Of a stretch of 64,000 nt of DNA, positions 1-64,000 are shown piece after piece. Below the pieces are notes generated by a model. That model had not been told where the DNA came from and made no database searches. It was given only the letters and a program-made list of their open reading frames with translations. Both the position numbers and the translations under genes were made by a program. The DNA is taken from the NCBI GenBank assembly GCA_021732215.1, contig JAKFVL010000009.1, positions 124,001-188,000 of the forward strand, given 5' to 3'. Every line of letters starts with the position of its first letter. The first letter of the stretch is position 1. The DNA is from Hyphomicrobiales bacterium (GTDB lineage: Bacteria > Pseudomonadota > Alphaproteobacteria > Rhizobiales > Xanthobacteraceae).

Positions 1-1501
1 GCTGGCGCAACAAAGCCGTAAAGCCGCAGAGGCCGAGACCGCACGGCAGACCACGCTGTTGATACAGGAAATCGACGCTCATCAACGCACCGATGCAGAA
101 CTGCAGCGCGCAAAGGAAGCAGCCGAATCGGCAAATCTGGCAAAGAGCCGCTATGTCGTCGGACTGAGCCATGAGCTGCGCTCGCCGCTGAATGCGATCA
201 GCGGCTACGCACAGCTTCTTGAGCAAGACAGCACGCTGCTCGCGAAAGCGAGGAACCAAGTCGGTGTGATGCGGCGAAGCGCGGACCACCTGTCCGGGCT
301 TATCGATGGCATTCTCGACATCTCCAAGATCGAGGCCGGACGCATTCATCTGTCGCGCGATGAAGTTCGTCTGACCGAGTTTCTGGATCAGATTGTCAGC
401 ATGTTCCGCCTGCAAGCTGCGGCAAAAGGAATCGAGTTCCACTTTCAGCCTCCCGATTTTTTGCCGCCGGTGGTTTATGCGGACGAAGCACGGCTAAGGC
501 AGGTGCTGATCAATCTGCTTTCCAATGCCATCAAGTTCACGCAGTCTGGCAGCGTTCGCTTCACGATTGAGTATCGTAGCCCGGTTGCGGAGTTCCGGGT
601 GATCGATACCGGCCCCGGCATAGCTCCCGACGATCTTGAGCGCATCTTTGCGCCGTTCGAGCGCGGCTCGCTCGGCGCCGCGCAACCGCTGACCGGAACA
701 GGTCTCGGCCTCACCATCAGCCGACTGCTCGCCGGTGTAATGGGCGGCAACATCACCGTCACAAGCACGGTCGGCTCGGGCAGCGTATTCCGGGTGAAGT
801 TGCTGCTATCCGAAGTCACCCATCCTACCCGCAAACCCATCATTGAGGGTCCGATCACGGGCTATGAGGGCCGGCGAAGAACAGTGATTGTCAGCGACGA
901 TGACCCTGTGCAGCGGGATATGCTCCGCGAAGTTCTCGATCCGCTCGGCTTTATCGTCCTCACAGCCGCGAACGGCCTGGAATGCTTACGACTTGCCGAG
1001 CACTCGAAGCCAGATCTGTTTCTGCTGGATATCACCATGCCGGTAATGGACGGCTGGACTGTCGCGCAGACGCTCCGCGCCGGCGGTCACCACGATGCAC
1101 GCATTATCATGACATCGGCTAGCGCACTCGAGGCTCACGGCACTCCACTCGCCCAAACATTCCATGACGCCTACCTGATGAAGCCGATCGATATTCAGCG
1201 GATGCTGGAGACCGTTAGCCAGATGTTGCAGATGACATGGACCCATGACGGCTTCGGCGAGACGATCGCAGCGCCGCCGCCGTGGTCGGAGGTCCGCCGC
1301 CCGCCCAACAATCATATCGCCGAACTGATCGATCTGGCGCGCATCGGCCACGTTCGCGCTATTCAGATCAGGCTTGACCGCATCTCCAAGGAGCACCCGG
1401 ACTGTGCCGAATTCATCAGCCGCATGCGTGACACGATTGACCGCTTCGACCTCCCGCAGTTCACCACCACTCTACAGTCGCTCTATGACCACGAGCCTTG
1501 A
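1..1501 (+). CDS. Hybrid sensor histidine kinase with C-terminal receiver domain (5' end outside window)
   Basis: The reading frame is open to the left edge, so the sensor part is missing. Counting from a TTG at base 59, a coiled linker leads into a HisKA dimerisation box with the motif SHELRSPLN (phospho-acceptor His at bases 170-172). An HATPase domain follows, with an N box (LINLLSNAIKFT), G1 box (DTGPGIAP) and G2 box (GTGLGLTIS). A receiver domain then starts near base 885, with acidic pocket SDDDP, phospho-acceptor Asp in LLDITMP and a conserved Lys in MKPID. Such hybrids autophosphorylate on His and pass phosphate to an Asp. About 90 further residues follow the receiver and are unassigned. 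The 3' end overlaps the next gene by 17 bases, so the two are almost certainly co-expressed and probably form one signalling pathway. The signal is unknown. Confidence 0.9.
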   Translation, partial: LAQQSRKAAEAETARQTTLLIQEIDAHQRTDAELQRAKEAAESANLAKSRYVVGLSHELRSPLNAISGYAQLLEQDSTLLAKARNQVGVMRRSADHLSGLIDGILDISKIEAGRIHLSRDEVRLTEFLDQIVSMFRLQAAAKGIEFHFQPPDFLPPVVYADEARLRQVLINLLSNAIKFTQSGSVRFTIEYRSPVAEFRVIDTGPGIAPDDLERIFAPFERGSLGAAQPLTGTGLGLTISRLLAGVMGGNITVTSTVGSGSVFRVKLLLSEVTHPTRKPIIEGPITGYEGRRRTVIVSDDDPVQRDMLREVLDPLGFIVLTAANGLECLRLAEHSKPDLFLLDITMPVMDGWTVAQTLRAGGHHDARIIMTSASALEAHGTPLAQTFHDAYLMKPIDIQRMLETVSQMLQMTWTHDGFGETIAAPPPWSEVRRPPNNHIAELIDLARIGHVRAIQIRLDRISKEHPDCAEFISRMRDTIDRFDLPQFTTTLQSLYDHEP

Positions 1502-2408
1502 TATCGGCCGCCGCGATATTGCGCTTGTCGTGGACGACTCGCCGGAAACGCTGCGGCTTCTCACCGATGCACTCGACGAAGCCAACATGACGGTGATGGT
1601 GGCGCTCGATGGCGAATCGGCGATCCGCATCGTCGATCAGATTATACCCGACGTGATCCTGCTTGACGCTATCATGTCGGGCCTCGACGGCTTTGAGACT
1701 TGCAGCCGGCTCAAACAGAACCCAGCGCTGGCCCAAGTTCCCATCATCTTCATGACGGGTCTCGCCGATACAGAGCACATCGTACGAGGCCTTGAGGCCG
1801 GCGGCGTCGATTACGTCACGAAGCCGATCGTTGTTCAGGAGATGCTGGCGCGGATACGAGTTCATCTTGCCAACGCGCGGATGACTCAGAGCGCGCGAAC
1901 GGCGCTTGATGCGACCGGACGTTTTCTGTTTGCAGTCAATCGAGAGGGACTAATCACCTGGGCCACACCGCAGACCCACAAGCTCCTGTTCGGTACCGGA
2001 ACCTTCACCACGCTCGATGCCTCGCATCGTAGCGATCTGATTGCGTGGCTTACCAACATTGGCCTGGATACTCCCTCACGCGACACATTCAAGATTCAGG
2101 CGGGTCCTGAAGAACTGCAGCTTCAATATATCAGCCGGTCCGGGCCAAACGAATTTCTTCTACACATTCAGGGCGACGACCAGCAGATTCCGCAAAGCGA
2201 TATAAGCGCAGAGCTCGGCTTGACGTCGAGAGAAGCCGAGGTCTTGGGCTGGCTGGGCAAGGGAAAGACCAATCGCGATATCGCTCAAATTCTCAGTCTC
2301 AGCCCGAGAACCGTGGATAAACATCTTCAGCAGATCTATGCGAAGCTAGGTGTGGAAAATCGCGTCGCCGCGCTGGCGGTCGCAGCCGAGAAGCGAAAAT
2401 CCAGATGA
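1485..2408 (+). CDS. Response regulator, receiver plus LuxR-type DNA-binding domain
   Basis: A 307-residue protein. The N-terminal receiver domain has acidic residues Asp17-Asp18 (VVDDSP), phospho-acceptor Asp61 in LLDAIMSG and a conserved Lys in VTKPIV. A middle segment of about 110 residues is unassigned. It could be a divergent PAS-like sensor. The C-terminal 65 residues form a LuxR/GerE helix-turn-helix with LTSREAEVLGWL and NRDIAQILSLSPRTVDKHL. The ATG at 1485 lies inside the end of the upstream kinase gene, which suggests translational coupling and a cognate pair. An open frame extends upstream to 1374, but the receiver fold starts at the chosen ATG. The target genes are unknown; the next gene is convergent and so is not part of this unit. 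Confidence 0.88.
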   Translation: MTTSLDIGRRDIALVVDDSPETLRLLTDALDEANMTVMVALDGESAIRIVDQIIPDVILLDAIMSGLDGFETCSRLKQNPALAQVPIIFMTGLADTEHIVRGLEAGGVDYVTKPIVVQEMLARIRVHLANARMTQSARTALDATGRFLFAVNREGLITWATPQTHKLLFGTGTFTTLDASHRSDLIAWLTNIGLDTPSRDTFKIQAGPEELQLQYISRSGPNEFLLHIQGDDQQIPQSDISAELGLTSREAEVLGWLGKGKTNRDIAQILSLSPRTVDKHLQQIYAKLGVENRVAALAVAAEKRKSR

Positions 2409-2543
2409 GACTGGGTTCAAGGGATGGTTCATTACCAAGATCGTTCGGCTGCAAGAGTTAAGCTCGCATCTTTCCTTCCCGGCAAGCAACACACAGCCGT
2501 GAGTCGGCTCGTCATTTCCTACAAGCCTCGTGCAGATCGCGCC

Positions 2544-4070
2544 TCAGGACGCACGGCCTTCGCGGCCTTCCCAATAAGGGTCGCGGAGCTTTCTCTTGAA
2601 TATCTTGCCGGTCGCCTCGCGGGGAAGCGCATCCAGAAAGCGCACCTCTCTCGGGACCTTGAAGTTGGCCAGCCGCTCCCGCAGAAAATCCCGAACGGCC
2701 ACGGGCGACTGCTCCGCACCGGTTTCTGGCTCGATACACGCGCATAGCCGTTCGCCGAATTCGTCATCGGGTATTCCGAACACCGCGCAGTCGCGCACAC
2801 CGGGCATCCCGATCAGCACGTTCTCAATCTCGGCGGGATAGATGTTGACGCCACCCGAGATCACCATGTCGCGTTTGCGGTCGCACAGGAACAGGTAGCC
2901 ATCCTCATCAAGGTAACCCATATCGCCGACGCTGACCAATCCCTCGCGCCCCGCGTGGATGCGGGCTTCGGCGTTGCCGTTATAGTCGAAGTCCGAAATC
3001 GCGGTCTGGCGCATGTAAATTTCGCCCGGTTCGTTGACGCCGCATGCCTCGCCGTTTTCGCGGAATACCTTGACGATGCCGCCTTCGATCGCGCGGCCGA
3101 CCGTGCCGGGTTTTGCAAGCGCTTCCGCCGCGGAATGCCAGACCGGAATTCCCGTCTCGGTCGAGCCGAAATATTCATGCACGACGGGACCCCACCAGCC
3201 GATCATGCCGCGCTTGACGTCCGCCGGACATGGCGCGGCACCATGAACAACGAAGCGCAGCGACGAGAGCTCGTGGCGTGTCTTGATGTCATCAGACAGA
3301 CGCAACAGCCGCACAAACATGGTCGGAACCATGTGCATATGAGTGACGCGGTGGCGCGCGATCAGTTGCAGCATGTCCTCGGGATCGAAGCGCGGCTCCA
3401 GCACGATGTCGCACTGCTGGCGGAACGCCAGCATGCCATAGCTGTTCGGCGCCGAATGATACATCGGTCCGTTCATCAACACGACCTGCCCTTCACCGGG
3501 CTTGATGCCGTAGGTGATCGCGCCGACGCGCTCGGCGGCGGGGACTTGTTCGGGCCGCATCGGCTGACGCCGCACGCCCTTGGGCTTTCCGGTGGTTCCG
3601 GAAGTATAGAACATCGGCGACGCGCGGCTTGACGGCTCGGGTGACGGCTGATGCTGCCCGCGCCAGCTGTCCCAATCGGTGAGGCCTTGCGGCACTGCCG
3701 TCAGCTCGGGTGCTACGTTATAGGCCGCAGCCAGTTCCGGCGGTGTGGTGACGACGAGCAGATGGAGACTGGCCGGAAGCCCTGACCGGATCTGCGCCAG
3801 CAGATCGGCGTGGCAGACCAGAACTTTGGCGCCGCTGTCGCCGAGGATATAGGCCACCTCATCCGCCTTGAGATGCCAGTTGATCGGCACCACCGGAGAG
3901 CCAACGGTCGCTGCCGCAAGCGAAACCTCGAAAAATGCGAAATCGTTACGCAGCATCATCGCAACCGGCGCCCCGCCGGCCACGCCCAGCGCCTTGAAGC
4001 CGGAAGCAGCCCTCGCAATGCGTTCGTAAATCTCCGGATACGTGATCCGTCGTTCGCCGCTGACAATCAT
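2544..4070 (-). CDS. Acyl-CoA synthetase (AMP-dependent ligase)
   Basis: A class I adenylate-forming enzyme of 508 residues that would activate a carboxylic acid to its CoA thioester using ATP. The P-loop-like motif YTSGTTGKPKG, the A5 motif YFGSTETG and the C-terminal motif with GGVNIYPAEIE and ATGKIFKRKL (catalytic Lys) are all visible. The frame closes 15 bases upstream at the stop codon of the binding-protein gene, so the start at 4070 cannot move far. The N-terminus is somewhat short for the family. It is the last gene of a leftward unit, flavoprotein, binding protein, ligase, whose spacing fits one operon. Substrate is unpredictable: fatty, aromatic or branched acids are all handled by this family. 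Confidence 0.88.
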   Translation of the reverse strand: MIVSGERRITYPEIYERIARAASGFKALGVAGGAPVAMMLRNDFAFFEVSLAAATVGSPVVPINWHLKADEVAYILGDSGAKVLVCHADLLAQIRSGLPASLHLLVVTTPPELAAAYNVAPELTAVPQGLTDWDSWRGQHQPSPEPSSRASPMFYTSGTTGKPKGVRRQPMRPEQVPAAERVGAITYGIKPGEGQVVLMNGPMYHSAPNSYGMLAFRQQCDIVLEPRFDPEDMLQLIARHRVTHMHMVPTMFVRLLRLSDDIKTRHELSSLRFVVHGAAPCPADVKRGMIGWWGPVVHEYFGSTETGIPVWHSAAEALAKPGTVGRAIEGGIVKVFRENGEACGVNEPGEIYMRQTAISDFDYNGNAEARIHAGREGLVSVGDMGYLDEDGYLFLCDRKRDMVISGGVNIYPAEIENVLIGMPGVRDCAVFGIPDDEFGERLCACIEPETGAEQSPVAVRDFLRERLANFKVPREVRFLDALPREATGKIFKRKLRDPYWEGREGRAS

Positions 4071-4085
4071 CCCGTTCCGGTCTTT

Positions 4086-5273
4086 CTACTGGTCGTCCTG
4101 GATATCGCCGAAGCCGACCCAGCTTTTGCCGTCGAAGCGCTGCAACCTCAACTGCTGGAACGGCAGGTAATCGTCCGAGCTGGTCGATACTGTGATGCCC
4201 GGCAGGAGTAGCGGCAACGCCACCTCCTTCAGCGCCATAGCCTGGCGCATGATGTTGTCGCGGCTGACATCGTCGCCACAGGCACGTAGCAGCTTCTCCA
4301 GCAGCGTCGCATAATGATAACCGGCGGCATAGTTGGAATTGTTAATGTCTGCGCCGGGCAGATGCTGGCTCATGAACTCCTTGAATCCCTTGACGCCAGG
4401 ATCATTCGCCCACTGCACGTCCCTGGTGTCTTTCTGGCTGCTCGAAGTGATCAGACCGATTGCATTCTCGAGGCCTGCGGGCTCCAGAAATGCAATCGAT
4501 GAGGCAGACGTCGGCACAAACGTCATATCGGGCTTCCAGCCGATTTCAGCGATTCCCTTGATCATCTGCGAAGTAAACTTGCCGAGCACGACGCCGAACA
4601 GAACGTTGGCGTCCGACGCCTTCAATTGTGCGAGTTGCGAATTGATGGTCGGCGCACTGGTCTCGTAGGTCGTCTCACTGACGATCATCTTCGCGGCCTT
4701 GTCGCCGAGCGCGCGCTTGAAACCCGCGACATAGTCGCGACCGAAGTCGTCGTTCTGGGCAAGGATCGCGATCTTCGCTTCCGGCTTGGTCTGGAGAATA
4801 TGCTTGGCGTAGACCACGCCCTCGGACTGGTATGCGGCCATGCCGGGCATGGTCCACGGGAAATTCTTCGGATCGGCCCACTTGTTGGCGCCGCTCAGTA
4901 CGAACAGTTGCGGCACCTTCTTGGCGTTGAGATACCGATGCACGGCGTTATTTGTCGCGGTGCCGAGCGAGCCAAACATCAGCATCACTTCGTCCTGCTC
5001 GACGAGCTTGCGGGTGTGCTCGACCGTCTTCGGGGGCGAGTAACCGTCATCGAGACTGATGAGCCTCACCTGCTTGCCATTGATGCCGCCCTCGGCGTTG
5101 ATCTTTGCAAAATAGGCTTCTTGCGCCTTGCCGATGATGCCGAAGCCGGACAATGGACCGCTGTAAGGCAACGTCTGGCCAACGCGGATTTCACCCTTGT
5201 CCGCCAGGGCCGGAAGCACCATTGACGTAGCCACCAGCGTCACCGCGGCTACTCGCAAAGACAATAAATACAT
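4086..5273 (-). CDS. Branched-chain amino acid-type ABC transporter substrate-binding protein (orphan)
   Basis: A 395-residue periplasmic type I binding protein (Peripla_BP_6 family). A Sec signal peptide spans about residues 1-24 with an ALA-D cleavage site, followed by the family opening IRVGQTLPYSGP. A strong ribosome binding site (AGGGAGGA) precedes the ATG. No permease or ATPase gene is adjacent, so it must share a translocator encoded elsewhere, possibly LivHMGF at 32153-35492. It lies between a nitronate monooxygenase-like gene and a CoA ligase on the same strand, which suggests capture of the acid those enzymes process. In this family the ligand is often an aromatic or fatty acid derivative rather than leucine. 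Confidence 0.88.
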   Translation of the reverse strand: MYLLSLRVAAVTLVATSMVLPALADKGEIRVGQTLPYSGPLSGFGIIGKAQEAYFAKINAEGGINGKQVRLISLDDGYSPPKTVEHTRKLVEQDEVMLMFGSLGTATNNAVHRYLNAKKVPQLFVLSGANKWADPKNFPWTMPGMAAYQSEGVVYAKHILQTKPEAKIAILAQNDDFGRDYVAGFKRALGDKAAKMIVSETTYETSAPTINSQLAQLKASDANVLFGVVLGKFTSQMIKGIAEIGWKPDMTFVPTSASSIAFLEPAGLENAIGLITSSSQKDTRDVQWANDPGVKGFKEFMSQHLPGADINNSNYAAGYHYATLLEKLLRACGDDVSRDNIMRQAMALKEVALPLLLPGITVSTSSDDYLPFQQLRLQRFDGKSWVGFGDIQDDQ

Positions 5274-5333
5274 GAGCGTCCTCCCTTTGAACCGTCGTTT
5301 TGATTTACTTCCAGCCGCTCTTAGGCGGCCTGA

Positions 5334-6308
5334 TTACGCACATGCGCGCTGCACAAAGCTCTCGCGCGCATCGTTGAACTCGCGCTTCAGCCGGGCCACG
5401 AGGTCCGCAACCGGCGGCGCATCGGCGATCTGGCCGATGCCCTGCCCAGACCCCCAGATATCGCGCCAGGCCCTGGATTTCATGTTGCCGCCCGAGCCGA
5501 AGTTCATCTTCGTCTTGTCGGCCACCGGCAGATTGCCTGGATCGAGACCTGCCGCGGCGATCGACGGGCCGAGGTAGTTGCCGTGAACGCCGGTGAACAG
5601 GTTGGAATAGACGATGTCATGCGCGGCGTGATCGATCAGCGCCTGCTTGTATGCGTTGTCGGCATTCGCTTCCTGAGTGGCGATGAAGCGCGTGCCCATG
5701 TAAGCCAGATCGGCACCGAGCGCGAGCGCACCTGCGACACCATAGCCGTCCGAAATCGCGCCCGACAGCAGGATCGTGCCGCCGAACCATTGCTTCACTT
5801 CACGCACCAGCGCGAAGGGCGACAGCGTGCCCGCGTGGCCACCTGCGCCAGCGCATACAAGAATAAGCCCGTCCACGCCCTGCTCGGCGGCCTTTCGCGC
5901 GTGCTTGACGTTGATGACATCATGAAACACGACGCCGCCGTATGAATGCGCCGCCTCGACAATCTCGGCAGGCGGGCGCAGCGACGTAATGATGATCGGG
6001 ACCTTGTGTTTGACGCAGGTCTCCATGTCCTTCATCAGGCGGTCATTGGAGACGTGGCAGATCTGGTTCACCGCGTAAGGCGCGACCTTTCTGCCGGGAT
6101 TGAGCGCCTTGTATTCGCCGAGTTCGTTATCGATCCGCGTCAGCCACTCGTCGAGCTTGTCGACCGGGCGTGCATTGAGCGCTGGAAACGAGCCGATAAT
6201 TCCCGCCTTGCATTGGGCGATCACGAGGTCAACGCCCGACACGATGAACAGCGGAGAGCCGAGAACCGGCAATTCCAGTGAGTCACAAAGCAGCTTGGGT
6301 AAGGGCAT
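5334..6308 (-). CDS. Nitronate monooxygenase / NAD(P)H-dependent flavin oxidoreductase family protein
   Basis: A 324-residue FMN-dependent TIM-barrel protein of the 2-nitropropane dioxygenase family. Visible features are the glycine-rich phosphate-binding segment VCAGAGGHAG, the following ILLSGAISDGYGVAGALALGA strand-helix and the C-terminal GTRFIATQEA motif. Members oxidise alkyl nitronates, or act as enoyl/FMN reductases in which nitronate activity is only incidental. The setting with a CoA ligase and a solute-binding protein makes a catabolic or reductase role as likely as nitronate detoxification. It is divergent from a LysR regulator at 6399, the usual arrangement for a LysR-controlled target. 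Confidence 0.82.
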   Translation of the reverse strand: MPLPKLLCDSLELPVLGSPLFIVSGVDLVIAQCKAGIIGSFPALNARPVDKLDEWLTRIDNELGEYKALNPGRKVAPYAVNQICHVSNDRLMKDMETCVKHKVPIIITSLRPPAEIVEAAHSYGGVVFHDVINVKHARKAAEQGVDGLILVCAGAGGHAGTLSPFALVREVKQWFGGTILLSGAISDGYGVAGALALGADLAYMGTRFIATQEANADNAYKQALIDHAAHDIVYSNLFTGVHGNYLGPSIAAAGLDPGNLPVADKTKMNFGSGGNMKSRAWRDIWGSGQGIGQIADAPPVADLVARLKREFNDARESFVQRACA

Positions 6309-6363
6309 CTGACGTATCCTTTATTGATATGCAAACCATAGCGGTTGACAGCTCTGCGCTGGT

Positions 6364-6404
6364 GTTCAATCTTGAACATACGTCTATCAGGATTGAACAT
6401 GAAC
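6364..6404. promoter_or_regulatory. Probable LysR operator between divergent genes
   Basis: Bases 6364-6377 are GTTCAA-TC-TTGAAC, a perfect dyad with 6-base arms. The octamer TTGAACAT occurs at 6372-6379 and again at 6393-6400, 21 bases apart, which is two helical turns. The second copy overlaps the LysR start codon at 6399. The layout suits a LysR tetramer that represses its own gene and controls the divergent flavoprotein operon. Seen in sequence; function inferred. Confidence 0.5.
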
Positions 6405-7286
6405 TGGGACCTTTGCCAGACCTTTGTTGCTGTTGCGGAGGCCGGCAGTTATTCGGCGGCCGCGCGCCGTTTACGGGTCAGTCACCCGACCGTCGGACGC
6501 GAGATCGCAGCCCTCGAACAGCAGCTCGGCACCCGGCTGTTTGCGCGCTCGAATGACGGTCTCGTTCTGACCACCCATGGCCGCCGGTTTCACGAGCACG
6601 CCGAGGCGATGGCCACCGCGGCATTGCGCGCCGAAACGGCCGTCGCGAGCCGCAGCGGCCGCCCGCGCGGACAGGTCAAGTTTTCGATAGGCCCGACGCT
6701 GGCCGCTTACTGGCTGATGCCGCACATGCAGGCGTTCGTGCAGGAGTATCCGGACGTCGAAGTTGAGTTCGTCACCCATCCGTTCCCGGTCAGCGTGCGG
6801 CGGCGTGAAGCCGACATCGTGCTGCGGATCTATCAAAGCGGCGATGAAAATCTGGTCGGGCGCAAGATTGCACGGCTCGGCGCCGGCTTTTACGCCTCGC
6901 GCAGCTATGCGGCGCAGCATCCGCTACCCGAACGCCGCGATCAGTGGCGTGGTCATCGCATCATCGGCTTTGCCGACAAGGCCTCGAACGCCGAGCTTGG
7001 CCGCTGGAGTGATCAGGTCGCACGGCAGGCGTCCGTCGTGATGCGCTGCTCGTCGCAATCCGACATGCTAGCCGCGGCCCGCGAAGGTATTGGAATCTGT
7101 GCATTGTCTTGCATCGCCGGCGACGCGCACGACGATCTTGTCCGCGTCGCGCCGGCAAAGCTGGCTTCTCTTTCCGACATGTGGCTGCTGGCTCATCCAG
7201 ACCTCGTCGATCTCCCCCCGGTCCGCGCCGTCATCGAGTTCGTGTCCCGCTGCGGGCGCTCTGACCGTCAAAAGCTGAGCGGGTGA
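6399..7286 (+). CDS. LysR-family transcriptional regulator
   Basis: A 295-residue regulator. The winged helix-turn-helix occupies residues 1-60 (FVAVAEAGSYSAAARRLRVSHPTVGREIAALE), followed by a type 2 periplasmic-binding-like effector domain starting near residue 90 (KFSIGPTLAAYWLMP). An open frame begins at 6345, but the ATG at 6399 places the HTH at the normal position next to the N-terminus. The regulator is divergent from the flavoprotein, binding-protein and ligase operon and most likely controls it. The shared intergenic region holds a dyad and repeated half-sites. The inducer is unknown. Confidence 0.88.
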   Translation: MNWDLCQTFVAVAEAGSYSAAARRLRVSHPTVGREIAALEQQLGTRLFARSNDGLVLTTHGRRFHEHAEAMATAALRAETAVASRSGRPRGQVKFSIGPTLAAYWLMPHMQAFVQEYPDVEVEFVTHPFPVSVRRREADIVLRIYQSGDENLVGRKIARLGAGFYASRSYAAQHPLPERRDQWRGHRIIGFADKASNAELGRWSDQVARQASVVMRCSSQSDMLAAAREGIGICALSCIAGDAHDDLVRVAPAKLASLSDMWLLAHPDLVDLPPVRAVIEFVSRCGRSDRQKLSG

Positions 7287-7345
7287 AAAAGCCCGACGTA
7301 AGCGCTCGATGGATCAATCGAACAAAAACCGTCACTGCATGAGAT

Positions 7346-8593
7346 TCAGCCAGACTTTGACGAAACGTTGAAGTTCGCGATGGTTTCAAACAATATCCGC
7401 GCGCCCGCCTCGACGTCTGAAAGCTCGACGTGCTCGTCCGGATGATGGCTGATGCCGCCGCGGCAGCGAACGAAGATCATGCCGATGTCGCAGATGTCGG
7501 CAATCGCCATTCCGTCATGGCCAGCGCCACTCGGTAATTCATGAACAGCGTGACCCTGCTGGCGAATGGCGTTCGCTATCTGCAGGCTGATACTGGGCGC
7601 GCACGGAACGCTGCGATTGTCGTGTGTCCGCGCGATATGGCACGTCAGCGATCTTTCAGCCGCAATCGCTTCGATTTTGCTTATCAGTTTCTCGACGGCC
7701 TTTCGGCGCTGTTTATCCGACCCACTTCGGACATCCAGCGTGAACGTCACCTTGCCGGGAATCACATTCGTCGCGCCCGGAGCAACTATCGCTTGTCCGA
7801 CGGTGCCGACCAGCCCTTCGTGCGAGCAGCAATAGGTCTCAATCGCCAGAATGGATTCGGCAGCACCCGCCAGCGCGTCGCGCCTCTGATCCATCGGGAC
7901 GGTGCCGGCGTGTCCTGCCATGCCCTCAAATACGATCAACAGCCGGGTCGCGCCGCTGATCGCCGTCACGAGACCAACAGGGGATCCAAGCGATTCCAGA
8001 ACGGGGCCCTGCTCGATGTGCAGCTCGATGTATCCCAGCACGTCATCGCGCCGGCGCGCCGCCGTCTTGATCTTGCTCGCATCCAGTCCGAACGCAGCAA
8101 GCGCTTGCCGCATCGTCACGCCTTCGCGATCGACCGCATCGAGTATCCGTTCGTCGAACGTGCCTGCAATCGCTCTGCTGCCGAGCAATGTGGAACTGAA
8201 GCGAACGCCTTCCTCGTCGGCAAAGCCGATAACCTCGATTGCGAAAGGAAAGCGCTTTCGCTGCAGGTTCAATTCACCGACACAGGAAATGGCCGTGACT
8301 ACGCCGAGAGGACCATCCCATTTGCCGGCATTGCGCACAGTGTCGTAATGCGATCCCAGCATCAGGCACGGCAAGCCAGGCATTTCGCCTTCATAGCGGC
8401 CGACCACGTTGCCGACAGCGTCCAGATGCGCTGACATTCCAGCTTCTCGCATCCATGCCATCAGTTGGTCGGCGGCGGCGCGATGTTGAGGCGTGAGATA
8501 AATCCGGGTCAACGCATCCGGCATTTCCGAAATCGCGCCCAGAATGTCGATGCGTTCGGCGATCTCGCGGCCAAGCTGCGGCGGCTGTGTCAT
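7346..8593 (-). CDS. M20-family amidohydrolase, probable allantoate amidohydrolase
   Basis: A 415-residue zinc hydrolase of the allantoate amidohydrolase / N-carbamoyl-L-amino-acid hydrolase / ureidoglycolate amidohydrolase group. Dinuclear metal site residues are visible: GSHYDT, the bridging Asp in GKWDGPLG, the Glu pair in FADEEGVRF, His in ELHIEQGP and the C-terminal His in GISHHPDE. The GAGHD motif is also present. Only three bases separate it from the upstream allantoinase gene. That neighbour favours allantoate as substrate, released as ureidoglycine, ammonia and CO2. Ureidoglycolate is the main alternative, since the subfamilies look alike and no other gene here covers the later steps. 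Confidence 0.82.
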   Translation of the reverse strand: MTQPPQLGREIAERIDILGAISEMPDALTRIYLTPQHRAAADQLMAWMREAGMSAHLDAVGNVVGRYEGEMPGLPCLMLGSHYDTVRNAGKWDGPLGVVTAISCVGELNLQRKRFPFAIEVIGFADEEGVRFSSTLLGSRAIAGTFDERILDAVDREGVTMRQALAAFGLDASKIKTAARRRDDVLGYIELHIEQGPVLESLGSPVGLVTAISGATRLLIVFEGMAGHAGTVPMDQRRDALAGAAESILAIETYCCSHEGLVGTVGQAIVAPGATNVIPGKVTFTLDVRSGSDKQRRKAVEKLISKIEAIAAERSLTCHIARTHDNRSVPCAPSISLQIANAIRQQGHAVHELPSGAGHDGMAIADICDIGMIFVRCRGGISHHPDEHVELSDVEAGARILFETIANFNVSSKSG

Positions 8594-8596
8594 CGC

Positions 8597-9526
8597 CTAG
8601 ACCGTTCGGGCATCGTCAGACAGATGTTTCAAGTGACGATGCCAGTGCTGCGCGATCGCTAAGCGCGTCGGTGTCCATACCCGCTCGAAGTTTGCAATGT
8701 AGTCGAGGAAGCGCAGCAATCCAGCCGTCCGGCCAGGCCGTCCGGCCAGCCTGCAATGCAGGCCGACCGACATCATTTTCGGAGAGGTCTCGCCTTCCTT
8801 GTAGAGGACATCGAAATTGTCCTTGAGATAGACAAAGAAATCATCGCCGTTACTGAAGCCCTGCGCGTTGGTGAAACGCATGTCGTTGCAATCCAGACTA
8901 TATGGGATGATGAGGTGCGGCCCGCGCGGGCCTTTAAGCCAGTAGGGCAGATCGTCAGCGTAAGAATCGCAGGAGTACAGCAATCCTCCGGCTTCCATCG
9001 CCATCCTTGTCGAATTGATCGACGTGCGGCCCGTGTACCATCCGAGCGGACTCTGTCCCGTAACCTCGGTGTGAATGCGGATAGCCTCCGCTATCTGAGC
9101 GCGCTCCTCGGCGTCCGGCATGTCCTTGTGTTCGATCCACTTGAGACCGTGACTTGCGATATCCCAGTTCGCCTCGTTCATTGCGGCGACAATTTCGGGA
9201 TTGCGCATCAGCGCGGTCGCCACGCCAAACACGGTGACGCCGATGTTGCGTTCTGCGAACGTGCGCCACAGCCGCCAGAAACCCGCACGCGAGCCGTATT
9301 CGAACATCGATTCGATGTTGACGTGCCGCTGACCCGGCCACGGCTGCGCGCCCAGAACATCTGACAGAAATGCCTCCGACGCCGGGTCTCCGTGCAGGAT
9401 GTTATTTTCGCCGCCCTCCTCGAAATTAACGACGAACTGAACCGCGATACGCGCATCGCCAGGCCAGTGCGGATGCGGCGGCGTCCGCCCATAGCCCCGC
9501 AGGTCGCGCGGATAAACCTCCGTCAT
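8597..9526 (-). CDS. puuE: Allantoinase, PuuE (polysaccharide deacetylase-fold) type
   Basis: A 309-residue protein with the PuuE opening (YPRDLRGYGRTPPHPHWPG, then VQFVVNFEEGGENN), the Asp/Glu-rich first motif of the NodB-like fold and the later motif SHGLKWIEH. PuuE-type allantoinases are metal-independent and hydrolyse (S)-allantoin to allantoate. They are unrelated to the AllB amidohydrolase. The start codon directly abuts the stop of the upstream DUF3830-type gene (TAA then ATG) and the stop lies three bases before the amidohydrolase gene, so these three genes form a tight operon. A racemase of the allantoin type and a Dpp-type importer nearby support the assignment. Confidence 0.85.
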   Translation of the reverse strand: MTEVYPRDLRGYGRTPPHPHWPGDARIAVQFVVNFEEGGENNILHGDPASEAFLSDVLGAQPWPGQRHVNIESMFEYGSRAGFWRLWRTFAERNIGVTVFGVATALMRNPEIVAAMNEANWDIASHGLKWIEHKDMPDAEERAQIAEAIRIHTEVTGQSPLGWYTGRTSINSTRMAMEAGGLLYSCDSYADDLPYWLKGPRGPHLIIPYSLDCNDMRFTNAQGFSNGDDFFVYLKDNFDVLYKEGETSPKMMSVGLHCRLAGRPGRTAGLLRFLDYIANFERVWTPTRLAIAQHWHRHLKHLSDDARTV

Positions 9527-9940
9527 TTATTTCGCCTCGAAGACAACCTTGAAGGCACCTTTCCAGAGCACAGCTTTCCCCATCTCGGTCAGGCGATCCA
9601 GTCCGGACGTCAACGTGATGAAGTGATTCCCTGCCAACTGGCCCATCTTGCTGGCGAAGCGCACCCCACCATAGGCAAGCAGGATTTCGGTCTCGCTGAT
9701 CCCGCCGGGATAAAGAATAACCTGGCCCGGAGCCGGATAACTGGTGTGATTTTCGTAATCGACGCCGAACTGATGATCGCCGAGCGGCAGCCAGACCGCC
9801 TCTCCGCTCCAGCGGACGTGGATCATCTGGCTCTCGAAAGGCAGGGCCCGCCGGAATGCTGAGCAGGTTTTAGGAGCGAGTTTGTCCTCGAAACGCGCGC
9901 CGAACCTGAAATCTCCCGCTCGAATGATCAGATCGCTCAT
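9527..9940 (-). CDS. DUF3830-type protein of the allantoin operon
   Basis: A 137-residue protein resembling the DUF3830 family, predicted small beta-barrel (cyclophilin-like) proteins often found beside amidohydrolase and peptide-transporter genes. Visible signatures are APKTCSAFRRALPF near the start and PAPGQVILYPGG in the middle. There is no signal peptide. I start it at the ATG at 9940 (MSDLIIRAG); the frame opens at 9973 but the extra residues look non-native. As the first gene of the leftward operon it is co-expressed with the allantoinase. No biochemical role is established. Assignment rests on memory of the family pattern. Confidence 0.65.
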   Translation of the reverse strand: MSDLIIRAGDFRFGARFEDKLAPKTCSAFRRALPFESQMIHVRWSGEAVWLPLGDHQFGVDYENHTSYPAPGQVILYPGGISETEILLAYGGVRFASKMGQLAGNHFITLTSGLDRLTEMGKAVLWKGAFKVVFEAK

Positions 9941-10048
9941 CAGTTGCCGCGGCTCCAATTTCCAATACGGCAACGCACAACGCGCCGTTATTCAAGTCAA
10001 GCCGATCTTGATCGCCTTTGCAGGGAACGACCTTTCCCGGCCGAACAA

Positions 10049-10065
10049 TGCACTGAAACGGCGCG
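10049..10065. promoter_or_regulatory. Possible NtrC (enhancer-binding protein) site
   Basis: TGCACTGAAACGGCGCG matches the NtrC pattern TGCAC-N7-GTGCA imperfectly: the left half is exact, the right half is GCGCG. It is centred about 120 bases upstream of the start expected from the sigma-54 promoter, a normal enhancer distance. Only one moderately good copy was found, so this is tentative. Confidence 0.35.
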
Positions 10066-10148
10066 CCAAAAAGCCGCAGAGCGCTGCGAAAACTTATCCC
10101 GCTTGGATTCAACCCGAAATGGCGGCAAGCTCGGATTTTTCGGCCATT

Positions 10149-10165
10149 TTGGCACAAGCGTTGCA
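10149..10165 (+). promoter_or_regulatory. Sigma-54 (RpoN) promoter of the Dpp-type transporter operon
   Basis: TTGGCAC-AAGCG-TTGCA matches the -24/-12 consensus (TGGCAC-N5-TTGCA) at every conserved base, with the correct 10-base spacing between GG and GC. Transcription would start near 10176, and the binding-protein ATG lies at 10203 behind an AGAGGA ribosome binding site. Sigma-54 promoters need an activator such as NtrC, which fits nitrogen control of allantoin uptake. Confidence 0.85.
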
Positions 10166-10202
10166 TAACATTTGATCACGATTGGTAAGAGGAATTCGGT
10201 TC

Positions 10203-11864
10203 ATGCTTCATCACAGGACTAATCACATACTGAAAGCTGCCACTGCTGCTCTGCTGATTTCGGCCGGCGCATTCTCATCACAAGATGCCCGCGCGGAAAC
10301 TGTCGTCCGCATCGCCATGACGGCCGCGGACATTCCCCGAACGCTCGGTCAGCCGGATCAGGGTTTCGAGGGAAATCGCTTCACCGGTCTGACCATGTAC
10401 GACGGCTTGACCCAGTGGGATTTGTCGTCGGCGACCAAACCGAGCGTGGTGATCCCTGGGCTTGCAACCGAATGGAAGGTCGATGACGCCGACAAGAAGA
10501 AATGGACCTTCAAGCTGCGGCCCGGCGTAAAATTCCATGACGGCTCCGACTTCAACGCCGACGCAGTGGTCTGGAACGTCGAAAAAGTTCTGAAGCAGGA
10601 TGCCCAGCATTTCGACGCCAGCCAGGTGGGCGTCACCGCTTCACGCATGCCGACACTGGCGTCGGCAAAGAAGATCGACGATTTGACAGTCGAACTCACG
10701 ACAAAAGAGCCGGACAGCTTCCTGCCGATCAATCTCACCAACCTGTTCATGGCGAGCCCAACAAAATGGCAGAAGTTCTTCGATACGGCTGAAGGCGCCG
10801 ATGCCAAGGCCAAAGCAGCGGCCGCATGGGCGGCATTCGCCCGCGAAGCATCGGGCACCGGACCGTGGAAAATGGTACGCTTTGTTCCGCGCGAGCGCCT
10901 CGAACTCGTCAAGAATGAAGCCTACTGGGACAAGGCGCGTGTTCCCAAAGTCGACAAGCTGGTGCTGCTCCCCGTGCCGGAAGCAAACGCACGCACCGCC
11001 GCACTGCTGTCAGGCCAGGTCGACTGGATCGAAGCGCCAGCGCCGGATGCCGTGCCGCAAATCAAACAGCGTGGCTTCGTCATCACCGCGAACGAACAGC
11101 CTCACGTCTGGCCTTGGCAGTTCTCACGCATCGAGGGTTCACCGTGGAACGATATCCGGGTTCGCAAGGCCGCAAATCTCTGTGTCGACCGCGAAGGCAT
11201 GAAGGAAGGCTTGCTGGGCGGCTTGATGGTGCCTGCCAGTGGCACGTTCGAAACCGGGCATCCCTGGCGCGGAACGCCGACTTTCCAGATCAAGTATGAT
11301 CTCAAGGCTGCACAGGCCCTGATGAAGGAAGCGGGGTATGGACCGGGCAAGAAGCTGACGGTCAAGACACAAACCTCGGCGTCCGGGTCCGGTCAGATGC
11401 TGCCGTTGCCGATGAACGAATACCTGCAGCAAGCACTGGCGGAGTGTTACTTCGACGTTCAGCTCGACGTCATCGAGTGGAATACGTTGTTCACCAACTG
11501 GCGGCGCGGCGCAAAAGACCCGACCGCAAACGGCGCGAACGCCACCAACGTCACTTACGCGGCGATGGACCCGTTCTTCGCCATGGTGCGCTTCCTGCAG
11601 TCCAGCATGGCGCCTCCGGTGTCGAACAACTGGGGCTACATCAACAACCCGAAGTTCGATGAGCTGGTCACGAAAGCTCGTCAGACGTTCGATGCGGATG
11701 CTCGCGACAAGGCGCTCGCCGAACTGCATGCGGCCTCGGTGGACGATGCGACTTTCCTCTACGTGGCGCACGATGTCGGACCGCGCGCGATGAGTCCGAA
11801 GATCAAGAATTTCGTGCAGCCGAAAAGCTGGTTCGTCGATTTCTCCAGCATGACGATCCAGTAA
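10203..11864 (+). CDS. Family 5 (Dpp/Opp-type) ABC transporter substrate-binding protein
   Basis: A 553-residue periplasmic binding protein. The Sec signal peptide covers about residues 1-32 (ending DARA-ET). The SBP_bac_5 fold shows in the TMYDGLTQWD segment, the WTFKLRPGVKFHDGS motif and FNADAVVWNVEKV. The frame opens at a TTG at 10182, but the ATG at 10203 has the ribosome binding site AGAGGA and gives a clean signal peptide. First gene of a sigma-54-driven operon with two permeases and two ATPases. Members bind peptides but also opines, nickel and small amide compounds. The context suggests allantoin or a ureide or hydantoin. Confidence 0.88.
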   Translation: MLHHRTNHILKAATAALLISAGAFSSQDARAETVVRIAMTAADIPRTLGQPDQGFEGNRFTGLTMYDGLTQWDLSSATKPSVVIPGLATEWKVDDADKKKWTFKLRPGVKFHDGSDFNADAVVWNVEKVLKQDAQHFDASQVGVTASRMPTLASAKKIDDLTVELTTKEPDSFLPINLTNLFMASPTKWQKFFDTAEGADAKAKAAAAWAAFAREASGTGPWKMVRFVPRERLELVKNEAYWDKARVPKVDKLVLLPVPEANARTAALLSGQVDWIEAPAPDAVPQIKQRGFVITANEQPHVWPWQFSRIEGSPWNDIRVRKAANLCVDREGMKEGLLGGLMVPASGTFETGHPWRGTPTFQIKYDLKAAQALMKEAGYGPGKKLTVKTQTSASGSGQMLPLPMNEYLQQALAECYFDVQLDVIEWNTLFTNWRRGAKDPTANGANATNVTYAAMDPFFAMVRFLQSSMAPPVSNNWGYINNPKFDELVTKARQTFDADARDKALAELHAASVDDATFLYVAHDVGPRAMSPKIKNFVQPKSWFVDFSSMTIQ

Positions 11865-11877
11865 GAACCGTTCAGTG

Positions 11878-11902
11878 CACCGGCCGTGACATGCGGCCGG
11901 TG
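11878..11902 (+). other. Intercistronic hairpin between binding-protein and permease genes
   Basis: CACCGGCCG (11878-11886) pairs perfectly with CGGCCGGTG (11894-11902) around a 7-base loop. No T-run follows, so it is more likely an mRNA-stabilising or attenuating element than a full terminator. Such hairpins commonly keep the binding protein in excess over the membrane components. Confidence 0.55.
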
Positions 11903-11932
11903 TTCGTCCTGCATATTCGAGGGATTTCGTAA

Positions 11933-12886
11933 GTGCTCTCCTATATCGCCCGGCGCATTGTGTACGTCATTCCGATCGTGATCGGCGTAGCGCTGGTTTG
12001 TTTTCTCCTTGTCCACCTCGCGCCCGGCGATCCGCTGGTCGCGGTTCTTCCCGCCGATGCATCGCAGGAACTCGCTGCACAGCTTCGGGCCGCTTACGGC
12101 TTTGATCGCCCGCTTCCAGTGCAGTTCGGAATTTGGGTCTGGAAAGCCTTGAACGGCGATCTCGGGACATCCATCGCCAGCGGCCGGCCGGTATTGGCCG
12201 AAGTCATGAACGCGGTGGGCAACACCATCATGCTGGCGCTTGCCGCTGCCGCGATCGGGTTTTTTCTCGGCGTCTCGCTTGGTTTGATCGCCGGCTACTA
12301 TCGCAACACATGGATCGACAAGGTTGCGACATCGATTGCCGTGATGGGCGTTTCGGTGCCGCACTACTGGCTCGGCATTGTCCTTGTCATTATTTTCTCC
12401 GTGCAGCTCAACTGGCTGCCGGCGGTCGGCGCCGGTCCCGGCGGATCGAGTTCATGGGCGTGGGACTGGGCGCACATGCAGTATCTGGTCCTGCCTGCCT
12501 TGACTTCGGCGGCTATTCCAATGGGCATCATCACGCGCACTGTGCGTGCGCTCACCGGCGACATCCTCTCGCAGGATTTTGTCGAAGCCTTGCGCGCGAA
12601 AGGGTTGAACGAGCGGGGCGTCTTCCGGCACGTCATCAAGAATGCCGCACCCACCGCCATGGCCGTGATGGGCCTTCAGCTCGGATACATGCTCGGCGGA
12701 TCGATCCTGATCGAAACCGTGTTCTCCTGGCCCGGAACGGGACTGCTTCTGAATTCGGCGATCTTCCAGCGTGATCTTCCATTGCTGCAGGGGACCATTC
12801 TCGTGCTGGCGCTGTTCTTCGTGTTCCTCAATCTCGTGGTCGATATCGCGCAGGCGACGATCGATCCTCGCATCAAGCGCAGCTGA
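11933..12886 (+). CDS. Dpp/Opp-type ABC transporter permease (DppB-like)
   Basis: A 317-residue inner-membrane permease with about six hydrophobic segments, the N-terminal one (YVIPIVIGVALVCFLLVHL) followed by the family motif LAPGDP. The cytoplasmic EAA loop reads DFVEALRAKGLNERGVFRHVIKN. The GTG start at 11933 follows the ribosome binding site GAGGG. The gene sits directly after the binding protein and 14 bases before the second permease. Together they form the transmembrane channel of the sigma-54-controlled importer. Confidence 0.9.
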   Translation: MLSYIARRIVYVIPIVIGVALVCFLLVHLAPGDPLVAVLPADASQELAAQLRAAYGFDRPLPVQFGIWVWKALNGDLGTSIASGRPVLAEVMNAVGNTIMLALAAAAIGFFLGVSLGLIAGYYRNTWIDKVATSIAVMGVSVPHYWLGIVLVIIFSVQLNWLPAVGAGPGGSSSWAWDWAHMQYLVLPALTSAAIPMGIITRTVRALTGDILSQDFVEALRAKGLNERGVFRHVIKNAAPTAMAVMGLQLGYMLGGSILIETVFSWPGTGLLLNSAIFQRDLPLLQGTILVLALFFVFLNLVVDIAQATIDPRIKRS

Positions 12887-12900
12887 GGTCTGAAGTCCCC

Positions 12901-13788
12901 ATGAGCGCCATCAGCGAACCCGCCCTGCAAGTTCCGGCAAAGACGAAATCCAGCGGCTATTGGGCGACGGTCGGCAGGCGGCTGCTGCGCGACAAGCTCA
13001 GCGTTCTGTGTGCCGTCATCCTGCTGACGATCCTTCTGGCGGCATTGTTCGCGCCGTGGCTCGGCCTCGCCGACCCTTATCAAGGCTCCATGATCCGCCG
13101 CCTCCGTCCGATTGGAACGCCGAACTATCTGCTCGGCACAGACGAGCTGGGTCGCGACATGCTGGCGCGTCTGGTCTATGGCGGGCGGCTGTCGCTGCTC
13201 ACGGGGATTCTCCCGGTTTTCCTCGCGTTCATCGCCGGAACGACGCTCGGCCTGATCGCCGGATACGCGGGCGGCAAACTCAACACGATCATCATGCGGA
13301 CCGTCGATGTGTTCTTCGCATTTCCATCCGTGTTGCTGGCAATCGCGATTTCGGGAGCGCTGGGCGCAGGCATCCTCAATTCGGTCGTATCGCTCACCAT
13401 CGTTTTCATTCCGCAGATCACCCGTGTCGCTGAAAGCGTCACCACAGGCGTCCGCAATCGCGATTTCGTCGAGGCCGCGCGCGCGTCAGGCGCCGACACG
13501 CTCACGATCATGCGCGTCCATATGCTCGGCAATGTGCTCGGACCGATCTTCGTCTACGCGACGGGACTGATCTCGGTGTCGATGATCCTCGCGTCCGGCC
13601 TCTCGTTTCTTGGACTGGGCACCAAGCCACCCGAACCCGAATGGGGCTTGATGCTGAATACCCTCCGCACCGCGATCTACGCCAATCCCGTGGTCGCAGC
13701 GCTCCCCGGCGTGATGATCTTCGCGGTTTCCATCTGCTTCAATCTGCTGAGCGACGGCCTGCGCAGCGCAATGGACATCCGGAACTAA
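12901..13788 (+). CDS. Dpp/Opp-type ABC transporter permease (DppC-like)
   Basis: A 295-residue permease with a short N-terminal cytoplasmic region, a first membrane segment at about residues 35-58, the DppC hallmark LLGTDELGRDMLARLVYGGRLSL, and an EAA loop RDFVEAARASGADTLTIMRVH. It is the heterodimer partner of the preceding permease. The four-base gap to the following ATPase gene indicates tight co-translation. Confidence 0.9.
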   Translation: MSAISEPALQVPAKTKSSGYWATVGRRLLRDKLSVLCAVILLTILLAALFAPWLGLADPYQGSMIRRLRPIGTPNYLLGTDELGRDMLARLVYGGRLSLLTGILPVFLAFIAGTTLGLIAGYAGGKLNTIIMRTVDVFFAFPSVLLAIAISGALGAGILNSVVSLTIVFIPQITRVAESVTTGVRNRDFVEAARASGADTLTIMRVHMLGNVLGPIFVYATGLISVSMILASGLSFLGLGTKPPEPEWGLMLNTLRTAIYANPVVAALPGVMIFAVSICFNLLSDGLRSAMDIRN

Positions 13789-13792
13789 GCAG

Positions 13793-14845
13793 ATGACAGA
13801 TGCCGCCCCGCTCGCACCTCTCGAAGACCTTGGCGGCGAGGCACAGGCCTTGCTGACTGTCCGGGGGCTGACCAAGCATTTTCCAGTGCGCGGCGACCTG
13901 TTCAGTCCGCGCAAGACCGTTCATGCCGTCGACGACGTATCGTTCGAAGTCATCAAGGGCGAAACCGTCGGCATTGTCGGCGAATCTGGTTGCGGCAAAT
14001 CCACCACCGCTCGCTTGTTGATGCATCTGATGGACTATAACAGCGGCGACATTATTTACGACGGCATGAAGATCGGCCGTGAGCTGTCGTTGCGCGATCT
14101 GCGGCGTGCGATGCAGATGGTGTTTCAGGACAGCTACGCCTCGCTCAACCCGAGACTCACCATCGAGGACTCAATTGCATTCGGTCCCAAGGTGCACGGT
14201 ATGGCGGCTGCGGAAGCGCAGACGCTTGCCCGCGACCTGCTCGGCAAGGTGGGCCTCCGCCCCGAGACATTCGCCAATCGCTATCCTCATGAAATATCCG
14301 GCGGACAGCGCCAGCGCGTCAACATCGCCCGCGCACTCGCGCTATCGCCACGGCTTGTAATCCTCGACGAAGCCGTATCGGCGCTGGACAAGTCGGTCGA
14401 AGCCCAGGTGCTCAATCTGCTGGTCAACCTGAAACGCGAATTCGGCCTGACCTACATCTTCATCAGTCACGATCTCAATGTGGTGCGGTATATCTCGGAT
14501 CGCGTGCTGGTGATGTACCTTGGTCAGGTCGTTGAGCTTGGACCGATCGACAGCGTCTGGGGAGAACCGGCACATCCCTACACCCGCGCACTGCTGGCGG
14601 CGATGCCGACCTCGGATCCGGACAATCGCACGCAAACGGCGCCGATCACCGGCGATCCGCCGAATCCGATAGACCCGCCGAAGGCCTGCCGCTTCCACAC
14701 CCGCTGCCCGTTTGTGGAACAGGTCTGCAGCACCGTCGCTCCCAAACTCTCGAACATCGGAACGGACGGTCATCAGGCGGCGTGCCACATGGCTACGGCA
14801 GGCTCCGGCCACAGCCGCGCGCCGCAACAGGATGCAACCGCATGA
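13793..14845 (+). CDS. Dpp/Opp-type ABC transporter ATPase (OppF/DppF-like)
   Basis: A 350-residue ATP-binding subunit: Walker [16 protein letters not shown]-loop [13 protein letters not shown], signature [14 protein letters not shown], Walker [13 protein letters not shown] and H-loop FISHDL. The C-terminal oligopeptide-transporter extension contains CRFHTRCPF with clustered Cys, typical of iron-sulfur-binding Opp/Dpp ATPases. The stop overlaps the start of the AtzG-like gene by an ATGA junction. Its partner ATPase is encoded downstream at 16456, with the amidase pair inserted between the two. Confidence 0.92.
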
Positions 14846-15057
14846 CATCATCGGGCAAAACACCGACTGCCGATGACACTGTACGGATCGCAAAAGTCGC
14901 CGGCATTCCGGTTCCTGCCGACGTTGCAGCGCGTATAGCAGGTTCCATCGGTCCGGCTTTCGACGGTTTCGCGCCGATTTCCGGGACGCTTCCGTTCGAT
15001 CTCGAACCCGCGACATTCATCGTCGTGCAAAACGGCGGCGGAAATGACAGCGACTGA
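14842..15057 (+). CDS. AtzG-like small amidase subunit (DUF4089-type)
   Basis: A 71-residue protein whose core GIPVPADVAARIAG, followed by LPFDLEPATFIVV, resembles AtzG, the small partner that structures AtzE (1-carboxybiuret hydrolase) in cyanuric acid breakdown. The ATG overlaps the preceding ATPase stop (ATGA), and its own 3' end overlaps the amidase gene by 14 bases. This is the same gene order and coupling as in atzG-atzE pairs. A GatC-like role, bracing the amidase, is inferred. A similarity search could instead place it in a wider uncharacterised family; the match is by eye. Confidence 0.62.
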   Translation: MTSSGKTPTADDTVRIAKVAGIPVPADVAARIAGSIGPAFDGFAPISGTLPFDLEPATFIVVQNGGGNDSD

Positions 15058-16459
15058 GCCAGCCCTGCTCACGCTGACCGAGATCGCGGCCGCACTTGCG
15101 GCCCGCAAAATCTCGTCGCGCGAAGCGACGCAATCCTGCCTTGATCGCATCGCGCGCTTTCAGCCGCGCCTAAATGCATTCATGGCGATCGAACCGGATG
15201 CGGCGCTGGCGGCGGCCGGCGCAGCGGATCGCGACCTTGCAAAGGGCAAATCGCGCGGCGCCCTGCATGGCATCCCGCTCGCGCACAAGGACATGTATTA
15301 CGAGACAGGCAAGGTCTCGACCTGCGGTTCGAAGATCCGAAAAGACTTTGTCGCTTCGACGACATCGACGGCCGTGAGGCGCTTGCAGGATGCCGGCACG
15401 GTACGGCTCGGCACGTTGCAGCTGTCGGAATTCGCGTATGGTCCAACCGGGCACAACGCGCATTTCGGAGCGGTGCATAATCCCTGGCATCTCGACCACA
15501 TCACCGGCGGCTCGTCGTCGGGCTCCGGATCGGCCGTCGCGGCGCGGCTGACGTTTGCTGCGTTGGGCTCCGACACCGGCGGATCGATCCGCATGCCAGC
15601 GCACTTTTGCGGTGTCACCGGCCTCAAGACCACCGTCGGCCTCATCAGCCGCGCGGGCGCGATGCCGCTGTCGCAGTCGCTCGACACCGTGGGCCCGCTC
15701 GCGCGCACCGTAGAGGATTGCGCGCTGCTGACGCAAGTGATGGCAGGCGGCGATCCCGCCGACCCGACGACACGCAATGCCCCGGCGCCTGATCTGGTGT
15801 CGGCCACGCACCAACCGATCAAGGGCCTTCGCATCGGGATTCCAGCAACATTCTACGTTGACGATCTCGATGCTGATGTCTCGCGAGCGCTCGACGAAAC
15901 CGCGGCGACATTGACGCGCGAAGGAGCGGCTGTCGTTCGTGTCAAACTTCCGGAACAGCGCCGACTCACCGCGGCCTGCCAGATCGTGCTCGCAGTCGAA
16001 GCTGCGGCCTTCCACAAGACATGGATGATCGAGCGGCCGCAGGACTACGGTCCGCAGGTTCTGATGCGGCTGCAAAACGCGCTTGCGATCCCTGCACTGA
16101 CTTATGTCGAAGCGCTGCGTTGGCGCGGGCCAGCGCTCGCCGAACATCTGGCGGCGATCAGAGATGTCGATGCCATCCTCGCTCCCATAGCGCCGGTGCC
16201 AGCGCCAACGATTGCCGGAAGTGACGTCGGCAATCAGGCCGGCGCAGAGGCCGTCATCCAGAATCTCACGCGGTTCACCCGGCCGGTCAATTTCCTCGGC
16301 CTGCCGTCGCTTGCTATTCCCGCGGGACAAAGCCGAAGCGGCCTTCCGATCGGACTGCAATTGATCGGGCGGCCCTTCGACGAGGCCATGATCCTGCGGA
16401 TCGGTGCTACCTTTCAGCGCACGACCGATTTTCACACCCAGATTCCGGGGCTGCCATGA
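15044..16459 (+). CDS. Amidase-signature hydrolase (AtzE/GatA-like)
   Basis: A 471-residue amidase-signature enzyme with its Ser-cisSer-Lys triad visible: Lys in PLAHKDMYY, the cis-Ser in GGSSSGSGSAVAA and the nucleophilic Ser in GSDTGGSIRMPAHFCG. Length and motifs fit the AtzE/GatA branch. It is coupled to the AtzG-like gene and embedded in a ureide-type importer operon, so it probably hydrolyses a small carbamoyl or amide compound. Candidates are a ureidoglycolate-, oxamate- or carboxybiuret-like intermediate; none can be chosen from sequence. The ATGA overlap with the next ATPase gene shows that it belongs to the transporter operon. Confidence 0.82.
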   Translation: MTATEPALLTLTEIAAALAARKISSREATQSCLDRIARFQPRLNAFMAIEPDAALAAAGAADRDLAKGKSRGALHGIPLAHKDMYYETGKVSTCGSKIRKDFVASTTSTAVRRLQDAGTVRLGTLQLSEFAYGPTGHNAHFGAVHNPWHLDHITGGSSSGSGSAVAARLTFAALGSDTGGSIRMPAHFCGVTGLKTTVGLISRAGAMPLSQSLDTVGPLARTVEDCALLTQVMAGGDPADPTTRNAPAPDLVSATHQPIKGLRIGIPATFYVDDLDADVSRALDETAATLTREGAAVVRVKLPEQRRLTAACQIVLAVEAAAFHKTWMIERPQDYGPQVLMRLQNALAIPALTYVEALRWRGPALAEHLAAIRDVDAILAPIAPVPAPTIAGSDVGNQAGAEAVIQNLTRFTRPVNFLGLPSLAIPAGQSRSGLPIGLQLIGRPFDEAMILRIGATFQRTTDFHTQIPGLP

Positions 16460-17436
16460 CAAACATTGTCGAGGTACGAAATCTTCATGTTCGGTTCAGT
16501 GGCGAGCGCACCGTCCACGCCGTCAACGACGTCAGTCTTTCAGTAGCCGAAGGCGAAGTTCTCGGCCTCCTCGGCGAATCCGGTTCGGGAAAGAGCGTCA
16601 CCCTGCGAGCGCTGTTGCGTTTGCTTCCCAAAGCAAGAACGACGATCAACGGAACCATCAACGTCGCGGGCCAGGATGTTCTCGCGCTTGGCGAACAGGA
16701 GCTATCGGCCTTTCGCGGCCAGACCGCTTCGATGATCTTTCAGGAGCCTGGCCTTGCGCTCGATCCGGTTTATACGATCGGTGATCAGATCGCGGAATCG
16801 GTGATCCGTCACAAAGGCGTCAGCAAGGCCGACGCCATGGCGCGCGCGCTGCAGATGCTCGACGTGGTGCGCATTCCGTCAGCCAAGCGCAGGCTGCAAT
16901 CCTATCCCCACGAGATGTCGGGCGGTATGCGCCAGCGCGCGATGATCGCGCTCGCACTTGCGTGCGAGCCCAAGGTACTTTTGGCGGACGAGCCCACCAC
17001 CGCCCTCGATGCGACGGTGCAAATCCAGATTCTGCTGCTGTTGCGCGAGCTTCAACGCGAGTTCGGCATGTCGGTGATCTTCGTCACTCACGACATCGGC
17101 GTCGCCATCGAAATCTGCGACCGCGTCGCGGTCATGTATGCGGGCCAGATCGTCGAGACCGGCACGATGCGCGAGATCGTCCGCTCGCCACTGCATCCTT
17201 ATCCGCAGGGACTGCTCGCATCCACCGTTCACGGAGCGGCTCGGGGTTCAAGGCTCGGAACCATTCCCGGTGCACCGCCGTCCTTGAGCACGGCTCCGGA
17301 TAATTGTTCTTTTGCACCCCGCTGCAGCAATGCTCAACCGTGTTGCATCGAACGGCTCCCTCCCACCGTCCGGATCGGCCCGGAGAGGATCGTTCGCTGT
17401 GTTCTTGCGGAGACCGGCTCGTCGGCCACGGCATGA
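16456..17436 (+). CDS. Dpp/Opp-type ABC transporter ATPase (OppD/DppD-like)
   Basis: A 326-residue ATP-binding subunit: Walker A GESGSGKSVTLRAL, Q-loop MIFQEPGLALDPVY, signature SGGMRQRAMIALAL, Walker B VLLADEPTTALD and H-loop FVTHDIG. The C-terminal Opp extension has the CSFAPRC and QPCC cysteines. It pairs with the DppF-like ATPase at 13793 to power the importer. This is the last gene of the sigma-54 operon; the racemase gene beyond it is convergent. Confidence 0.92.
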   Translation: MTNIVEVRNLHVRFSGERTVHAVNDVSLSVAEGEVLGLLGESGSGKSVTLRALLRLLPKARTTINGTINVAGQDVLALGEQELSAFRGQTASMIFQEPGLALDPVYTIGDQIAESVIRHKGVSKADAMARALQMLDVVRIPSAKRRLQSYPHEMSGGMRQRAMIALALACEPKVLLADEPTTALDATVQIQILLLLRELQREFGMSVIFVTHDIGVAIEICDRVAVMYAGQIVETGTMREIVRSPLHPYPQGLLASTVHGAARGSRLGTIPGAPPSLSTAPDNCSFAPRCSNAQPCCIERLPPTVRIGPERIVRCVLAETGSSATA

Positions 17437-17462
17437 CGTGAGCCGAACCTGATCCGCTCGCG

Positions 17463-18188
17463 CTAGAAGCGGCTGCGCTCCTTCGGGATCGGAAAGGCCA
17501 GATCGCCGTATTTCGATGTCTGCAATCCAAGCCCGACAAGCGCCTCCGCGAATTTGACTGCGGCGGCAACGCCATCGATGACGGGCACCTGAAGCTCCGC
17601 CGACAGATCGCGTGCGAGATCGGCCATACCAGCGCATCCCAGGACGATTGCGCCGATGCCATCATGCTTGAGCGCAGCGCGACATTCGTTCAGCAAGATG
17701 CCGCGCACGTTGGCTTCTGGTTTGTCGAGATCGAGCACGGCGACATCGACTGCGCGGACATTGCGGCAAGCATGTTCCATGCCGTAGTTGCGAACCAGTT
17801 GTTCGGCAATCACCTTCGTTCGCGAGAGCGTCGTCACCACACTGAAATGGATGGCTACGAACGTTGCCGCGCGCATCGCCGCTTCCGCGATTCCGAGCAC
17901 AGGCGCCTTAGTGATTTCGCGCGCGGCCAGAAGTCCGGGGTCACCGAAACAAGCGATGACGTGAGCATGGCAACCGTCCTCATCGCCGGCAGCGACAGCC
18001 TTCAACAGTCCGATCGTCGCCAGCGCCTCATCGTAATGCCCCTCGATCGAGGCCGGACCGAACGTCGACGTCCGGCCGACGACCGTCGTCGCCGGACCAG
18101 CGCTCTCTCGTGCTGCCAGCTCGATCAACGCGGTCATCGACCGGGTGGTATTCGGGTTGATGACATTGATCGTGCATTGTTGTCGCAT
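17463..18188 (-). CDS. Asp/Glu/hydantoin racemase family protein, probable allantoin racemase
   Basis: A 241-residue protein of the hydantoin racemase group (HyuE/HpxA). The N-terminal INVINPNTT motif and the two catalytic cysteines expected for cofactor-independent racemases (VIACFGDPG and IVLGCAGM) are present. HpxA-type enzymes interconvert (R)- and (S)-allantoin so that the stereospecific allantoinase can use both. The nearby PuuE-type allantoinase favours this over an amino acid hydantoin role. The frame also allows an ATG at 18218. I prefer 18188, because a 17-base dyad lies only five bases upstream of 18218 and would sit better at the promoter. Confidence 0.8.
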   Translation of the reverse strand: MRQQCTINVINPNTTRSMTALIELAARESAGPATTVVGRTSTFGPASIEGHYDEALATIGLLKAVAAGDEDGCHAHVIACFGDPGLLAAREITKAPVLGIAEAAMRAATFVAIHFSVVTTLSRTKVIAEQLVRNYGMEHACRNVRAVDVAVLDLDKPEANVRGILLNECRAALKHDGIGAIVLGCAGMADLARDLSAELQVPVIDGVAAAVKFAEALVGLGLQTSKYGDLAFPIPKERSRF

Positions 18189-18223
18189 GTTGCTGGCGAA
18201 CCGCTTCCCTTGATCCATTTCTA

Positions 18224-18240
18224 CATTCTAGCATGGAATG
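18224..18240. promoter_or_regulatory. Inverted repeat upstream of the racemase gene
   Basis: CATTC-TAGCATG-GAATG, with 5-base arms around a 7-base centre, lies 36 bases upstream of the preferred racemase start. Size and position suit an operator for a dimeric regulator such as a GntR-family protein. No regulator gene for it was identified in the allantoin module. Low certainty. Confidence 0.35.
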
Positions 18241-18412
18241 TTTCTTGCGATCAGGGGCTTCCGAGCCGGGCGGCTTCGACGGAAAGCCGGTGACGAGCGG
18301 CGGCAAACAGCCGAACATCTCTTATTGGCGGCTATCCTGGCAGCCGATCAGCGCCGACAGGGCCGAATTTGTTCACGACTACCCGGCCCGAAGAGACTGC
18401 TGGGATGGTTGA
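18233..18412 (+). CDS. Possible small protein, 59 residues
   Basis: An ATG-initiated frame fills most of the 323-base gap between the racemase and pyrophosphatase genes. The product is hydrophilic, with the segment QPNISYWRLSWQPIS and no signal peptide or membrane helix. No ribosome binding site is evident and the ATG falls within the inverted repeat at 18224-18240. Not recognised; it could equally be chance or a gene remnant. The rest of the gap shows nothing further. Confidence 0.2.
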   Translation: MECFLRSGASEPGGFDGKPVTSGGKQPNISYWRLSWQPISADRAEFVHDYPARRDCWDG

Positions 18413-18541
18413 GCAGTTTCTTTCTGCGCCATGAGGCTTGACCGCGTTCGGTACAACGACATCAATGGCTACCGAAGTCCCGGACTGCGGTCCGCCGTAC
18501 GCAATATTCTCGAAATGAATTCAAACCGAAAGTAAGAGATC

Positions 18542-19090
18542 ATGCAGATCGATGCGATCCGGATCGGCGACAATCCTCCCGAAGACGTCAACGTCATCAT
18601 TGAAGTGCCGATCGGTGGCGAGCCGATCAAATACGAAATGGACAAGGCCGCCGGCACACTCGTAGTCGACCGGTTTCTGCATACGCCGATGCGTTATCCC
18701 GGAAATTACGGCTTCGTTCCTCATACCTTGTCCGATGATGGCGACCCGATCGATGTGTTGGTTGCGAACACACGGCCCATCGTTCCGGGCGCAATCATCA
18801 ACGTGCGGCCGATCGGCGTCCTGAAGATGCAGGATGACGGAGGCGGCGACGAGAAGATCATTGCCGTTCCAGTACCGCGATTGACCAAGCGCTACGAGAG
18901 TGTCCACAACTACCTCGACCTTCCGGCCATCACACGGGAGCAGATCCAGCACTTCTTCGAGCATTACAAGGACCTCGAACCGGGAAAATGGGTCAAGCTG
19001 ATCGGCTGGGGCGACGCGGCGGAAGCACGCCAACTCATTGTCGAAGCGATCGCGCGCGCGGAGAAAAAGTCTGAAGGCCAGCGGCGATGA
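18542..19090 (+). CDS. ppa: Inorganic pyrophosphatase
   Basis: A 182-residue family I soluble pyrophosphatase that hydrolyses PPi to phosphate in the cytoplasm and so drives biosynthetic reactions. Core metal-binding motifs are visible: [20 protein letters not shown] and the family signature DGDPIDVLV, followed by DEKIIAVP and a C-terminal [16 protein letters not shown]. Length is typical. It stands alone, upstream of an adenylate kinase remnant and unrelated to the flanking catabolic clusters. A housekeeping copy or a paralogue cannot be told apart. Confidence 0.93.
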
Positions 19091-19139
19091 AGATGTGCGA
19101 CTAGTCCGAGTACGAGGCACCTATTCCTGAGGCACTATC

Positions 19140-19340
19140 ATGCGTTTGGTCTTTGCCGGGCGCGCCGGGCTCAGGAAAACGCACACAGGCAACGCAACTC
19201 GCCGAACATATAGGCATCGCGCATCTCTCGACCAGTGACATGCTCCGCGCGGCCGCAACTTCTGACAGCGGAACCGGGCTGGCTCTGCAAGACACGATGA
19301 AGCCCGGCCTCACCGCGCCGCAGGAGCGTCGTGTATCCGA
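19140..19340 (+). pseudogene. Adenylate kinase remnant (frameshifted and truncated)
   Basis: The ATG at 19140 begins MRLVFA, the adenylate kinase N-terminus. The frame then shifts at the GGG run at 19158-19160 (one extra base) and continues as GAPGSGKRTQATQLAEHIG, then HLSTSDMLRAA. These match the kinase P-loop and the LSTGDMLR motif, with Gly-to-Arg in GKGT and Gly-to-Ser in STGD. Homology ends near 19320, about 60 residues in, just before the convergent binding-protein gene. The LID and C-terminal parts are absent, so it cannot encode a working kinase. Confidence 0.75.
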
Positions 19341-19342
19341 AG

Positions 19343-20572
19343 TCAGCCCTTCTTCACCAGCGGGCAGGCGCTATCCTTCAGCGGGCGGAATGCATGATCG
19401 CCCGGGATGACCTCACGCAACTTGTAGAAATCCCAATCGCCCTTCGACTCCGATGGCTTCTTGACCTCGTAAACGTACATGTCGTGGACCATGCGGCCAT
19501 CCTCGCGGATTCGGCCGTTCTTTGCGAAGAAGTCGTTGACCGGGAGTTCGCGCATCTTGGCCATCACGCTCTGGGCATCGTCCGTACCGGCGGCCTGTAT
19601 CGCTTTCAGATAGTGCATCGTCGACGAGTAGTCGCCAGCATCGCCCATGTGCGGTACGCGCTTCATGCGCTCGGAGAACCGCTTGGACCACGCGCGCGTT
19701 TCCTCGTCGCGATCCCAATAGAAGGCATTGGTCAGGATCAGTCCCTGGGCAACCTGAAGTCCCAGCGCCTTGACGTCCGTGATCCAGACAAGCAATCCCG
19801 CAAGCGTTTGGCCGCCCTTCTGAATACCGAATTCCTGCGCGGACTTGATGGAGTTTACCAGCACGTTGCCGGAGCCGGCCAGTGCGACCACTTCAGCCTT
19901 CGAGGCTTGCGCTTGCAACAGGAAGGACGATTGATCGAACGTCTCGATCGGATATCTGGTGGCCCCGACGACTTCGCCGCCAAGACCTTTGACGACCGCC
20001 GAAGTGTCCGCCTCCAACGCATGCCCGAACGCATAGTCTGCCGTCAGGAAGTACCACTTCTTCTTGTTCGCATGTAGCAAGGCGCTGCCCGTGCCGCGGG
20101 CCAGCGCATAAGTATCGTACGCATAATGAATGCTGTTGGGCGTGCAAGCGTCGTTGGTGATGCGTGACGATCCGGATCCATTGATAATCGCGATCCTGTT
20201 CTTTTCCTTGGCGAGCTGCGACACGCCGAGTGCGATCGATGAGTTGATCAAGTTAGCGATCATGTCGACCTTTTCGACATCGATCCATTTCCGCGCCAAA
20301 CCGAGGGCGATGTCGGGCTTGTTTTGATGGTCGGCTACGACCACTTCGATGGTCTTTCCAAGCACCTTTCCGCCGAAATCCTCGACCGCCATCTTGACCG
20401 CGGTGACGGCGCCCTCACCGGATTCGTGGGAGAACTGACCGGACATGTCGGTCAATACGCCGATCTTTACGACATCGTCGGAAATGGGGACTTTCGTCTG
20501 GGCGTTGACGCTATTGGCGAACAAAACCGCAGCCGCCGCGGCGGCAAAAGCCGTGTGCCTTCCCGTTGTCAT
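19343..20572 (-). CDS. Branched-chain amino acid-type ABC transporter substrate-binding protein (orphan)
   Basis: A 409-residue periplasmic type I binding protein. The signal peptide ends near AQTK, and the mature part opens VKIGVLTDMSGQFSHESGEG. The ATG at 20572 has an excellent ribosome binding site (GGGAGG, six bases upstream), better than the alternative at 20596. No permease or ATPase is adjacent. It is divergent from the tandem HxlR regulator, with two operator-like repeats in the shared gap, and the same operator precedes the molybdenum hydroxylase operon. It therefore probably captures that pathway's substrate and docks with a Liv-type permease, perhaps LivHMGF at 32153-35492. Confidence 0.88.
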   Translation of the reverse strand: MTTGRHTAFAAAAAAVLFANSVNAQTKVPISDDVVKIGVLTDMSGQFSHESGEGAVTAVKMAVEDFGGKVLGKTIEVVVADHQNKPDIALGLARKWIDVEKVDMIANLINSSIALGVSQLAKEKNRIAIINGSGSSRITNDACTPNSIHYAYDTYALARGTGSALLHANKKKWYFLTADYAFGHALEADTSAVVKGLGGEVVGATRYPIETFDQSSFLLQAQASKAEVVALAGSGNVLVNSIKSAQEFGIQKGGQTLAGLLVWITDVKALGLQVAQGLILTNAFYWDRDEETRAWSKRFSERMKRVPHMGDAGDYSSTMHYLKAIQAAGTDDAQSVMAKMRELPVNDFFAKNGRIREDGRMVHDMYVYEVKKPSESKGDWDFYKLREVIPGDHAFRPLKDSACPLVKKG

Positions 20573-20616
20573 GACCGACCTCCCTGAAAAAACCATCGGC
20601 TTTCCGCCTTATGTCA

Positions 20617-20660
20617 GTTACATGCATAACTAGACTTAATGACATGCACAACTAGACTGA
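20617..20660. promoter_or_regulatory. Tandem operator repeats between binding-protein gene and HxlR regulator
   Basis: The sequence ACATGCAYAACTAGACT occurs at 20620-20636 and 20642-20658, 22 bases apart, two helical turns. The first copy begins within GTTA-CATGCA-TAAC, a dyad with 4-base arms. A near-identical copy lies at 29561-29586. The position between two divergent starts suggests binding of the adjacent HxlR-type regulator; this is inferred. Confidence 0.6.
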
Positions 20661-20685
20661 TATTTTCTCGAAGTCAACTGCGGCG

Positions 20686-21792
20686 ATGTGTTACACGAGC
20701 CCTGTTTTAGGAGCCGCCGATTTTGCGCGGCCGTGCAATAAGATCGGCCTAACAATGCCCGCCGCAGCGAAAGTTCAGGCAAAACGACCACCAGTCAGAT
20801 CGGATGCGAAGACTGCAGGACGGACCGGTGCTGTAAGGCGCGAGCGAAACTGCTCGGTAGCGCGAACCCTCGACATCGTCTCGGATGCGTGGGCTTTCCT
20901 GATCATTCGCGAAGCATTCTTCGGAACGCAGACATTCGAGGCTTTCCGTTCAGCTCTCGGAATCCCCCGTGCAACTCTCACCGGCCGCTTGAGAAAGCTC
21001 ACAGAGCTTGCAATTTTCCGTCAAGTCGCGACCGGTACGTCGCAGCGCAAAGAGTATCGTCTGACCAGGATGGGGTTTGATCTCTACCCAAGTTTCATCG
21101 CGCTTATGCAATTCGGCGACCGGTGGCTCAGCGAAGGAAAGCCGCCGCCCCTGACGCTCGTTCACTCAAAGTGCGGCTGCGACAGCCATCCGCTGGTTTC
21201 CTGCTCTTCCTGCGGCCAGGGCGTCAAGGCGCGGGATGTGCAGTATCGCGATGGGCCAGGCGCAGGCCGGCATCCCGCAAAAAACAGCCGTAACACCAGG
21301 CGGGCATCGGATGGCGGTCGCTTTCAGCTTGGTCGCCCGAGCTCGGTCTCGCGGGCCTTACAGATCATCGGCGACAAGTGGAGCTTCATGGTCGTCCGCG
21401 AAGCCTTTTTTGGCAACCGGCGTTACGACAAGATCCTGACCGCGCTCGAGATCGCTCCGAACATCTTGACCGACAGGCTCTCGCGCCTCGTCGCGAATGG
21501 CGTATTTCGCCGGCGCCAATATCAAAACTCACCCGATCGCTACGAATATCTCCTCACCGACATGGGGATGGACCTCTACGGTCCATTCATTGCGATGTTG
21601 CAATGGGGTGACCGCTGGCTCTCCAAAGGAAAGCCGCCTCTTCTGCTCAAACATCTTTCATGCGGAAGCGATTTTCGCGCGTCAGTCGTTTGCAATCGAT
21701 GCAACGAGCCAATTGTCGCCGCCGACATGCAGTACAAGCTGGCTTACGATCCAACGGCGTTTGGCGCGCTCGGACCGCGATCCATTACTTGA
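20686..21792 (+). CDS. Tandem two-domain HxlR-family transcriptional regulator
   Basis: A 368-residue protein with two complete HxlR winged-helix domains in a row. Domain 1 is about residues 56-155 (CSVARTLDIVSDAWAFLIIREAFFG) and domain 2 about 219-315 (SSVSRALQIIGDKWSFMVVREAFFG). Each is followed by LSEGKPP or LSKGKPP and a Cys cluster: C163, C165, C173 and C176, then C326, C336 and C339. Ordinary HxlR proteins are about 110-130 residues with one domain and dimerise, so this is a covalent pseudo-dimer with possible metal or redox sites. The start may instead be the ATG at 20755, which trims a poorly conserved N-terminus. It probably controls the divergent binding protein and the 21877-29498 operon. 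Confidence 0.85.
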   Translation: MCYTSPVLGAADFARPCNKIGLTMPAAAKVQAKRPPVRSDAKTAGRTGAVRRERNCSVARTLDIVSDAWAFLIIREAFFGTQTFEAFRSALGIPRATLTGRLRKLTELAIFRQVATGTSQRKEYRLTRMGFDLYPSFIALMQFGDRWLSEGKPPPLTLVHSKCGCDSHPLVSCSSCGQGVKARDVQYRDGPGAGRHPAKNSRNTRRASDGGRFQLGRPSSVSRALQIIGDKWSFMVVREAFFGNRRYDKILTALEIAPNILTDRLSRLVANGVFRRRQYQNSPDRYEYLLTDMGMDLYGPFIAMLQWGDRWLSKGKPPLLLKHLSCGSDFRASVVCNRCNEPIVAADMQYKLAYDPTAFGALGPRSIT

Positions 21793-21793
21793 G

Positions 21794-21842
21794 GCATGAT
21801 CCCGAAAATTGGACTTCCGGTTTTCGGAACAGGATCATTCTC
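21794..21842. repeat. Rhizobial-type intergenic palindromic repeat
   Basis: ATGATCC (21796-21802) pairs with GGATCAT (21832-21838), and GAAAA with TTTTC inside, giving a long imperfect hairpin with a GGACTTCC-like centre. It closely resembles a palindrome scattered between genes in Bradyrhizobium and relatives. It lies just after the HxlR stop codon and before the convergent ligase gene, where it could also help end transcription. Only this copy was seen here. Confidence 0.6.
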
Positions 21843-21876
21843 ATTCACAGCGGCAAATTGCTGTAACGAAGCCAGA

Positions 21877-23418
21877 TCAAGCCTTGGAATTCAGCGCTTC
21901 AACCAGTTTGAAGCGCATGATCTTTCCAGAGCCCGTGCAGGGAATCTCCGGAACCACATGCGTGGATTCTGGAATTTTGTAGGCCGACAGATGCGCCCGG
22001 CAGTGATCCATGAGCGAACTCACGTCCAATTCGTGCTGAGCCACGACAAAAAGGCCGGGCACTTCGCCGAGCGTCGCATGTTTGAGCCCAACCACCGCAC
22101 AATCCTTGACATGCGGATGCCTGATCACAACCTCCTCGATCTCGGCGGGTGCGATATTCTGACCGCCGCGAATGATCAGCTCCTTGATCCGGCCGGTGAT
22201 CGTCAAGTAGCCGCAAGCATCGGACTTCGCGAGGTCACCTGTGTGATACCATCCCTTGCGGAGTGCAGCGGCTGTCTCTGCGGGCTTGTTGTGATATCCC
22301 TTCATCAGATTTGGTCCGCGCACGATCAACTCGCCTTCCCCGCCGAGCAAAACGTCTTCCAGAGAAGATGGATCGACGATGCGAACGGCCAGTCCGGGCA
22401 CCGGCAGCCCGCATGAGCCTATCGGCCGCCCGCCGTGAAGCCAGTTCATGGTCACCATCGTCGACGTCTCGGTGATGCCGTAGCCATCGAGCAGCGGCGT
22501 CTTGAAATGCTCCTCGAAGCTGCGATTGAGCGTAGCCGGCATAATCGCGCCGGCGGAAATGCACAGACGCAAATTTCCAAGCTGTCTGATGCCGCTCTCC
22601 TGAGCACGATGTAAAAGGTAATGGAACATCGTCGGCACGCCGGGCAGCACGGTGTATTTTCCACTCTGCATGAGATCCAGCGCAGTCTGCGGCGAGAACT
22701 TCTCCATAATGTGTTCGCTCGCGCCGACAGTCAGGACGCAGAGGACGGAAAGGTTCAAGCCGTAAGAATGGAATAGCGGCAACGGCGAAAGAACCACGTC
22801 CTTCGCGCTCAGCTCGCAGATCGGGGCCCAGCATGAGGCCGTAATCCACAGCATTCCGCGAAGCGACAGCAACACGCCCTTTGCGCGACCTGTCGTCCCG
22901 GAGGTGTAGATGATGAAGGACGTGCGATCGATATCGTCGGAATCCAGTGGCTTTGCCTCGATCGTTGTTGCCAATGCAGCCATCGACGACCCGGTCCGCT
23001 GGGCATCCGGTCCGGCATAGATTTCTCTGGGCGAAATTCCGGTATCGCGACAGACCTTCGTAATCAAATCCTTTCTCGCCGCAGTGGTGACGACCGTCCC
23101 GCAATCTGCATCGGTCAATCGATAGCTGACCTCGCCTTCCGCCGCGTCGAAGCTGATGGGCACGATCACGGCGCCGGCGCGCAAGCCAGCAAGACACGCC
23201 TCGATCCAGTCCACGCCGTTGGGTAGATAGAGCGCGATCCGGTCGCCCTCACGTATCCCGGCTTTCGTCAGATTTGCGGCGATCGACGCCGTGCTCCTCG
23301 CCAGCTGCCCGTAGGTGATCGAGCGCGACGAATCCCAGTACGCGACCTTTTCCGGCCGCTCTTCGGCATGCCGGGCAAGAAGTCTTCCGATCGGCGCGAT
23401 CAGGTCGACGTGCATCAT
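21877..23418 (-). CDS. Acyl-CoA synthetase (AMP-dependent ligase)
   Basis: A 513-residue class I adenylate-forming ligase. Visible motifs are IIYTSGTTGRAKGVLLS, DGYGITETSTMV, WYHTGDLAKSD, RIKELIIRGGQNIAPAEIE and the C-terminal catalytic Lys in GSGKIMRFKL. It would convert a carboxylic acid to an acyl-CoA, the natural first step before the crotonase encoded at the other end of this operon. It is the last gene of the leftward operon, 13 bases after the SDR, and has GGGAG upstream of its start. The acid is unknown; an aromatic or heterocyclic acid is suggested by the molybdenum hydroxylase. Confidence 0.88.
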   Translation of the reverse strand: MMHVDLIAPIGRLLARHAEERPEKVAYWDSSRSITYGQLARSTASIAANLTKAGIREGDRIALYLPNGVDWIEACLAGLRAGAVIVPISFDAAEGEVSYRLTDADCGTVVTTAARKDLITKVCRDTGISPREIYAGPDAQRTGSSMAALATTIEAKPLDSDDIDRTSFIIYTSGTTGRAKGVLLSLRGMLWITASCWAPICELSAKDVVLSPLPLFHSYGLNLSVLCVLTVGASEHIMEKFSPQTALDLMQSGKYTVLPGVPTMFHYLLHRAQESGIRQLGNLRLCISAGAIMPATLNRSFEEHFKTPLLDGYGITETSTMVTMNWLHGGRPIGSCGLPVPGLAVRIVDPSSLEDVLLGGEGELIVRGPNLMKGYHNKPAETAAALRKGWYHTGDLAKSDACGYLTITGRIKELIIRGGQNIAPAEIEEVVIRHPHVKDCAVVGLKHATLGEVPGLFVVAQHELDVSSLMDHCRAHLSAYKIPESTHVVPEIPCTGSGKIMRFKLVEALNSKA

Positions 23419-23431
23419 CGCCCCATTCTCC

Positions 23432-24181
23432 CTAAATCATGCTGAAGCCGCCGCTTATGCTGATGGTTTGTCCGGTGATCCACCCGCCTGCGTCTGACGC
23501 AAGCAGTGCGACCATCGGCGCGATATCGGACGGCAGGCCGAGCCGTCGGATTGCGTAGGCTTTGACGAGCTTCTCGCGATTTGCCTCGACCCAGGTCTTG
23601 TCGTGCTCGGTCTCGATCAAACCGAGAGAGATCGAATTGGCCGTCACGCCCGAACGCCCCCATTCCCGCGCGAGAGATTTCATCAGGGCAATGGTGCCCG
23701 CGCGGGAGGCTGCGGCAAGCGCGAGTCCGGATTCACCGACGCGCGACGAATCTCCCATGATCGAGATGATGCGGCCGCGGCCGGAAGCCTCAAGCAACGG
23801 ACCGGCGCTGTGGCAACAATTGAGCGCGCCGTAGAGGCACGTATCGATCTGCGTCTTCCAGTCGTCGGGCGTGGATTCAGCGAAGCGTTTCCGGAACACC
23901 AGACCGGCATTGTTGACGAGAATATCGAGCTTGCCGAAGTCGCTCTTGACATCCGCCACAAGCTGCCTGACGACGCCAGCGTCGGCGATATCGGCCTGGA
24001 AGGCCTTGGCCTTGCCGCCGGCCTTTTGAATGTCGGCGACCACGGCCTCTGCCGCACCTTTCGAGTTGTGATAGTTGACCGCGATTGTCGCGCCCGCGGC
24101 CGCCAGCGTTTTCGAGATCGCCGCGCCGACATCGCGACCGCCACCCGTAACGAGCGCAACGCGCCCCTGAAGATCGATCAT
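23432..24181 (-). CDS. Short-chain dehydrogenase/reductase fold protein with degenerate active site
   Basis: A 249-residue SDR. The cofactor-binding region is conserved (VALVTGGGRDVGAAI, NNAG at 91-94) and so is the C-terminal GWITGQTISISGG. The catalytic YxxxK is not: by alignment with the usual YxAsKaG pattern the Tyr is Ala156 and the Lys is Arg160 (LALAAASRAGT). It is therefore either a non-classical enzyme or a binding or structural protein. ATGA overlap with the molybdenum hydroxylase large subunit gene shows co-translation. It is the sixth of seven genes in the leftward operon. Confidence 0.82.
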   Translation of the reverse strand: MIDLQGRVALVTGGGRDVGAAISKTLAAAGATIAVNYHNSKGAAEAVVADIQKAGGKAKAFQADIADAGVVRQLVADVKSDFGKLDILVNNAGLVFRKRFAESTPDDWKTQIDTCLYGALNCCHSAGPLLEASGRGRIISIMGDSSRVGESGLALAAASRAGTIALMKSLAREWGRSGVTANSISLGLIETEHDKTWVEANREKLVKAYAIRRLGLPSDIAPMVALLASDAGGWITGQTISISGGFSMI

Positions 24182-26577
24182 CGGGATTTTTCCTCTGCTT
24201 TCGATTTGGATTGCTTGATCAGCTGAAAAATGCGTTCCGGCGTCATCGGGAGAATCGAGACATCGGCGCCGAACGGCGACAGGGCATCGGCGATCGCATT
24301 TGCGATGGCCGCAGGCGCGCCTATGGCGCCGCCTTCGCCCATGCCGCGAAAGCCACCGGCCACCGCGGACTGGCTCTCGACGTGCACCACGTCCATATTC
24401 GGCACTTCAAGCGCCGACGGGATCACGTAATCGACAAGACTTGCAGTCAGAAGCTGAGCGTCGTCATCGTAGACCAGTTCTTCGAACAGGGCCGCACCGA
24501 TTCCCTGCGCAACTCCGCCGTGGACCTGCCCGTCTACGATCATGGGGTTGATGATCTGGCCGCAATCTTCGGCAACCACGTACTTCAGGATATGCACGAA
24601 GCAGGTCACCGGATCGATCTCGACCACCGCAATGTGCGTGGCAGCCGCGGTCGTCCCGTTGATCGGGTCGTAGGTATAGCTCGCGGTCAATTCTTCGCGC
24701 GCATCGACCGGCAACGTCCTCGTGTCGGAATAGACAGCTTTCGCGATCTGCTTGAACGTCACGAAGCGATCGGTGCCGGACACCATTGCCTTTCCGCCGG
24801 ACACCTCGATGTCATCATTGTTGGCTTCCAGCAAATGTGAAGCGACGCGCTTGATCTTGTTTTGGAGAAGCGCAGAGGCGTGCTTGGCCGCGCCCCCGCC
24901 AAGGACCGCACTCCGGCTCGCGTAGGTGCCGGTCGACATCGGCACCGCATCGCTATCGCCCTGGACAACGCGGATGTCATCGAAACTTGCGCCGAGGTCG
25001 TCGGCGATGATCTGCGCCAGCGTCGTCTCAAGCCCCTGGCCGTGGGAGGCCACGCCGAACGCCGCTGTGATTGCGCCGGTCGAATCGATGGAAATCTTCG
25101 CCGTCTCCGAACCGGTATTAATCGGCATTCCCGGAGCGGCGGGTATACGCGATCCGATACCGGTCAGTTCGGCGTAGGACGCAATGCCGATTCCGAACAG
25201 CTTCCCCTGCTTGCGCGCCTCGGTCTGCTGGGCGCGAAGCCGATCATACGCGGCAGTTTGTCCCGCTGCTTCGAGGCACTCGATGAACCCGGTCTTGTCC
25301 CAGATGATTCCGGATGCGATCCGATACGGAAATTCGTTCGGGCGAACCAGATTGCGGCGCCGGATTTCCAAGGGGTCAAGTCCGAGCGCCTTGGCGCCGA
25401 GATCCATCAGTCGTTCGGTAACGAACGTCGAGATCGGCCGCCCGACGCCGCGGTAAGGTCCGGTCGGCGGTTTGCAGGTGGCAACGCCCCGAACGGCGCC
25501 GCGATAGGACCCGATCTTGTAGGGGCCCGGGAGGAAGCTGACGACCTGCACCGGCTCCAGACCGCAGGTCCACGGATAGATCGAGTATGCGCCGATGTCC
25601 CCGATCACATCCGCTTTCAACGCGATGGCAACACCATTCGAATCGAATCCCATTTCGGCGTCCACGATTTCCGCGAATGCCTGACTGCTGCTGCTGACGT
25701 CCTCGAGACGATCGGCCGTCCATTTGAGCGATCTGCCGAGTTTGCGCGCCGCGATGCACATCAGCATTTCCTCGGGATACAGGGAACCCTTGGACCCGAA
25801 GCTCCCGCCAACGTCAGGCGCCACGACACGCATCCGGTTGCCAGGGATGCCAAGCGACTCGGATAGCGCATCGCGGACGATTCCCGGGATGTTCGAGGAT
25901 GTGTAGAGCGTCAATGCACTGCGTCTTGCGTCGTATTCAGCGGTATAGCTACGCGGCTCCATTGCGAGCGGCGCCTTGCGGGTCATCTCGAACCGGCCAC
26001 TGACCCGGACAGCGGCTGCGCTCAAATCCGCATCGACATCGCTTTTCTTGAACTCGCGTGCGATGAGAACGTTGGTGCCAGCTTCCTCGTGGAGCAGCGG
26101 AGCATCGCTTGCGACGGCCGCTCCTGCGCGAGAAATCGCGCCGAGCGGTTCGTAGTCGATCTCGATCAGCTCGACCGCGTCTTCCGCGAGGTAGCGCGAG
26201 GTCGCAATGACGGCCACGACCGCCTCTCCGACGTAGCGCACCTTGCCGGAGGCGAGCGGCATGATCGGCGTGGCATAATAGCTCGACATCCGCGAGAACG
26301 GGATCACCGGCTTGAAATCGCCAGCGATGCTGTCAGCGGTCAAAACCGCGACAACTCCGGGTGTCGCAGACGCTGCTGTAGTATCGATGCGAATGATTTT
26401 TGCGTGCGGCTGTTCGCTTCGGCGAAAGGCAACGTGAAGCGCGCGGTCCGGCTTGCGATCGGCGGTGTATTCGCCGCGCCCTGTGAGCAGTCGCGGATCT
26501 TCCGTGCGCTTGATCGGCGCGCCGACGTGACGGGGCCGCAGCACGTCTGCCGGCTGTGCAAGGCGATCGCTACTCAT
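24178..26577 (-). CDS. Molybdenum hydroxylase large subunit (xanthine dehydrogenase / CoxL family)
   Basis: A 799-residue molybdopterin cytosine dinucleotide-binding subunit. It opens GAPIKRTEDPRLLTGRGEY as CoxL-like proteins do. The active-site loop reads GPYRGVGRP near residue 370, unlike the AYRCSFR loop of true CO dehydrogenase, so CO is not the substrate. The catalytic Glu lies in GMGEGGAIGAP near residue 745. Such enzymes hydroxylate aromatic heterocycles, aldehydes or purines using water. The frame opens at 26673, but the ATG at 26577 overlaps the upstream lactamase-fold gene by 8 bases and starts at the normal N-terminus. Its partners are the 27328 and 27818 subunits. Confidence 0.9.
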   Translation of the reverse strand: MSSDRLAQPADVLRPRHVGAPIKRTEDPRLLTGRGEYTADRKPDRALHVAFRRSEQPHAKIIRIDTTAASATPGVVAVLTADSIAGDFKPVIPFSRMSSYYATPIMPLASGKVRYVGEAVVAVIATSRYLAEDAVELIEIDYEPLGAISRAGAAVASDAPLLHEEAGTNVLIAREFKKSDVDADLSAAAVRVSGRFEMTRKAPLAMEPRSYTAEYDARRSALTLYTSSNIPGIVRDALSESLGIPGNRMRVVAPDVGGSFGSKGSLYPEEMLMCIAARKLGRSLKWTADRLEDVSSSSQAFAEIVDAEMGFDSNGVAIALKADVIGDIGAYSIYPWTCGLEPVQVVSFLPGPYKIGSYRGAVRGVATCKPPTGPYRGVGRPISTFVTERLMDLGAKALGLDPLEIRRRNLVRPNEFPYRIASGIIWDKTGFIECLEAAGQTAAYDRLRAQQTEARKQGKLFGIGIASYAELTGIGSRIPAAPGMPINTGSETAKISIDSTGAITAAFGVASHGQGLETTLAQIIADDLGASFDDIRVVQGDSDAVPMSTGTYASRSAVLGGGAAKHASALLQNKIKRVASHLLEANNDDIEVSGGKAMVSGTDRFVTFKQIAKAVYSDTRTLPVDAREELTASYTYDPINGTTAAATHIAVVEIDPVTCFVHILKYVVAEDCGQIINPMIVDGQVHGGVAQGIGAALFEELVYDDDAQLLTASLVDYVIPSALEVPNMDVVHVESQSAVAGGFRGMGEGGAIGAPAAIANAIADALSPFGADVSILPMTPERIFQLIKQSKSKAEEKSR

Positions 26578-27331
26578 AACCCTCGCGTCCTTTGCGCAGC
26601 GTCCGCCATTGCCCGTCGTCGTGACCGCAGATGACTGTGGCTCCCGACTTCTCGATACGCCGCACCTCGCCATAGGACTTCAAAAGCGCGTCCGCATTCC
26701 AGGTGTTACGTGGCGCTTGGTCGTCGTCGAGATGCTTCCGCAAACTGATGGCGTCGGACGCAAGCAGGAATTGCCCGTCGCGATCGAGGTTGACGAGCGC
26801 GCCGAGCGTACCCGGTGTATGGCCCGGCAATGGCACGAGAACGACCTTGCCGTCGCCGAACAAATCTCGTTCTCCGGCAACGGTTTCGATCGTTTGCCCG
26901 ACATCCCAATCGTTGCGCAGATAGCCGGCAGCTTCCGCACCCGGCGCGGAAGCGGCCGCCAGCTCTTTTTCGTGCGCGAGAATGGTCGCCCTCTTGAAAA
27001 ACTGGTTACAGCCGCAGTGATCCGGATGAAAATGCGAGTTCACGACAATGTCGATATCGCCCGGCTCCAACCCGACACATGCAAGGCTCGGTAGGAGCAT
27101 TTCGTCCGCGCTCATGAGAGGCTTCATCACTTTCGCGAGCGGGCCCCAACGCTCCTCTGCATTTTCCACGACTGATGGATGGCAGCCGGTATCGAACAAC
27201 ACGTTGCCTTGCTTGTGCCTGATCAGAGCGCTGCTGACCGGAAGATCGATCGTCTCGCTACGATCTGCGTCCGGGATGTAGATGCTCTTTTTCATCCGGA
27301 CGCGGCCGGCGGAAAGAAAATTCAGCTTCAT
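26570..27331 (-). CDS. Metallo-beta-lactamase-fold hydrolase (N-acyl homoserine lactonase-like)
   Basis: A 253-residue zinc hydrolase with the HxHxDH motif (His100, His102, Asp104, His105 in SHFHPDHCG), a third His in GHTPG, the metal-bridging Asp in LASDAI and a final His in CGHDD. The pattern resembles AiiA/AttM lactonases, but many relatives open other lactones or thioesters. The ATG at 27331 overlaps the small-subunit stop (ATGA) and its stop overlaps the large-subunit start by 8 bases. It is thus inserted between two subunit genes of one enzyme. A lactone- or thioester-opening step in the same pathway is inferred; quorum quenching is less likely here. Confidence 0.85.
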   Translation of the reverse strand: MKLNFLSAGRVRMKKSIYIPDADRSETIDLPVSSALIRHKQGNVLFDTGCHPSVVENAEERWGPLAKVMKPLMSADEMLLPSLACVGLEPGDIDIVVNSHFHPDHCGCNQFFKRATILAHEKELAAASAPGAEAAGYLRNDWDVGQTIETVAGERDLFGDGKVVLVPLPGHTPGTLGALVNLDRDGQFLLASDAISLRKHLDDDQAPRNTWNADALLKSYGEVRRIEKSGATVICGHDDGQWRTLRKGREGYE

Positions 27332-27810
27332 TGCGTCTGCTCCCGGCGAATTGCCGCGGCACTGCGGATCGCGGCGACGATATTTTGATACCCTGTGCAG
27401 CGGCAGAGGTTGCCGGACAACCCTTCCCTGATCTCCTCGTCGGTCGCGAACGGATATTTGCGGAGCAAATCCTCGCCGGTCATCAGCATACCGGGCGTGC
27501 AGAATCCGCACTGGAGCCCGTGATGCTCGCGGAACTGAGTCTGCAACACGTTGAGCGTTTCAGGTGTTCCCAGCCCTTCGACCGTCGTGATCTCGCAGCC
27601 GTTAGCTTGTACCGCGAGCGTGAGGCAGGACCGCACGCTGTCGCCGTTCAACAGCACGGTGCAGGCCCCGCACACGCCGTGCTCGCAGCCGACATGAGTG
27701 CCGGTCAACCCGAGCGCGTCGCGCAAAAAATCAGACAGCAGCAAACGGGGCTCGAGATCAGCGACCTCGCGTCTCGTTCCGTTCACGATGACTGACACCT
27801 TCACGGCCAT
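27328..27810 (-). CDS. Molybdenum hydroxylase small subunit, two [2Fe-2S] clusters (CoxS-like)
   Basis: A 160-residue iron-sulfur subunit. The N-terminal plant-ferredoxin-like cluster uses Cys in GCEHGVCGACTVLLNG plus a later RSCL Cys. The C-terminal helical cluster uses CGFCTPG and NLCRCTGYQNI. It carries electrons from the molybdenum centre to the FAD subunit. Seven bases separate it from the medium-subunit gene, and ATGA links it to the hydrolase gene. Fully typical in length and motifs. Confidence 0.93.
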   Translation of the reverse strand: MAVKVSVIVNGTRREVADLEPRLLLSDFLRDALGLTGTHVGCEHGVCGACTVLLNGDSVRSCLTLAVQANGCEITTVEGLGTPETLNVLQTQFREHHGLQCGFCTPGMLMTGEDLLRKYPFATDEEIREGLSGNLCRCTGYQNIVAAIRSAAAIRREQTQ

Positions 27811-27817
27811 GCCGGAT

Positions 27818-28678
27818 CTATCCCTTCATCGCCAGCGCGGTGGTCATGGCGCGTTTGGCCAATCCGGCGAGAAGATGCTTTCGATACTCTCCAGAGGCGT
27901 GCAGATCGCTGTTTGGCGTCACGCTTGAAGCCACCCATTCCGCGAAGCGGTCAGATATCCGGCCATCGATGCCGCTCTCAACAAGTCTTTTCTCGACGTC
28001 ACCGAGCCGCAGCGGTGTATCGGCAACACCCATCACGGCCACCCGGGCATCCTCGATGCCGGATGCACCACGACGGATCGACAGTGCGACGCTTGCGAGC
28101 GCAAAATCACCGAAGCGCTTGGCTGCTTCTTCAAAAGCCCAGCCATCGTGCCTGAGGATCGGAAATTCGATCTCGGCCACGATGTCTTCGGGCTCCAGAC
28201 AGTTCGTCAAAGCATCGACGAAAAAATCTTTCGCTGCGATCGTGCGGCGTCCGCCCGGTCCTTGCACAGCGAGGCGCGCGTCGTAAAACATCGCCAGCAT
28301 CGGCAATTCGGCCGCGGGGTCCGCATGGGACAAACTGCCACCGATCGTCCCCCGATTCCGGATCGCCAGATGCGCCACGTGGCGCATCGCCGCTGACATG
28401 ACAGGCAAGTCGGAAGCGATCAGCGGCGAATGCTCGATGTCGCGATGGCGGGTCAGCGCCCCGATCGCCACATGGTCGCCGCGCTTTTCGATGAACGACA
28501 ACTCCTTGATGCCATTCAAATCGACAAGGACGGCGGGCCGCGTCATCCGGAAGTTCAGCAACGGCAGCAGACTCTGGCCGCCGGCGAGGAGCTTCCCTTC
28601 GCCATTGGCTGCGGCGAGTGCCTCCACAGCGGCGTCCAGCGTTGCAGGCGCGACGTAGTCGAATCCGGCCGGCTTCAC
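27818..28678 (-). CDS. Molybdenum hydroxylase medium subunit, FAD-binding (CoxM-like)
   Basis: A 286-residue FAD-binding subunit of the CO dehydrogenase / xanthine dehydrogenase type. The FAD-binding motifs AGGQSLLPLLNFR and IRNRGTIGGSLSHADPAAE (TIGG type) are clear, with the CO_deh_flav_C domain following. It passes electrons from the iron-sulfur subunit to an external acceptor. The gene order medium, small, then large with an inserted hydrolase is unusual only for the insertion. Start ATG at 28678, second gene of the operon. Confidence 0.92.
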   Translation of the reverse strand: MKPAGFDYVAPATLDAAVEALAAANGEGKLLAGGQSLLPLLNFRMTRPAVLVDLNGIKELSFIEKRGDHVAIGALTRHRDIEHSPLIASDLPVMSAAMRHVAHLAIRNRGTIGGSLSHADPAAELPMLAMFYDARLAVQGPGGRRTIAAKDFFVDALTNCLEPEDIVAEIEFPILRHDGWAFEEAAKRFGDFALASVALSIRRGASGIEDARVAVMGVADTPLRLGDVEKRLVESGIDGRISDRFAEWVASSVTPNSDLHASGEYRKHLLAGLAKRAMTTALAMKG

Positions 28679-28721
28679 GAGTGTCGTCCTTGAGGGTGCA
28701 TGATCACTCGCTTTGCCATTC

Positions 28722-29498
28722 TCATTCGCCGCGAAAATTCGGAGTTCGCTTCTCCGCGAAGGCCGTTCGCCCCTCTTTGAAATCCTGGCTGTCGGATGCT
28801 TCGTCGATCAATCGCTGCGCCGAAGCTAGATCGAGAGAACCGGCGCCCATGGAAAGACCGTTGAGCATGAACTTGGCCCCGGCTATCGACAGCGGTGCAT
28901 TGGCTGATAAACGACGGGCGAATTCTTCTGCCGCGGTAACGACATCGTCATGCACCTCGTCAATCAAACCCATCGATCTCGCCTGCTCGACAGGGTAACG
29001 ATCGCCGGAGTAGAGAACGCGCTTCGCATTCACTATTCCAACCAGCGCCGACAGCCGCCGCACGCTGTCGATCCCATAAATGATGGATAGCTTGGCCGAC
29101 GGGATGCCCACAACAGCCGTCCGGTCGGCGAATCGAAAGTCGCAAGCCAAAGCGAGATGGCAGCCTCCGCCGAGACAGTAACCCGACAACGCGGCGATCA
29201 CCGGCTTTCCCAGATTCGCAATTGCCCCCGAGCACGCATCGACGGCAATTTCATAGTCACGACTTTGCTGTTTGTCGTTTCTGATCGCATCGAACTCGGA
29301 TATGTCGGCTCCGACGCTGAAGTCCTTCCCGCTGCCCGTCAATACGACCGCGCGCAGCGATCGGTCCGCGGCGATACGGGTAAAGATTTCAGCGATCTCC
29401 CGCCACATCTCAAGCGTGACGGCATTTCTCGCCGATGGCCGGTTCAGAACGACGTGCGCAAGGCCATTCTGCGCTCTGATGTCGATGGCTTCCGACAC
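28722..29498 (-). CDS. Crotonase-family (enoyl-CoA hydratase/isomerase-like) protein with altered active site
   Basis: A 258-residue crotonase-fold protein with the oxyanion-hole segments FSVGADISEF and ALSGYCLGGGCHLALACD. Of the two catalytic glutamates of classical enoyl-CoA hydratase, the first (GGGCE) is His and the second (PE) is Ser in GIPSAKLS, so water addition by the usual mechanism is doubtful. Isomerase, hydrolase, dehalogenase or ring-cleaving crotonases remain possible. The GTG at 29498 follows AGGAG at good spacing and gives the standard length; the frame opens at 29546. First gene of the leftward operon, behind the operator-like sequence at 29561-29586. Confidence 0.82.
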   Translation of the reverse strand: MSEAIDIRAQNGLAHVVLNRPSARNAVTLEMWREIAEIFTRIAADRSLRAVVLTGSGKDFSVGADISEFDAIRNDKQQSRDYEIAVDACSGAIANLGKPVIAALSGYCLGGGCHLALACDFRFADRTAVVGIPSAKLSIIYGIDSVRRLSALVGIVNAKRVLYSGDRYPVEQARSMGLIDEVHDDVVTAAEEFARRLSANAPLSIAGAKFMLNGLSMGAGSLDLASAQRLIDEASDSQDFKEGRTAFAEKRTPNFRGE

Positions 29499-29560
29499 TT
29501 TTTCTCCTGACCGAACCTGGCGTTTCTGGTTTGCTTTCCGCATCAACCGAGCGGCTTCAC

Positions 29561-29586
29561 GTTACTTGCATAAGTAGACTAATGAC
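29561..29586. promoter_or_regulatory. Third copy of the HxlR-type operator sequence
   Basis: This stretch aligns with 20617-20641 (shared core GTTAC-TGCATAA-TAGACT and a trailing AATGAC) with two substitutions and one missing base. It includes a perfect dyad, TACTT-GCAT-AAGTA. It lies 63 bases upstream of the crotonase start and on the upstream side of the LysR gene, so the HxlR regulator could control this operon as well. Confidence 0.6.
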
Positions 29587-29715
29587 TTCGGGCGCGTCAA
29601 GGCCGTGAAAATCGGATTGTATGCCCATGGCTCAAGTGAGCTGCCAATCTCATTGGTCGCACTCGCAACAAGACTTGGCTATTGTAGCGGCGATCGGAAA
29701 CCGCCGGGCAATCAC

Positions 29716-30657
29716 GTGGATATTCGTCAGCTTCGCTGCTTTCTGGCAACCGTCGAAGAAGGATCCCTGTCTGCGGCCGCCGTGAAGCTGCAATTGGCGC
29801 AGCCTTCGCTGTCGCAGCATATCGTGAAACTGGAGGATGAACTGGGGGTTCAACTCCTGGTCCGAGGGCCGCGCGGCGTCATGGTGACGGAGGCGGGTCA
29901 CTCCCTCGCCACGCATGCCCGGACCATTCTCGAAGTCCTCGCTATCGCTGCCGAGGACGTGCGGAATTGCGGCGGCGAACCGCGGGGGTCTGTATCGATT
30001 GGTCTGCCGTCTTCGCTGAGCATGATTTTGAGCGTCCCCCTCGCCGAAACGGTCCTCAACGAATATCCACAGATCCGCCTCCGCCTTGTCGAAGCCATGT
30101 CGGGCCACATTCAATCCTGGATAACCGACAACACGATCGATCTCGGATTTCTTTACGACGTCCAGCAGACGCGGCATCTCGTATGCAGGCCGCTGTTCAC
30201 GGAAAACCTCTTTGTCGTCGCAGCGGCGGACAATTGGGCGATGCAACCCTCGACGCCCATCCGGCTGACGGACGTAGCCAATCTGCCGCTGGTTTTGCCG
30301 AGCCGGACGCACGGACTACGCGAGATCATCGAGCGGCATGCGCGCGCAAACAATATCACGCTCAACGTGATGCTTGAGATCGACGCCTTGACACAGATCA
30401 AGGCGCTGGTGTCCCGTGCCAGCGCCTACACAATTCTCGCTCACGCGGCAGTGCTGGACGAGATCGAAAGCGGCGAACTCGTTCTGGTCCCGATCGTCGA
30501 ACCGGCATTGAAACGAACGGTCTCGCTTGTGCGCAATCCCGGCCGGCTCGTGACGCGGGCCAGCCTCGAGGTGGAGCGGCTGACCGCCGAACTCATTTCC
30601 GAGTTGATCAGGCGACGGCGCTGGCAGGCCGAGGAATTCAATCAAACCGGGCCATAG
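29716..30657 (+). CDS. LysR-family transcriptional regulator
   Basis: A 313-residue regulator from the GTG at 29716 (VDIRQLRCFLATVEEGSLSAAA, the standard LysR opening). The helix-turn-helix ends near residue 60, and a NAC/Cbl-like effector domain follows (GSVSIGLPSSLSMIL). An upstream in-frame GTG at 29605 would add 37 atypical residues. It stands between two catabolic units, divergent from the crotonase operon and directly before the LivK-type gene, and could regulate either. A direct repeat at 30654-30682, at the end of this gene and before the LivK-type gene, is a candidate site. Confidence 0.85.
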   Translation: MDIRQLRCFLATVEEGSLSAAAVKLQLAQPSLSQHIVKLEDELGVQLLVRGPRGVMVTEAGHSLATHARTILEVLAIAAEDVRNCGGEPRGSVSIGLPSSLSMILSVPLAETVLNEYPQIRLRLVEAMSGHIQSWITDNTIDLGFLYDVQQTRHLVCRPLFTENLFVVAAADNWAMQPSTPIRLTDVANLPLVLPSRTHGLREIIERHARANNITLNVMLEIDALTQIKALVSRASAYTILAHAAVLDEIESGELVLVPIVEPALKRTVSLVRNPGRLVTRASLEVERLTAELISELIRRRRWQAEEFNQTGP

Positions 30658-30682
30658 GCTTTCACAGCCACCTATAGGCTTT
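30654..30682. promoter_or_regulatory. Direct repeat ahead of the Liv-type operon
   Basis: ATAGGCTTT occurs at 30654-30662 and 30674-30682, 20 bases apart, with the first copy overlapping the LysR stop codon. A spacing near two helical turns suggests a regulator binding one face of the helix, possibly the upstream LysR protein. Evidence is limited to the repeat itself. Confidence 0.3.
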
Positions 30683-30792
30683 GCCGATAGCCGCTCAAGG
30701 CTGCGCTTGCCTTGTTGAACGGCAGACGGCCTGAAACACTTCCGGTCAAAACAAAGAACATTCGTCTAACCATGCACTCGGGGAGAGCGCTC

Positions 30793-32091
30793 ATGAGAAA
30801 AACGTTCGCAATCGCAGTCGCTGCTGCGCTGCTGGGAATAACGCCGTCCGGTTTCGCAGCCGACAAACCCGCCGAGCTAAAAATCGGCATCACGACGTTC
30901 TCCTCGGGTCCCGCGTCGGTCTTTGGGGTTCCGGGCAAGGCCGCGGCCGAACTATTGATCGACGAATGGAACAAGACAGGAGGCATTGGAGGCGTTCCGG
31001 TCAGGCTTTTCTTCGTCGACGAAGGCGCGGGAACGCAAGCCTTGCTGGCCGAGTACCGCCGTCTGGTTCAGGAAGAAAAAGTTGCCGTGATGTTCGCATC
31101 GATTTCGAGTGGAAACTGCCAGGCCGTCGCGCCGCTCGCCGAGGACCTCAAGGTTCTGAACTACATGTGGGACTGCGGCACCCAGCGGATATTGGAGGAA
31201 GGCAAATTCCGCTACGTCTATCGCCCGCAATCCTATGGCACGCCCGAAATGCTTTCCACCGTGCTCTACATGCTGCGCAAGAAGCCCGACCTGAAAACCA
31301 TCGCGGTGGTGAATCAGGATTATGCGTGGGGCCGCGATAGCTGGCAGTTGTTTTCCACCGCGCTGAAAGCCCTCAAGCCAGACGTCAAGGTCGTTGCCGA
31401 GCTGTTTCCCAAACTTGGGGCTGCCGACTTTTCAACGGAAATATCACGCCTGCAGGCGTTACGTCCGGATGTCGTGCTGTCCACTTCGTGGGGCGGCGAC
31501 CTCGATACGCTCGTGCGTCAGGCCAATCAGCGCGGGCTGATGAACCAATCGCTGTTTGTGTTGCCGTTGGCCGAGAGCTCGCTCGAACGGCTCGGCTCCG
31601 ACATGCCGGAAGGCGTCATTGTTGGGGCACGGGGCAACAACTACTTCCTCAATCCGGAATACAAGGACAAGCCCGAGTTCAAAGCGTTTGTTGACGCTTT
31701 CCAGAAGAAGACCGGCGCCTATCCGATCTATCCAGTTTTTCACATGGCGCAGTCCTTGTCCGCGCTGCGTAACGCCTATGAAAAGGCGATCAAGGCGAAT
31801 GGCGGCCAGTGGCCGAGCCATGAGCAGGTCGCTGACGCTACCAAAGGAGTGACTGCAGAAGCCTACAGCCGGCCGATCATGATACGAGAGGACGGCCAGG
31901 GGCTTGCCGATCAGTTGCTTGGCGTATCCAAGCGTGATCCGAAGTACAAGTTCGCGATCATGGATGACATGGCGGTCTACCCGGCCGACAAGATTTCTAC
32001 ACCGGTCGGCAAGATCTCGATCGAGTGGTTGAAGACGATCGAACCCTCGATGCTCAACCTTCAGGTTTCGACCTTCAAGCACGCCATGTGA
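30793..32091 (+). CDS. Branched-chain amino acid-type ABC transporter substrate-binding protein
   Basis: A 432-residue periplasmic binding protein with a signal peptide at about residues 1-23 (ending GFAAD) and a mature part opening LKIGITTFSSGPASVFG. The ATG at 30793 has a GGGGAG ribosome binding site; the frame opens earlier at 30712 but lacks one there. It heads a complete Liv-type import operon with two permeases and two ATPases. In this setting the ligand is probably an aromatic or related acid rather than leucine, as in several Rhodopseudomonas binding proteins for lignin-derived acids. Confidence 0.9.
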   Translation: MRKTFAIAVAAALLGITPSGFAADKPAELKIGITTFSSGPASVFGVPGKAAAELLIDEWNKTGGIGGVPVRLFFVDEGAGTQALLAEYRRLVQEEKVAVMFASISSGNCQAVAPLAEDLKVLNYMWDCGTQRILEEGKFRYVYRPQSYGTPEMLSTVLYMLRKKPDLKTIAVVNQDYAWGRDSWQLFSTALKALKPDVKVVAELFPKLGAADFSTEISRLQALRPDVVLSTSWGGDLDTLVRQANQRGLMNQSLFVLPLAESSLERLGSDMPEGVIVGARGNNYFLNPEYKDKPEFKAFVDAFQKKTGAYPIYPVFHMAQSLSALRNAYEKAIKANGGQWPSHEQVADATKGVTAEAYSRPIMIREDGQGLADQLLGVSKRDPKYKFAIMDDMAVYPADKISTPVGKISIEWLKTIEPSMLNLQVSTFKHAM

Positions 32092-32097
32092 CCGCAA

Positions 32098-32130
32098 GGA
32101 CAGGGCGGAGCTACAACCGCCGCCCTGTCC
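32098..32130 (+). terminator. Intercistronic hairpin, attenuator-like
   Basis: GGACAGGGCGG (32098-32108) pairs perfectly with CCGCCCTGTCC (32120-32130), an 11-base GC-rich stem with an 11-base loop, followed by AATTTT. It resembles an intrinsic terminator with a weak T-run, placed between the binding-protein gene and its permeases. Partial termination or mRNA protection would give excess binding protein. Confidence 0.65.
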
Positions 32131-32152
32131 AATTTTCACGAGGCCGATCGAC

Positions 32153-33058
32153 ATGACTTCGGACCTGCTGCTGATCGCGGCGCTGGACGGCATCGCCTAT
32201 GCGGCGCTTGTCTTCCTCGTGGCCGTCGGGCTCACCCTGATTTTTGGCGTCCTGCGCGTTCTCAATATAGCGCATGGCAGCTTCTATGCGCTGGGGGCTT
32301 ACGTTGCAGCAAGCCTTGGCATCGGAATAGCCGCGTCGAAGATTTCACCCTGGCTCTCCTATCCTGCGCTCGCAGTTGCGGCCGCCATCGTCGGAATCGT
32401 CGTCGGTTCGGCAATCGAGCGACTGCTCTTGCAGCGAATCTACGACAAGGAAGAAGTGCTGCAGCTTCTTGTCACGTTCGCTGCATTCATGATCCTCGAC
32501 AATGCGCAGCGGCTGATCTGGGGCGTACAGCCATACTTCGTCGCCACTCCTCTTCAGCTTCTCGGCAACGTGCAGATCGGCGGCATTACCTATACCGTCT
32601 ATCAGATCATCGTGTTGCCAGCCGTGGCCTTGCTGGTCCTCGCGGGGATGAGGCTGTTCCTGCGCCGAACCGTTTCCGGTCGGGTCATTCTGGCCGTGGC
32701 GGAAGATCGTGAAGCCGCCCGTGCAATCGGAATCAACGTACCGCGCGTCTATCTGTGGACCTTCGTGATCGGATCGATCCTTGCCTCACTGGGAGGATCG
32801 CTTGCGTCGCCGACCACGTCGATCCTGCCCGGCATGGGCACCGACATGCTCGTGCTCTCCTTCGCCGTTGCAGCCTCTGCCGGACTTGGCCGAATCGAAG
32901 GAGCGGCCATCACCGCCCTGCTGATCGGACTTGGCCGCTCCGCCGCAGTGTACTGGGCGCCGGAGCTGGATGTGCTGGTGCCTTACCTCATCATGACGCT
33001 GGTGCTGCTGGTAAAACCGCAGGGCTTGTTCGGCACCCTTCAGGCGCGGAGGATTTGA
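32153..33058 (+). CDS. livH: Branched-chain amino acid-type ABC transporter permease (LivH-like)
   Basis: A 301-residue polytopic permease with about eight hydrophobic segments. The LivH opening (AALDGIAYAALVFLVAVGLTLIFGVLRVLNIAHG, shown in parts) ends in the LNIAHGSFYALGAY motif. The cytoplasmic coupling loop holds EDREAARAIGINVPRVYL. The stop overlaps the next start as TGATG, so the two permeases are translated together. Gene symbol denotes family only; substrate is likely not leucine here. Confidence 0.9.
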   Translation: MTSDLLLIAALDGIAYAALVFLVAVGLTLIFGVLRVLNIAHGSFYALGAYVAASLGIGIAASKISPWLSYPALAVAAAIVGIVVGSAIERLLLQRIYDKEEVLQLLVTFAAFMILDNAQRLIWGVQPYFVATPLQLLGNVQIGGITYTVYQIIVLPAVALLVLAGMRLFLRRTVSGRVILAVAEDREAARAIGINVPRVYLWTFVIGSILASLGGSLASPTTSILPGMGTDMLVLSFAVAASAGLGRIEGAAITALLIGLGRSAAVYWAPELDVLVPYLIMTLVLLVKPQGLFGTLQARRI

Positions 33059-34068
33059 TGGGCGCGCGCAACATCGTCCTGCTTGTGACTGCCGCCGTGT
33101 TGCTCGCCGCCGTGGCATGGCTGCTTCCGTGGACGCGCACGTTCCTCGTGATCGCCATGTCCAAGGGGCTCGCCGCGCTCGGCATCGTCATCCTGTTGCG
33201 CGCCGGCCAGGTGTCGTTCGGCCATGCGATGTTCTTTGCAGTCTCCGCCTATGCCGCGGGCTTTGCGAGTCGCATGCTCGGCGGGACCGACATCGCGGTC
33301 ATGCTTGCCGTCGGCATTGCCGCGGCCGCCGTTCTCAGCCTGGTCGTGGGATTGTTCGTGGTACGATACCGCCAGATTTTCTTTGGTATGCTCAATCTCG
33401 CTTTCTCGATGGTGCTCTACTCCATTCTCGAGAAATTCTTCGAGATCACCGGAGGATCCGATGGCCTGAGGCTGAGCCGCCCGTCGATGTTCGGTCTTGT
33501 GCTCCAGCGCAACGACTTCGATTTAATGCTGGTGTTTTTGTCGATTGCGCTCGCCTTGGGCGCAACCCTTGCAGTGCAGGTCTATTTCGCATCCTCCTAC
33601 GGGCAAGCGTTGCGCGCCATCAAGTCGAACGAAACCCGCCTCGAATATATCGGAGTATCGGCGCGGCTGGTGTTGCTGATCGGCTATGTTGTCTCTGCCG
33701 TCACCGGCGCGATCGGCGGCGTGTTGCTCGCAGCTCTCCAGGGGCTTGCCAGTCCGAGCTTCTCATACTGGATTCAGTCCGGCGAATTCGTCTTCATAGC
33801 TATTCTCGGCGGCAGCGCGTTTCCTGCCGGAGCTTTTGTCGGCGCGCTCGTATATGAAGGAGTGCGCATCTACGCCGCAGCTTTTGCAAACGACATCTGG
33901 GAACTGGTCCTGGGCCTTGTCATTATCGGCATTATTCTGTTCGCGCCGCGCGGCCTGGTCGGACTCGCAGTCGAAACATTCGCTTCTCCCCGCAAGCGTG
34001 AAGCGGTGCCGGACGGCTCTGTTCCGATGACGAACGCTGCACCGGCCAAGGGGAGCGCAGAGCAATGA
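33058..34068 (+). CDS. livM: Branched-chain amino acid-type ABC transporter permease (LivM-like)
   Basis: A 336-residue permease, partner of the LivH-like protein. Multiple membrane helices, the segment LRAGQVSFGHAMFFAVSAY typical of LivM, and the coupling loop RAIKSNETRLEYIGVSARL are present. The true start is the ATG at 33058, overlapping the livH stop. An open frame runs back to 32755, but that part is antiparallel to livH coding sense and lacks membrane character. The 3' end overlaps the ATPase gene by ATGA. Confidence 0.9.
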   Translation: MGARNIVLLVTAAVLLAAVAWLLPWTRTFLVIAMSKGLAALGIVILLRAGQVSFGHAMFFAVSAYAAGFASRMLGGTDIAVMLAVGIAAAAVLSLVVGLFVVRYRQIFFGMLNLAFSMVLYSILEKFFEITGGSDGLRLSRPSMFGLVLQRNDFDLMLVFLSIALALGATLAVQVYFASSYGQALRAIKSNETRLEYIGVSARLVLLIGYVVSAVTGAIGGVLLAALQGLASPSFSYWIQSGEFVFIAILGGSAFPAGAFVGALVYEGVRIYAAAFANDIWELVLGLVIIGIILFAPRGLVGLAVETFASPRKREAVPDGSVPMTNAAPAKGSAEQ

Positions 34069-34808
34069 CGATGCCGCTCCTTCAGGTCAAGGATCTGTCG
34101 ATCCGTTTCGGTGGCATCATCGCTGCTGAAGATGTCAACTTGTCCGTCAATCCCGGCGAGAATCTCGCCATCATCGGCCCCAACGGCGCCGGCAAAACCA
34201 CATTCCTCAACATCTGTACCGGATATCTCAGCCCGGTGAGCGGCACAGTTCACTTCATGGGCCGCGACATCACCCGCCTCGCCCCGCGCAATATCACCCG
34301 CCTTGGTATCGCGCGGGCCTTTCAGATCCCGCAGCTTTTTCTGGAGCAGACCGTCAACGAGAACATGCTGCTTGCGATCACGGCGCGCCACACGAGCTTG
34401 TCGACCATCCGCCCGCTCGGAACCTCGGCATTTCGTGACGAGGCGGCGGACATCCTCAGTCTGCTCAAAGTCGCCGATTTTGCGGCGCGGCCGGCGCAGG
34501 AACTGCCGGAAGGAACACGCAAGCTGGTCGATATTGCGATTGCCCTGGCGCTGCAACCGCGCCTGTTGCTGATGGACGAGCCGACCAGCGGCGTCGCCTC
34601 GAGCGAAAAATTTGCGGTCATGGATGTGCTGGTCGCGGCTCTCGCCACACGCGGCGTATCGTCGGTATTCGTCGAGCACGATATGGAAATGGTGACGCGC
34701 TACGCCAATCGCGTCGCGGTCTGGAACGGTGGACGGGTTCAGAAAAGCGGACCGCCACAAGATATCCTCGACGACCCCGAAGTACGGCGAACGGTGATCG
34801 GACACTAG
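34065..34808 (+). CDS. livG: Branched-chain amino acid-type ABC transporter ATPase (LivG-like)
   Basis: A 247-residue ATP-binding subunit: Walker A GPNGAGKTTFLNI, Q-loop area ARAFQIPQLFLEQTV, and Walker B LLLMDEPTSGV. The H-loop reads FVEHDMEMV. The signature region is altered: the usual LSxGxxR reads LPEGTRKLVDIAIAL, with Pro-Glu in place of Ser-Gly, a variation seen in some LivG proteins. Overlaps livM by four bases and is followed three bases later by livF. Confidence 0.9.
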   Translation: MTMPLLQVKDLSIRFGGIIAAEDVNLSVNPGENLAIIGPNGAGKTTFLNICTGYLSPVSGTVHFMGRDITRLAPRNITRLGIARAFQIPQLFLEQTVNENMLLAITARHTSLSTIRPLGTSAFRDEAADILSLLKVADFAARPAQELPEGTRKLVDIAIALALQPRLLLMDEPTSGVASSEKFAVMDVLVAALATRGVSSVFVEHDMEMVTRYANRVAVWNGGRVQKSGPPQDILDDPEVRRTVIGH

Positions 34809-34811
34809 CAG

Positions 34812-35492
34812 ATGCTGACATTCGACAACATCGTGGTTGCAATTCAGGGCGCAACGATCCTGCGCCGCGTCACGTTCCGGATCGACGCCGGACAGACAGT
34901 CGCTCTGATCGGACGCAACGGCGCCGGAAAAACAACGGTATTGCGCACTGTCATGGGCTTGATCGGTCCGGCCGGCGGAAGACTCGGCTTCGAAGGCCGC
35001 GACATCACCGCCATGCGCGCGGATCAGCGGCCCGGACTTGGTATCGGTTACGCGCCGGAAGACCGGCGGCTGTTCTCCGCATTCACTGTCGAAGAAAATA
35101 TCAGGCTGCCGGCAGAAGTAGCACGCCGGCCAAAGGCCGAGATCGCCGACACGCTCGACCGGATCTACAGCATGATCCCGGAGCTCAAGGAAATGGCGCG
35201 GCGGCCCGCGGGCCAGGTTTCAGGCGGCCAGGGCAAGATAGTGGCGCTTGGGCGCGCCTTGATGCTGGGCACCAAGATCATCCTGCTCGACGAGCCGTTC
35301 CAGGGCCTCGCGCCGATTCTGGCGGCGCGCTATGGCGAGACATTAAAGGCGCTGAAAGCCACGCGGCCTGACATTTCCGTGTTGATCACGGAATCAAATC
35401 CCTCGCTGCTCAAGCCCTTCGCCGATCGCACGCTCATCATCGAGCGAGGCGACTTGAGTGAAATTATGAACGACGAACCGCTGGTTGCGTGA
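34812..35492 (+). CDS. livF: Branched-chain amino acid-type ABC transporter ATPase (LivF-like)
   Basis: A 226-residue ATP-binding subunit: Walker A GRNGAGKTTVLRTVMGL, the segment GIGYAPEDRRLFSAFTVEENI (Q-loop position YAPEDR), signature VSGGQGKIVALGRAL and Walker B IILLDEPFQGLAP. The H-loop His expected after the D-loop is replaced in LITESNPS, a known LivF peculiarity. Last component of the importer and closely followed by an SDR gene whose ribosome binding site lies just beyond the stop, so the SDR belongs to the same operon. Confidence 0.9.
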   Translation: MLTFDNIVVAIQGATILRRVTFRIDAGQTVALIGRNGAGKTTVLRTVMGLIGPAGGRLGFEGRDITAMRADQRPGLGIGYAPEDRRLFSAFTVEENIRLPAEVARRPKAEIADTLDRIYSMIPELKEMARRPAGQVSGGQGKIVALGRALMLGTKIILLDEPFQGLAPILAARYGETLKALKATRPDISVLITESNPSLLKPFADRTLIIERGDLSEIMNDEPLVA

Positions 35493-35509
35493 ACGCGGAG
35501 GAAATATCG

Positions 35510-36256
35510 ATGCGCCTGGAGGACAAAGTTGCCTTGGTGACCGGCGCCGGGTCCGGCTTTGGCGCGGAGATTGCGCGCATGTTTGCGAGCGAAGGCGCGC
35601 ACGTCGCCTTGATCGATCTCAACGAGGAGAGTGCGCGCTGCATCAGCGCCGAAATCGGCAGCACCGCACTCCCGATCCGCTGCGACGTATCGTTGTCAGC
35701 CGATGTCCGCAACGCGGTGGAGACGACGCGCGCGCGCTTCGGCAGAATCGATATCGTCGTCAACAATGCCGGCACCACGCATCGGAACAAGCCGATGCTG
35801 GAGGTCACCGAAGCGGAATTCGATCGCGTGTTCGCTGTCAATGTGAAGTCGCTGTTCCACATGGCGCACGCCGCAGTGCCTATCATGCGCGCGCAGGGAG
35901 GCGGATCGATTCTAAACGTCGGCTCGACGGCCGGGCTACGGCCCCGCCCTGGCCTGACGTGGTACAATGGCTCAAAAGGAGCAGCTAACCTCCTGACCAA
36001 GTCGATGGCGGTGGAACTCGCGCCGGACAAGATCAGGGTGAACGGGCTCGCACCGGTCGCCGGCGATACTCCGCTGCTGCCGAGTTTTCTCGGCTCCGAC
36101 ACGCCCGAGGTGCGCACCAAATTCCTGGCGTCGATCCCGCTGGGCCGTTTTGCAAAACCATCGGATGTCGCCGCGTCCGCCCTCTTCCTGTCGTCCGACG
36201 AGGCGGAATTCCTGACCGGCGTCGTTCTGGAAGTCGATGGCGGCCGGACGATCTAG
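35510..36256 (+). CDS. Short-chain dehydrogenase/reductase (FabG-like)
   Basis: A 248-residue classical SDR with an intact active site: TGAGSGFG cofactor loop, NNAG, catalytic Ser in NVGSTAG and YNGSK (YxxxK). C-terminal FLTGVVLEVDGG is typical. Asp at the end of the second beta strand (ALIDLNEES) predicts NAD(H) preference. The ATG at 35510 follows GGAGGAA; a GTG at 35489 in the same frame is less likely. It sits directly after livF and so probably oxidises or reduces an intermediate of the imported compound. Confidence 0.88.
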   Translation: MRLEDKVALVTGAGSGFGAEIARMFASEGAHVALIDLNEESARCISAEIGSTALPIRCDVSLSADVRNAVETTRARFGRIDIVVNNAGTTHRNKPMLEVTEAEFDRVFAVNVKSLFHMAHAAVPIMRAQGGGSILNVGSTAGLRPRPGLTWYNGSKGAANLLTKSMAVELAPDKIRVNGLAPVAGDTPLLPSFLGSDTPEVRTKFLASIPLGRFAKPSDVAASALFLSSDEAEFLTGVVLEVDGGRTI

Positions 36257-36483
36257 CCGGGTCCCGTGACCAATCACCTGCAGATTCTTAACCGCAGATC
36301 AGTGTGGAAACCGGCGCCAGAATAATCGGATCGGATGCGACGAGCAGGCGTGATATCTCAAGATATCTCGCAATGACACCGATCGCCGCCAACGAACCCA
36401 ACCCGGCCACGAGACGTGCGTCGGTATATGAATGCCGTGATCACGTCGCCTTCTTTAGGGCGTTGCCTAGCCAACAGCCGCCA
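36257..36483. other. Gap with a perfect dyad
   Basis: No gene is supported here. GATATCT-CA-AGATATC at 36352-36367 is a perfect inverted repeat with 7-base arms. It could be an operator, but it lies some 450 bases before the dioxygenase start and next to a decayed gene, so it may be incidental. Confidence 0.35.
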
Positions 36484-36730
36484 TCACGATCCCGGCTGGA
36501 ACCGCATCGACTTGACGACACGGTCACGGACTTTCCCGGCGATATCCATTTTGACGGCCCAGTCGCCGTGCATTTCCAGTTCGATGCGCAAGCGATAAAT
36601 CCCGGGCTCGGATCCAGGCACCGCCTTGACCGGCTTGACGTTGTGCGCCATCGGCATCGAGGGCATATCGGCGCCTCACCGCTCTTCGTATTGTCAAGCT
36701 GCCGGCCCGTCAGGCAGTCTGAGCAAGGCG
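36484..36730 (-). pseudogene. FixH/YtkA-like domain remnant
   Basis: On the minus strand one frame reads LLRLPDGPAA, a stop, QYEER, a stop, then GADMPSMPMAHNVKPV and PGIYRLRIELEMHGDW. This matches the pattern of FixH/YtkA-like beta-sandwich proteins (DG.P, MPxM, Y.a.l.M.G.W) found in copper-handling and efflux loci. Two in-frame stops (the clearest at 36676-36678 and 36694-36696) and the missing N-terminus mark it as decayed. The family call is by eye and tentative. Confidence 0.5.
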
Positions 36731-36813
36731 CAACGCACTGCGGTCCTTCCCGCGGCTGTTCGCCGCACTGCAAAAACAGATCCGGGCCGAAAAGTAAAAG
36801 CAGAGGCTAGACA

Positions 36814-37677
36814 ATGCGTGACATCAACGAAGCGAATATCACCGATGCTGTCATTCAACGCCTGGCTGATACTCCCGACCCACGTCTGAAGCAGATCGTG
36901 ACAGGACTGGTTCGGCACCTTCACGACTATGTGCGCGATGTCGAGCCGAGCTTTGAAGAGTGGCAATTGGCCATCGATTACCTGACCCGAGTCGGACAGA
37001 CCTGCACCGACAAGCGGCAGGAGTTTATTCTGCTGTCAGATACGCTCGGGGTGTCGATGCTGGTCGATGCGATCAATCACCGCTTGCCCGAGGGCGCTAC
37101 GGAAACGACCGTGCTCGGTCCCTTCTTCGTTGCTGGATTGCCAGAATTGCCGCCGGGCACGAACATCGCCGGCAACATAAGTGGTGAGCCGCTTTTTGTC
37201 GGAGGCAAGGTGATGTCAGCCGGCACCGGACATCCGCTCGCCGGCGCTGTCATAGACGCCTGGCAATCCGACGACGACGGTTACTACGACGTGCAGCGTC
37301 CCGAGCTGACAGAGCCGGCGCTGCGCGGCCGCTTCCGTACCGATGCCAAAGGATACTTTCATTTCTGGTCCATCACCCCGCACTCCTATCCGATTCCGGA
37401 TGATGGCCCGGTGGGAGCGATGATCAGGGCGACTAAGCGCCATCCTTACAGGCCAGCGCACGTGCACTTCATGATCAGCGCCGAAGGTCACGAAACCCTC
37501 GTCACTCATATCTTCGCCGAAGGCGATCCTTATCTCGACAGCGACGCCGTGTTCGGCGTTAAGGACTCCCTGATTCAGACCTTTGCGGCGCGTGAGCCGG
37601 GCATGGCTCCGGACGGCCGCGCTGTGACGACGGCATGGCGTACGCTCGAGCGTGATTTTGGCTTGAAGCCGACGTAA
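36814..37677 (+). CDS. Intradiol ring-cleavage dioxygenase, probable hydroxyquinol 1,2-dioxygenase
   Basis: A 287-residue non-haem Fe(III) dioxygenase. The N-terminal helical dimerisation domain (about residues 20-100) is followed by the catalytic beta-sandwich. Iron ligands are visible: Tyr in DGYYDVQ, Tyr in HSYPIP and the two His of RPAHVHFM. The motif TETTVLGPFF and the length fit hydroxyquinol 1,2-dioxygenase, which opens 1,2,4-trihydroxybenzene to maleylacetate, better than catechol or protocatechuate enzymes. No maleylacetate reductase is in the window. The upstream importer and SDR suggest one aromatic pathway, but a decayed gene lies between. Confidence 0.85.
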   Translation: MRDINEANITDAVIQRLADTPDPRLKQIVTGLVRHLHDYVRDVEPSFEEWQLAIDYLTRVGQTCTDKRQEFILLSDTLGVSMLVDAINHRLPEGATETTVLGPFFVAGLPELPPGTNIAGNISGEPLFVGGKVMSAGTGHPLAGAVIDAWQSDDDGYYDVQRPELTEPALRGRFRTDAKGYFHFWSITPHSYPIPDDGPVGAMIRATKRHPYRPAHVHFMISAEGHETLVTHIFAEGDPYLDSDAVFGVKDSLIQTFAAREPGMAPDGRAVTTAWRTLERDFGLKPT

Positions 37678-37788
37678 CCTTGCCCTGTTATCTCCACTTC
37701 GATCTGACGGAGCGCGATCACAATCTGCTCTACGCTGAGTCTTTTCTCGGCAAACCCCAAGCTCAGTGAGAGGCGGAAGCGGCAACCG

Positions 37789-37926
37789 TCAAAACGTACC
37801 GGGATAATGCCCGCCGTCGATCAAGATGTTTTGGCCCGAGATATATCCGGCATGGACCGAGCAGAGAAACGCGCATGTCGCGCCGAACTCACTTGGGTGG
37901 CCGAAACGCTTGCTCGGGTTCGAGAG
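37789..37926 (-). pseudogene. Truncated SDR gene, C-terminal fragment only
   Basis: The frame encodes the end of a FabG-like SDR: RFGHPSEFGATCAFLC, then GYISGQNILIDGGHYPGTF, which are the usual C-terminal motifs. Homology stops near 37926, where the overlapping isomerase/epimerase gene's 3' end takes over. The whole Rossmann and catalytic part is absent. It marks a breakpoint where the polysaccharide locus joined older sequence. Confidence 0.75.
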
Positions 37927-39112
37927 TCGCACATCCTCGCTTGTGGTTCGGGTTGGGAGCTCCCGCAGCACCAATGACTCGGTCGGCCTCGGCAACCGCA
38001 CAAAGGATATGATAGAACGACGAGGCCGGGATGAAGTTGACGATCGATCGACCCTCACGATCGAATTGATCGTACCAGCCGCCTGCAACAGGATGGCGCA
38101 AATAGTATCTATGTAGCCGCACCAGCGCGCGGCGTGCCTGATCCGCGGCTCCCGGTTCACCGGCCTCTGCCTGCGCGATCCAAGCCTTGGCGATTTCCGT
38201 TTGCGGCCAGCACCGGCGGGTATGCTTCGTAACGCGGCCCGCAGCATCTCCCTCGTCAAACAAACAGCCGGTGCCATCCTCGCGATAGCGGAGCGCCGAA
38301 CTCAGCAAAGCAGACCGTTGGCGGGATGTCGGGCATCCTGTGATGCGCTCAAAACCCTTCAAGAGCCAGACCCATTCCGCCTGATGTCCAGGCTCAACGC
38401 AGGTCGGCAGAATCCTCGACCAATCCTCTTCGAAGTATTCTCCAAGCGTCTGGGTTTGGGCGTCGTATAAATTGGCAAGGAACAAGCTGAAGAATTCGCC
38501 CGCTCGGGTTTGAAATACCACCTCATGCGTTGCATCGAACGCAGCAATCATGGCCTCGAACAGATGCATCTGTGGATTTTGCCGGCGCGGCAGCGCCAAA
38601 GGCAAACCTTCGACAAAGCCCCCATGAGGCGATCGCAAACGACTGTCGATAAACGCGAGAAGCGAATCCATCTCGGTACGGACCTGCGCATCCCGATCAA
38701 GCTGATAAACGCTGGACAGCGCTAAAAGCACGAAAGCATGATCGTAGGTGTCGCGCCGTGCGTCCATCACCGCTCCATCCGGAGCAAGCAAATGAACGTA
38801 GCCAGGTTCACCGTCGGGGCTTTTTGCTCTAGACAAAAGATAGTCCAGCGCCTTCATCGCGATCTCGCGGGCTTGCGGATACCACCCCAGTTGCGCGGCC
38901 CTGGCGTAGCAATAGATTTGGCGCGCCTGAACGCGAATGCGTCGAGGCGCTGCGACATCGGCTTTCCCCGACTGATCCAGCTTCTCGATGAAACCACCGG
39001 TCGACTGATCCCAACCTATGCCCGCCCAAAGCGGCAATGAGTGCTGAATCATTAGAGTCTTGAGCGTTTCAACGATCGTCAGTTCATCGGGATCATCGGT
39101 TGCTGCGGCCAT
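37889..39112 (-). CDS. AGE-family N-acylglucosamine 2-epimerase / mannose isomerase-like protein
   Basis: A 407-residue (alpha/alpha)6-barrel sugar isomerase/epimerase. Conserved features are RIRVQARQIYCYARA, YDHAFVLLAL, EPGHQAEWVWLL, RRCWPQTEIAKAW and the C-terminal GGWYDQFD. Members interconvert N-acetylglucosamine/N-acetylmannosamine, mannose/fructose or mannose-6-P/fructose-6-P, here presumably to feed nucleotide-sugar synthesis for the exopolysaccharide. About 20 C-terminal residues (PNPNHKRG onward) run into the truncated SDR sequence, so the native stop was probably lost at the junction. First gene of the polysaccharide locus at this end. Confidence 0.83.
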   Translation of the reverse strand: MAAATDDPDELTIVETLKTLMIQHSLPLWAGIGWDQSTGGFIEKLDQSGKADVAAPRRIRVQARQIYCYARAAQLGWYPQAREIAMKALDYLLSRAKSPDGEPGYVHLLAPDGAVMDARRDTYDHAFVLLALSSVYQLDRDAQVRTEMDSLLAFIDSRLRSPHGGFVEGLPLALPRRQNPQMHLFEAMIAAFDATHEVVFQTRAGEFFSLFLANLYDAQTQTLGEYFEEDWSRILPTCVEPGHQAEWVWLLKGFERITGCPTSRQRSALLSSALRYREDGTGCLFDEGDAAGRVTKHTRRCWPQTEIAKAWIAQAEAGEPGAADQARRALVRLHRYYLRHPVAGGWYDQFDREGRSIVNFIPASSFYHILCAVAEADRVIGAAGAPNPNHKRGCATLEPEQAFRPPK

Positions 39113-39381
39113 ATTTTTGCACTCCGTTATCAGCCACCCATGCTAGATTCGAATGCCCGCCAGAAGCCACTTATCAATTTTATCATAGCCAGCGTGGCCC
39201 CTGTCAGATCGTCTTGAAGTCTTCTCTCGGCCACCTTTTTAGACGATTTCGTTGTATTTCGACGGCTTCTCGGAGTACTTTTGTTCCATTATTCATCTGG
39301 GTTCGAACCCGAGACAGGCGCAGATCGCATTCTGATGTGAACCTCGGGAAATTGTCCCAGATCAGCTAATTGGGCCAGTGA
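39113..39381. other. Intergenic region between divergent genes
   Basis: 269 bases upstream of both the AGE-family gene (minus) and a hypothetical gene (plus). Contains the perfect 12-base palindrome GGGTTCGAACCC at 39299-39310. No open frame or clear promoter consensus was recognised. Confidence 0.4.
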
Positions 39382-39819
39382 ATGTTTCTGCCTTTTCTCA
39401 GGGCTCGGGCCAGCGAGCTTCTTCGAAAGCGGCGAGCGACCACAATTTTCGAAGCACGCTCGGCCACCCGGGATTTCGAAACGGACCGGGCGCGTATTGA
39501 ATCGATCGCACGATCAATCGACGATGCGATCGCCGCCGCCGAAACAGAATTGTCAGGTCTCAAATCAAGAGTCGATGAAGTACTCGTTCGCGCTGCCGTC
39601 GTATCGGGCAATGAAAGCGATGAGTATCTAAGCCGTGAAGCAGATGACAATGGTTATCTTGGCCGGCTGGACGTAGAACTCTCAAATGGCCAACGTCGGC
39701 TCGTCGAACTTGCGGATGGTCTCACGCATTTGAGGTTTATGAGAGTCGCGCTGATCACACGATTTCCGAATTACAAATCGCATCCAAAAAAGGCTCACTT
39801 GAACGTCGGACATTCGTAG
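39382..39819 (+). CDS. Hypothetical coiled-coil protein
   Basis: A 145-residue protein with no recognised domain. It is rich in Arg, Glu, Asp and Ala. Residues about 25-70 (FETDRARIESIARSIDDAI, then AAETELSGLKSRVDEVLVRAA) have heptad-like hydrophobic spacing and suggest a coiled coil. There is no signal peptide or membrane helix. It is convergent with the glycosidase gene, ending 6 bases before that gene's stop. Codon use looks like the neighbours. Function unknown; its position in the locus does not show a role in polysaccharide synthesis. Confidence 0.6.
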   Translation: MFLPFLRARASELLRKRRATTIFEARSATRDFETDRARIESIARSIDDAIAAAETELSGLKSRVDEVLVRAAVVSGNESDEYLSREADDNGYLGRLDVELSNGQRRLVELADGLTHLRFMRVALITRFPNYKSHPKKAHLNVGHS

Positions 39820-39825
39820 CTATCC

Positions 39826-41709
39826 TCATCGAGGCGCGGCCTTCTCAACCCGCACTTCCCTGATCAGAAAATCATTGGGAGATGCAATCCCGTCCAGCCG
39901 GAAATTCCATCCCCACCCACCGACGAAGTTTGCATCCTTTATTTTCCACTTCAGTTCATGCCAGCGGTCATCGCCTGGAACATTGAAGTAAGCTCCGTTG
40001 ATGTATCCGTTGCGCGACTCATAATTGAGACTCATGCCAGAAACCCGGTCAGGAGATATCCGCCGCACCACAGCTGTGATCTCAAGTTCATTCGTACCGA
40101 AGTGTACAAACTGCGGATCGACCAGAAAATAGACGTAATGCCCTTCGCCACCTTGCTTCGCGAAGTCGGTTCGGCGCCATGACTCGTCACCAACAATAAC
40201 CGGAAGCGTCGTTCCAGAATTGACTTGCCTCACACCCCGCTCAATATTCGCAACCTTCAGCTGAGCCTTTACGATCGAGGCCTGGGCGTAGTTCTCACGC
40301 CATGGAAAGGGCCTGTCTTTGTTGGCGCGTGCTTGCTCCACAAAATCAGACGGTAGTTCTGTTATGTATAGCGGCGTATTTGTTAAAGTCAGCGTTTGCC
40401 CTGCCGACAATGCGGCTGCGGCACCGTTCAACTGAACGACACGGACATCGCCGCCAAACGTCACGCCGATATCGCGCTTCGAAGGCGCCCAGGCTGCCAG
40501 TGTATTCTTGCCGTTTGCTTCAAAAACAAAACCATAACCGCCATTTCCGAGATTGAGCCAGCCAAGGTATGCCGGTTCGGCTCCAATGACCTCAGTCATT
40601 GCTTTCAACGCCCCGTATGACGGCCGCGGACTCATATCCGAGCGAATAAGCCCATGGTCTGAATTGTTGCCGTAGGTCGGACCTCTCGCCTCAAACCAGA
40701 ACACACGCTCAAAGCCAGACGCTATGGAGAGAATGTAGGCCTTGACCAGCAACACGGCCTGGACCAAGTCCGCCGCGGGACTTTCTCTTACGGGCGATTG
40801 AGCGCCGAGTTCCGTAATCCAGAGCGGCGTGCTGAGAGGCTGGCCATTCTTCGCCAGCATTTGTTTCAGCGAAGCGGTCATGCTGAGAAATTCGATCTCA
40901 CCATCATCCAGTAACCCATTGAGTTTCTCATAGGGATGGACGCAAATGTAATCGAAATGGCCAGCTGCACCTTCCTTGATCACGGTGTCGAGAAAGCCAA
41001 CATCGAAGTTTGCGACGCTCATTCCTATCTTGGCAGAAGGATCTATTTTCTTCGCAGCAATGGATGCTTCCCGGACAAGCTCCGCGTACATTCGAGGCGT
41101 TCCGTTTTCGGCAAAGCTGCCATTGAATTCGTTCCAGACCTCCCAATATTTGATATCATCACGATAGCGCCCGACCAGACCACTCACGTAGTCCCGCCAA
41201 AATTGAATGTTCTTGATCGGAAATCTTCGCGTTCCTCCATCGGCCGAGGCCCATGGCGCGAAATATGCGAAGCCCGCCGTCAGGCGAATTCCGTTCCTCC
41301 GGGTGTTCTCTACGAGGCGATCCGTAAGAGTCCAGTTCCAGTATCCTTCCTTGGGCTGGATCGTCTGCCATTCATAGAATCCGCGAAGCCAACGAACGCC
41401 TGCATCCTTAAGCAGTGGATTGAAAAGCGGATAGGCAGAGAACCACTCTGCACCGGAAGCAACACCCCAGGGACTTAAATCGTCTCGTCTGTCTTGAGCC
41501 GGCTTTATGTCTTGAGCAGGTTTTAATACAGTCTTGTTCAAGTCGTTGGCGCGCGTCGGTGCAGGAGTAGCGGAACTTGCGATCACGGCGATCAGAAAAA
41601 CGATCGCGACCTTAGCAATCTGACCGAGCTTGTCTTTGGACAGCTCAAACGACATCCGGCTGATCGAACGTGAAACAACAGTCCTCTCAGAACGAACTCG
41701 CGCTTTCAT
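39826..41709 (-). CDS. Exported glycoside hydrolase, GH39-like (clan GH-A)
   Basis: A protein of about 627 residues: an N-terminal basic stretch with one hydrophobic segment (VAIVFLIAVIASSATPA, signal or anchor), then a TIM barrel. The predicted acid/base Glu194 is in WEVWNEFNGS and the nucleophile Glu300 in PLWITELGAQ, the GH-A pattern also seen in GH39 enzymes such as PslG. A C-terminal beta-rich domain (residues about 480-627) may bind sugar. A short tandem repeat KPAQD-IKPAQD lies before the barrel. The start is uncertain: frames open at 41787, with ATGs at 41709 and 41655. It probably trims or frees the polysaccharide in the periplasm. Confidence 0.8.
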   Translation of the reverse strand: MKARVRSERTVVSRSISRMSFELSKDKLGQIAKVAIVFLIAVIASSATPAPTRANDLNKTVLKPAQDIKPAQDRRDDLSPWGVASGAEWFSAYPLFNPLLKDAGVRWLRGFYEWQTIQPKEGYWNWTLTDRLVENTRRNGIRLTAGFAYFAPWASADGGTRRFPIKNIQFWRDYVSGLVGRYRDDIKYWEVWNEFNGSFAENGTPRMYAELVREASIAAKKIDPSAKIGMSVANFDVGFLDTVIKEGAAGHFDYICVHPYEKLNGLLDDGEIEFLSMTASLKQMLAKNGQPLSTPLWITELGAQSPVRESPAADLVQAVLLVKAYILSIASGFERVFWFEARGPTYGNNSDHGLIRSDMSPRPSYGALKAMTEVIGAEPAYLGWLNLGNGGYGFVFEANGKNTLAAWAPSKRDIGVTFGGDVRVVQLNGAAAALSAGQTLTLTNTPLYITELPSDFVEQARANKDRPFPWRENYAQASIVKAQLKVANIERGVRQVNSGTTLPVIVGDESWRRTDFAKQGGEGHYVYFLVDPQFVHFGTNELEITAVVRRISPDRVSGMSLNYESRNGYINGAYFNVPGDDRWHELKWKIKDANFVGGWGWNFRLDGIASPNDFLIREVRVEKAAPR

Positions 41710-41861
41710 CTTGGAATCCCAACCATGACAGTGTTTGTCAAAGAGCAATTTCACAACTTTAGAAAGACAACTGCAACCGGTAAACACGATCGACAGAGCT
41801 ATGTGGGATCGATCACGGAAAGCGGATGCACATCCAACAGAATGTTCGGCCGATCCTGCCG

Positions 41862-42773
41862 CTAGCCAAGGTTAAGGATACGACCGGGCGACATGCGCCC
41901 GGCGATCATATCGATCAATGCAAGCAGATTTCCCTTGAGGCGCCCTCTTCGGTCGATCCAGGGCTCGGGCGCAAAACTCCTCAGCACGTTGGCTGCGATG
42001 TTGCGCACCATTATCCGCCAGGCAAACCTCCACGACATCGTACCTTTGCCAATCAGATAAACCGGATTCGCGACCTGCGAGTACCCAAAGCGAACTCCGG
42101 ATGTCCGTCCGCGCTTGCTGCCGAGATGCACCCCGCGGAAAAAATCCGATTGAACAATGCGGCCATGGGGCGCTAACTGACGAGAGAAGTCGATATCTTC
42201 CTGCCAGCCATAGAGTGGCAAATTTTCGTCGAACCTGATCCCATGCTTGCGGATTACGGCCATGCGGAACGCCATGTTGCAGCCGTATGTCCCATAGGTG
42301 TCGGCAATCGTCTCGTGCGCCGGGCGTGTCTGGCTCGCTTGCTCCACGATCGACAGGCCTTGCGCAACACTGAGACCGGGACCGTTCGCACCATCTTCGA
42401 TCGGGCGTCCCGTCGCGGCAACAATGTCGGGGCAATCAAGAAAAACCCTCTCGACTTGCGAAAGATAATCAGCGCACGGGAAATAATCGTCGTCGAAAAA
42501 CACGATAATGTCGCTATCCGTGAGCGCCCCCAGTATGCAATTGCGCTGCGTCGTCGAACCTGTTGGACCGGTCACTATCAGAGGCGGAATCGAGACTGCC
42601 TTCAATGTCTCGCCATCCAGATCGTCAGGCGAGGCGGGGCAGACGACGATAGCGTCAGGAGTTCGCGTCTGACAGCAGAGCAGCCGGATCGTTTCAGAAA
42701 TCACTTTCGGACGACCTGCGGTAGCGATTCCCACAGCTATCTTCAAGCGATTGCCAGAACGAGACATGGTCAT
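41862..42773 (-). CDS. Glycosyltransferase family 2
   Basis: A 303-residue GT-A glycosyltransferase. IAVGIATAGRPKVISETI begins the nucleotide-binding fold, the metal-binding DDD motif is IVFFDDDYF, and the acceptor region contains GWQEDIDFSRQL (the ED motif). No membrane helices, so it acts at the cytoplasmic face, transferring a sugar from a nucleotide donor to the growing lipid-linked unit. The ATG at 42773 overlaps the flippase stop (ATGA). About 150 bases without a gene separate it from the glycosidase downstream. Sugar specificity cannot be told. Confidence 0.88.
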   Translation of the reverse strand: MTMSRSGNRLKIAVGIATAGRPKVISETIRLLCCQTRTPDAIVVCPASPDDLDGETLKAVSIPPLIVTGPTGSTTQRNCILGALTDSDIIVFFDDDYFPCADYLSQVERVFLDCPDIVAATGRPIEDGANGPGLSVAQGLSIVEQASQTRPAHETIADTYGTYGCNMAFRMAVIRKHGIRFDENLPLYGWQEDIDFSRQLAPHGRIVQSDFFRGVHLGSKRGRTSGVRFGYSQVANPVYLIGKGTMSWRFAWRIMVRNIAANVLRSFAPEPWIDRRGRLKGNLLALIDMIAGRMSPGRILNLG

Positions 42774-44263
42774 TGAATGTCCGGCCCCGGCGCGCCTTGC
42801 GCAAACTGCGTTCGCTGACGTTTTGACATCACATTGCGCGTGGACTCCCAATCTTCGATCAAGCCCTTCCGGTCAATCAGGAGCATGCATGCAGCAAAGG
42901 CGACCAATCCGATAAACAGCCCAATCAAAGTTCCCGTCGCGCTTTCTGGAAGCGCCTGCAGTGCTGCGAAGCAAAGTCCGGCGGCGACAATGCTGGAGAT
43001 CGCGGGACCAACCAAGCCCATCAGCATCGGCACAGGTTGGTACCGCGTCGACTCCCTCGCAAAGAAAAGCAGCGCGGCGCAATAAAGCAGAGCGACAAGT
43101 GCAATCCCGTAGATCGTGCCGGTCAACCCGATCCATGGGCCAAGGCAAATTGCGATGGCCCTCCCGACGCTCTGACCAGCCGTACACCAGAACTGGATAT
43201 GAAATCGTCCATTTGCCAGCAACAGCGCGCCAACCTGGGTGGCGACAATCGTCAAAGCCGAAACGGGCAACAGAACCCTCAAAAAGAAGGCGAGCTCCAC
43301 CCACTTCGGACCAAGAAGCAGATCGATGAGTTCCGGCGCAGCCACGGCCGCCAGCAACATCGAGGGGAACAGCACTGCGGCAAGCAGACGGCAGAGCTGG
43401 CGATGAAGTTTGACGGCGCTCTCATTATCGCTTGTGATGGCCTGAACATACAATGTTGCCCAGGTTACGTTTCCTACCGCCTCGCCTGCAAACCTCGAAA
43501 CCTGATTTGCAAACGAATAGCTGCCCAACAGTGTCGTGCCAAATATACGGCCAATCAGAATGTTCTCGGTAACCCGGCCTGCATAATCACAAAGCCGGGT
43601 GCCGATCAGAACTCCGCCGGAAATGACGTGAGGCTGGATGGCTCGCAGACTGAACTCCAGCCCCGGAAGACTAAAGGCCGCAAAATTAAGAACCAGCGAA
43701 CGAACGACATATACCGAGACGTACTGGAAAACGAGGCTCCAGGCCCCCGCTCCATTGACAGCAAGAATCACCGCAACCGCTGCACCCGTCAGATTGGCCA
43801 GAAGCTCCGCAACGGCGCCGGTGCCTAGATCCTTCCGCCGGCTCAGGCGCGCTCCCGGTACGACCGACAGCGTCAAGAAAACAAAACTGATGGATAAAAA
43901 ACCAATCATCGCCGGAACACGCGGCTGCTGAACGATGTATCCCAGGAAAATTCCAAAAAGACTCGTGATCAGCGCAAGCGCAATTCCAGAGAATAGAAGA
44001 ATCCAGAAAGCACTCGACCAAACCACTGAGGACGTTTCCGGCTCCCTTGCCAAGGTTGAGCCCAACCCTCCGTCAGCGAGCAGCGCGGCAAAAGCTACTG
44101 TTGGCAGCGCAAGAGCGTAGATTCCAAATTCCTCCGGCCCCAGCAGGCGCGCCATCACCGGCAGCAATATTAGCTGCAATCCGACCTTGATGATGTTTAC
44201 AGCCCAGGAAGCAATTGCTCCCAAGGCAAGCCTGCGGTTGCTTGATTGAGGTAGGATTTCCAA
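42770..44263 (-). CDS. Wzx-type polysaccharide flippase
   Basis: A 497-residue integral membrane protein with about 12-14 hydrophobic segments and the polysaccharide_synt family opening (AIASWAVNIIKVGLQLILLPVMARLLGPEEFG, seen in parts). It would move the undecaprenyl-linked repeat unit to the periplasmic face. ATGA-coupled to the GT2 gene. The gene starts opposite the plus-strand glycosyltransferase at 44608, sharing a 344-base promoter region. Confidence 0.88.
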   Translation of the reverse strand: MEILPQSSNRRLALGAIASWAVNIIKVGLQLILLPVMARLLGPEEFGIYALALPTVAFAALLADGGLGSTLAREPETSSVVWSSAFWILLFSGIALALITSLFGIFLGYIVQQPRVPAMIGFLSISFVFLTLSVVPGARLSRRKDLGTGAVAELLANLTGAAVAVILAVNGAGAWSLVFQYVSVYVVRSLVLNFAAFSLPGLEFSLRAIQPHVISGGVLIGTRLCDYAGRVTENILIGRIFGTTLLGSYSFANQVSRFAGEAVGNVTWATLYVQAITSDNESAVKLHRQLCRLLAAVLFPSMLLAAVAAPELIDLLLGPKWVELAFFLRVLLPVSALTIVATQVGALLLANGRFHIQFWCTAGQSVGRAIAICLGPWIGLTGTIYGIALVALLYCAALLFFARESTRYQPVPMLMGLVGPAISSIVAAGLCFAALQALPESATGTLIGLFIGLVAFAACMLLIDRKGLIEDWESTRNVMSKRQRTQFAQGAPGPDIQ

Positions 44264-44607
44264 ACCGGCTCCGTTACCGACATGCTAAGCCTCGAAAGGC
44301 GGCATCACCATAGAGCGGCATCACTCGGTTTTGGAGAGCTGGACGAGATCGATGACGCTTTTCCGGCTGAGTGGTTACCTCGTTAAGGATATCAGGAGGG
44401 TTACAACCAAACAATCGCCCAACGCTCAGCAGCGGGCTTCGCGGGGCAACTTCAGCCCTTGCAATTAACAATCTTCTTGGAATTCGCCGCAGTAACGACA
44501 GGAAAGATTTCTCCCTCGTTGTTTTTCGATGCTCTGCAATTTAACATTCTGCGGAATTGCCGCGATGAGTCCCTCAAATCCGACATTAGCTCGCGCCGGG
44601 AAATATT
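44264..44607. promoter_or_regulatory. Divergent promoter region of the flippase and glycosyltransferase genes
   Basis: 344 bases with no credible gene. The decamer GCGGCATCAC is repeated at 44299-44308 and 44315-44324, close to the flippase start. The right half is AT-richer and holds the likely plus-strand promoter. No known operator was recognised. Confidence 0.4.
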
Positions 44608-45711
44608 GTGAAAGTTGCGATCATTCACTATTGGCTCGTAGGCATGCGAGGCGGAGAGAAGGTCATCGAAGCGCTTTGCGAAATGTATCCGCAGGCGGAC
44701 ATTTTCACGCATGTGTACGTGCCGGAGATGCTTTCTGACAGAATTCGTCAGCACAGGATCATTCCCACGTTCATCAATGCGTTGCCCCGCTCGCACAAGA
44801 TGTACAAGACTTACCTGCCCCTGATGCCGATCGCGCTCGAGCATCTTGACCTGCGCGGTTACGATCTGGTCATCAGCAGCGAATCCGGTCCAGCAAAAGG
44901 CATCGTCCCTCCCGCCGATGCGCTTCACGTCTGCTATTGCCATACGCCGATGCGCTATATCTGGAACATGTATCATGATTATCGCAGCAGCGCCGGTCTG
45001 ATCACACGTTTGATGATGCCGCCGTTGGCGCATTATTTGAGGATGTGGGACGTGACGTCAGCTTCGAGGGTGGATAGCTTTGTCGCGAACTCCAGAACTG
45101 TCGCCAATCGGATCAAACGCTACTATGGAGCGGATTCGGTTGTGATCCATCCTCCAGTAGACACCAAGGCGTTTGCGATCGCTCAACCTTCCGAGCTGGA
45201 AGACTACTATCTGATGGCAGGCGAACTTGTTTCTTACAAGCGCCCCGACCTTGCGGTGCGAGCCTTCAATGAACTGAAACAGAATTTGGTCGTGATTGGC
45301 GGCGGCGAAATGCTCGAGGAACTGCGCAGGATCGCGGGGCCGACGGTCAAGGTTATGGGCTCGCAGCCGTTTGAGGTTCTTAGAGAGCACTATGCGAAAT
45401 GCCGCGCCTTGATATTTCCCGGCGAGGAAGATTTTGGCATGGTTCCCGTCGAGGCGATGGCCAGCGGTCGGCCGGTTGTCGCTTTCGGACGAGGCGGTGC
45501 TGTCGAGACGGTTGTGCCCGGAATGACTGGCGTATTCTTTGCTGAACAGACTGTGCAATCAATCATCGCCGCAATACAGAGCCTGGCCGGCACCGAATTC
45601 CAACCGGACGACATCGCCGGCCACGCACAAAAATTCGGCCGCGATCAATTCTTCCAGAAGATGCGGGCTCATATCGACGGGTTGTTGGCCGAGAAACACC
45701 GCAGTCTTTGA
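44608..45711 (+). CDS. Glycosyltransferase family 4
   Basis: A 367-residue GT-B enzyme. N-terminal domain: VAIIHYWLVGMRGGEKV, with CYCHTPMRYIW. C-terminal nucleotide-binding domain: GGGEMLEELRR and the EX7E-type motif in PGEEDFGMVPVEAMASGRPVVAFGRGG. The GTG start at 44608 gives the usual N-terminus. The PxxEDFG pattern is common in mannosyl- and related transferases of capsule loci. It stands alone on the plus strand, convergent with the phosphatase gene. Confidence 0.88.
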   Translation: MKVAIIHYWLVGMRGGEKVIEALCEMYPQADIFTHVYVPEMLSDRIRQHRIIPTFINALPRSHKMYKTYLPLMPIALEHLDLRGYDLVISSESGPAKGIVPPADALHVCYCHTPMRYIWNMYHDYRSSAGLITRLMMPPLAHYLRMWDVTSASRVDSFVANSRTVANRIKRYYGADSVVIHPPVDTKAFAIAQPSELEDYYLMAGELVSYKRPDLAVRAFNELKQNLVVIGGGEMLEELRRIAGPTVKVMGSQPFEVLREHYAKCRALIFPGEEDFGMVPVEAMASGRPVVAFGRGGAVETVVPGMTGVFFAEQTVQSIIAAIQSLAGTEFQPDDIAGHAQKFGRDQFFQKMRAHIDGLLAEKHRSL

Positions 45712-45755
45712 GTTCGGCCGGCGTGCCGGATCAGTGAAACTTACCGCCCGCCATT

Positions 45756-46511
45756 TCAGGCCGCCGAGGTATCGATCAAGGACAACTGATCTGCCTCAAT
45801 AATGAGGCACGTCAGGCGACCGGTAGCAAAAGCACCCGTATCAATATTGATGCGGTTTGGCCGCACTTCAACCTCGAGCGCGGGCGTATGGCCGTGGATT
45901 ATGATTTTTCCGAAATCATGATCCGAAGACAGAAATTCATCTCTGATCCAAAGAAGATCGCTTTCTTTTTGCCGTTTCAACTGAACATTTGGCTTGGCCC
46001 CGGCGTGTGCAAAGAAAAAATCGCCGCACGCAAAGGATTTTCCCAGGTCTCTGAAGAATCGAAGATGCGATGCTGGAAGCGCGTTGTGAAATGCCTGCTG
46101 GGTTTCGCTGGTTTGCGCCGTCCCTGGAGTGAGTCCATACGATACCAATGTTGACAATCCTCCCAACCTCGCCCACGTATCGAACGTCGCGCGATTGCTT
46201 AGAAAATTCAGCGCAATCGATTCATGATTGCCCTTGAGAAAAACAGCTTCATGGGCCGCGCCATGCTCGATCAGCCTGTCAATCGTTTGGCGCGAAGAGG
46301 GCCCACGATCAATATAGTCGCCAAGAAAAACACAGACTGATCTGATCACCGGCAACTGCTGCAAATCCCTGTCGATGAGAGAAAGCAACTTGTCGAGCAG
46401 ATCTGCTCGACCATGGATATCGCCGATCGTGTAGATGCGAAGTCCCGGGGGCAGACATGGAACCCGGTTGCCAACCCGAAGATTTAGCCGATCCGGAAAC
46501 CCCTTACGCAC
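45756..46511 (-). CDS. Metallophosphoesterase (PPP-type serine/threonine phosphatase family)
   Basis: A 251-residue calcineurin-like phosphoesterase with all metal motifs: GDIHG, GDYIDRG, GNHES and HGHTP, plus a His in FFFAHAGAK. Relatives include bacterial PrpA-type protein phosphatases and diadenosine tetraphosphatase. GTG start at 46511, preceded by AGGTGG. It is divergent from the BY-kinase gene at 47014. Removing phosphate from the kinase or another regulator of polysaccharide assembly is conceivable, but the Tyr specificity usual for that job is not shown by this family. Confidence 0.85.
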   Translation of the reverse strand: MRKGFPDRLNLRVGNRVPCLPPGLRIYTIGDIHGRADLLDKLLSLIDRDLQQLPVIRSVCVFLGDYIDRGPSSRQTIDRLIEHGAAHEAVFLKGNHESIALNFLSNRATFDTWARLGGLSTLVSYGLTPGTAQTSETQQAFHNALPASHLRFFRDLGKSFACGDFFFAHAGAKPNVQLKRQKESDLLWIRDEFLSSDHDFGKIIIHGHTPALEVEVRPNRINIDTGAFATGRLTCLIIEADQLSLIDTSAA

Positions 46512-46648
46512 GCATCCACCTCAGCACGAGGCAACGGCTTGAGCCATTGCCTCAGGTTCCCTTGCAACATCAATCGTCCGCCGACCATCGTCTGTTCCGC
46601 AAAACGGGCGTAGCGGCCAAACGTCAGATTATCCAGCACGCTGAACAT
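46484..46648 (-). CDS. Possible 54-residue protein overlapping the phosphatase start
   Basis: An ATG frame at 46648 encodes MFSVLDNLTFGRYARFAEQ and ends at 46484, overlapping the phosphatase gene by 28 bases. It has no signal peptide, membrane helix or recognised domain. The ribosome binding site is poor. It could be a leader that couples translation of the phosphatase, or chance. Confidence 0.28.
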   Translation of the reverse strand: MFSVLDNLTFGRYARFAEQTMVGGRLMLQGNLRQWLKPLPRAEVDACVRGFRIG

Positions 46649-47013
46649 TTCGACGCGGAAACATAACTTCGGGAGCGCTAACCCGACACTTTCACAAGGT
46701 TAACGGTGCCTCCTCCGGTAACCAATATTTGAGATCGGTTTGAAGTATAGGACAAGACGATGTAAATGAATTGGATAGGATTTTTCCAAGATTGATTTTT
46801 GCGACGTTCGAAGCTGATTGTTGAGGATAATCATCGCGTTGACCTTGATGCAGGACAAGGTCTTTGAACAAGCCCGGGCCAGATCTCATTATGGCCGGCC
46901 TCGGGCGTCACGACCTTCATTCGGTCATTGACGGCTTCCTTGCACCGGCACGATTTTTTGCACTTGCGAAATGCGCTTTGCGGTAGATTTAGCGGGTGTT
47001 AGAGTAAAAATCG
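46649..47013. promoter_or_regulatory. Upstream region of the BY-kinase gene
   Basis: 365 bases without a supported gene, between the phosphatase unit and the copolymerase gene. The middle part (about 46735-46830) is AT-rich. A GGCAC/TTGC pair near 46947-46961 resembles a sigma-54 promoter but is mis-spaced by one base. Promoters for both directions must lie here; none could be fixed. Confidence 0.4.
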
Positions 47014-49254
47014 ATGAATATCGCGCGGCAATTTTTACCGAGTTTTGAACCGACCGCACAGAACGATGCGAGCGACGGTACGATATCGCTGCTCCAGATT
47101 CGGGACTTTCTGGTTCGCCAGTGGCGGCTCATCGCGCTGGTGACGGTACTGGCAGTAATGGCTGGCGGAACTTACGTCGCCTTGTCTCCTGCCAAGTATA
47201 CCGCGCAGGCGGATATGATCATCGACACAAAAAGGATCACGTGGACCCAATCGGAACTGGCTTCTGAAAATCGGACGGTCGAAGACGCCTCGGTTGAGAG
47301 CGAAATCGAAACCACCAAATCCGAAAAGGTCGCGATGTCGGTGATCTCCCGGCTGAATTTGGCCGAGGATCCGGAATTCATAGGCAGCGGAAGCGGTCTT
47401 GTCCGCCAACTGATTGCAAAATTCAAACTATCCGCGGAACCTGCCGCACCAGCCACAAAGGAAGAGCTGCAACGTCGCGCTTTGCTGGTGTTTAAGGATA
47501 ACCTCCGGGTAACCCGTCTCGGTCGCAGTTATATCGAACAAATTGCATACACATCGCTCGACAGAGATAAGGCTGCGAAAATCGCTAACGCGGTGGCGGA
47601 TGCGTATATCGATGACCAGATCCAAGCGAAATTTGAGGCCACTCGTCGCGCAACCGCTTGGCTTCAGCAGCGGATTGGCGAACTGCGGCAGCAAGCCAGC
47701 GATGCGTTCCGGGAAGTTCAAGATTTTAAATCTCAGAACAGCATCATCATCGGTGTTGACGGCAAGCTCGCGAGTGAAGTCGAACTCGACCAGCTCGGAA
47801 CAGCCCTGGCGAAGGCAAGGGCAGACACCACGCAGGCGAACGCTAAACTCGATCGAATTTCTCGCGTGATGGAGCAGAGGTTCGAAAAAGGGAAATTCAA
47901 CATTCCCGATCCGATTGTCACTGACGCTTTGAGCAACCCGATTATTACGAGGCTGCGGCAGCAATTCCTCGAGAACCAGAGTAAAGAATCGGAGTGGAGC
48001 AACCGTTACGGGCCCGAGCATCAGGCTGCAAAAAACTTGCGAGCTGAAATGGCGGCGATCCAGCGCGCGATCTGGGATGAGGTGTCCCGAATTGCAGAAA
48101 GCTACAAGAGCGAGCTTCAGATAGCGCGAAGCCAGGAAGAATCAATTGACAAGCGGATGTTGGAAGTCTTCGAGAAATCGGGTGCAACTCGTCAGTCTCA
48201 GGTGAGACTGCGCGAGCTCGAAACCGCCGCCAATACCTACAGGGGCATTTATGAGACATTCCTGAGCCGGTTCACCCAATCGGTGCAGCAACAATCCTTC
48301 CCATCGACAGAAGCGCGTCTCGTTACGGCGGCCTCTCCGCCACGCGGTCCAAGCTCGCCGAAGCTCGCATTAACGCTCGCGCTTGCATTGGTTTGCGGCG
48401 TTGGCCTCGGGGTGATGAGCGCTTTTGCCCGCGAGCAATTGAACCGGCAGGTTCGCACACGTGAACAGATTGAGCGGCTCCTGGGCGTCAACTGTCTTGC
48501 GGCGTTTCCTATGTTCGCCACGGATAAACAGCCTGTCCTGGGCGGCCGCGCGACCAAACAGGATTGCGGAGCATTTCAACAAATCCACAACGCTGCTCCG
48601 TTTTCCGCAACAGCAGAAGCGTTGCGTTATATCAAGGTGGCTGCGGACCTTCATCCCGCCGGAGCGAAAGTTATAGGCGTCGTCTCTGCTCTGCCCGGCG
48701 AAGGAAAAACAACGGTCGCGATGAGTTTCGCCGCCTTCCTGGCGAAGGGCGGCGCGCGCACTCTGCTGATCGATGCAGATCTCCGCAACCCTTCAGCATC
48801 GCGGTCCCTTGACTGCGCTGACTCGCCTGGCTTGCTGAATATAATCGCGGAAAAAGCAGACTTAAAAAAGTTCGTTGTTTCAGATCCCAAGTACAATTTT
48901 GATTTCTTGCCGGCTTCGACCCGGATAAGACCTACCAATAGTTCGGATGTTCTGACGTCGAACGTCATAAAAGACATGTTGAAAACCGCGAGTACGCGAT
49001 ACGATTATATAATAGCTGATCTGCCTCCAATTCTGCCCGTGGTAGACGTGAAGGCTGCAGCCCATCTGTTTGATGCGTTCATCATGGTTGTCGAGTGGAA
49101 CAGCACATCTACCGATGAAATACTCAAGGCTGCTAGAACGTCCCCGGTTGTTTCGGAACGATTGCTCGGCACCGTTCTCAATCGTGTGAACGAGAACTTG
49201 ATGCGCCGGCTCGAAGGCTACTCAGACCGCCGCTACGCATACTACTCAAAATGA
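47014..49254 (+). CDS. Polysaccharide copolymerase with BY-kinase domain (Wzc/ExoP-like)
   Basis: A 746-residue inner-membrane protein. A Wzz domain starts after residue 30, with membrane helices at about 37-57 and 450-470 flanking a long periplasmic coiled coil. The cytoplasmic tyrosine kinase domain has Walker A SALPGEGKTTVAM (near residue 560), A' LLIDADLRNP and B YIIADLPPI. The C-terminal Tyr cluster (YSDRRYAYYSK) is the autophosphorylation tail. Such proteins set chain length and link synthesis to the Wza export channel. Start ATG at 47014. Confidence 0.93.
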   Translation: MNIARQFLPSFEPTAQNDASDGTISLLQIRDFLVRQWRLIALVTVLAVMAGGTYVALSPAKYTAQADMIIDTKRITWTQSELASENRTVEDASVESEIETTKSEKVAMSVISRLNLAEDPEFIGSGSGLVRQLIAKFKLSAEPAAPATKEELQRRALLVFKDNLRVTRLGRSYIEQIAYTSLDRDKAAKIANAVADAYIDDQIQAKFEATRRATAWLQQRIGELRQQASDAFREVQDFKSQNSIIIGVDGKLASEVELDQLGTALAKARADTTQANAKLDRISRVMEQRFEKGKFNIPDPIVTDALSNPIITRLRQQFLENQSKESEWSNRYGPEHQAAKNLRAEMAAIQRAIWDEVSRIAESYKSELQIARSQEESIDKRMLEVFEKSGATRQSQVRLRELETAANTYRGIYETFLSRFTQSVQQQSFPSTEARLVTAASPPRGPSSPKLALTLALALVCGVGLGVMSAFAREQLNRQVRTREQIERLLGVNCLAAFPMFATDKQPVLGGRATKQDCGAFQQIHNAAPFSATAEALRYIKVAADLHPAGAKVIGVVSALPGEGKTTVAMSFAAFLAKGGARTLLIDADLRNPSASRSLDCADSPGLLNIIAEKADLKKFVVSDPKYNFDFLPASTRIRPTNSSDVLTSNVIKDMLKTASTRYDYIIADLPPILPVVDVKAAAHLFDAFIMVVEWNSTSTDEILKAARTSPVVSERLLGTVLNRVNENLMRRLEGYSDRRYAYYSK

Positions 49255-49363
49255 TCGCCTTGGTCAGTTTGAATAGCGCGGAATTGGTATCGATGACGGT
49301 TGCTTGATTACAAAGACTCGCGCACACTGTTTTGATCCTGTCGCTAGGGTCAAGATACAGACG

Positions 49364-49777
49364 ATGAGGCACCTCGCATCAATTTTTCTGTTTTTGCTTT
49401 GGTCACTCGCTGGATCAGCCCAGGCGCTCGATCAGAATGTGGAACCGAAAGCCGAACCGGAAGAAGAGTTTGCCGACGGCAAGGTGACAGCTCGGGAATG
49501 GCGCGCTCGCGTTGACGATGCCCGCCGCCGCTATGAAGAATTCGTTGCAGGTGCAAAGGCAAAGATGTCCGATGTCGCGCAATCTGGCCCGAAGACCGAC
49601 GACGAACGTGTGATGAGCGATCCCAGTCTTAAGCGCGGAGATATTATTTCGACGAGCAAAGGCTTGTTCGTTTTTGTTGGCCGGGACGACATTTTGTCGC
49701 AAGATGGCTCGCGGCAAAACGATTTCGCCCCGTCATCTTCATTGCTTGTCCCGATTCAGCCACCCGCCTGGCGATAG
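49364..49777 (+). CDS. Hypothetical exported protein
   Basis: A 137-residue protein with a signal peptide (MRHLASIFLFLLWSLAGSAQA). The mature part is charged (EPKAEPEEEFADGKVTARE), then helical (WRARVDDARRRYEEFVAG), then a beta-like segment LKRGDIISTSKGLFVFVGRDD. The frame opens at 49304 but the ATG at 49364 yields the clean signal peptide. It directly follows the copolymerase gene on the same strand. Not recognised; a periplasmic partner of the export machinery is possible. Confidence 0.65.
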   Translation: MRHLASIFLFLLWSLAGSAQALDQNVEPKAEPEEEFADGKVTAREWRARVDDARRRYEEFVAGAKAKMSDVAQSGPKTDDERVMSDPSLKRGDIISTSKGLFVFVGRDDILSQDGSRQNDFAPSSSLLVPIQPPAWR

Positions 49778-50068
49778 ATCGGGATTTTTCGATTGTGACC
49801 TGTGCCACTTTTCGTACTTAATGTTGCAAGTGAAAGTTGATTGTGCGACGCAATATTACACCACTTGATTTTTGGCTAAAAACCTTTCAGAATTAAGCCT
49901 AGTTTTTAACCACGTAAAATATTCTTTTGATTACAACGCATTGGCGAAGCTAATTGCACTACAATACCGCTTGCACGAATGGTGCGTTGCCCACTATATT
50001 CCTAACAGCTGATTAATTTTTTGAAATTGGATTTTTTCTAGTCAAGTTCATGAATAACGGTATTGATC
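49778..50068. promoter_or_regulatory. AT-rich region upstream of the priming transferase gene
   Basis: 291 bases that are markedly AT-richer than the surrounding genes, with runs such as AAAATATTC and TTAATTTTTTG. No gene is supported. TTGCAC occurs twice (about 49948 and 49971). Such an AT-rich promoter is a typical target for silencers such as MucR/Ros or H-NS-like proteins. Confidence 0.45.
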
Positions 50069-50743
50069 ATGAGTGACTCGATCGAGGCCCACGGGGATTT
50101 CCATTTCGTTGATTCAACCCAGAATTACCCGGTTGGATTGAGAAGCAAGAGAGTAATCGATATCGCATTCGCTTTATCGGGACTGGTGTTGCTGGCCCCT
50201 TTGTTTTTGCTTTGTTACATCGCGATCAAGCTCTCTTCGCCTGGGCCCGTTTTTTTTGGCCACAAGCGTGTCGGCTTCAATGGCAAAACCTTCGGGTGCT
50301 TGAAGTTTCGAACGATGGTGCCGAACGCGGAGCAGCGCCTTAGAGAGTTTCTTGAATCCGATCCGGCAGCGAGCGCGGAATGGGCCAGTTGCCGAAAGCT
50401 CCGCTTCGATCCACGTATTACGGCTATCGGAGCCATCCTTCGGAAAACAAGCCTCGATGAGCTTCCGCAGCTGTTCAACGTCCTCGCCGGCGACATGAGC
50501 ATCGTCGGCCCCCGTCCCGTCCCTGCGGACGAACTGGCGCTCTATCGCGAAAATGCACGCGACTATCTTACCTGCCGTCCCGGCATCACAGGCCTCTGGC
50601 AGGTCAGCGGCCGGAGCAGCACCACGTACAGCAGGCGTATCGCGTATGACACCTTCTATTCGAGAAACTGGTCGCTGGCTTTGGATACGAAGATCATCGT
50701 ACTCACTCTGCCGTCTCTTTTGAACTCGGATAACGTCTACTGA
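50069..50743 (+). CDS. Priming sugar-1-phosphate transferase (ExoY/WbaP-like)
   Basis: A 224-residue polyprenyl-phosphate sugar transferase. One N-terminal membrane segment (IDIAFALSGLVLLAPLFLLCYIAI) precedes the catalytic domain, with SPGPVFFGHKRVG, KFRTM, LDELPQLFNVLAGDMSIVGPRPV and YLTCRPGITGLWQVSGR. It moves galactose- or glucose-1-phosphate from the UDP sugar to undecaprenyl phosphate, the first step of repeat-unit assembly. ATG at 50069; a TTG two codons earlier is possible. The GalE gene nearby would supply UDP-galactose. Confidence 0.92.
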   Translation: MSDSIEAHGDFHFVDSTQNYPVGLRSKRVIDIAFALSGLVLLAPLFLLCYIAIKLSSPGPVFFGHKRVGFNGKTFGCLKFRTMVPNAEQRLREFLESDPAASAEWASCRKLRFDPRITAIGAILRKTSLDELPQLFNVLAGDMSIVGPRPVPADELALYRENARDYLTCRPGITGLWQVSGRSSTTYSRRIAYDTFYSRNWSLALDTKIIVLTLPSLLNSDNVY

Positions 50744-51146
50744 CTTGATGCCATCAAATCCGGACATTGGATTTGATGTTGCCAAAATCTCTGACGGCCC
50801 CCAGCGATCTCTCGGTCGTCGGCTCCGCTAGAGAAGTTCCTGCCCGCTTGCGACGCCTCCTGCCGATGGGCAGCAATGTGCGCAAAATCGTGCGTTGCCG
50901 GCGCGCCATGCAATCGAATATTGCTCATCGCCGAATGCGCAGCGTCAGATTTCATCGTTAACGGTGAGCGCACCGGCTGTTGGAACGGCTTTATCGTCGG
51001 CGGCACTGCAGCATGAAACCCGGCGCAGATGAACCACTTATAAGTCAGGAACCCGCTATCTCCTTGTCTCTTTACGTTAATTTTCCATATGAGTTGCTTT
51101 CAAACTGTCCGGATATTACGCATCGTCAGAATGGCGATGAACTCCT
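50744..51146. other. Intergenic region with a terminator-like hairpin
   Basis: 403 bases between the priming transferase and a small membrane-protein gene. CATCAAATCC (50752-50761) pairs perfectly with GGATTTGATG (50769-50778) around a 7-base loop just after the transferase stop. No T-run follows. Short frames in the rest look like chance. Confidence 0.45.
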
Positions 51147-51347
51147 ATGTATGATCAAAAACGATCGGTGGGATCTCAATTGGAATTGCGGGGTGACCGC
51201 AATAAAAAACGTCACATCAAGACGTCGCGAAAAATCATAGTCTACATTCTTGCAACCACTATTGTGCTGGCGATGTTGACCTGGATCGGCGTTCTCGCAT
51301 GGGGCACAAACGCGGTGATGCGATGGCTTCTTGCCCATGTTCTCTGA
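51147..51347 (+). CDS. Possible small single-pass membrane protein
   Basis: A 66-residue frame with a basic N-terminal part (RGDRNKKRHIKTSRK) and one strong membrane helix (IIVYILATTIVLAMLTWIGV), giving inside-positive topology. No good ribosome binding site is visible. Placed between the priming transferase and galE. Not recognised. Confidence 0.4.
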   Translation: MYDQKRSVGSQLELRGDRNKKRHIKTSRKIIVYILATTIVLAMLTWIGVLAWGTNAVMRWLLAHVL

Positions 51348-51456
51348 ATGTGAAAATGCCGTCGTAGATTCCCGGCACGCCGTTATGCCGGTGGCCGGCG
51401 ATCGCAAGCGATCATCGGAGTTCGTGCAAGCCAAGATGCCCGTGTTGGAATAGAAG

Positions 51457-52434
51457 ATGGCAACCGTTCTTGTCGCTGGCGGTGCCGGGTACATTGGCTC
51501 ACACACCTGCTTTGATCTTTTCAACAAAGGCCACGAACCGATCGTCTATGACAACTTGTCGAATGGCCATTCCGAGTTTGTGAAATGGGGGCCCCTCGAG
51601 CAAGGCGATATTCGCGACCGCCAGAGTCTCGACGCCGTCCTCGAAAAGTACAAACCTGCGGCGATCATTCATTTTGCCGCTTTGATCGAAGTCGGCGAGT
51701 CGGTACGGAATCCGCGAATATTCTACGAGAACAACGTCGCGGGAACCGTGGCCCTTTTAGCTGCCGCGCAAGCCGCCGGCATCGATAAACTCGTATTCTC
51801 ATCGACGTGCGCGACTTATGGAATTCCGGCGTCGGTTCCGATTGATGAATCCCATCCTCAGCAACCGATCAATCCCTACGGCCATACAAAGCTGATGGTT
51901 GAGCAGATTCTGCGAGACCTCGATCGCTACCAGAGCTTTCGTTCTGTTGTTTTGCGCTATTTCAACGCCGCAGGAGCCGACCCTGGCGGAGAGATCGGAG
52001 AGCGCCACTCGCCCGAGACACACGCGATCCCTCTGGCGATCGAAACCGCGCTGGGGAAAAGAGCCGGATTTCAAGTTCTCGGAAACGACTACGACACCCG
52101 TGACGGATCCTGCGTTCGCGACTTCATTCATGTGTCTGACCTGGCCGATGCACACACTCGCGCGCTTGAGCACCTGCTAAACAATGGCGAGAGCCTGACT
52201 TTGAACCTGGGTACAGGCCGCGGCACGACCGTCATGGAGATGCTGGAAGCGATACGGAGAATATCGGGACGAGACTTCCAGGTCGGCGTTGGCCATCGGC
52301 GCGAGGGGGACTCACCCATACTTGTTGCCAACAACGCCTTGGCAAAACGGGCGATAGGCTGGTCTCCCCGACACAGCCTCGACTCGATTGTTGAAACCGC
52401 GTGGCGGTGGCACTCGCAGAGCCGCCAGCACTAG
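51457..52434 (+). CDS. galE: UDP-glucose 4-epimerase
   Basis: A 325-residue extended SDR that interconverts UDP-glucose and UDP-galactose using bound NAD. The Rossmann motif GGAGYIGSH, catalytic Ser in SSTCATYG, YGHTK (YxxxK), RYFNAAGADP and the C-terminal YDTRDGSCVRDFIHV are all canonical. ATG at 51457. It probably supplies UDP-galactose to the ExoY-type transferase 700 bases upstream on the same strand. Convergent with the export lipoprotein gene. Confidence 0.94.
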   Translation: MATVLVAGGAGYIGSHTCFDLFNKGHEPIVYDNLSNGHSEFVKWGPLEQGDIRDRQSLDAVLEKYKPAAIIHFAALIEVGESVRNPRIFYENNVAGTVALLAAAQAAGIDKLVFSSTCATYGIPASVPIDESHPQQPINPYGHTKLMVEQILRDLDRYQSFRSVVLRYFNAAGADPGGEIGERHSPETHAIPLAIETALGKRAGFQVLGNDYDTRDGSCVRDFIHVSDLADAHTRALEHLLNNGESLTLNLGTGRGTTVMEMLEAIRRISGRDFQVGVGHRREGDSPILVANNALAKRAIGWSPRHSLDSIVETAWRWHSQSRQH

Positions 52435-52480
52435 CAACTGCGATCCGAAACCTGCAACGCCGAAGAGGCAGCGCCTGAAA

Positions 52481-53665
52481 TCAGGGTATCGGCGGCGTCA
52501 CTTCACGAATTGCCGAATTGACGTTTCTGACGGTACTGGTCGTGGAATTGATAAGCGTCAGCAGCTTGTAGTAATCGACCACTTTCGCGTTCGCAACGAA
52601 CATCACGTCCTTAGACCGCATCTGAAAACCGGACGCGACCAGCAAACCCGCAGGCTCGCGCAAGTTCACGCGGTATATCGTCGGAATGGTCGCATAGATG
52701 AATCTGGTCGTATCGACGCCCAGCTTCTCAAGGAACCGGCGTTCTTCGTAGCGATAAACAAACACCTGGGCGGGATCGGACTGTTCGTCGATAAGACCGC
52801 CTGCCCTGCCCAACGCCTGGCTCAAGGTCAACGTCTCAACGTCAAACGGTATCGAGGCATTCAAGCCTGTCGCGCCCAACGCAATGATCGTCGGAGATTC
52901 GCGCGTTATAAAAATCACGTCGTTGGGCCGAACGAAAATGTTCTCTTGCGGGTCCTGCAAGATCCGGCTCAACAGAACCCGGACCCGTTTGCCGTCGCGC
53001 TGCAAAGTCACATAGCTCTCAATCGCCTCGAACCGTGGCCCGCCGGCTCGCGCGATCAAGCGCAGAATACGCTCGCCCGTGCTGTTGAGCGGCAGTGCGC
53101 CCGGGGCATTGACCGCGCCCAGGACGCTGACAACGCTTGACTGCTGCTGATTGAGACTGACCACAACCTGCGGTTCGATCGCGCGATTGCGCAGGCGGGC
53201 GATGATCGCCTGCGAGATATCTGGGATGGTCCTGCCGGCCGCTGGCACCTCACCTGCGTACGGCACGTAAACGGCGCCTTTCTGATCGACGGCTTGAGGT
53301 GGCAAATCGACGAAATTACCGGGACGTGCGCCAGCCGCTGTTCCCGGCGTGAACAATCCGCCCGGAGCCGCTTCGAAGATCGAGATGTTCAGAATGTCCC
53401 CGATGCCAATGACCTGAGTGGGTTTAGGCCGCTTGTCGAGAAATGCCCCCTTCAGGGTTACGACGTTGGGTTCGGATAAAAATCCGACCGTCTCGGAGGT
53501 CACATCCACCAGCGCGTAAGGCAACGGCGCTGACGAAGATACGACAACCGTGGCACCGGTACCGACTGCATCGCTGGACGGGCCGTTTCCAGGCAACACT
53601 GCGCACGCTGACAGCAAGGCAGCAGTCAGGATCGCCGCGGCCGATAGTGCGACCCGTTTCATCAT
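52481..53665 (-). CDS. Outer-membrane polysaccharide export lipoprotein (Wza-like)
   Basis: A 394-residue lipoprotein with a signal peptide and lipobox (LLSAC, lipidated Cys21). The poly_export domain follows (GIGDILNISIFEAAPGG, with YVPYAGEVPAAGRT), then two SLBB-type domains (SVLGAVNAPGALPL, and FDVETLTLSQALGRAGGL). It forms the octameric outer-membrane channel that works with the BY-kinase copolymerase. No C-terminal amphipathic helix as in E. coli Wza is obvious. Confidence 0.9.
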   Translation of the reverse strand: MMKRVALSAAAILTAALLSACAVLPGNGPSSDAVGTGATVVVSSSAPLPYALVDVTSETVGFLSEPNVVTLKGAFLDKRPKPTQVIGIGDILNISIFEAAPGGLFTPGTAAGARPGNFVDLPPQAVDQKGAVYVPYAGEVPAAGRTIPDISQAIIARLRNRAIEPQVVVSLNQQQSSVVSVLGAVNAPGALPLNSTGERILRLIARAGGPRFEAIESYVTLQRDGKRVRVLLSRILQDPQENIFVRPNDVIFITRESPTIIALGATGLNASIPFDVETLTLSQALGRAGGLIDEQSDPAQVFVYRYEERRFLEKLGVDTTRFIYATIPTIYRVNLREPAGLLVASGFQMRSKDVMFVANAKVVDYYKLLTLINSTTSTVRNVNSAIREVTPPIP

Positions 53666-54341
53666 CCCGTAACGTCTCGCGCATCGTCGGGCATCATCAC
53701 GGCTGAGCCCTAACGCAACCCCGGTCAGGCTCGACCATAGGCAAGCTCAACAGTGATGATGCCAAATAAGTCCGCTTGTCTGGCACCTGAGTGACGGAAG
53801 ACCTGCAATCCAAGGCGAATACCATTCCTTCATATGATTGGATTTATGGTTAATAAACTGCAAACGCGGAGGAATCGGTACGCCTTGAAGCCTTTACTGA
53901 TGTTCACAGGTTTATAGGAACCGACGTTTCTTTGACATAGACCGGCCAGAATTCAAGCTGGTTTGGCTGGTCTAGTTGCATTCATGTCACACTCCGAATC
54001 AGCCCATCCTTCGTCCAAATAGCCTGCCCAAAACCCCGCCCGCACCGATCACCTGTTCCGATGCCGGATCAAGCTCGGTCAAAACCAGCCAGCTTCGAGA
54101 TGTCGAGGCTCAATAGGGGAAAAGGCCGTTTTGGCAGAAGAGGCGTTCCCCGGAGCGGTGGCTTCTTTCCGGCCAGAATTCGGTCCGAAAAGATCACGAA
54201 TCAGCAGCTTCTGTGGCCGAGGAAGAGAGGTCTTAACCTTTCGAATTTACAAACAAGCGAGTCGGTTCCGTTTTTGCTGCCTGAGGCCTAATCCGGCGAT
54301 AGCAGGCAGACCTAAGACAAAAGATCGGGTGGGGATCTGGG
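53666..54341. other. Long intergenic region with a direct repeat and hairpin
   Basis: 676 bases, the longest gap in the window. CCGGCCAGAATTC occurs at 53942-53954 and 54169-54181. CTGCCTG (54277-54283) can pair with CAGGCAG (54303-54309) just before the small membrane-protein gene. An AT-rich stretch near 53825-53870 may hold the promoter of the export lipoprotein. A 76-codon frame from 54061 lacks any coding signature. Confidence 0.4.
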
Positions 54342-54596
54342 ATGGAGTACACGGCTGCCTTGCTAGCGGCATTGGGGTGCATGGTGGGAGCCGTATTCCG
54401 GCTGAAGGTCTTGCTCGCCATTTTGGCCTTTGCACTCGTAGGGTCCGTCTTTTTCGCGATTTTCAATCGCTACAGTTTCATCGATACGGTCATAACCCTG
54501 ATTTCAATACAGTTTGCGCTTCAGATCGGATATTTCCTGGGTATCTTGATCCGTTCCCTGGTTGCGAGAAATCGGGGCATCCGCAGCGTCCTTTGA
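54342..54596 (+). CDS. Small membrane protein, possibly ExoX/SyrA-like
   Basis: An 84-residue hydrophobic protein with two or three membrane helices; the last reads ITLISIQFALQIGYFLGILI. The spacing and the QxGYF segment resemble ExoX/SyrA-type small proteins that tune exopolysaccharide production in rhizobia by acting on the ExoY transferase. The similarity is modest and by eye. ATG at 54342; convergent with the next gene. Confidence 0.5.
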   Translation: MEYTAALLAALGCMVGAVFRLKVLLAILAFALVGSVFFAIFNRYSFIDTVITLISIQFALQIGYFLGILIRSLVARNRGIRSVL

Positions 54597-54627
54597 AGAT
54601 CCGGCGTCCTGAGATCGCCTGTCGGGC

Positions 54628-55806
54628 TTACAGCTTCTCGCATTCCGAATAGAACGTGCCGTTGGAAGCCTCGGTTCTTTCCAGACATTGTGAACGGTCG
54701 CTGATTTTGCCAGCAACCGTGAAGTCGTAGCCCTGGTTTCTCAAAGCGATGACATAGCGGCCAGCGGCAAATTCGAAAGTCTCGTCGGCAGGCTGCAACA
54801 GAACCATTTCCGGATTGTCTGGCACCGGCCGCACTCTGAACTCATAGGCAATATTGCGGATATTCCAGGCGCTCTCGACGGGCGTAATACTTCGGCCGCC
54901 CTTGGCGTCGAAAGCGATTGCCCGCATGACCTGGGCAACGACCCGGATGTCGACCCTATCAAGTGCATAACTTGCCAAGTCACGGCGGTACAGAATGAAC
55001 CTGATTTGGCCACGCGGAAGAACCGTTCGGCTCGGCTGACCGACAGGCGTCGAAACAGCGACACGCTTGTCAGGAACCTGCTCGGGCAGCATGTGAAGCT
55101 CGGTGATCGTTCCCTGATTGAGCGCATACACGCCATAGACTGAGGGAACCGGAAACGGAGACGACTTCGCAGGGATGGGTTCCGTCTTTTCAGCCGGTTT
55201 CGCCTCTTGCGGTTTGTCCAACGGAGATTCCGCTTTCTCCGCGCGGGGCAATTGCGGAAACCTCGAGGCTAGTGTCGGAGCTATGGACGGACTGGAACCG
55301 CGCCGTTCATAGACCAAGAAGCAAAGTACCGCAGTGATCAAGACGACAGTCAGTGCAGGCGGCACCCAATTGAGCCGCGATCGCCGCGCGCGGCGCACGA
55401 CAGGTGGCGGTCTTTCAACGTCCAAAGCAGCTCTGGCAGGAGCGAGGGCGATCTGATTGATTGCCGCGGCGGGTCGCCGGGGCGCATCCAAATTCTGCAG
55501 CCGCAGCGAATTCTGGCTGGGCCGGTCGGGGGGCGCCAAGCCCTCTTTCTGGTCACGACGCGCGGAGAAATCCTCCACCCCCTTGATCGCTGTTTCCAGC
55601 GCGCCCATCAGCCGTTCACGCTCCGCATTGTCGGCCCATTCGATGTCAGTCCTGAGCTTGGCACGAGCAAACTCGTAGACCGCGATCCTCATCTGAACCG
55701 GATCTTCTTTGACCGTGGTAATCATCCGAGCAAGAATCAGCGCAAATTCGACCTCCTGAAAGGGAGGCGAAACCTGCGTACCTGTGTCTGAAACCTCGAT
55801 TTTCAT
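54628..55806 (-). CDS. Hypothetical single-pass membrane protein
   Basis: A 392-residue protein. Residues 1-90 are a helical cytoplasmic region (EFALILARMITTVKEDPVQ, with AVYEFARAKLRTDIEWAD). Residues 91-145 are Pro- and Arg-rich, and one membrane helix lies at about 147-166 (WVPPALTVVLITAVLCFLV). A Pro/Lys/Glu-rich linker (residues 185-220) leads to a periplasmic domain with beta-rich character. No known domain recognised. Its place inside the polysaccharide locus and its topology suggest a role in assembly or its regulation, but nothing proves it. Confidence 0.7.
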   Translation of the reverse strand: MKIEVSDTGTQVSPPFQEVEFALILARMITTVKEDPVQMRIAVYEFARAKLRTDIEWADNAERERLMGALETAIKGVEDFSARRDQKEGLAPPDRPSQNSLRLQNLDAPRRPAAAINQIALAPARAALDVERPPPVVRRARRSRLNWVPPALTVVLITAVLCFLVYERRGSSPSIAPTLASRFPQLPRAEKAESPLDKPQEAKPAEKTEPIPAKSSPFPVPSVYGVYALNQGTITELHMLPEQVPDKRVAVSTPVGQPSRTVLPRGQIRFILYRRDLASYALDRVDIRVVAQVMRAIAFDAKGGRSITPVESAWNIRNIAYEFRVRPVPDNPEMVLLQPADETFEFAAGRYVIALRNQGYDFTVAGKISDRSQCLERTEASNGTFYSECEKL

Positions 55807-56040
55807 GCCGGTTGGGAATTAACCTTTTCGGCGCAGAATTTAGCTCAGCGAGCATCTTCCAGCAAACAATTGGCCCATGCGGGCTTGGTATGTTGGCGCA
55901 AATTCGGCCGTAGCAAGTACATCGCTGACATCTTTACCCGATGGGCGAAGTGCGGATGCTCAGGTTCCGGCTACTTGGCCAACCCCTACCGGTTGGGCTA
56001 TGTTGAATTTGGACTACCGTTACTTGGAGCGACTCAGGGC

Positions 56041-56304
56041 ATGTCTCAAATTTTCAAGGTGGTTCTCGCAGCAACGACGCTTGCAGCCGTCGCCATCGGC
56101 TGGGCAAGCGACGCATCGGCGGGCCGGCGCTTGCCCCCGCTCACTCGCTGCGGTCCGGACCTTGCTTACCTCTGCCCCATCCGCGGGTATTTTGATCTGC
56201 CGCCCTATCGATACACTTTGGCGATATATCCGGGCTGTCTTCAAAAGCAGCGCGTTGACACCCCTCATGGCGTCCGGCTTCGTCTCGTCGTTGTGTGCGG
56301 ATAA
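56041..56304 (+). CDS. Small secreted Cys-containing protein
   Basis: An 87-residue protein with a signal peptide (VVLAATTLAAVAIGWASDASA-G). The mature part is about 59 residues with four Cys (TRCGPDLAYLCPIRG, YPGCLQK and the C-terminal VVCG), enough for two disulfides. The frame opens at 55870, but the ATG at 56041 has GGAG upstream and starts the signal peptide. Not recognised. Confidence 0.6.
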   Translation: MSQIFKVVLAATTLAAVAIGWASDASAGRRLPPLTRCGPDLAYLCPIRGYFDLPPYRYTLAIYPGCLQKQRVDTPHGVRLRLVVVCG

Positions 56305-56388
56305 CCCATTGATGCTGGAACCGCGCGATCAGCGGCGGCCCGTGAAAGTCTATCGCATTCTGACCGGCATACGTCAGCGGACCCCGAC

Positions 56389-56760
56389 ATGCTGGTGAAA
56401 GCCATCGCCTGGGCTTTTATTGCCGGCTTGCTGATCCTCACCGTGGTTCCGGCATCTTCGCGCCCGCCAACGGGCGTCGATCATAACCTCGAACATTTTC
56501 TCGCCTTCGCGGCAGCTGGTTTGCTGTTTGCCTGCGCGCACCGAATTCCGCTCGCCTCGCTGCTTGCATACGCCGTCGGATTCACCCTGGTGCTTGAGCT
56601 TCTGCAAATTCCGCTTCCCACCCGCCATGCCCGGTTCGAGGACTTTGTTGTTAATGGACTGGGTGCCGGCTTCGGCGCCGCGGTCATCGCGTGGCTTCGC
56701 AAAGTCGCCAGAAACAAAGATGCCGGGGAAACAGCCCCGGTCGACGGCCAGCAAAGCTGA
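56389..56760 (+). CDS. VanZ-like membrane protein
   Basis: A 123-residue protein with about four membrane segments and VanZ-like motifs: DHNLEHFLAFAAAGLLFA, then LELLQIPLPTRHARFEDFVVNGLG. The EHFLAF, ELxQ and D-x-x-x-N residues are the conserved core of the family. VanZ proteins occur in polysaccharide and cell-envelope loci, and their biochemical role is not settled. The gene ends three bases before the stop of the convergent glycosyltransferase. Confidence 0.8.
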   Translation: MLVKAIAWAFIAGLLILTVVPASSRPPTGVDHNLEHFLAFAAAGLLFACAHRIPLASLLAYAVGFTLVLELLQIPLPTRHARFEDFVVNGLGAGFGAAVIAWLRKVARNKDAGETAPVDGQQS

Positions 56761-56763
56761 CCC

Positions 56764-57897
56764 TCATCGGAGGTTCAGCAATTCATGCAAGTAGATTTGC
56801 GCGCTTTTCTTCCACGAAAAAAAGACTGCCCGTTGACGGCCCTTCACGATCAAACTCGTCCGAAGGTTATGGTCCTTGGAAAGCGCAATGATGCAATCGA
56901 TCCAGCCTTTGGAGTCATCCGGCGGCACATAAAGAGCGGCGTCTCCTCCAACTTCAGTCAAACTTGCGGCATTTGACGATATCACCGGACAACCGCTCGT
57001 CATCGCTTCGAGCAGCGGAATGCCAAAACCTTCGGTCTTTGAGGGAAAACAGAGACAAAGCGCGCCGGCATACAGGGCCGCCAATTCGTTATCGCCGACG
57101 TAACCCGTATAGCGGACGTTCGGCGTTTCGGTCTTCACCGTATCGTCAGCAAAAATTTTCGAGGAAGCGCCCACCACGACAATATCGAGTCCGGCGGCGT
57201 CGAGCGCACCGGCGCCATCGAGAATGACACCGATATTCTTGTGCTTCGCCTTGCTTCCCAGCAACAAAACATAGGGGCGGCTGATTTCCTTCAACATCGG
57301 TAACTTGGCGAGTCTCAAATCCCAACGAAGGACATGTTCATGACCGTTGGGCGCAATGAAAATCTTGTCGGCTGAGCATACCCCGAATTTTTCCAGCATC
57401 CGCGCCGAAAATTCCGAAACGGTGGCAACACGCCGTGCGCGGCGTCCGATCAAAGGCAGCAGGCTGCGATACACCAAGCCGAATGTCCCCGAATAGCTTT
57501 CGGATTCCAGGAACGTATTGGCATCGTGAATGCAAACAACATGGGACCGCGCCGCAAGCGGTCCAAAATTTCCGAGGCTGAGAATTTTATCACCTCCGTA
57601 CCACGGCAAAACCAGCTGGTCCCAAAGGTGCCCGGAGAGGAAATTCGATTGTCGACACGTGATGGCCTGCATGTCTGGCACCTCGCCTCCGGGCGTCACC
57701 AGATGCAGTTTCAACCGAGCCCCTATATCCTTGTTCTGCGAAAGCAACTCATCGAGGTTCTGGACTATCTCCCGAGCGTAACGTTGAACGCCCGTGATCT
57801 GCTGTGTCAAAAATCGGCCGTTTATCACCCAACAAGGCGTATCTGCGGCATCGCGCATCACTGATCGGGGATTGTCCTGCTTTTGCATCGTCCGCAT
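56764..57897 (-). CDS. Glycosyltransferase family 4
   Basis: A 377-residue GT-B enzyme. FLTQQITGVQRYAREIV opens the acceptor domain. The donor domain has VLLLGSKAKHKN and the EX7E-type motif in FPSKTEGFGIPLLEAMTSGCPVISSN. This resembles WbcX/WbdC-like mannosyl- or rhamnosyltransferases. ATG at 57897 overlaps the GMC oxidoreductase stop (ATGA); the frame opens earlier at 58047 but inside that gene. It is closely similar in layout to the protein encoded at 60855. Confidence 0.88.
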   Translation of the reverse strand: MRTMQKQDNPRSVMRDAADTPCWVINGRFLTQQITGVQRYAREIVQNLDELLSQNKDIGARLKLHLVTPGGEVPDMQAITCRQSNFLSGHLWDQLVLPWYGGDKILSLGNFGPLAARSHVVCIHDANTFLESESYSGTFGLVYRSLLPLIGRRARRVATVSEFSARMLEKFGVCSADKIFIAPNGHEHVLRWDLRLAKLPMLKEISRPYVLLLGSKAKHKNIGVILDGAGALDAAGLDIVVVGASSKIFADDTVKTETPNVRYTGYVGDNELAALYAGALCLCFPSKTEGFGIPLLEAMTSGCPVISSNAASLTEVGGDAALYVPPDDSKGWIDCIIALSKDHNLRTSLIVKGRQRAVFFSWKKSAQIYLHELLNLR

Positions 57898-59510
57898 CAC
57901 CGCAGACCGGATGACAGCTGCCTCTTGAGCGTATCCGCGAGACGGATCGCCATGGCAACAATCATGTGAGTGGGATTTACGTGGCTGGATGTCGGGAAAA
58001 TCGAGCTTCCGGCAACGAACAGGCCATGCACGCCGTGAACCTGGCAATTGGCATCGACAACGCCGGCTTTCGGATCTGCGGACATGCGAGTCGTGCCGGT
58101 AGGGTGAGCGACATCCTGAAATGCCGGCGGAAATTTTTCGTCGTTGACAACCCAGCTGTCTAACTCAAGTTCGTTCAGACCAAGCCGCTTGAATTCCGCC
58201 TCCACAAGCCGGCCCAGCATTCTGACGGTGCGTTGCTCTTGCTCGGATATTTTCCAGTTAATCCGCGGAATCGGTATGCCATAGCGATCTTTTCTGTCCG
58301 ACAACGTAATCCGGCTCTCCGGATCCGGGCGCTGTTCCACAATGCATTCCAGTTCAAGCCGCTCAAGTTTGCGCGGCAGGCCATTTCCATCGACCAGGAA
58401 TTGTTTCAGACCTCTTCTTATCATTCCGAGGTTCGATCCAACAAAACCGCAATCCTTGATTAGGGACCCGGTGCCGCGCAAAATCCGAGACAGCGCGTTC
58501 CAGGGATCATCCTTTGTAACGACCTCATTGAGCCAAACGGCGCAATTGAGAAGCTCGTGCTGCCTTTGATACACCGGGCTAAGACGGAGACCGTGGCGAA
58601 ACCGGTGCGTACCAGCGGCGGTCTTCACGTTATAGACGCCGAGTGTGCGCTGCAGCGCCTCCGACGATTCTACGTTGAAATGACCGACGCGGCCGCGCGG
58701 GTGATCCATGAGAAAGCGGCCTACCAAATCATTCTGATTTCCGACACCTCGTGAAATGACGCGATTCGATGCCAGCAACAGCCGGGCGTTCTCTATACCA
58801 CCGGCACACAGAACGAGGCGCGGAGTGTGGATCGTTCGAACAGCGCCGCCGCGATCGCGCACCTCGACGGATTGAACGCACGATCCGGTATCCATCGTAT
58901 TGATGTGAGTAACCGTTGCATTCAGAATCACGTTCGCGGCGGCAGCCGCGCCGGACTGCAAATTCTTGCCAAGCCTCATGTAGTCAAATCGATTGCTTGC
59001 ATCCTTGCTGAACTGCCAGAAGAACGGAACGAGCAAATCATCGTTCAAATCGGGGGTCGATTTACGTCTTCCCGAAAGAGTCCAGAAGGAGTCGGTGGTG
59101 AATCCGGCACCGGCACCAATTCCCAGATAAGGAGCTGACCGGACAAGAAAGGGCGTCAAATCCTGCGCGACAAAAGGCCAGCCGGAATGTGGAACCCAAT
59201 CGCGCGTCTCGAAGTCAATGTCATCGAAGGGAGCGCATCGGCCGGTCCATGTTTTCGTACTCCCACCAAGCATACGATTGCGTACGAGCCATTGGTCGGC
59301 CACGCGAGGCTGGCCGACATTCTCCACTTCGTTGAGTGCATCGACGTTGACGTCCCGTTCAATTCCACCGCTTTCGAGCAAGACGACGCGACAGCGCTCG
59401 CCAGCCAGTTCCCGCGCGATCGTCGATCCTGCGGGCCCGCTCCCGACCACGCAAACATCCGCTTCCAGCCTTGCTTCCGGTTCAATATCGCGGAGATCAA
59501 CGACAGGCAT
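57897..59510 (-). CDS. GMC-family FAD-dependent oxidoreductase
   Basis: A 537-residue flavoprotein. The ADP-binding motif VVGSGPAGSTIARELA is near residue 20, followed by RMLGGSTKTWTGRCAPF, LVLCAGGIENARLLL (second GMC signature type) and a C-terminal active-site region with HPTGTTRMSADP and PTSSHVNPTHMIVAMAIRLAD. Family members oxidise alcohols of sugars, cholesterol or choline. Coupled to a glycosyltransferase gene, it may oxidise a sugar hydroxyl in the repeat unit or its lipid carrier. Start ATG 59510, with a TTG four codons earlier as the alternative. Confidence 0.88.
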   Translation of the reverse strand: MPVVDLRDIEPEARLEADVCVVGSGPAGSTIARELAGERCRVVLLESGGIERDVNVDALNEVENVGQPRVADQWLVRNRMLGGSTKTWTGRCAPFDDIDFETRDWVPHSGWPFVAQDLTPFLVRSAPYLGIGAGAGFTTDSFWTLSGRRKSTPDLNDDLLVPFFWQFSKDASNRFDYMRLGKNLQSGAAAAANVILNATVTHINTMDTGSCVQSVEVRDRGGAVRTIHTPRLVLCAGGIENARLLLASNRVISRGVGNQNDLVGRFLMDHPRGRVGHFNVESSEALQRTLGVYNVKTAAGTHRFRHGLRLSPVYQRQHELLNCAVWLNEVVTKDDPWNALSRILRGTGSLIKDCGFVGSNLGMIRRGLKQFLVDGNGLPRKLERLELECIVEQRPDPESRITLSDRKDRYGIPIPRINWKISEQEQRTVRMLGRLVEAEFKRLGLNELELDSWVVNDEKFPPAFQDVAHPTGTTRMSADPKAGVVDANCQVHGVHGLFVAGSSIFPTSSHVNPTHMIVAMAIRLADTLKRQLSSGLR

Positions 59511-59714
59511 CTTCTCACCCAATATCAGAATCCCGAGATATCAGACCCTCGAAATCCCGCGATTTACCATTCCGAGAGCGATGCCGAACACCGACCAGCG
59601 TTCAAACGCTCCATAACAAAGTTTTCCATACTTGCCGGTTTTCTGTAAATCTCGTTTCCTGTGCGCTATGGTCATCTATTGGCTTCAACTCATTGCAAAA
59701 ATCCGGCCACCCCC

Positions 59715-60818
59715 ATGCAGTCTCCGATCAAAGTCTTCGTTCACCTTGCCTACGGGTACGGTGCGCGGCAATGGGCGCAGCGCTGGAAGGATGGCAAGAT
59801 CATCGGAATCAACGAGCCCTTGCCCTACGGATATTTCAGGGCGGCGCAATTCGGATGCTCCGTGGATCACTCGCAAGACAAAGACGAATCCGCTCCGGAG
59901 AAAATCCTTCGCCTCGGCGTTCGCGCTATCCTTGGATTCGACGTCATTCATGCATGGCGAAATTTCAAGCAGATGATGGAAGCCGATGTCATATGGACCC
60001 ACACGGAGTCCCAGTACCTCGCGATTTTGCTTTTGTTTCGATTGACCCGGCGAGAGCGCAGGCCAAAACTGATCGCACAGAGCGTTTGGCTGATAGATCG
60101 TTGGAGTCAATTCTCTCATATGAAACGGCGGCTATTTGCCTGGCTGATTCAACAGGCGGATATTCTCACCTTTCTCTCACCGGATAATCTCGCGATCGCT
60201 CGAAATCTGTTTCCGGGAGTTCGATCGGAACTGGTTCTTTTTGGTATCAATGCCGACCACAAAATTGCCCCGGCTTTGCGTTCGCCGCACCCGGTCCTGA
60301 GGATCGCGTCACTTGGAAATGACGAACACCGCGACTGGCCAATCTTGATAGAAACTGTGAGCAAACGGCACGATTGGGCACTCAGGATTGCTTCTTCCCA
60401 GGTTCCGGCGGCGTCTCTCAGGCATTCTCCGAACGTCGAAATCGTCCGGCCTAAATCCAATGAAGAACTTTTTGACCTTTACCGATGGGCGGACCTGCTC
60501 GTCATCGCCTTGCGTCCTAACGCGCATGGATCCGGAATCACGGTCATTCAGGAGGCCGTACTGCGCGGTGTACCGGTCATCTGTTCAGACGTCGGCGGGC
60601 TCAGAGCCTATTTCTCAGACGATGAAATTCGGTTTGTGAAAGCGCAAGACAGCAGCGCGCTCGAACAGGACATAAGCAAAGCAGGCGCCGATCCGGAAGG
60701 CCGCCTTGCAATGGCAACAAGAGCTCAAGCCCGCATGGGACCCGCGGGACTAAGCTCGGAGTCTTATGTCCGGCGTCATGTAGAAATCTCCCGCGACTTG
60801 CTGAATGCAGCCACTTGA
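59715..60818 (+). CDS. Glycosyltransferase (GT-B fold)
   Basis: A 367-residue protein. The C-terminal domain has a GT4-like pattern: VLRIASLGNDEHRDWP, IVRPKSNEELFDLYRWADLL, HGSGITVIQEAVLRGVPVICSDVGGL. The usual PxxEGFG is replaced by RPNAHGSG, so it belongs to a divergent subfamily. The N-terminal part (VFVHLAYGYGARQWAQRW) lacks a typical glycine-rich loop. Start at ATG 59715. Cytosolic. Convergent with the GT4 gene at 60855. Substrate unknown. Confidence 0.78.
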   Translation: MQSPIKVFVHLAYGYGARQWAQRWKDGKIIGINEPLPYGYFRAAQFGCSVDHSQDKDESAPEKILRLGVRAILGFDVIHAWRNFKQMMEADVIWTHTESQYLAILLLFRLTRRERRPKLIAQSVWLIDRWSQFSHMKRRLFAWLIQQADILTFLSPDNLAIARNLFPGVRSELVLFGINADHKIAPALRSPHPVLRIASLGNDEHRDWPILIETVSKRHDWALRIASSQVPAASLRHSPNVEIVRPKSNEELFDLYRWADLLVIALRPNAHGSGITVIQEAVLRGVPVICSDVGGLRAYFSDDEIRFVKAQDSSALEQDISKAGADPEGRLAMATRAQARMGPAGLSSESYVRRHVEISRDLLNAAT

Positions 60819-60854
60819 AGGGGACACTCAGCGGCTGTGGCAGATCCGGAAAAA

Positions 60855-61964
60855 TCAGCTTGCCGCGACTTCAGTTACTTTTTGCCACAGCGCATCTGAA
60901 GTGCGCTGCCATGTGTATTTCGCCGCCATGGCTTGGCCAAGCGCCAGCTTCGATGCCCGTCGTCCCGGCTCGTCCCGGAAACGCAGGATCGCATCTCGCC
61001 AAGCGACTGGAGAGTCCGAGTCGACATAAACCACGTCATCGCCCAGAACCTCGCGCATGCTGCCGTATGGGGTCGTGATGACCGGCGAGCCTGCGTTCAA
61101 GGCTTCGAGCTGAGTCATGGCAAATCCTTCGGTTTTCGCAGGCTGAACAAATACGAGCGCGTTGTCGTAGAGTGCCCGCAGTTGACCATCGCTGATGCCG
61201 GACAGAGTGACAAAATCGTCTCCAAGATCTGCAGCAATTTTTAAAGTCTTCCTCAAATCAGCCCGCGCAACAACGGCGAGTTTCGGCCGCGGCCGCTCCA
61301 TCCGGCTGAAAGCCTCATAGATCACTTCGGTATTCTTATAGGCAAAACTACTGCCCAGCATCAGCACGTAGCCGTAAGGAACGAGCCCGAAAGATTCGAG
61401 AACAGAGTGATCTGGCGGCGTTCTCAGCAGATGCTCCGCGCCGTTGTGAACGACGGCGATTTTTGAAGCACGAGCAATACGAAACCGCTGTAGCATCTCG
61501 CTGGAAAACTGCGAAACCGTAATGACCTGCCGCGCCATTCGGCCAGCCAGTTTCGCTAGCTTCTGATGGATGAGACGCTCATTCCTGGGATAGGATTCCG
61601 GAAACAAGAATACTTGAGCATCGTGCAAATAAGTGATCGATCTCGTATGAACGAGCGGCGCAATATTCGCGAAATTGATGAGAGTGCCGTCCCGGGCCAG
61701 CAAGCCGAGATCGATCATTTCCCACAGCCGCCCCCCAAACAAGTCCCGCTTCCGGAGTTTGATGCCCTCCAGATCGAGCGAGCGGATGGAGTCGGTCGGA
61801 CACAAAACCTCGATCGCGTAGCCCGAGAATCGCGGATCGCCCGACTGGATTGCCTTGTCCCAGCATGTCAGGACTTCCTCTGCCACGCGCGACGTCCCTG
61901 TAATGGACCCGCGGAGAAATCGGCCATTGACGTAGATTTTCCGCAGCGAATTGCTCATTGTCAT
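60855..61964 (-). CDS. Glycosyltransferase family 4
   Basis: A 369-residue GT-B enzyme with YVNGRFLRGSITGTSRVAEEV, a donor domain opening YVLMLGSSFAYKN and the EX7E-type motif in QPAKTEGFAMTQLEALNAGSPVITT. Its layout matches the transferase at 56764 (VINGRFLTQQITGVQRYA), suggesting an old duplication within the locus. Start at ATG 61964 is chosen because the preceding residues, in frame to 62033, look non-native. Confidence 0.85.
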   Translation of the reverse strand: MTMSNSLRKIYVNGRFLRGSITGTSRVAEEVLTCWDKAIQSGDPRFSGYAIEVLCPTDSIRSLDLEGIKLRKRDLFGGRLWEMIDLGLLARDGTLINFANIAPLVHTRSITYLHDAQVFLFPESYPRNERLIHQKLAKLAGRMARQVITVSQFSSEMLQRFRIARASKIAVVHNGAEHLLRTPPDHSVLESFGLVPYGYVLMLGSSFAYKNTEVIYEAFSRMERPRPKLAVVARADLRKTLKIAADLGDDFVTLSGISDGQLRALYDNALVFVQPAKTEGFAMTQLEALNAGSPVITTPYGSMREVLGDDVVYVDSDSPVAWRDAILRFRDEPGRRASKLALGQAMAAKYTWQRTSDALWQKVTEVAAS

Positions 61965-62124
61965 TTTGCGCTCAGGAGTAGCCTGCCGGCGATAATACGA
62001 ATAGAGAGGCAAATGTGATGCCAGCCATAACACCCGCCCGTTAGGGCTGTTTGCTTAAATTGCTTGAAGCGCCGGAGCCCCGAATACCAAACTTGATATA
62101 GTTGGCGGTCCGCCGTGGAGTATT

Positions 62125-63303
62125 TTGATCGTGGGCCAAGCCGAGGTTTTGTTCTTTTTCACAGGTTGTTTTGTCCGCATGACGGACGGCTGCCACGTGC
62201 GCGCTTGCCAGGATCTGGAGATGCTGGTCGCAACCGATCGATCCGTCGCTGTTTACTCCTACCGCAATCACGGTCAATGGCCGTGGCGGGAAGCTGATAT
62301 CGAAAATTTTCACAGGCGTTTTCCTACTGTGGAACTCGTGCTCGATGATTGGACTTTCACACTCAGGATCGCCCAAAAAGTCAGGAGCATTGCGGCTATT
62401 GTAGGTGGCCGGTTAGGGACGTGGGCTCAAAATATCCGCATACCGGGCGCTTCACCCGGTCTAGACAAATTACGAGAGCTTGCGTCGCTCCGCGTCGCCG
62501 TCATTAGCTACACGTGGGGAGCCTCTCATCTCAACGGCCGCCCTGCCCCGCGCATCATCATCGATACCCACGATTTAATGTCGCTGGAAAGGATCCAGGA
62601 GAGACCCGCGGGGATGCTGGATTTGGCAGCGTATTCCAGGCTTCGCCAGGAACTCTTCTATCTCGGTCTTGCCGATGAGATCTGGTCGATCTCCTACTCC
62701 GAATTCTGGTTCTTGCGCGCATTCTTGGGAGTGGCCCGGATTCGCATGGTGCCACCTGCATTGCGCTCTTGGGAGCTCACAAGGGATATTTCCGATCAAC
62801 ATCCCCGCTTCGATCTGGTTTTCGTGGGCTCGGATAACCGATGGAACGGAAAATCGGTGACCGCCTTGCTCCGCACATGCGACGCATGGGGTATCGGTCT
62901 AAAGATCGGAATTGCTGGAGCCGTCTGCACCAATGAGGAGGTTCGTTCGGTTGCCGAAAAAATCCCTGGCGTCGAATTGTTGGGCTTCGTTGACGATCTG
63001 GACCGGCTCTACGCCAGTGCGCGGGCTGCCGTTTGCCCGGTAGAGGGCACCGGGACGAAGATCAAACTCATCGAAGCGCTGAAGGCAGGACGCCCGGTGT
63101 TCGCCGCTGCCGGATCCATGGCCGGCTTGCTGCCGGGTTATGAAACGTGTGTTTTTCCGATCGATCGGAATACAGTCGAGCATGTATTGCACGACCCTCG
63201 CTCCCTGGCTGCGGCTCAAGCCGCAGCAATCAGCTATTCGAAGGTTTACGACATGGATATCGTTACCGAGCAAGTCCGCAGTTCCATCAAGCATCTGGCA
63301 TGA
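62125..63303 (+). CDS. Glycosyltransferase (GT-B fold)
   Basis: A protein of about 392 residues. The C-terminal domain resembles GT4 enzymes of the PEP-CTERM/Wzx-associated type: DLVFVGSDNRWNG, ELLGFVDDLDRLYASARAAVCPV, TGTKIKLIEALKAGRPVFAA. The KIKLIEAL motif with Gly-Thr-Gly before it is the nucleotide-sugar site. Start is TTG at 62125 or GTG at 62131, after GGAG. The stop overlaps the next start (ATGA), so it is coupled to the nucleotidyltransferase. Confidence 0.8.
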   Translation: MIVGQAEVLFFFTGCFVRMTDGCHVRACQDLEMLVATDRSVAVYSYRNHGQWPWREADIENFHRRFPTVELVLDDWTFTLRIAQKVRSIAAIVGGRLGTWAQNIRIPGASPGLDKLRELASLRVAVISYTWGASHLNGRPAPRIIIDTHDLMSLERIQERPAGMLDLAAYSRLRQELFYLGLADEIWSISYSEFWFLRAFLGVARIRMVPPALRSWELTRDISDQHPRFDLVFVGSDNRWNGKSVTALLRTCDAWGIGLKIGIAGAVCTNEEVRSVAEKIPGVELLGFVDDLDRLYASARAAVCPVEGTGTKIKLIEALKAGRPVFAAAGSMAGLLPGYETCVFPIDRNTVEHVLHDPRSLAAAQAAAISYSKVYDMDIVTEQVRSSIKHLA

Positions 63304-64000
63304 GCGAAGATCAATCTGTAGCCCCGGTGCGACAGGCGGTGTTTCTGGTTGGAGGCAAGGGAACGCGATTGGGCGGGCTCACCGCAAATACTCCCAAACC
63401 GCTTCTCACTCTCGCTCCCGGCTTGCGCTTTCTGGATGTGCTGATCGACCGTGCTGCCCGGCACGGTTTCGATGACATTATCCTACTGGCCGGACATCTC
63501 GGCGGGCAGGTCGAAGAATTGTACGGCAATCGCACGCACGCAGGGGCGCACATTAGCGTCATGCGCGAGCCCGAACCCGCGGGAACCGGCGGTGCTATTC
63601 GTTTTGCCGCCGATCGTCTGGCGCCGTTCTTCTTGCTCGCCAACGGGGATTCGCTGTTCGATATCGATTTGCGCGCATTGGCGGCCAGCCCTGAACCCTC
63701 GATTATCGGAAGGCTCGCATTGCGCCTTGTGCCAGATACGTCGCGCTACGGTGCGGTCGAAGTTGACGATCGGCAGATTACGCGGTTCGTCGAGAAGAAA
63801 GCGGATAACGGTTCGGGATGGATCAGCGGAGGAATCTATCTTCTCAACCGCCAGATTCTCGATTGGATCGCGGGGCCGTGCTCGATCGAAAGCGATGTCT
63901 TCCCAGCCCTTGTGGCCAAGCGGCTGCTGCAGGGTTATCGTTACGACGACTACTTTATCGACATCGGTTTGCCCGAAACTTTTGCGCAAGCGTGTCGCGA
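63300..64000 (+). CDS. Sugar-1-phosphate nucleotidyltransferase (3' end outside window)
   Basis: The first 233 residues of a Rossmann-type nucleotidyltransferase: signature AVFLVGGKGTRLG, then TPKPLL, EPAGTGGAIRFAA, ANGDSLFDID (metal Asp), FVEKK and SGGIYLLN. It makes an NDP-sugar from a sugar-1-phosphate and NTP. The pattern is close to HddC, which makes GDP-D-glycero-D-manno-heptose, but glucose- or mannose-type enzymes are alternatives. It runs off the right edge; ATG at 63300 overlaps the transferase stop. Confidence 0.82.
   Translation, partial: MSEDQSVAPVRQAVFLVGGKGTRLGGLTANTPKPLLTLAPGLRFLDVLIDRAARHGFDDIILLAGHLGGQVEELYGNRTHAGAHISVMREPEPAGTGGAIRFAADRLAPFFLLANGDSLFDIDLRALAASPEPSIIGRLALRLVPDTSRYGAVEVDDRQITRFVEKKADNGSGWISGGIYLLNRQILDWIAGPCSIESDVFPALVAKRLLQGYRYDDYFIDIGLPETFAQACR

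Follow-up and report, generated by a model that had tools for sequence, protein, structure and literature searches.

A conserved CoA ligase, molybdenum hydroxylase, and lactonase locus with a possible role in the degradation of small cyclic carboxylic acids

Introduction

Which compound is degraded by an operon that combines a CoA ligase, a three-subunit molybdenum hydroxylase, and a lactonase-fold hydrolase? Such a gene set lies in a 64,000-nucleotide stretch of a Hyphomicrobiales genome, referred to here as the window (contig JAKFVL010000009.1, positions 124,001 to 188,000). A preliminary description placed seven co-transcribed genes at 21877–29498 and proposed the activation, hydroxylation, and cleavage of an aromatic or N-heterocyclic acid, possibly continued by an intradiol dioxygenase encoded at 36814. 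The reading that we tentatively favour, with somewhat less than even confidence, is that 19343–29498 encodes the import and breakdown of a small carboxylic acid with a ring, most probably a furan-type acid whose ring is five-membered and heteroaromatic.

Gene content and extent of the locus

The seven genes are intact, contain no internal stops, and all lie on the minus strand where they had been placed; Pfam assignments agree with each of the seven families as first named. Two further conserved genes, at 19343–20596 and 20686–21792, had been missed, and gene conservation puts the limits of the locus at 19343–29498, with the following content:

19343..20596, minus: periplasmic substrate-binding protein of a branched-chain-amino-acid-type (HAAT) ABC transporter (Pfam Peripla_BP_6)
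20686..21792, plus: transcriptional regulator, double HxlR (Pfam HxlR, two stretches)
21877..23418, minus: acyl-CoA ligase, AMP-forming (AMP-binding and AMP-binding_C)
23432..24181, minus: SDR oxidoreductase, FabG/acetoacetyl-CoA-reductase-like (adh_short_C2)
24178..26577, minus: molybdenum hydroxylase large subunit (L), 799 aa (Pfam MoCoBD)
26570..27331, minus: metallo-beta-lactamase-fold lactonase, AttM-like (Pfam metallo-beta-lactamase fold)
27328..27810, minus: molybdenum hydroxylase small subunit (S), two [2Fe-2S] clusters (Fer2 and Fer2_2)
27818..28678, minus: molybdenum hydroxylase medium (FAD) subunit (M), 286 aa (FAD_binding_5 and CO_deh_flav_C)
28722..29498, minus: crotonase-family enoyl-CoA hydratase/hydrolase, first gene of the operon, GTG start (ECH_1)

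The best solved relative of the binding protein is 3i09 (433 bits), and the start of L is best placed at the ATG at 26577. Gaps of 43 and 7 nucleotides separate crotonase from M and M from S; S overlaps the hydrolase gene by 4, the hydrolase gene overlaps L by 8, and L overlaps the SDR gene by 4, with a gap of 13 between SDR and ligase. Three of the six junctions overlap, and co-transcription itself is suggested by the spacing. Promoter and terminator scans found 3 and 8 sites, whereas shuffled sequences gave 3.1 and 9.0, and hence no excess. The double-HxlR protein is probably the regulator of the operon. The GC content of the genes at 21877–29498 (0.608) is near that of the left flank (0.604; window 0.581), and thus there is no sign of foreign composition.

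Conservation across orthologous loci

Conservation was scored in 54 orthologous loci, the window included, which are mutually related rather than independent and vary in length (10 fall short of 15 kb); L085 and L088, which duplicate L050 and L068, were left out, as were the short loci L001–L044. The controls, all taken from the same scan, were 64 other Mo-hydroxylase loci (L100–L164 without L109) whose large subunits are 37–45% identical to L. A partner was counted at 45% identity (CoxG 40%, intradiol dioxygenase 44%) over 60% of the query. Partners were drawn from a chosen list, and so the recurrent neighbours are at least those named here and further ones may exist.

The SDR recurred in 43 of the 54 case loci against 2 of the 64 controls, and the ligase in 24 against 3. 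No control locus carried the lactonase (31/54), the crotonase (28/54), the HxlR regulator (28/54), the HAAT binding protein (26/54), a thioesterase (20/54), an Fe-ADH (12/54), or a 4-hydroxybutyryl-CoA dehydratase (6/54), and one each carried an SSADH (10/54) and a Zn-ADH (6/54). The two alcohol dehydrogenases never occur together: the Fe type is found in 12 case loci and the unrelated Zn type in 6 others. Among the control exceptions is L107 (Nocardioides), in which ligase, Zn-ADH, and SSADH lie beside L, with a weaker thioesterase (44%) and SDR (40–43%). The lactonase falls below threshold in 23 of 54 loci, partly because the stretches end first, and L091 has a metallo-hydrolase of a different family beside the SDR. 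Because these partners recur in the case loci and are rare in the controls, the gene set is not a product of chance, and the conserved partners bear out the proposal of a co-ordinated catabolic operon.

The gene set often sits on plasmids in bacteria that live with plants, and it is found in other soil bacteria too and—judging by record titles—in marine ones; plasmid records label the large subunit merely as 'xanthine dehydrogenase family protein molybdopterin-binding subunit'. Beside L092 and L093 lie genes of the UbiD, luciferase-like monooxygenase, and VOC kinds, identified by eye; these are closely shared by those two relatives only and so were not drawn on. Neighbours of the M81 peptidase, CaiB-like, and CurA-like kinds were seen in too few loci to count.

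The molybdenum hydroxylase

L carries the active-site loop GPYRGVGRP, in which YRGVGRP is invariant across an alignment of 16 orthologues (a separate loop-pattern scan matched another YRG in 14 of the 16 rows), and a C-terminal GEGG whose Glu we take to be the catalytic-type residue. Its best PDB profile match is the large subunit of quinoline 2-oxidoreductase (Qor; 1t3q) at 744 bits, compared with 552–624 bits for solved CoxL and 211–222 bits for solved aldehyde oxidases and oxidoreductases; 6-hydroxypseudooxynicotine dehydrogenase is also among its close solved relatives. The best curated NCBIfam model, glyceraldehyde dehydrogenase alpha, gave 620 of the 790 bits needed. The 4-hydroxybenzoyl-CoA reductase models TIGR03193, 03194, and 03195 were likewise missed, at 177/258, 391/995, and 116/405 bits, the last pair being the score and cut-off of M on the beta model. 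S contains nine Cys, eight of which show the spacing usual for two [2Fe-2S] clusters.

A large-subunit phylogeny, an early suggestion for this locus, was run on 39 chosen rows with a midpoint root. L and its orthologues form their own clade (support 100/100) within one branch with Qor (98/96), though not as its direct sister, while HmfA of the 2-furoyl-CoA (hmf) pathway falls outside that branch; L and HmfA are not sister groups. On the evidence of loop and tree, L is neither a form I CO dehydrogenase nor HmfA.

Lactonase, ligase, and enzymes of four-carbon acids

The hydrolase carries the metal motif HFHPDH with downstream H, D, and H, in keeping with the AttM/BlcC metal-binding pattern (HxHxDH plus H, D, H), and residues H100, H102, D104, H105, H171, D193, and H237 are invariant in five aligned sequences. 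AttM is its best NCBIfam model, at 142 bits under a cut-off of 390, and one solved match carries the label beta-lactamase. The ligase lies under the curated cut-off in all of the best 25 of 108 NCBIfam families matched, and its nearest solved chains (about 250 bits) are labelled fatty-acyl-CoA synthase and feruloyl-CoA synthetase. The pyridoxine pathway, which pairs an SDR with a 4-pyridoxolactonase-like protein, was considered and rejected, the SDR reaching 166 of 325 bits and the lactonase 110 of 325 on the curated models.

Enzymes acting on C4 acids are a minority feature of the sister loci: 44 of the 54 have no SSADH and 48 no dehydratase, some of these stretches being short. The Aminobacter SSADH exceeds the curated SSADH cut-off (722 versus 646 bits). 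The Aminobacter Fe-ADH reaches 232 of 500 bits on the 4-hydroxybutyrate dehydrogenase model, with ErcA and sulfoacetaldehyde reductase scoring higher, and thus the models do not single it out as an enzyme of 4-hydroxybutyrate. For the B. elkanii dehydratase (L045), vinylacetyl-CoA isomerase (6vjr) is a solved match at 797 bits, and the Cys and His residues of the dehydratase are invariant in four sequences. Beside the window operon itself, SSADH, 4-hydroxybutyrate dehydrogenase, and 4-hydroxybutyryl-CoA dehydratase are absent; elsewhere in the window genome, an SSADH (76%) lies on another contig, and the best matches to the Fe-ADH and thioesterase are 29% (partial) and 26%. Together with a hydrolase near AttM, the occurrence of thioesterase, Fe-/Zn-ADH, SSADH, and dehydratase in part of the sister loci suggests that the product is a four-carbon hydroxy or oxo acid and not a catechol.

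Alternative explanations

The continuation first proposed—an aromatic acid converted to a catechol-type intermediate and then cleaved by the intradiol dioxygenase at 36814—now appears very improbable. The gene is a genuine member of the catechol dioxygenase family about 7 kb away; however, the window is the only one of the 54 orthologous loci in which it and the LysR gene exceed the threshold. The dioxygenase lies in a plus-strand row with the LysR gene, an SDR, and genes for a binding protein and for permease- and ATPase-like products. Homologues of the dioxygenase are present in 91 of the 198 family genomes, and in the 13 other genomes with both genes, the two are separated by at least about 90 kb (G122) or sit on different contigs, although draft contigs could hide a nearer placement. 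Scarcely credible at all is a carbon monoxide dehydrogenase of form I or form II, for which speak the gene order M-S-L as in form I, a YRG-type loop as in form II, an XdhC-family gene near L087 (Paucimonas lemoignei DSM 7445, which carries the full set), and CoxG genes in 23 of the 54 sister loci. Form I is defined by the active-site loop AYXCSFR (PMC13203968), whereas L has GPYRGVGRP, and the earlier exclusion of CO dehydrogenase from this loop therefore holds for form I. Form II has the signature AYRGAGR and the order S-L-M, against PYRGVGR and M-S-lactonase-L here, and NCBIfam CO dehydrogenase models score 477–588 bits under cut-offs of 950–991.

The operon adjoins hmf pathway genes in two lineages, with a third, weaker case in Rokubacteria. 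In L075, L076, L080, and L091, hmfABCDE lies directly before M-S-L(-SDR), hmfD and hmfE of L091 being 61% and 68% identical to the Cupriavidus cluster; in L069, hmfA and hmfB are 2–3 kb away. All 11 class-sample genomes with L carry HmfA-family genes, against 15 of 374 without L, and within the family the enrichment is weak (13/26 versus 51/172) among relatives that are not independent; the L and HmfA counts are taken to come from the same genomes, since counts and handles agree. This neighbourhood, and an HmfA orthologue (59%) elsewhere in the window genome, at C18, favour another furan upper or lower pathway, in which SDR and Mo enzyme would produce 2-furoate from furfuryl alcohol or furfural, or a divergent hmf operon for 2-furoate. 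We consider this improbable in view of the low identities (L 35–36% to HmfA, ligase 31% to HmfD, crotonase 29–34% to HmfE, with 34% to that of Cupriavidus), the position of HmfA outside the branch of L and Qor, and the HmfA that the genome already has. L is not orthologous to HmfA, which is about 1000 aa long with a C-terminal CoxG-like part, and HmfD and HmfE have no orthologues in the ligase and the crotonase; that the operon is hmf itself is ruled out by these identities and the tree. The 2-furoate route ends at 2-oxoglutarate and has no lactonase assigned (PMC6678421). Such an end point does not call for ADH, SSADH, or dehydratase.

Rather unlikely, in our estimation, is a pathway for gamma-butyrolactone, cyclic ethers, or C4 diols in which the Mo enzyme oxidises an aldehyde or a lactol. 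SDR or ADH would convert the alcohol to the aldehyde and the Mo enzyme the aldehyde to an acid or lactone; the lactonase would yield 4-hydroxybutyrate and the ligase its CoA ester, leading to crotonyl-CoA or succinate. One simple substrate class would then cover dehydratase, crotonase, SDR, ADH, SSADH, and AttM-like lactonase, and the best NCBIfam model of L is indeed an aldehyde-oxidising enzyme. Solved aldehyde oxidases are, however, far from L and Qor is near, neither the dedicated binding protein nor the hmf neighbourhood is explained, and the window genome yielded no dehydratase. Similarly doubtful is an N-heteroaromatic acid of the pyrrole, pyridine, or quinoline type, hydroxylated next to the nitrogen to give a lactam that the metallo-hydrolase would open. 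It draws on Qor and 6-hydroxypseudooxynicotine dehydrogenase as solved relatives, and on a protein of RidA-like appearance (named by eye; NCBIfam models gave no match at E 1e-25) that follows the SDR as a conserved gene in L075, L076, L080, and L091. Against it, the hydrolase is nearest to lactonase models (142 versus about 36 bits for beta-lactamase models), no amidase or deaminase is among the recurrent partners counted, amidase-family genes (27–38% identical to a window amidase) occur in 5 of 59 loci, and Fe-/Zn-ADH and SSADH suggest an oxygenated, not an aminated, C4 product. Homarine and an isonicotinate route were also tried as candidates and set aside: in the open-access literature searched, no paper joined all terms for the former and nothing pertinent was found for the latter.

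Proposed pathway and significance

Activation, Mo-hydroxylation, and hydrolytic ring opening, as originally envisaged, form the most economical reading of the gene set, and the open-access literature searched yielded no characterised pathway with the whole set. Starting from the enzyme families, the intact genes, their conservation, and the affinities of L, we infer what the substrate is, how the steps are ordered, that a lactone forms, and which C4 compound results. For the small cyclic acid favoured here, the binding protein would hand the acid to an ABC transporter, and the ligase would form its CoA thioester. The M-S-L hydroxylase would then add a water-derived hydroxyl beside the ring heteroatom, with the product tautomerising to a lactone, which the AttM-like lactonase would open to an open-chain oxo-acid thioester. 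This thioester could be carried on by SDR and crotonase or released by a thioesterase. The C4 skeleton would exit as succinic semialdehyde/4-hydroxybutyrate, on the way to succinate, or, in loci that have the enzymes for it, as 4-hydroxybutyryl-CoA, on the way to crotonyl-CoA; in the window strain, the end steps would require enzymes encoded elsewhere. Acids resembling 3-furoate fit this scheme on paper: 3-furoyl-CoA would give 2-formylsuccinyl-CoA, and its free acid would lose CO2 to form succinic semialdehyde.

The breadth of the conserved gene set implies a common natural substrate. It is conceivable, if on balance unlikely, that the locus represents a second CoA-dependent route for five-membered heteroaromatic acids (e.g., 3-furoate), parallel to hmf, with its own ring-opening lactonase and ending at succinic semialdehyde/4-hydroxybutyryl-CoA, in Pseudomonadota, Actinomycetota, and uncultured Rokubacteria/Binatota. 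If the lactonase and C4 exit are right, the locus would offer a second template for heteroaromatic acid degradation and could clarify the role of CoxL-like enzymes with a YRG-type loop.

Comparison with known systems

Quinoline 2-oxidoreductase, the nearest solved relative of L by profile, shares YRGVG in its loop but is not the direct sister of L in the tree. A homologue of 4-hydroxybutyryl-CoA dehydratase/vinylacetyl-CoA isomerase accompanies six of the 54 sister loci and has no counterpart found in the window genome. With attKLM, the AttM/BlcC gamma-butyrolactone pathway, the operon has an AttM-like lactonase in common, and the Rhizobium, Agrobacterium, Aminobacter, and Paucimonas loci add Fe-ADH and SSADH, making up the same trio of activities; the operon hydrolase, however, gains only 142 of 390 bits on the AttM model, and we know of no Mo hydroxylase, ligase, or crotonase in att/blc. 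The hmfABCDE cluster of Cupriavidus basilensis HMF14 likewise comprises a CoA ligase, a three-subunit Mo hydroxylase, and a crotonase-family enzyme. Its Mo hydroxylase acts on the thioester, as that of the present operon presumably does, and to this shared plan the operon adds a lactonase, an SDR, and, in some sister loci, enzymes of C4 hydroxy and oxo acids.

Gene organisation and extent of the locus

Seven intact genes run along the minus strand of the window from 29498 down to 21877, as the preliminary description had proposed, and the boundaries are here widened to take in two more genes that accompany the same genes in near relatives:

21877-29498, minus strand: from 5′ to 3′, crotonase, FAD subunit (M), two-cluster [2Fe-2S] subunit (S), metallo-beta-lactamase-fold hydrolase, molybdenum large subunit (L), SDR, acyl-CoA ligase
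20686-21792: double-HxlR regulator
19343-20596: HAAT-type binding protein

The genes had been described as overlapping, which is true of three of the six junctions (4, 8, and 4 bases), whereas the remaining three are gaps of 43, 7, and 13 bases. For the large subunit, the ATG at 26577 is the best start. Among the NCBIfam matches listed (up to 25 for each protein; the ligase, SDR, and crotonase match more), no family reaches its curated cut-off, and thus none of the seven proteins is an assigned equivalog.

Affinity of the molybdenum large subunit

In a profile search against PDB, the large subunit matches quinoline 2-oxidoreductase at 744 bits, CO dehydrogenases at 552–624, 6-hydroxypseudooxynicotine dehydrogenase at 584, the putative molybdenum oxidoreductase subunit 4zoh at 448, 4-hydroxybenzoyl-CoA reductase at 390, and aldehyde oxidases/oxidoreductases and xanthine dehydrogenases at 211–222. 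The phylogeny that had been suggested as a check (39 rows, midpoint root) recovers all ten target rows as a single clade (100/100) inside the branch with quinoline 2-oxidoreductase (98/96), with HmfA outside. A competing signal comes from NCBIfam, where glyceraldehyde dehydrogenase alpha scores best (620 of 790 bits).

The earlier exclusion of CO dehydrogenase on the strength of the loop GPYRGVGRP is borne out for form I. By the definitions in PMC13203968 and PMC7645674, form I enzymes carry AYXCSFR and form II enzymes AYRGAGR with gene order S-L-M; the loop matches neither motif, and the S-L-M order is also missing.

Distribution and conserved partners

A sample of 198 family genomes holds close relatives of the large subunit (54–84% identity) in 26, spread over 13 of 47 genera, and a class sample of 385 genomes holds them in 11, the window's own genome being counted; the locus is therefore accessory. 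Plasmid copies are found in Bradyrhizobium elkanii (84%) and, at about 61%, in Rhizobium, Agrobacterium, Sinorhizobium, and Aminobacter, with two more plasmid records at 41–43%. Genome copies occur in a Rhodopseudomonas MAG (78%), Xanthobacter, Paucimonas, Rokubacteria, Binatota, and further alphaproteobacteria that are marine by record titles.

Partner genes at 54 orthologous (case) loci, the window included, and at 64 control loci of other molybdenum hydroxylases
Lactonase: 31/54; 0/64
SDR: 43/54; 2/64
Ligase: 24/54; 3/64
Crotonase: 28/54; 0/64
HAAT-type binding protein: 26/54; 0/64
HxlR regulator: 28/54; 0/64
CoxG: 23/54; 4/64
4HBT-type thioesterase: 20/54; 0/64
Fe-ADH: 12/54; 0/64
Zn-ADH (unrelated to Fe-ADH, at loci other than the Fe-ADH loci): 6/54; 1/64
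SSADH: 10/54; 1/64
4-hydroxybutyryl-CoA dehydratase: 6/54; 0/64

Some controls are exceptions. Among them, L107 (Nocardioides) carries beside its large subunit a ligase, Zn-ADH (50%), SSADH (47%), thioesterase (44%), and SDR (40–43%); L105 (Actinomadura) has a ligase, SDR, aldehyde dehydrogenase (36%), and Zn-ADH (38%), and L106 (Acidimicrobiia) a ligase and SDR. Since the large subunits of these three group together next to the target clade (90/91), the core gene set seems to reach across phyla. Several of the case loci L064–L074 hold crotonase, lactonase, SDR, and ligase as one block separate from M-S-L, and the operon thus behaves as two modules.

Intradiol dioxygenase and neighbouring genes

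Other features of the window are:

29605-37677, plus strand: LysR, binding protein, permease- and ATPase-like genes, SDR, intradiol dioxygenase (Dioxygenase_N/C)
11933-18218: oligopeptide-type ABC transporter genes, with an amidase (15044-16459) and an Asp/Glu/hydantoin racemase family gene (17463-18218)

The dioxygenase at 36814 had been offered as a possible continuation of the pathway. It and the LysR gene each reach the partner-count threshold at one of the 54 case loci, the window itself; dioxygenase homologues are present in 91 of 198 family genomes, and in the 13 other genomes with both homologue and large subunit the two are separated by about 90 kb or more or lie on different contigs. 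A catechol continuation is therefore not supported. The earlier observation holds with corrected boundaries, its interpretation in part, and the locus is best called a conserved CoA- and molybdenum-dependent degradation operon with a putative pathway. The plus-strand row looks like an independent catabolic island, and 11933-18218 may serve the use of amides or cyclic amides.

Putative pathway and product

Taken together with the window hydrolase, whose nearest NCBIfam model is AttM (142 bits of 390) and which retains all seven metal-binding residues, the thioesterase, ADH, SSADH, and dehydratase partners suggest as product a C4 acid that ends in a hydroxyl or aldehyde group. The Aminobacter SSADH scores above the curated SSADH cut-off; its Fe-ADH falls short of the 4-hydroxybutyrate dehydrogenase model (232 of 500) and scores better on two other models. 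Against 6vjr, a solved vinylacetyl-CoA isomerase, the B. elkanii dehydratase scores 797 bits, and its Cys113, Cys117, His305, and Cys311, presumably the cluster ligands, are invariant in the four sequences compared. In the window genome, the dehydratase was searched for and not found, Fe-ADH and thioesterase give weak matches, and an SSADH gene sits on a different contig; it is here that the final steps are least certain. In L069, from the window's own family, a 111-aa open frame (14547-14882) directly follows the ligase, where L053 has a full dehydratase gene; by eye it resembles the dehydratase N terminus, and is apparently a decayed operon member.

The data establish the protein families, the integrity of the genes, the conserved set with its statistics, and the phylogenetic affinity; the pathway itself is inferred. 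An acid would be taken up, activated with CoA, and hydroxylated next to a ring heteroatom; the product would tautomerise to a lactone, which the AttM-like enzyme would open, and further steps would lead to a C4 hydroxy/oxo acid. One candidate that fits on paper is 3-furoate: by chemical reasoning, C5 hydroxylation and ring opening would give 2-formylsuccinyl-CoA, which could yield itaconyl-CoA (SDR reduction, crotonase dehydration) or succinic semialdehyde (thioester hydrolysis, CO2 loss).

Alternatives and comparison with the furan pathway

That the molybdenum enzyme is instead an aldehyde/lactol oxidase in a route for C4 diols and lactones seems unlikely, and a variant furan pathway is improbable. 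An N-heteroaromatic acid as substrate, with a lactam-opening hydrolase, is likewise doubtful; it draws on a RidA-like protein, so judged by look, that follows the SDR in L075, L076, L080, and L091. After the SDR of L091 (13150-14455), the RidA-like protein (by eye) is accompanied by a different metallo-beta-lactamase-family protein (Lactamase_B_3), and the AttM-like lactonase is missing.

In L075, L076, L080, and L091, hmfABCDE lies directly upstream of M-S-L-SDR, and in L069 hmfA and hmfB lie about 2–3 kb from the operon, where the stretch taken ends. The Rokubacteria and Binatota control contigs (L100, L101) carry molybdenum hydroxylase large subunits as tandem pairs; in L100, a 45% relative of the large subunit is followed by an HmfA-like one (46%), whose match is too short for the partner-count threshold. 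In the class sample, all 11 genomes with the large subunit carry HmfA-family genes, versus 15 of 374 without it, a figure inflated by shared ancestry; in the family sample only 13 of 26 genomes with it do so, versus 51 of 172 without. An HmfA orthologue (59%) is encoded on another contig of the window genome (C18:61726-64698), which may thus also degrade 2-furoate. The reference hmf cluster, from Cupriavidus pinatubonensis and unnamed in its record, was recognised by gene content and order with the help of the description in PMC6678421 and the usual naming of subunits A, B, and C. The degradation operon is alike in logic to hmf but falls outside it. A lactonase is a frequent member of its loci (31/54), whereas the hmf pathway, according to PMC6678421, has no gene assigned to lactone hydrolysis.
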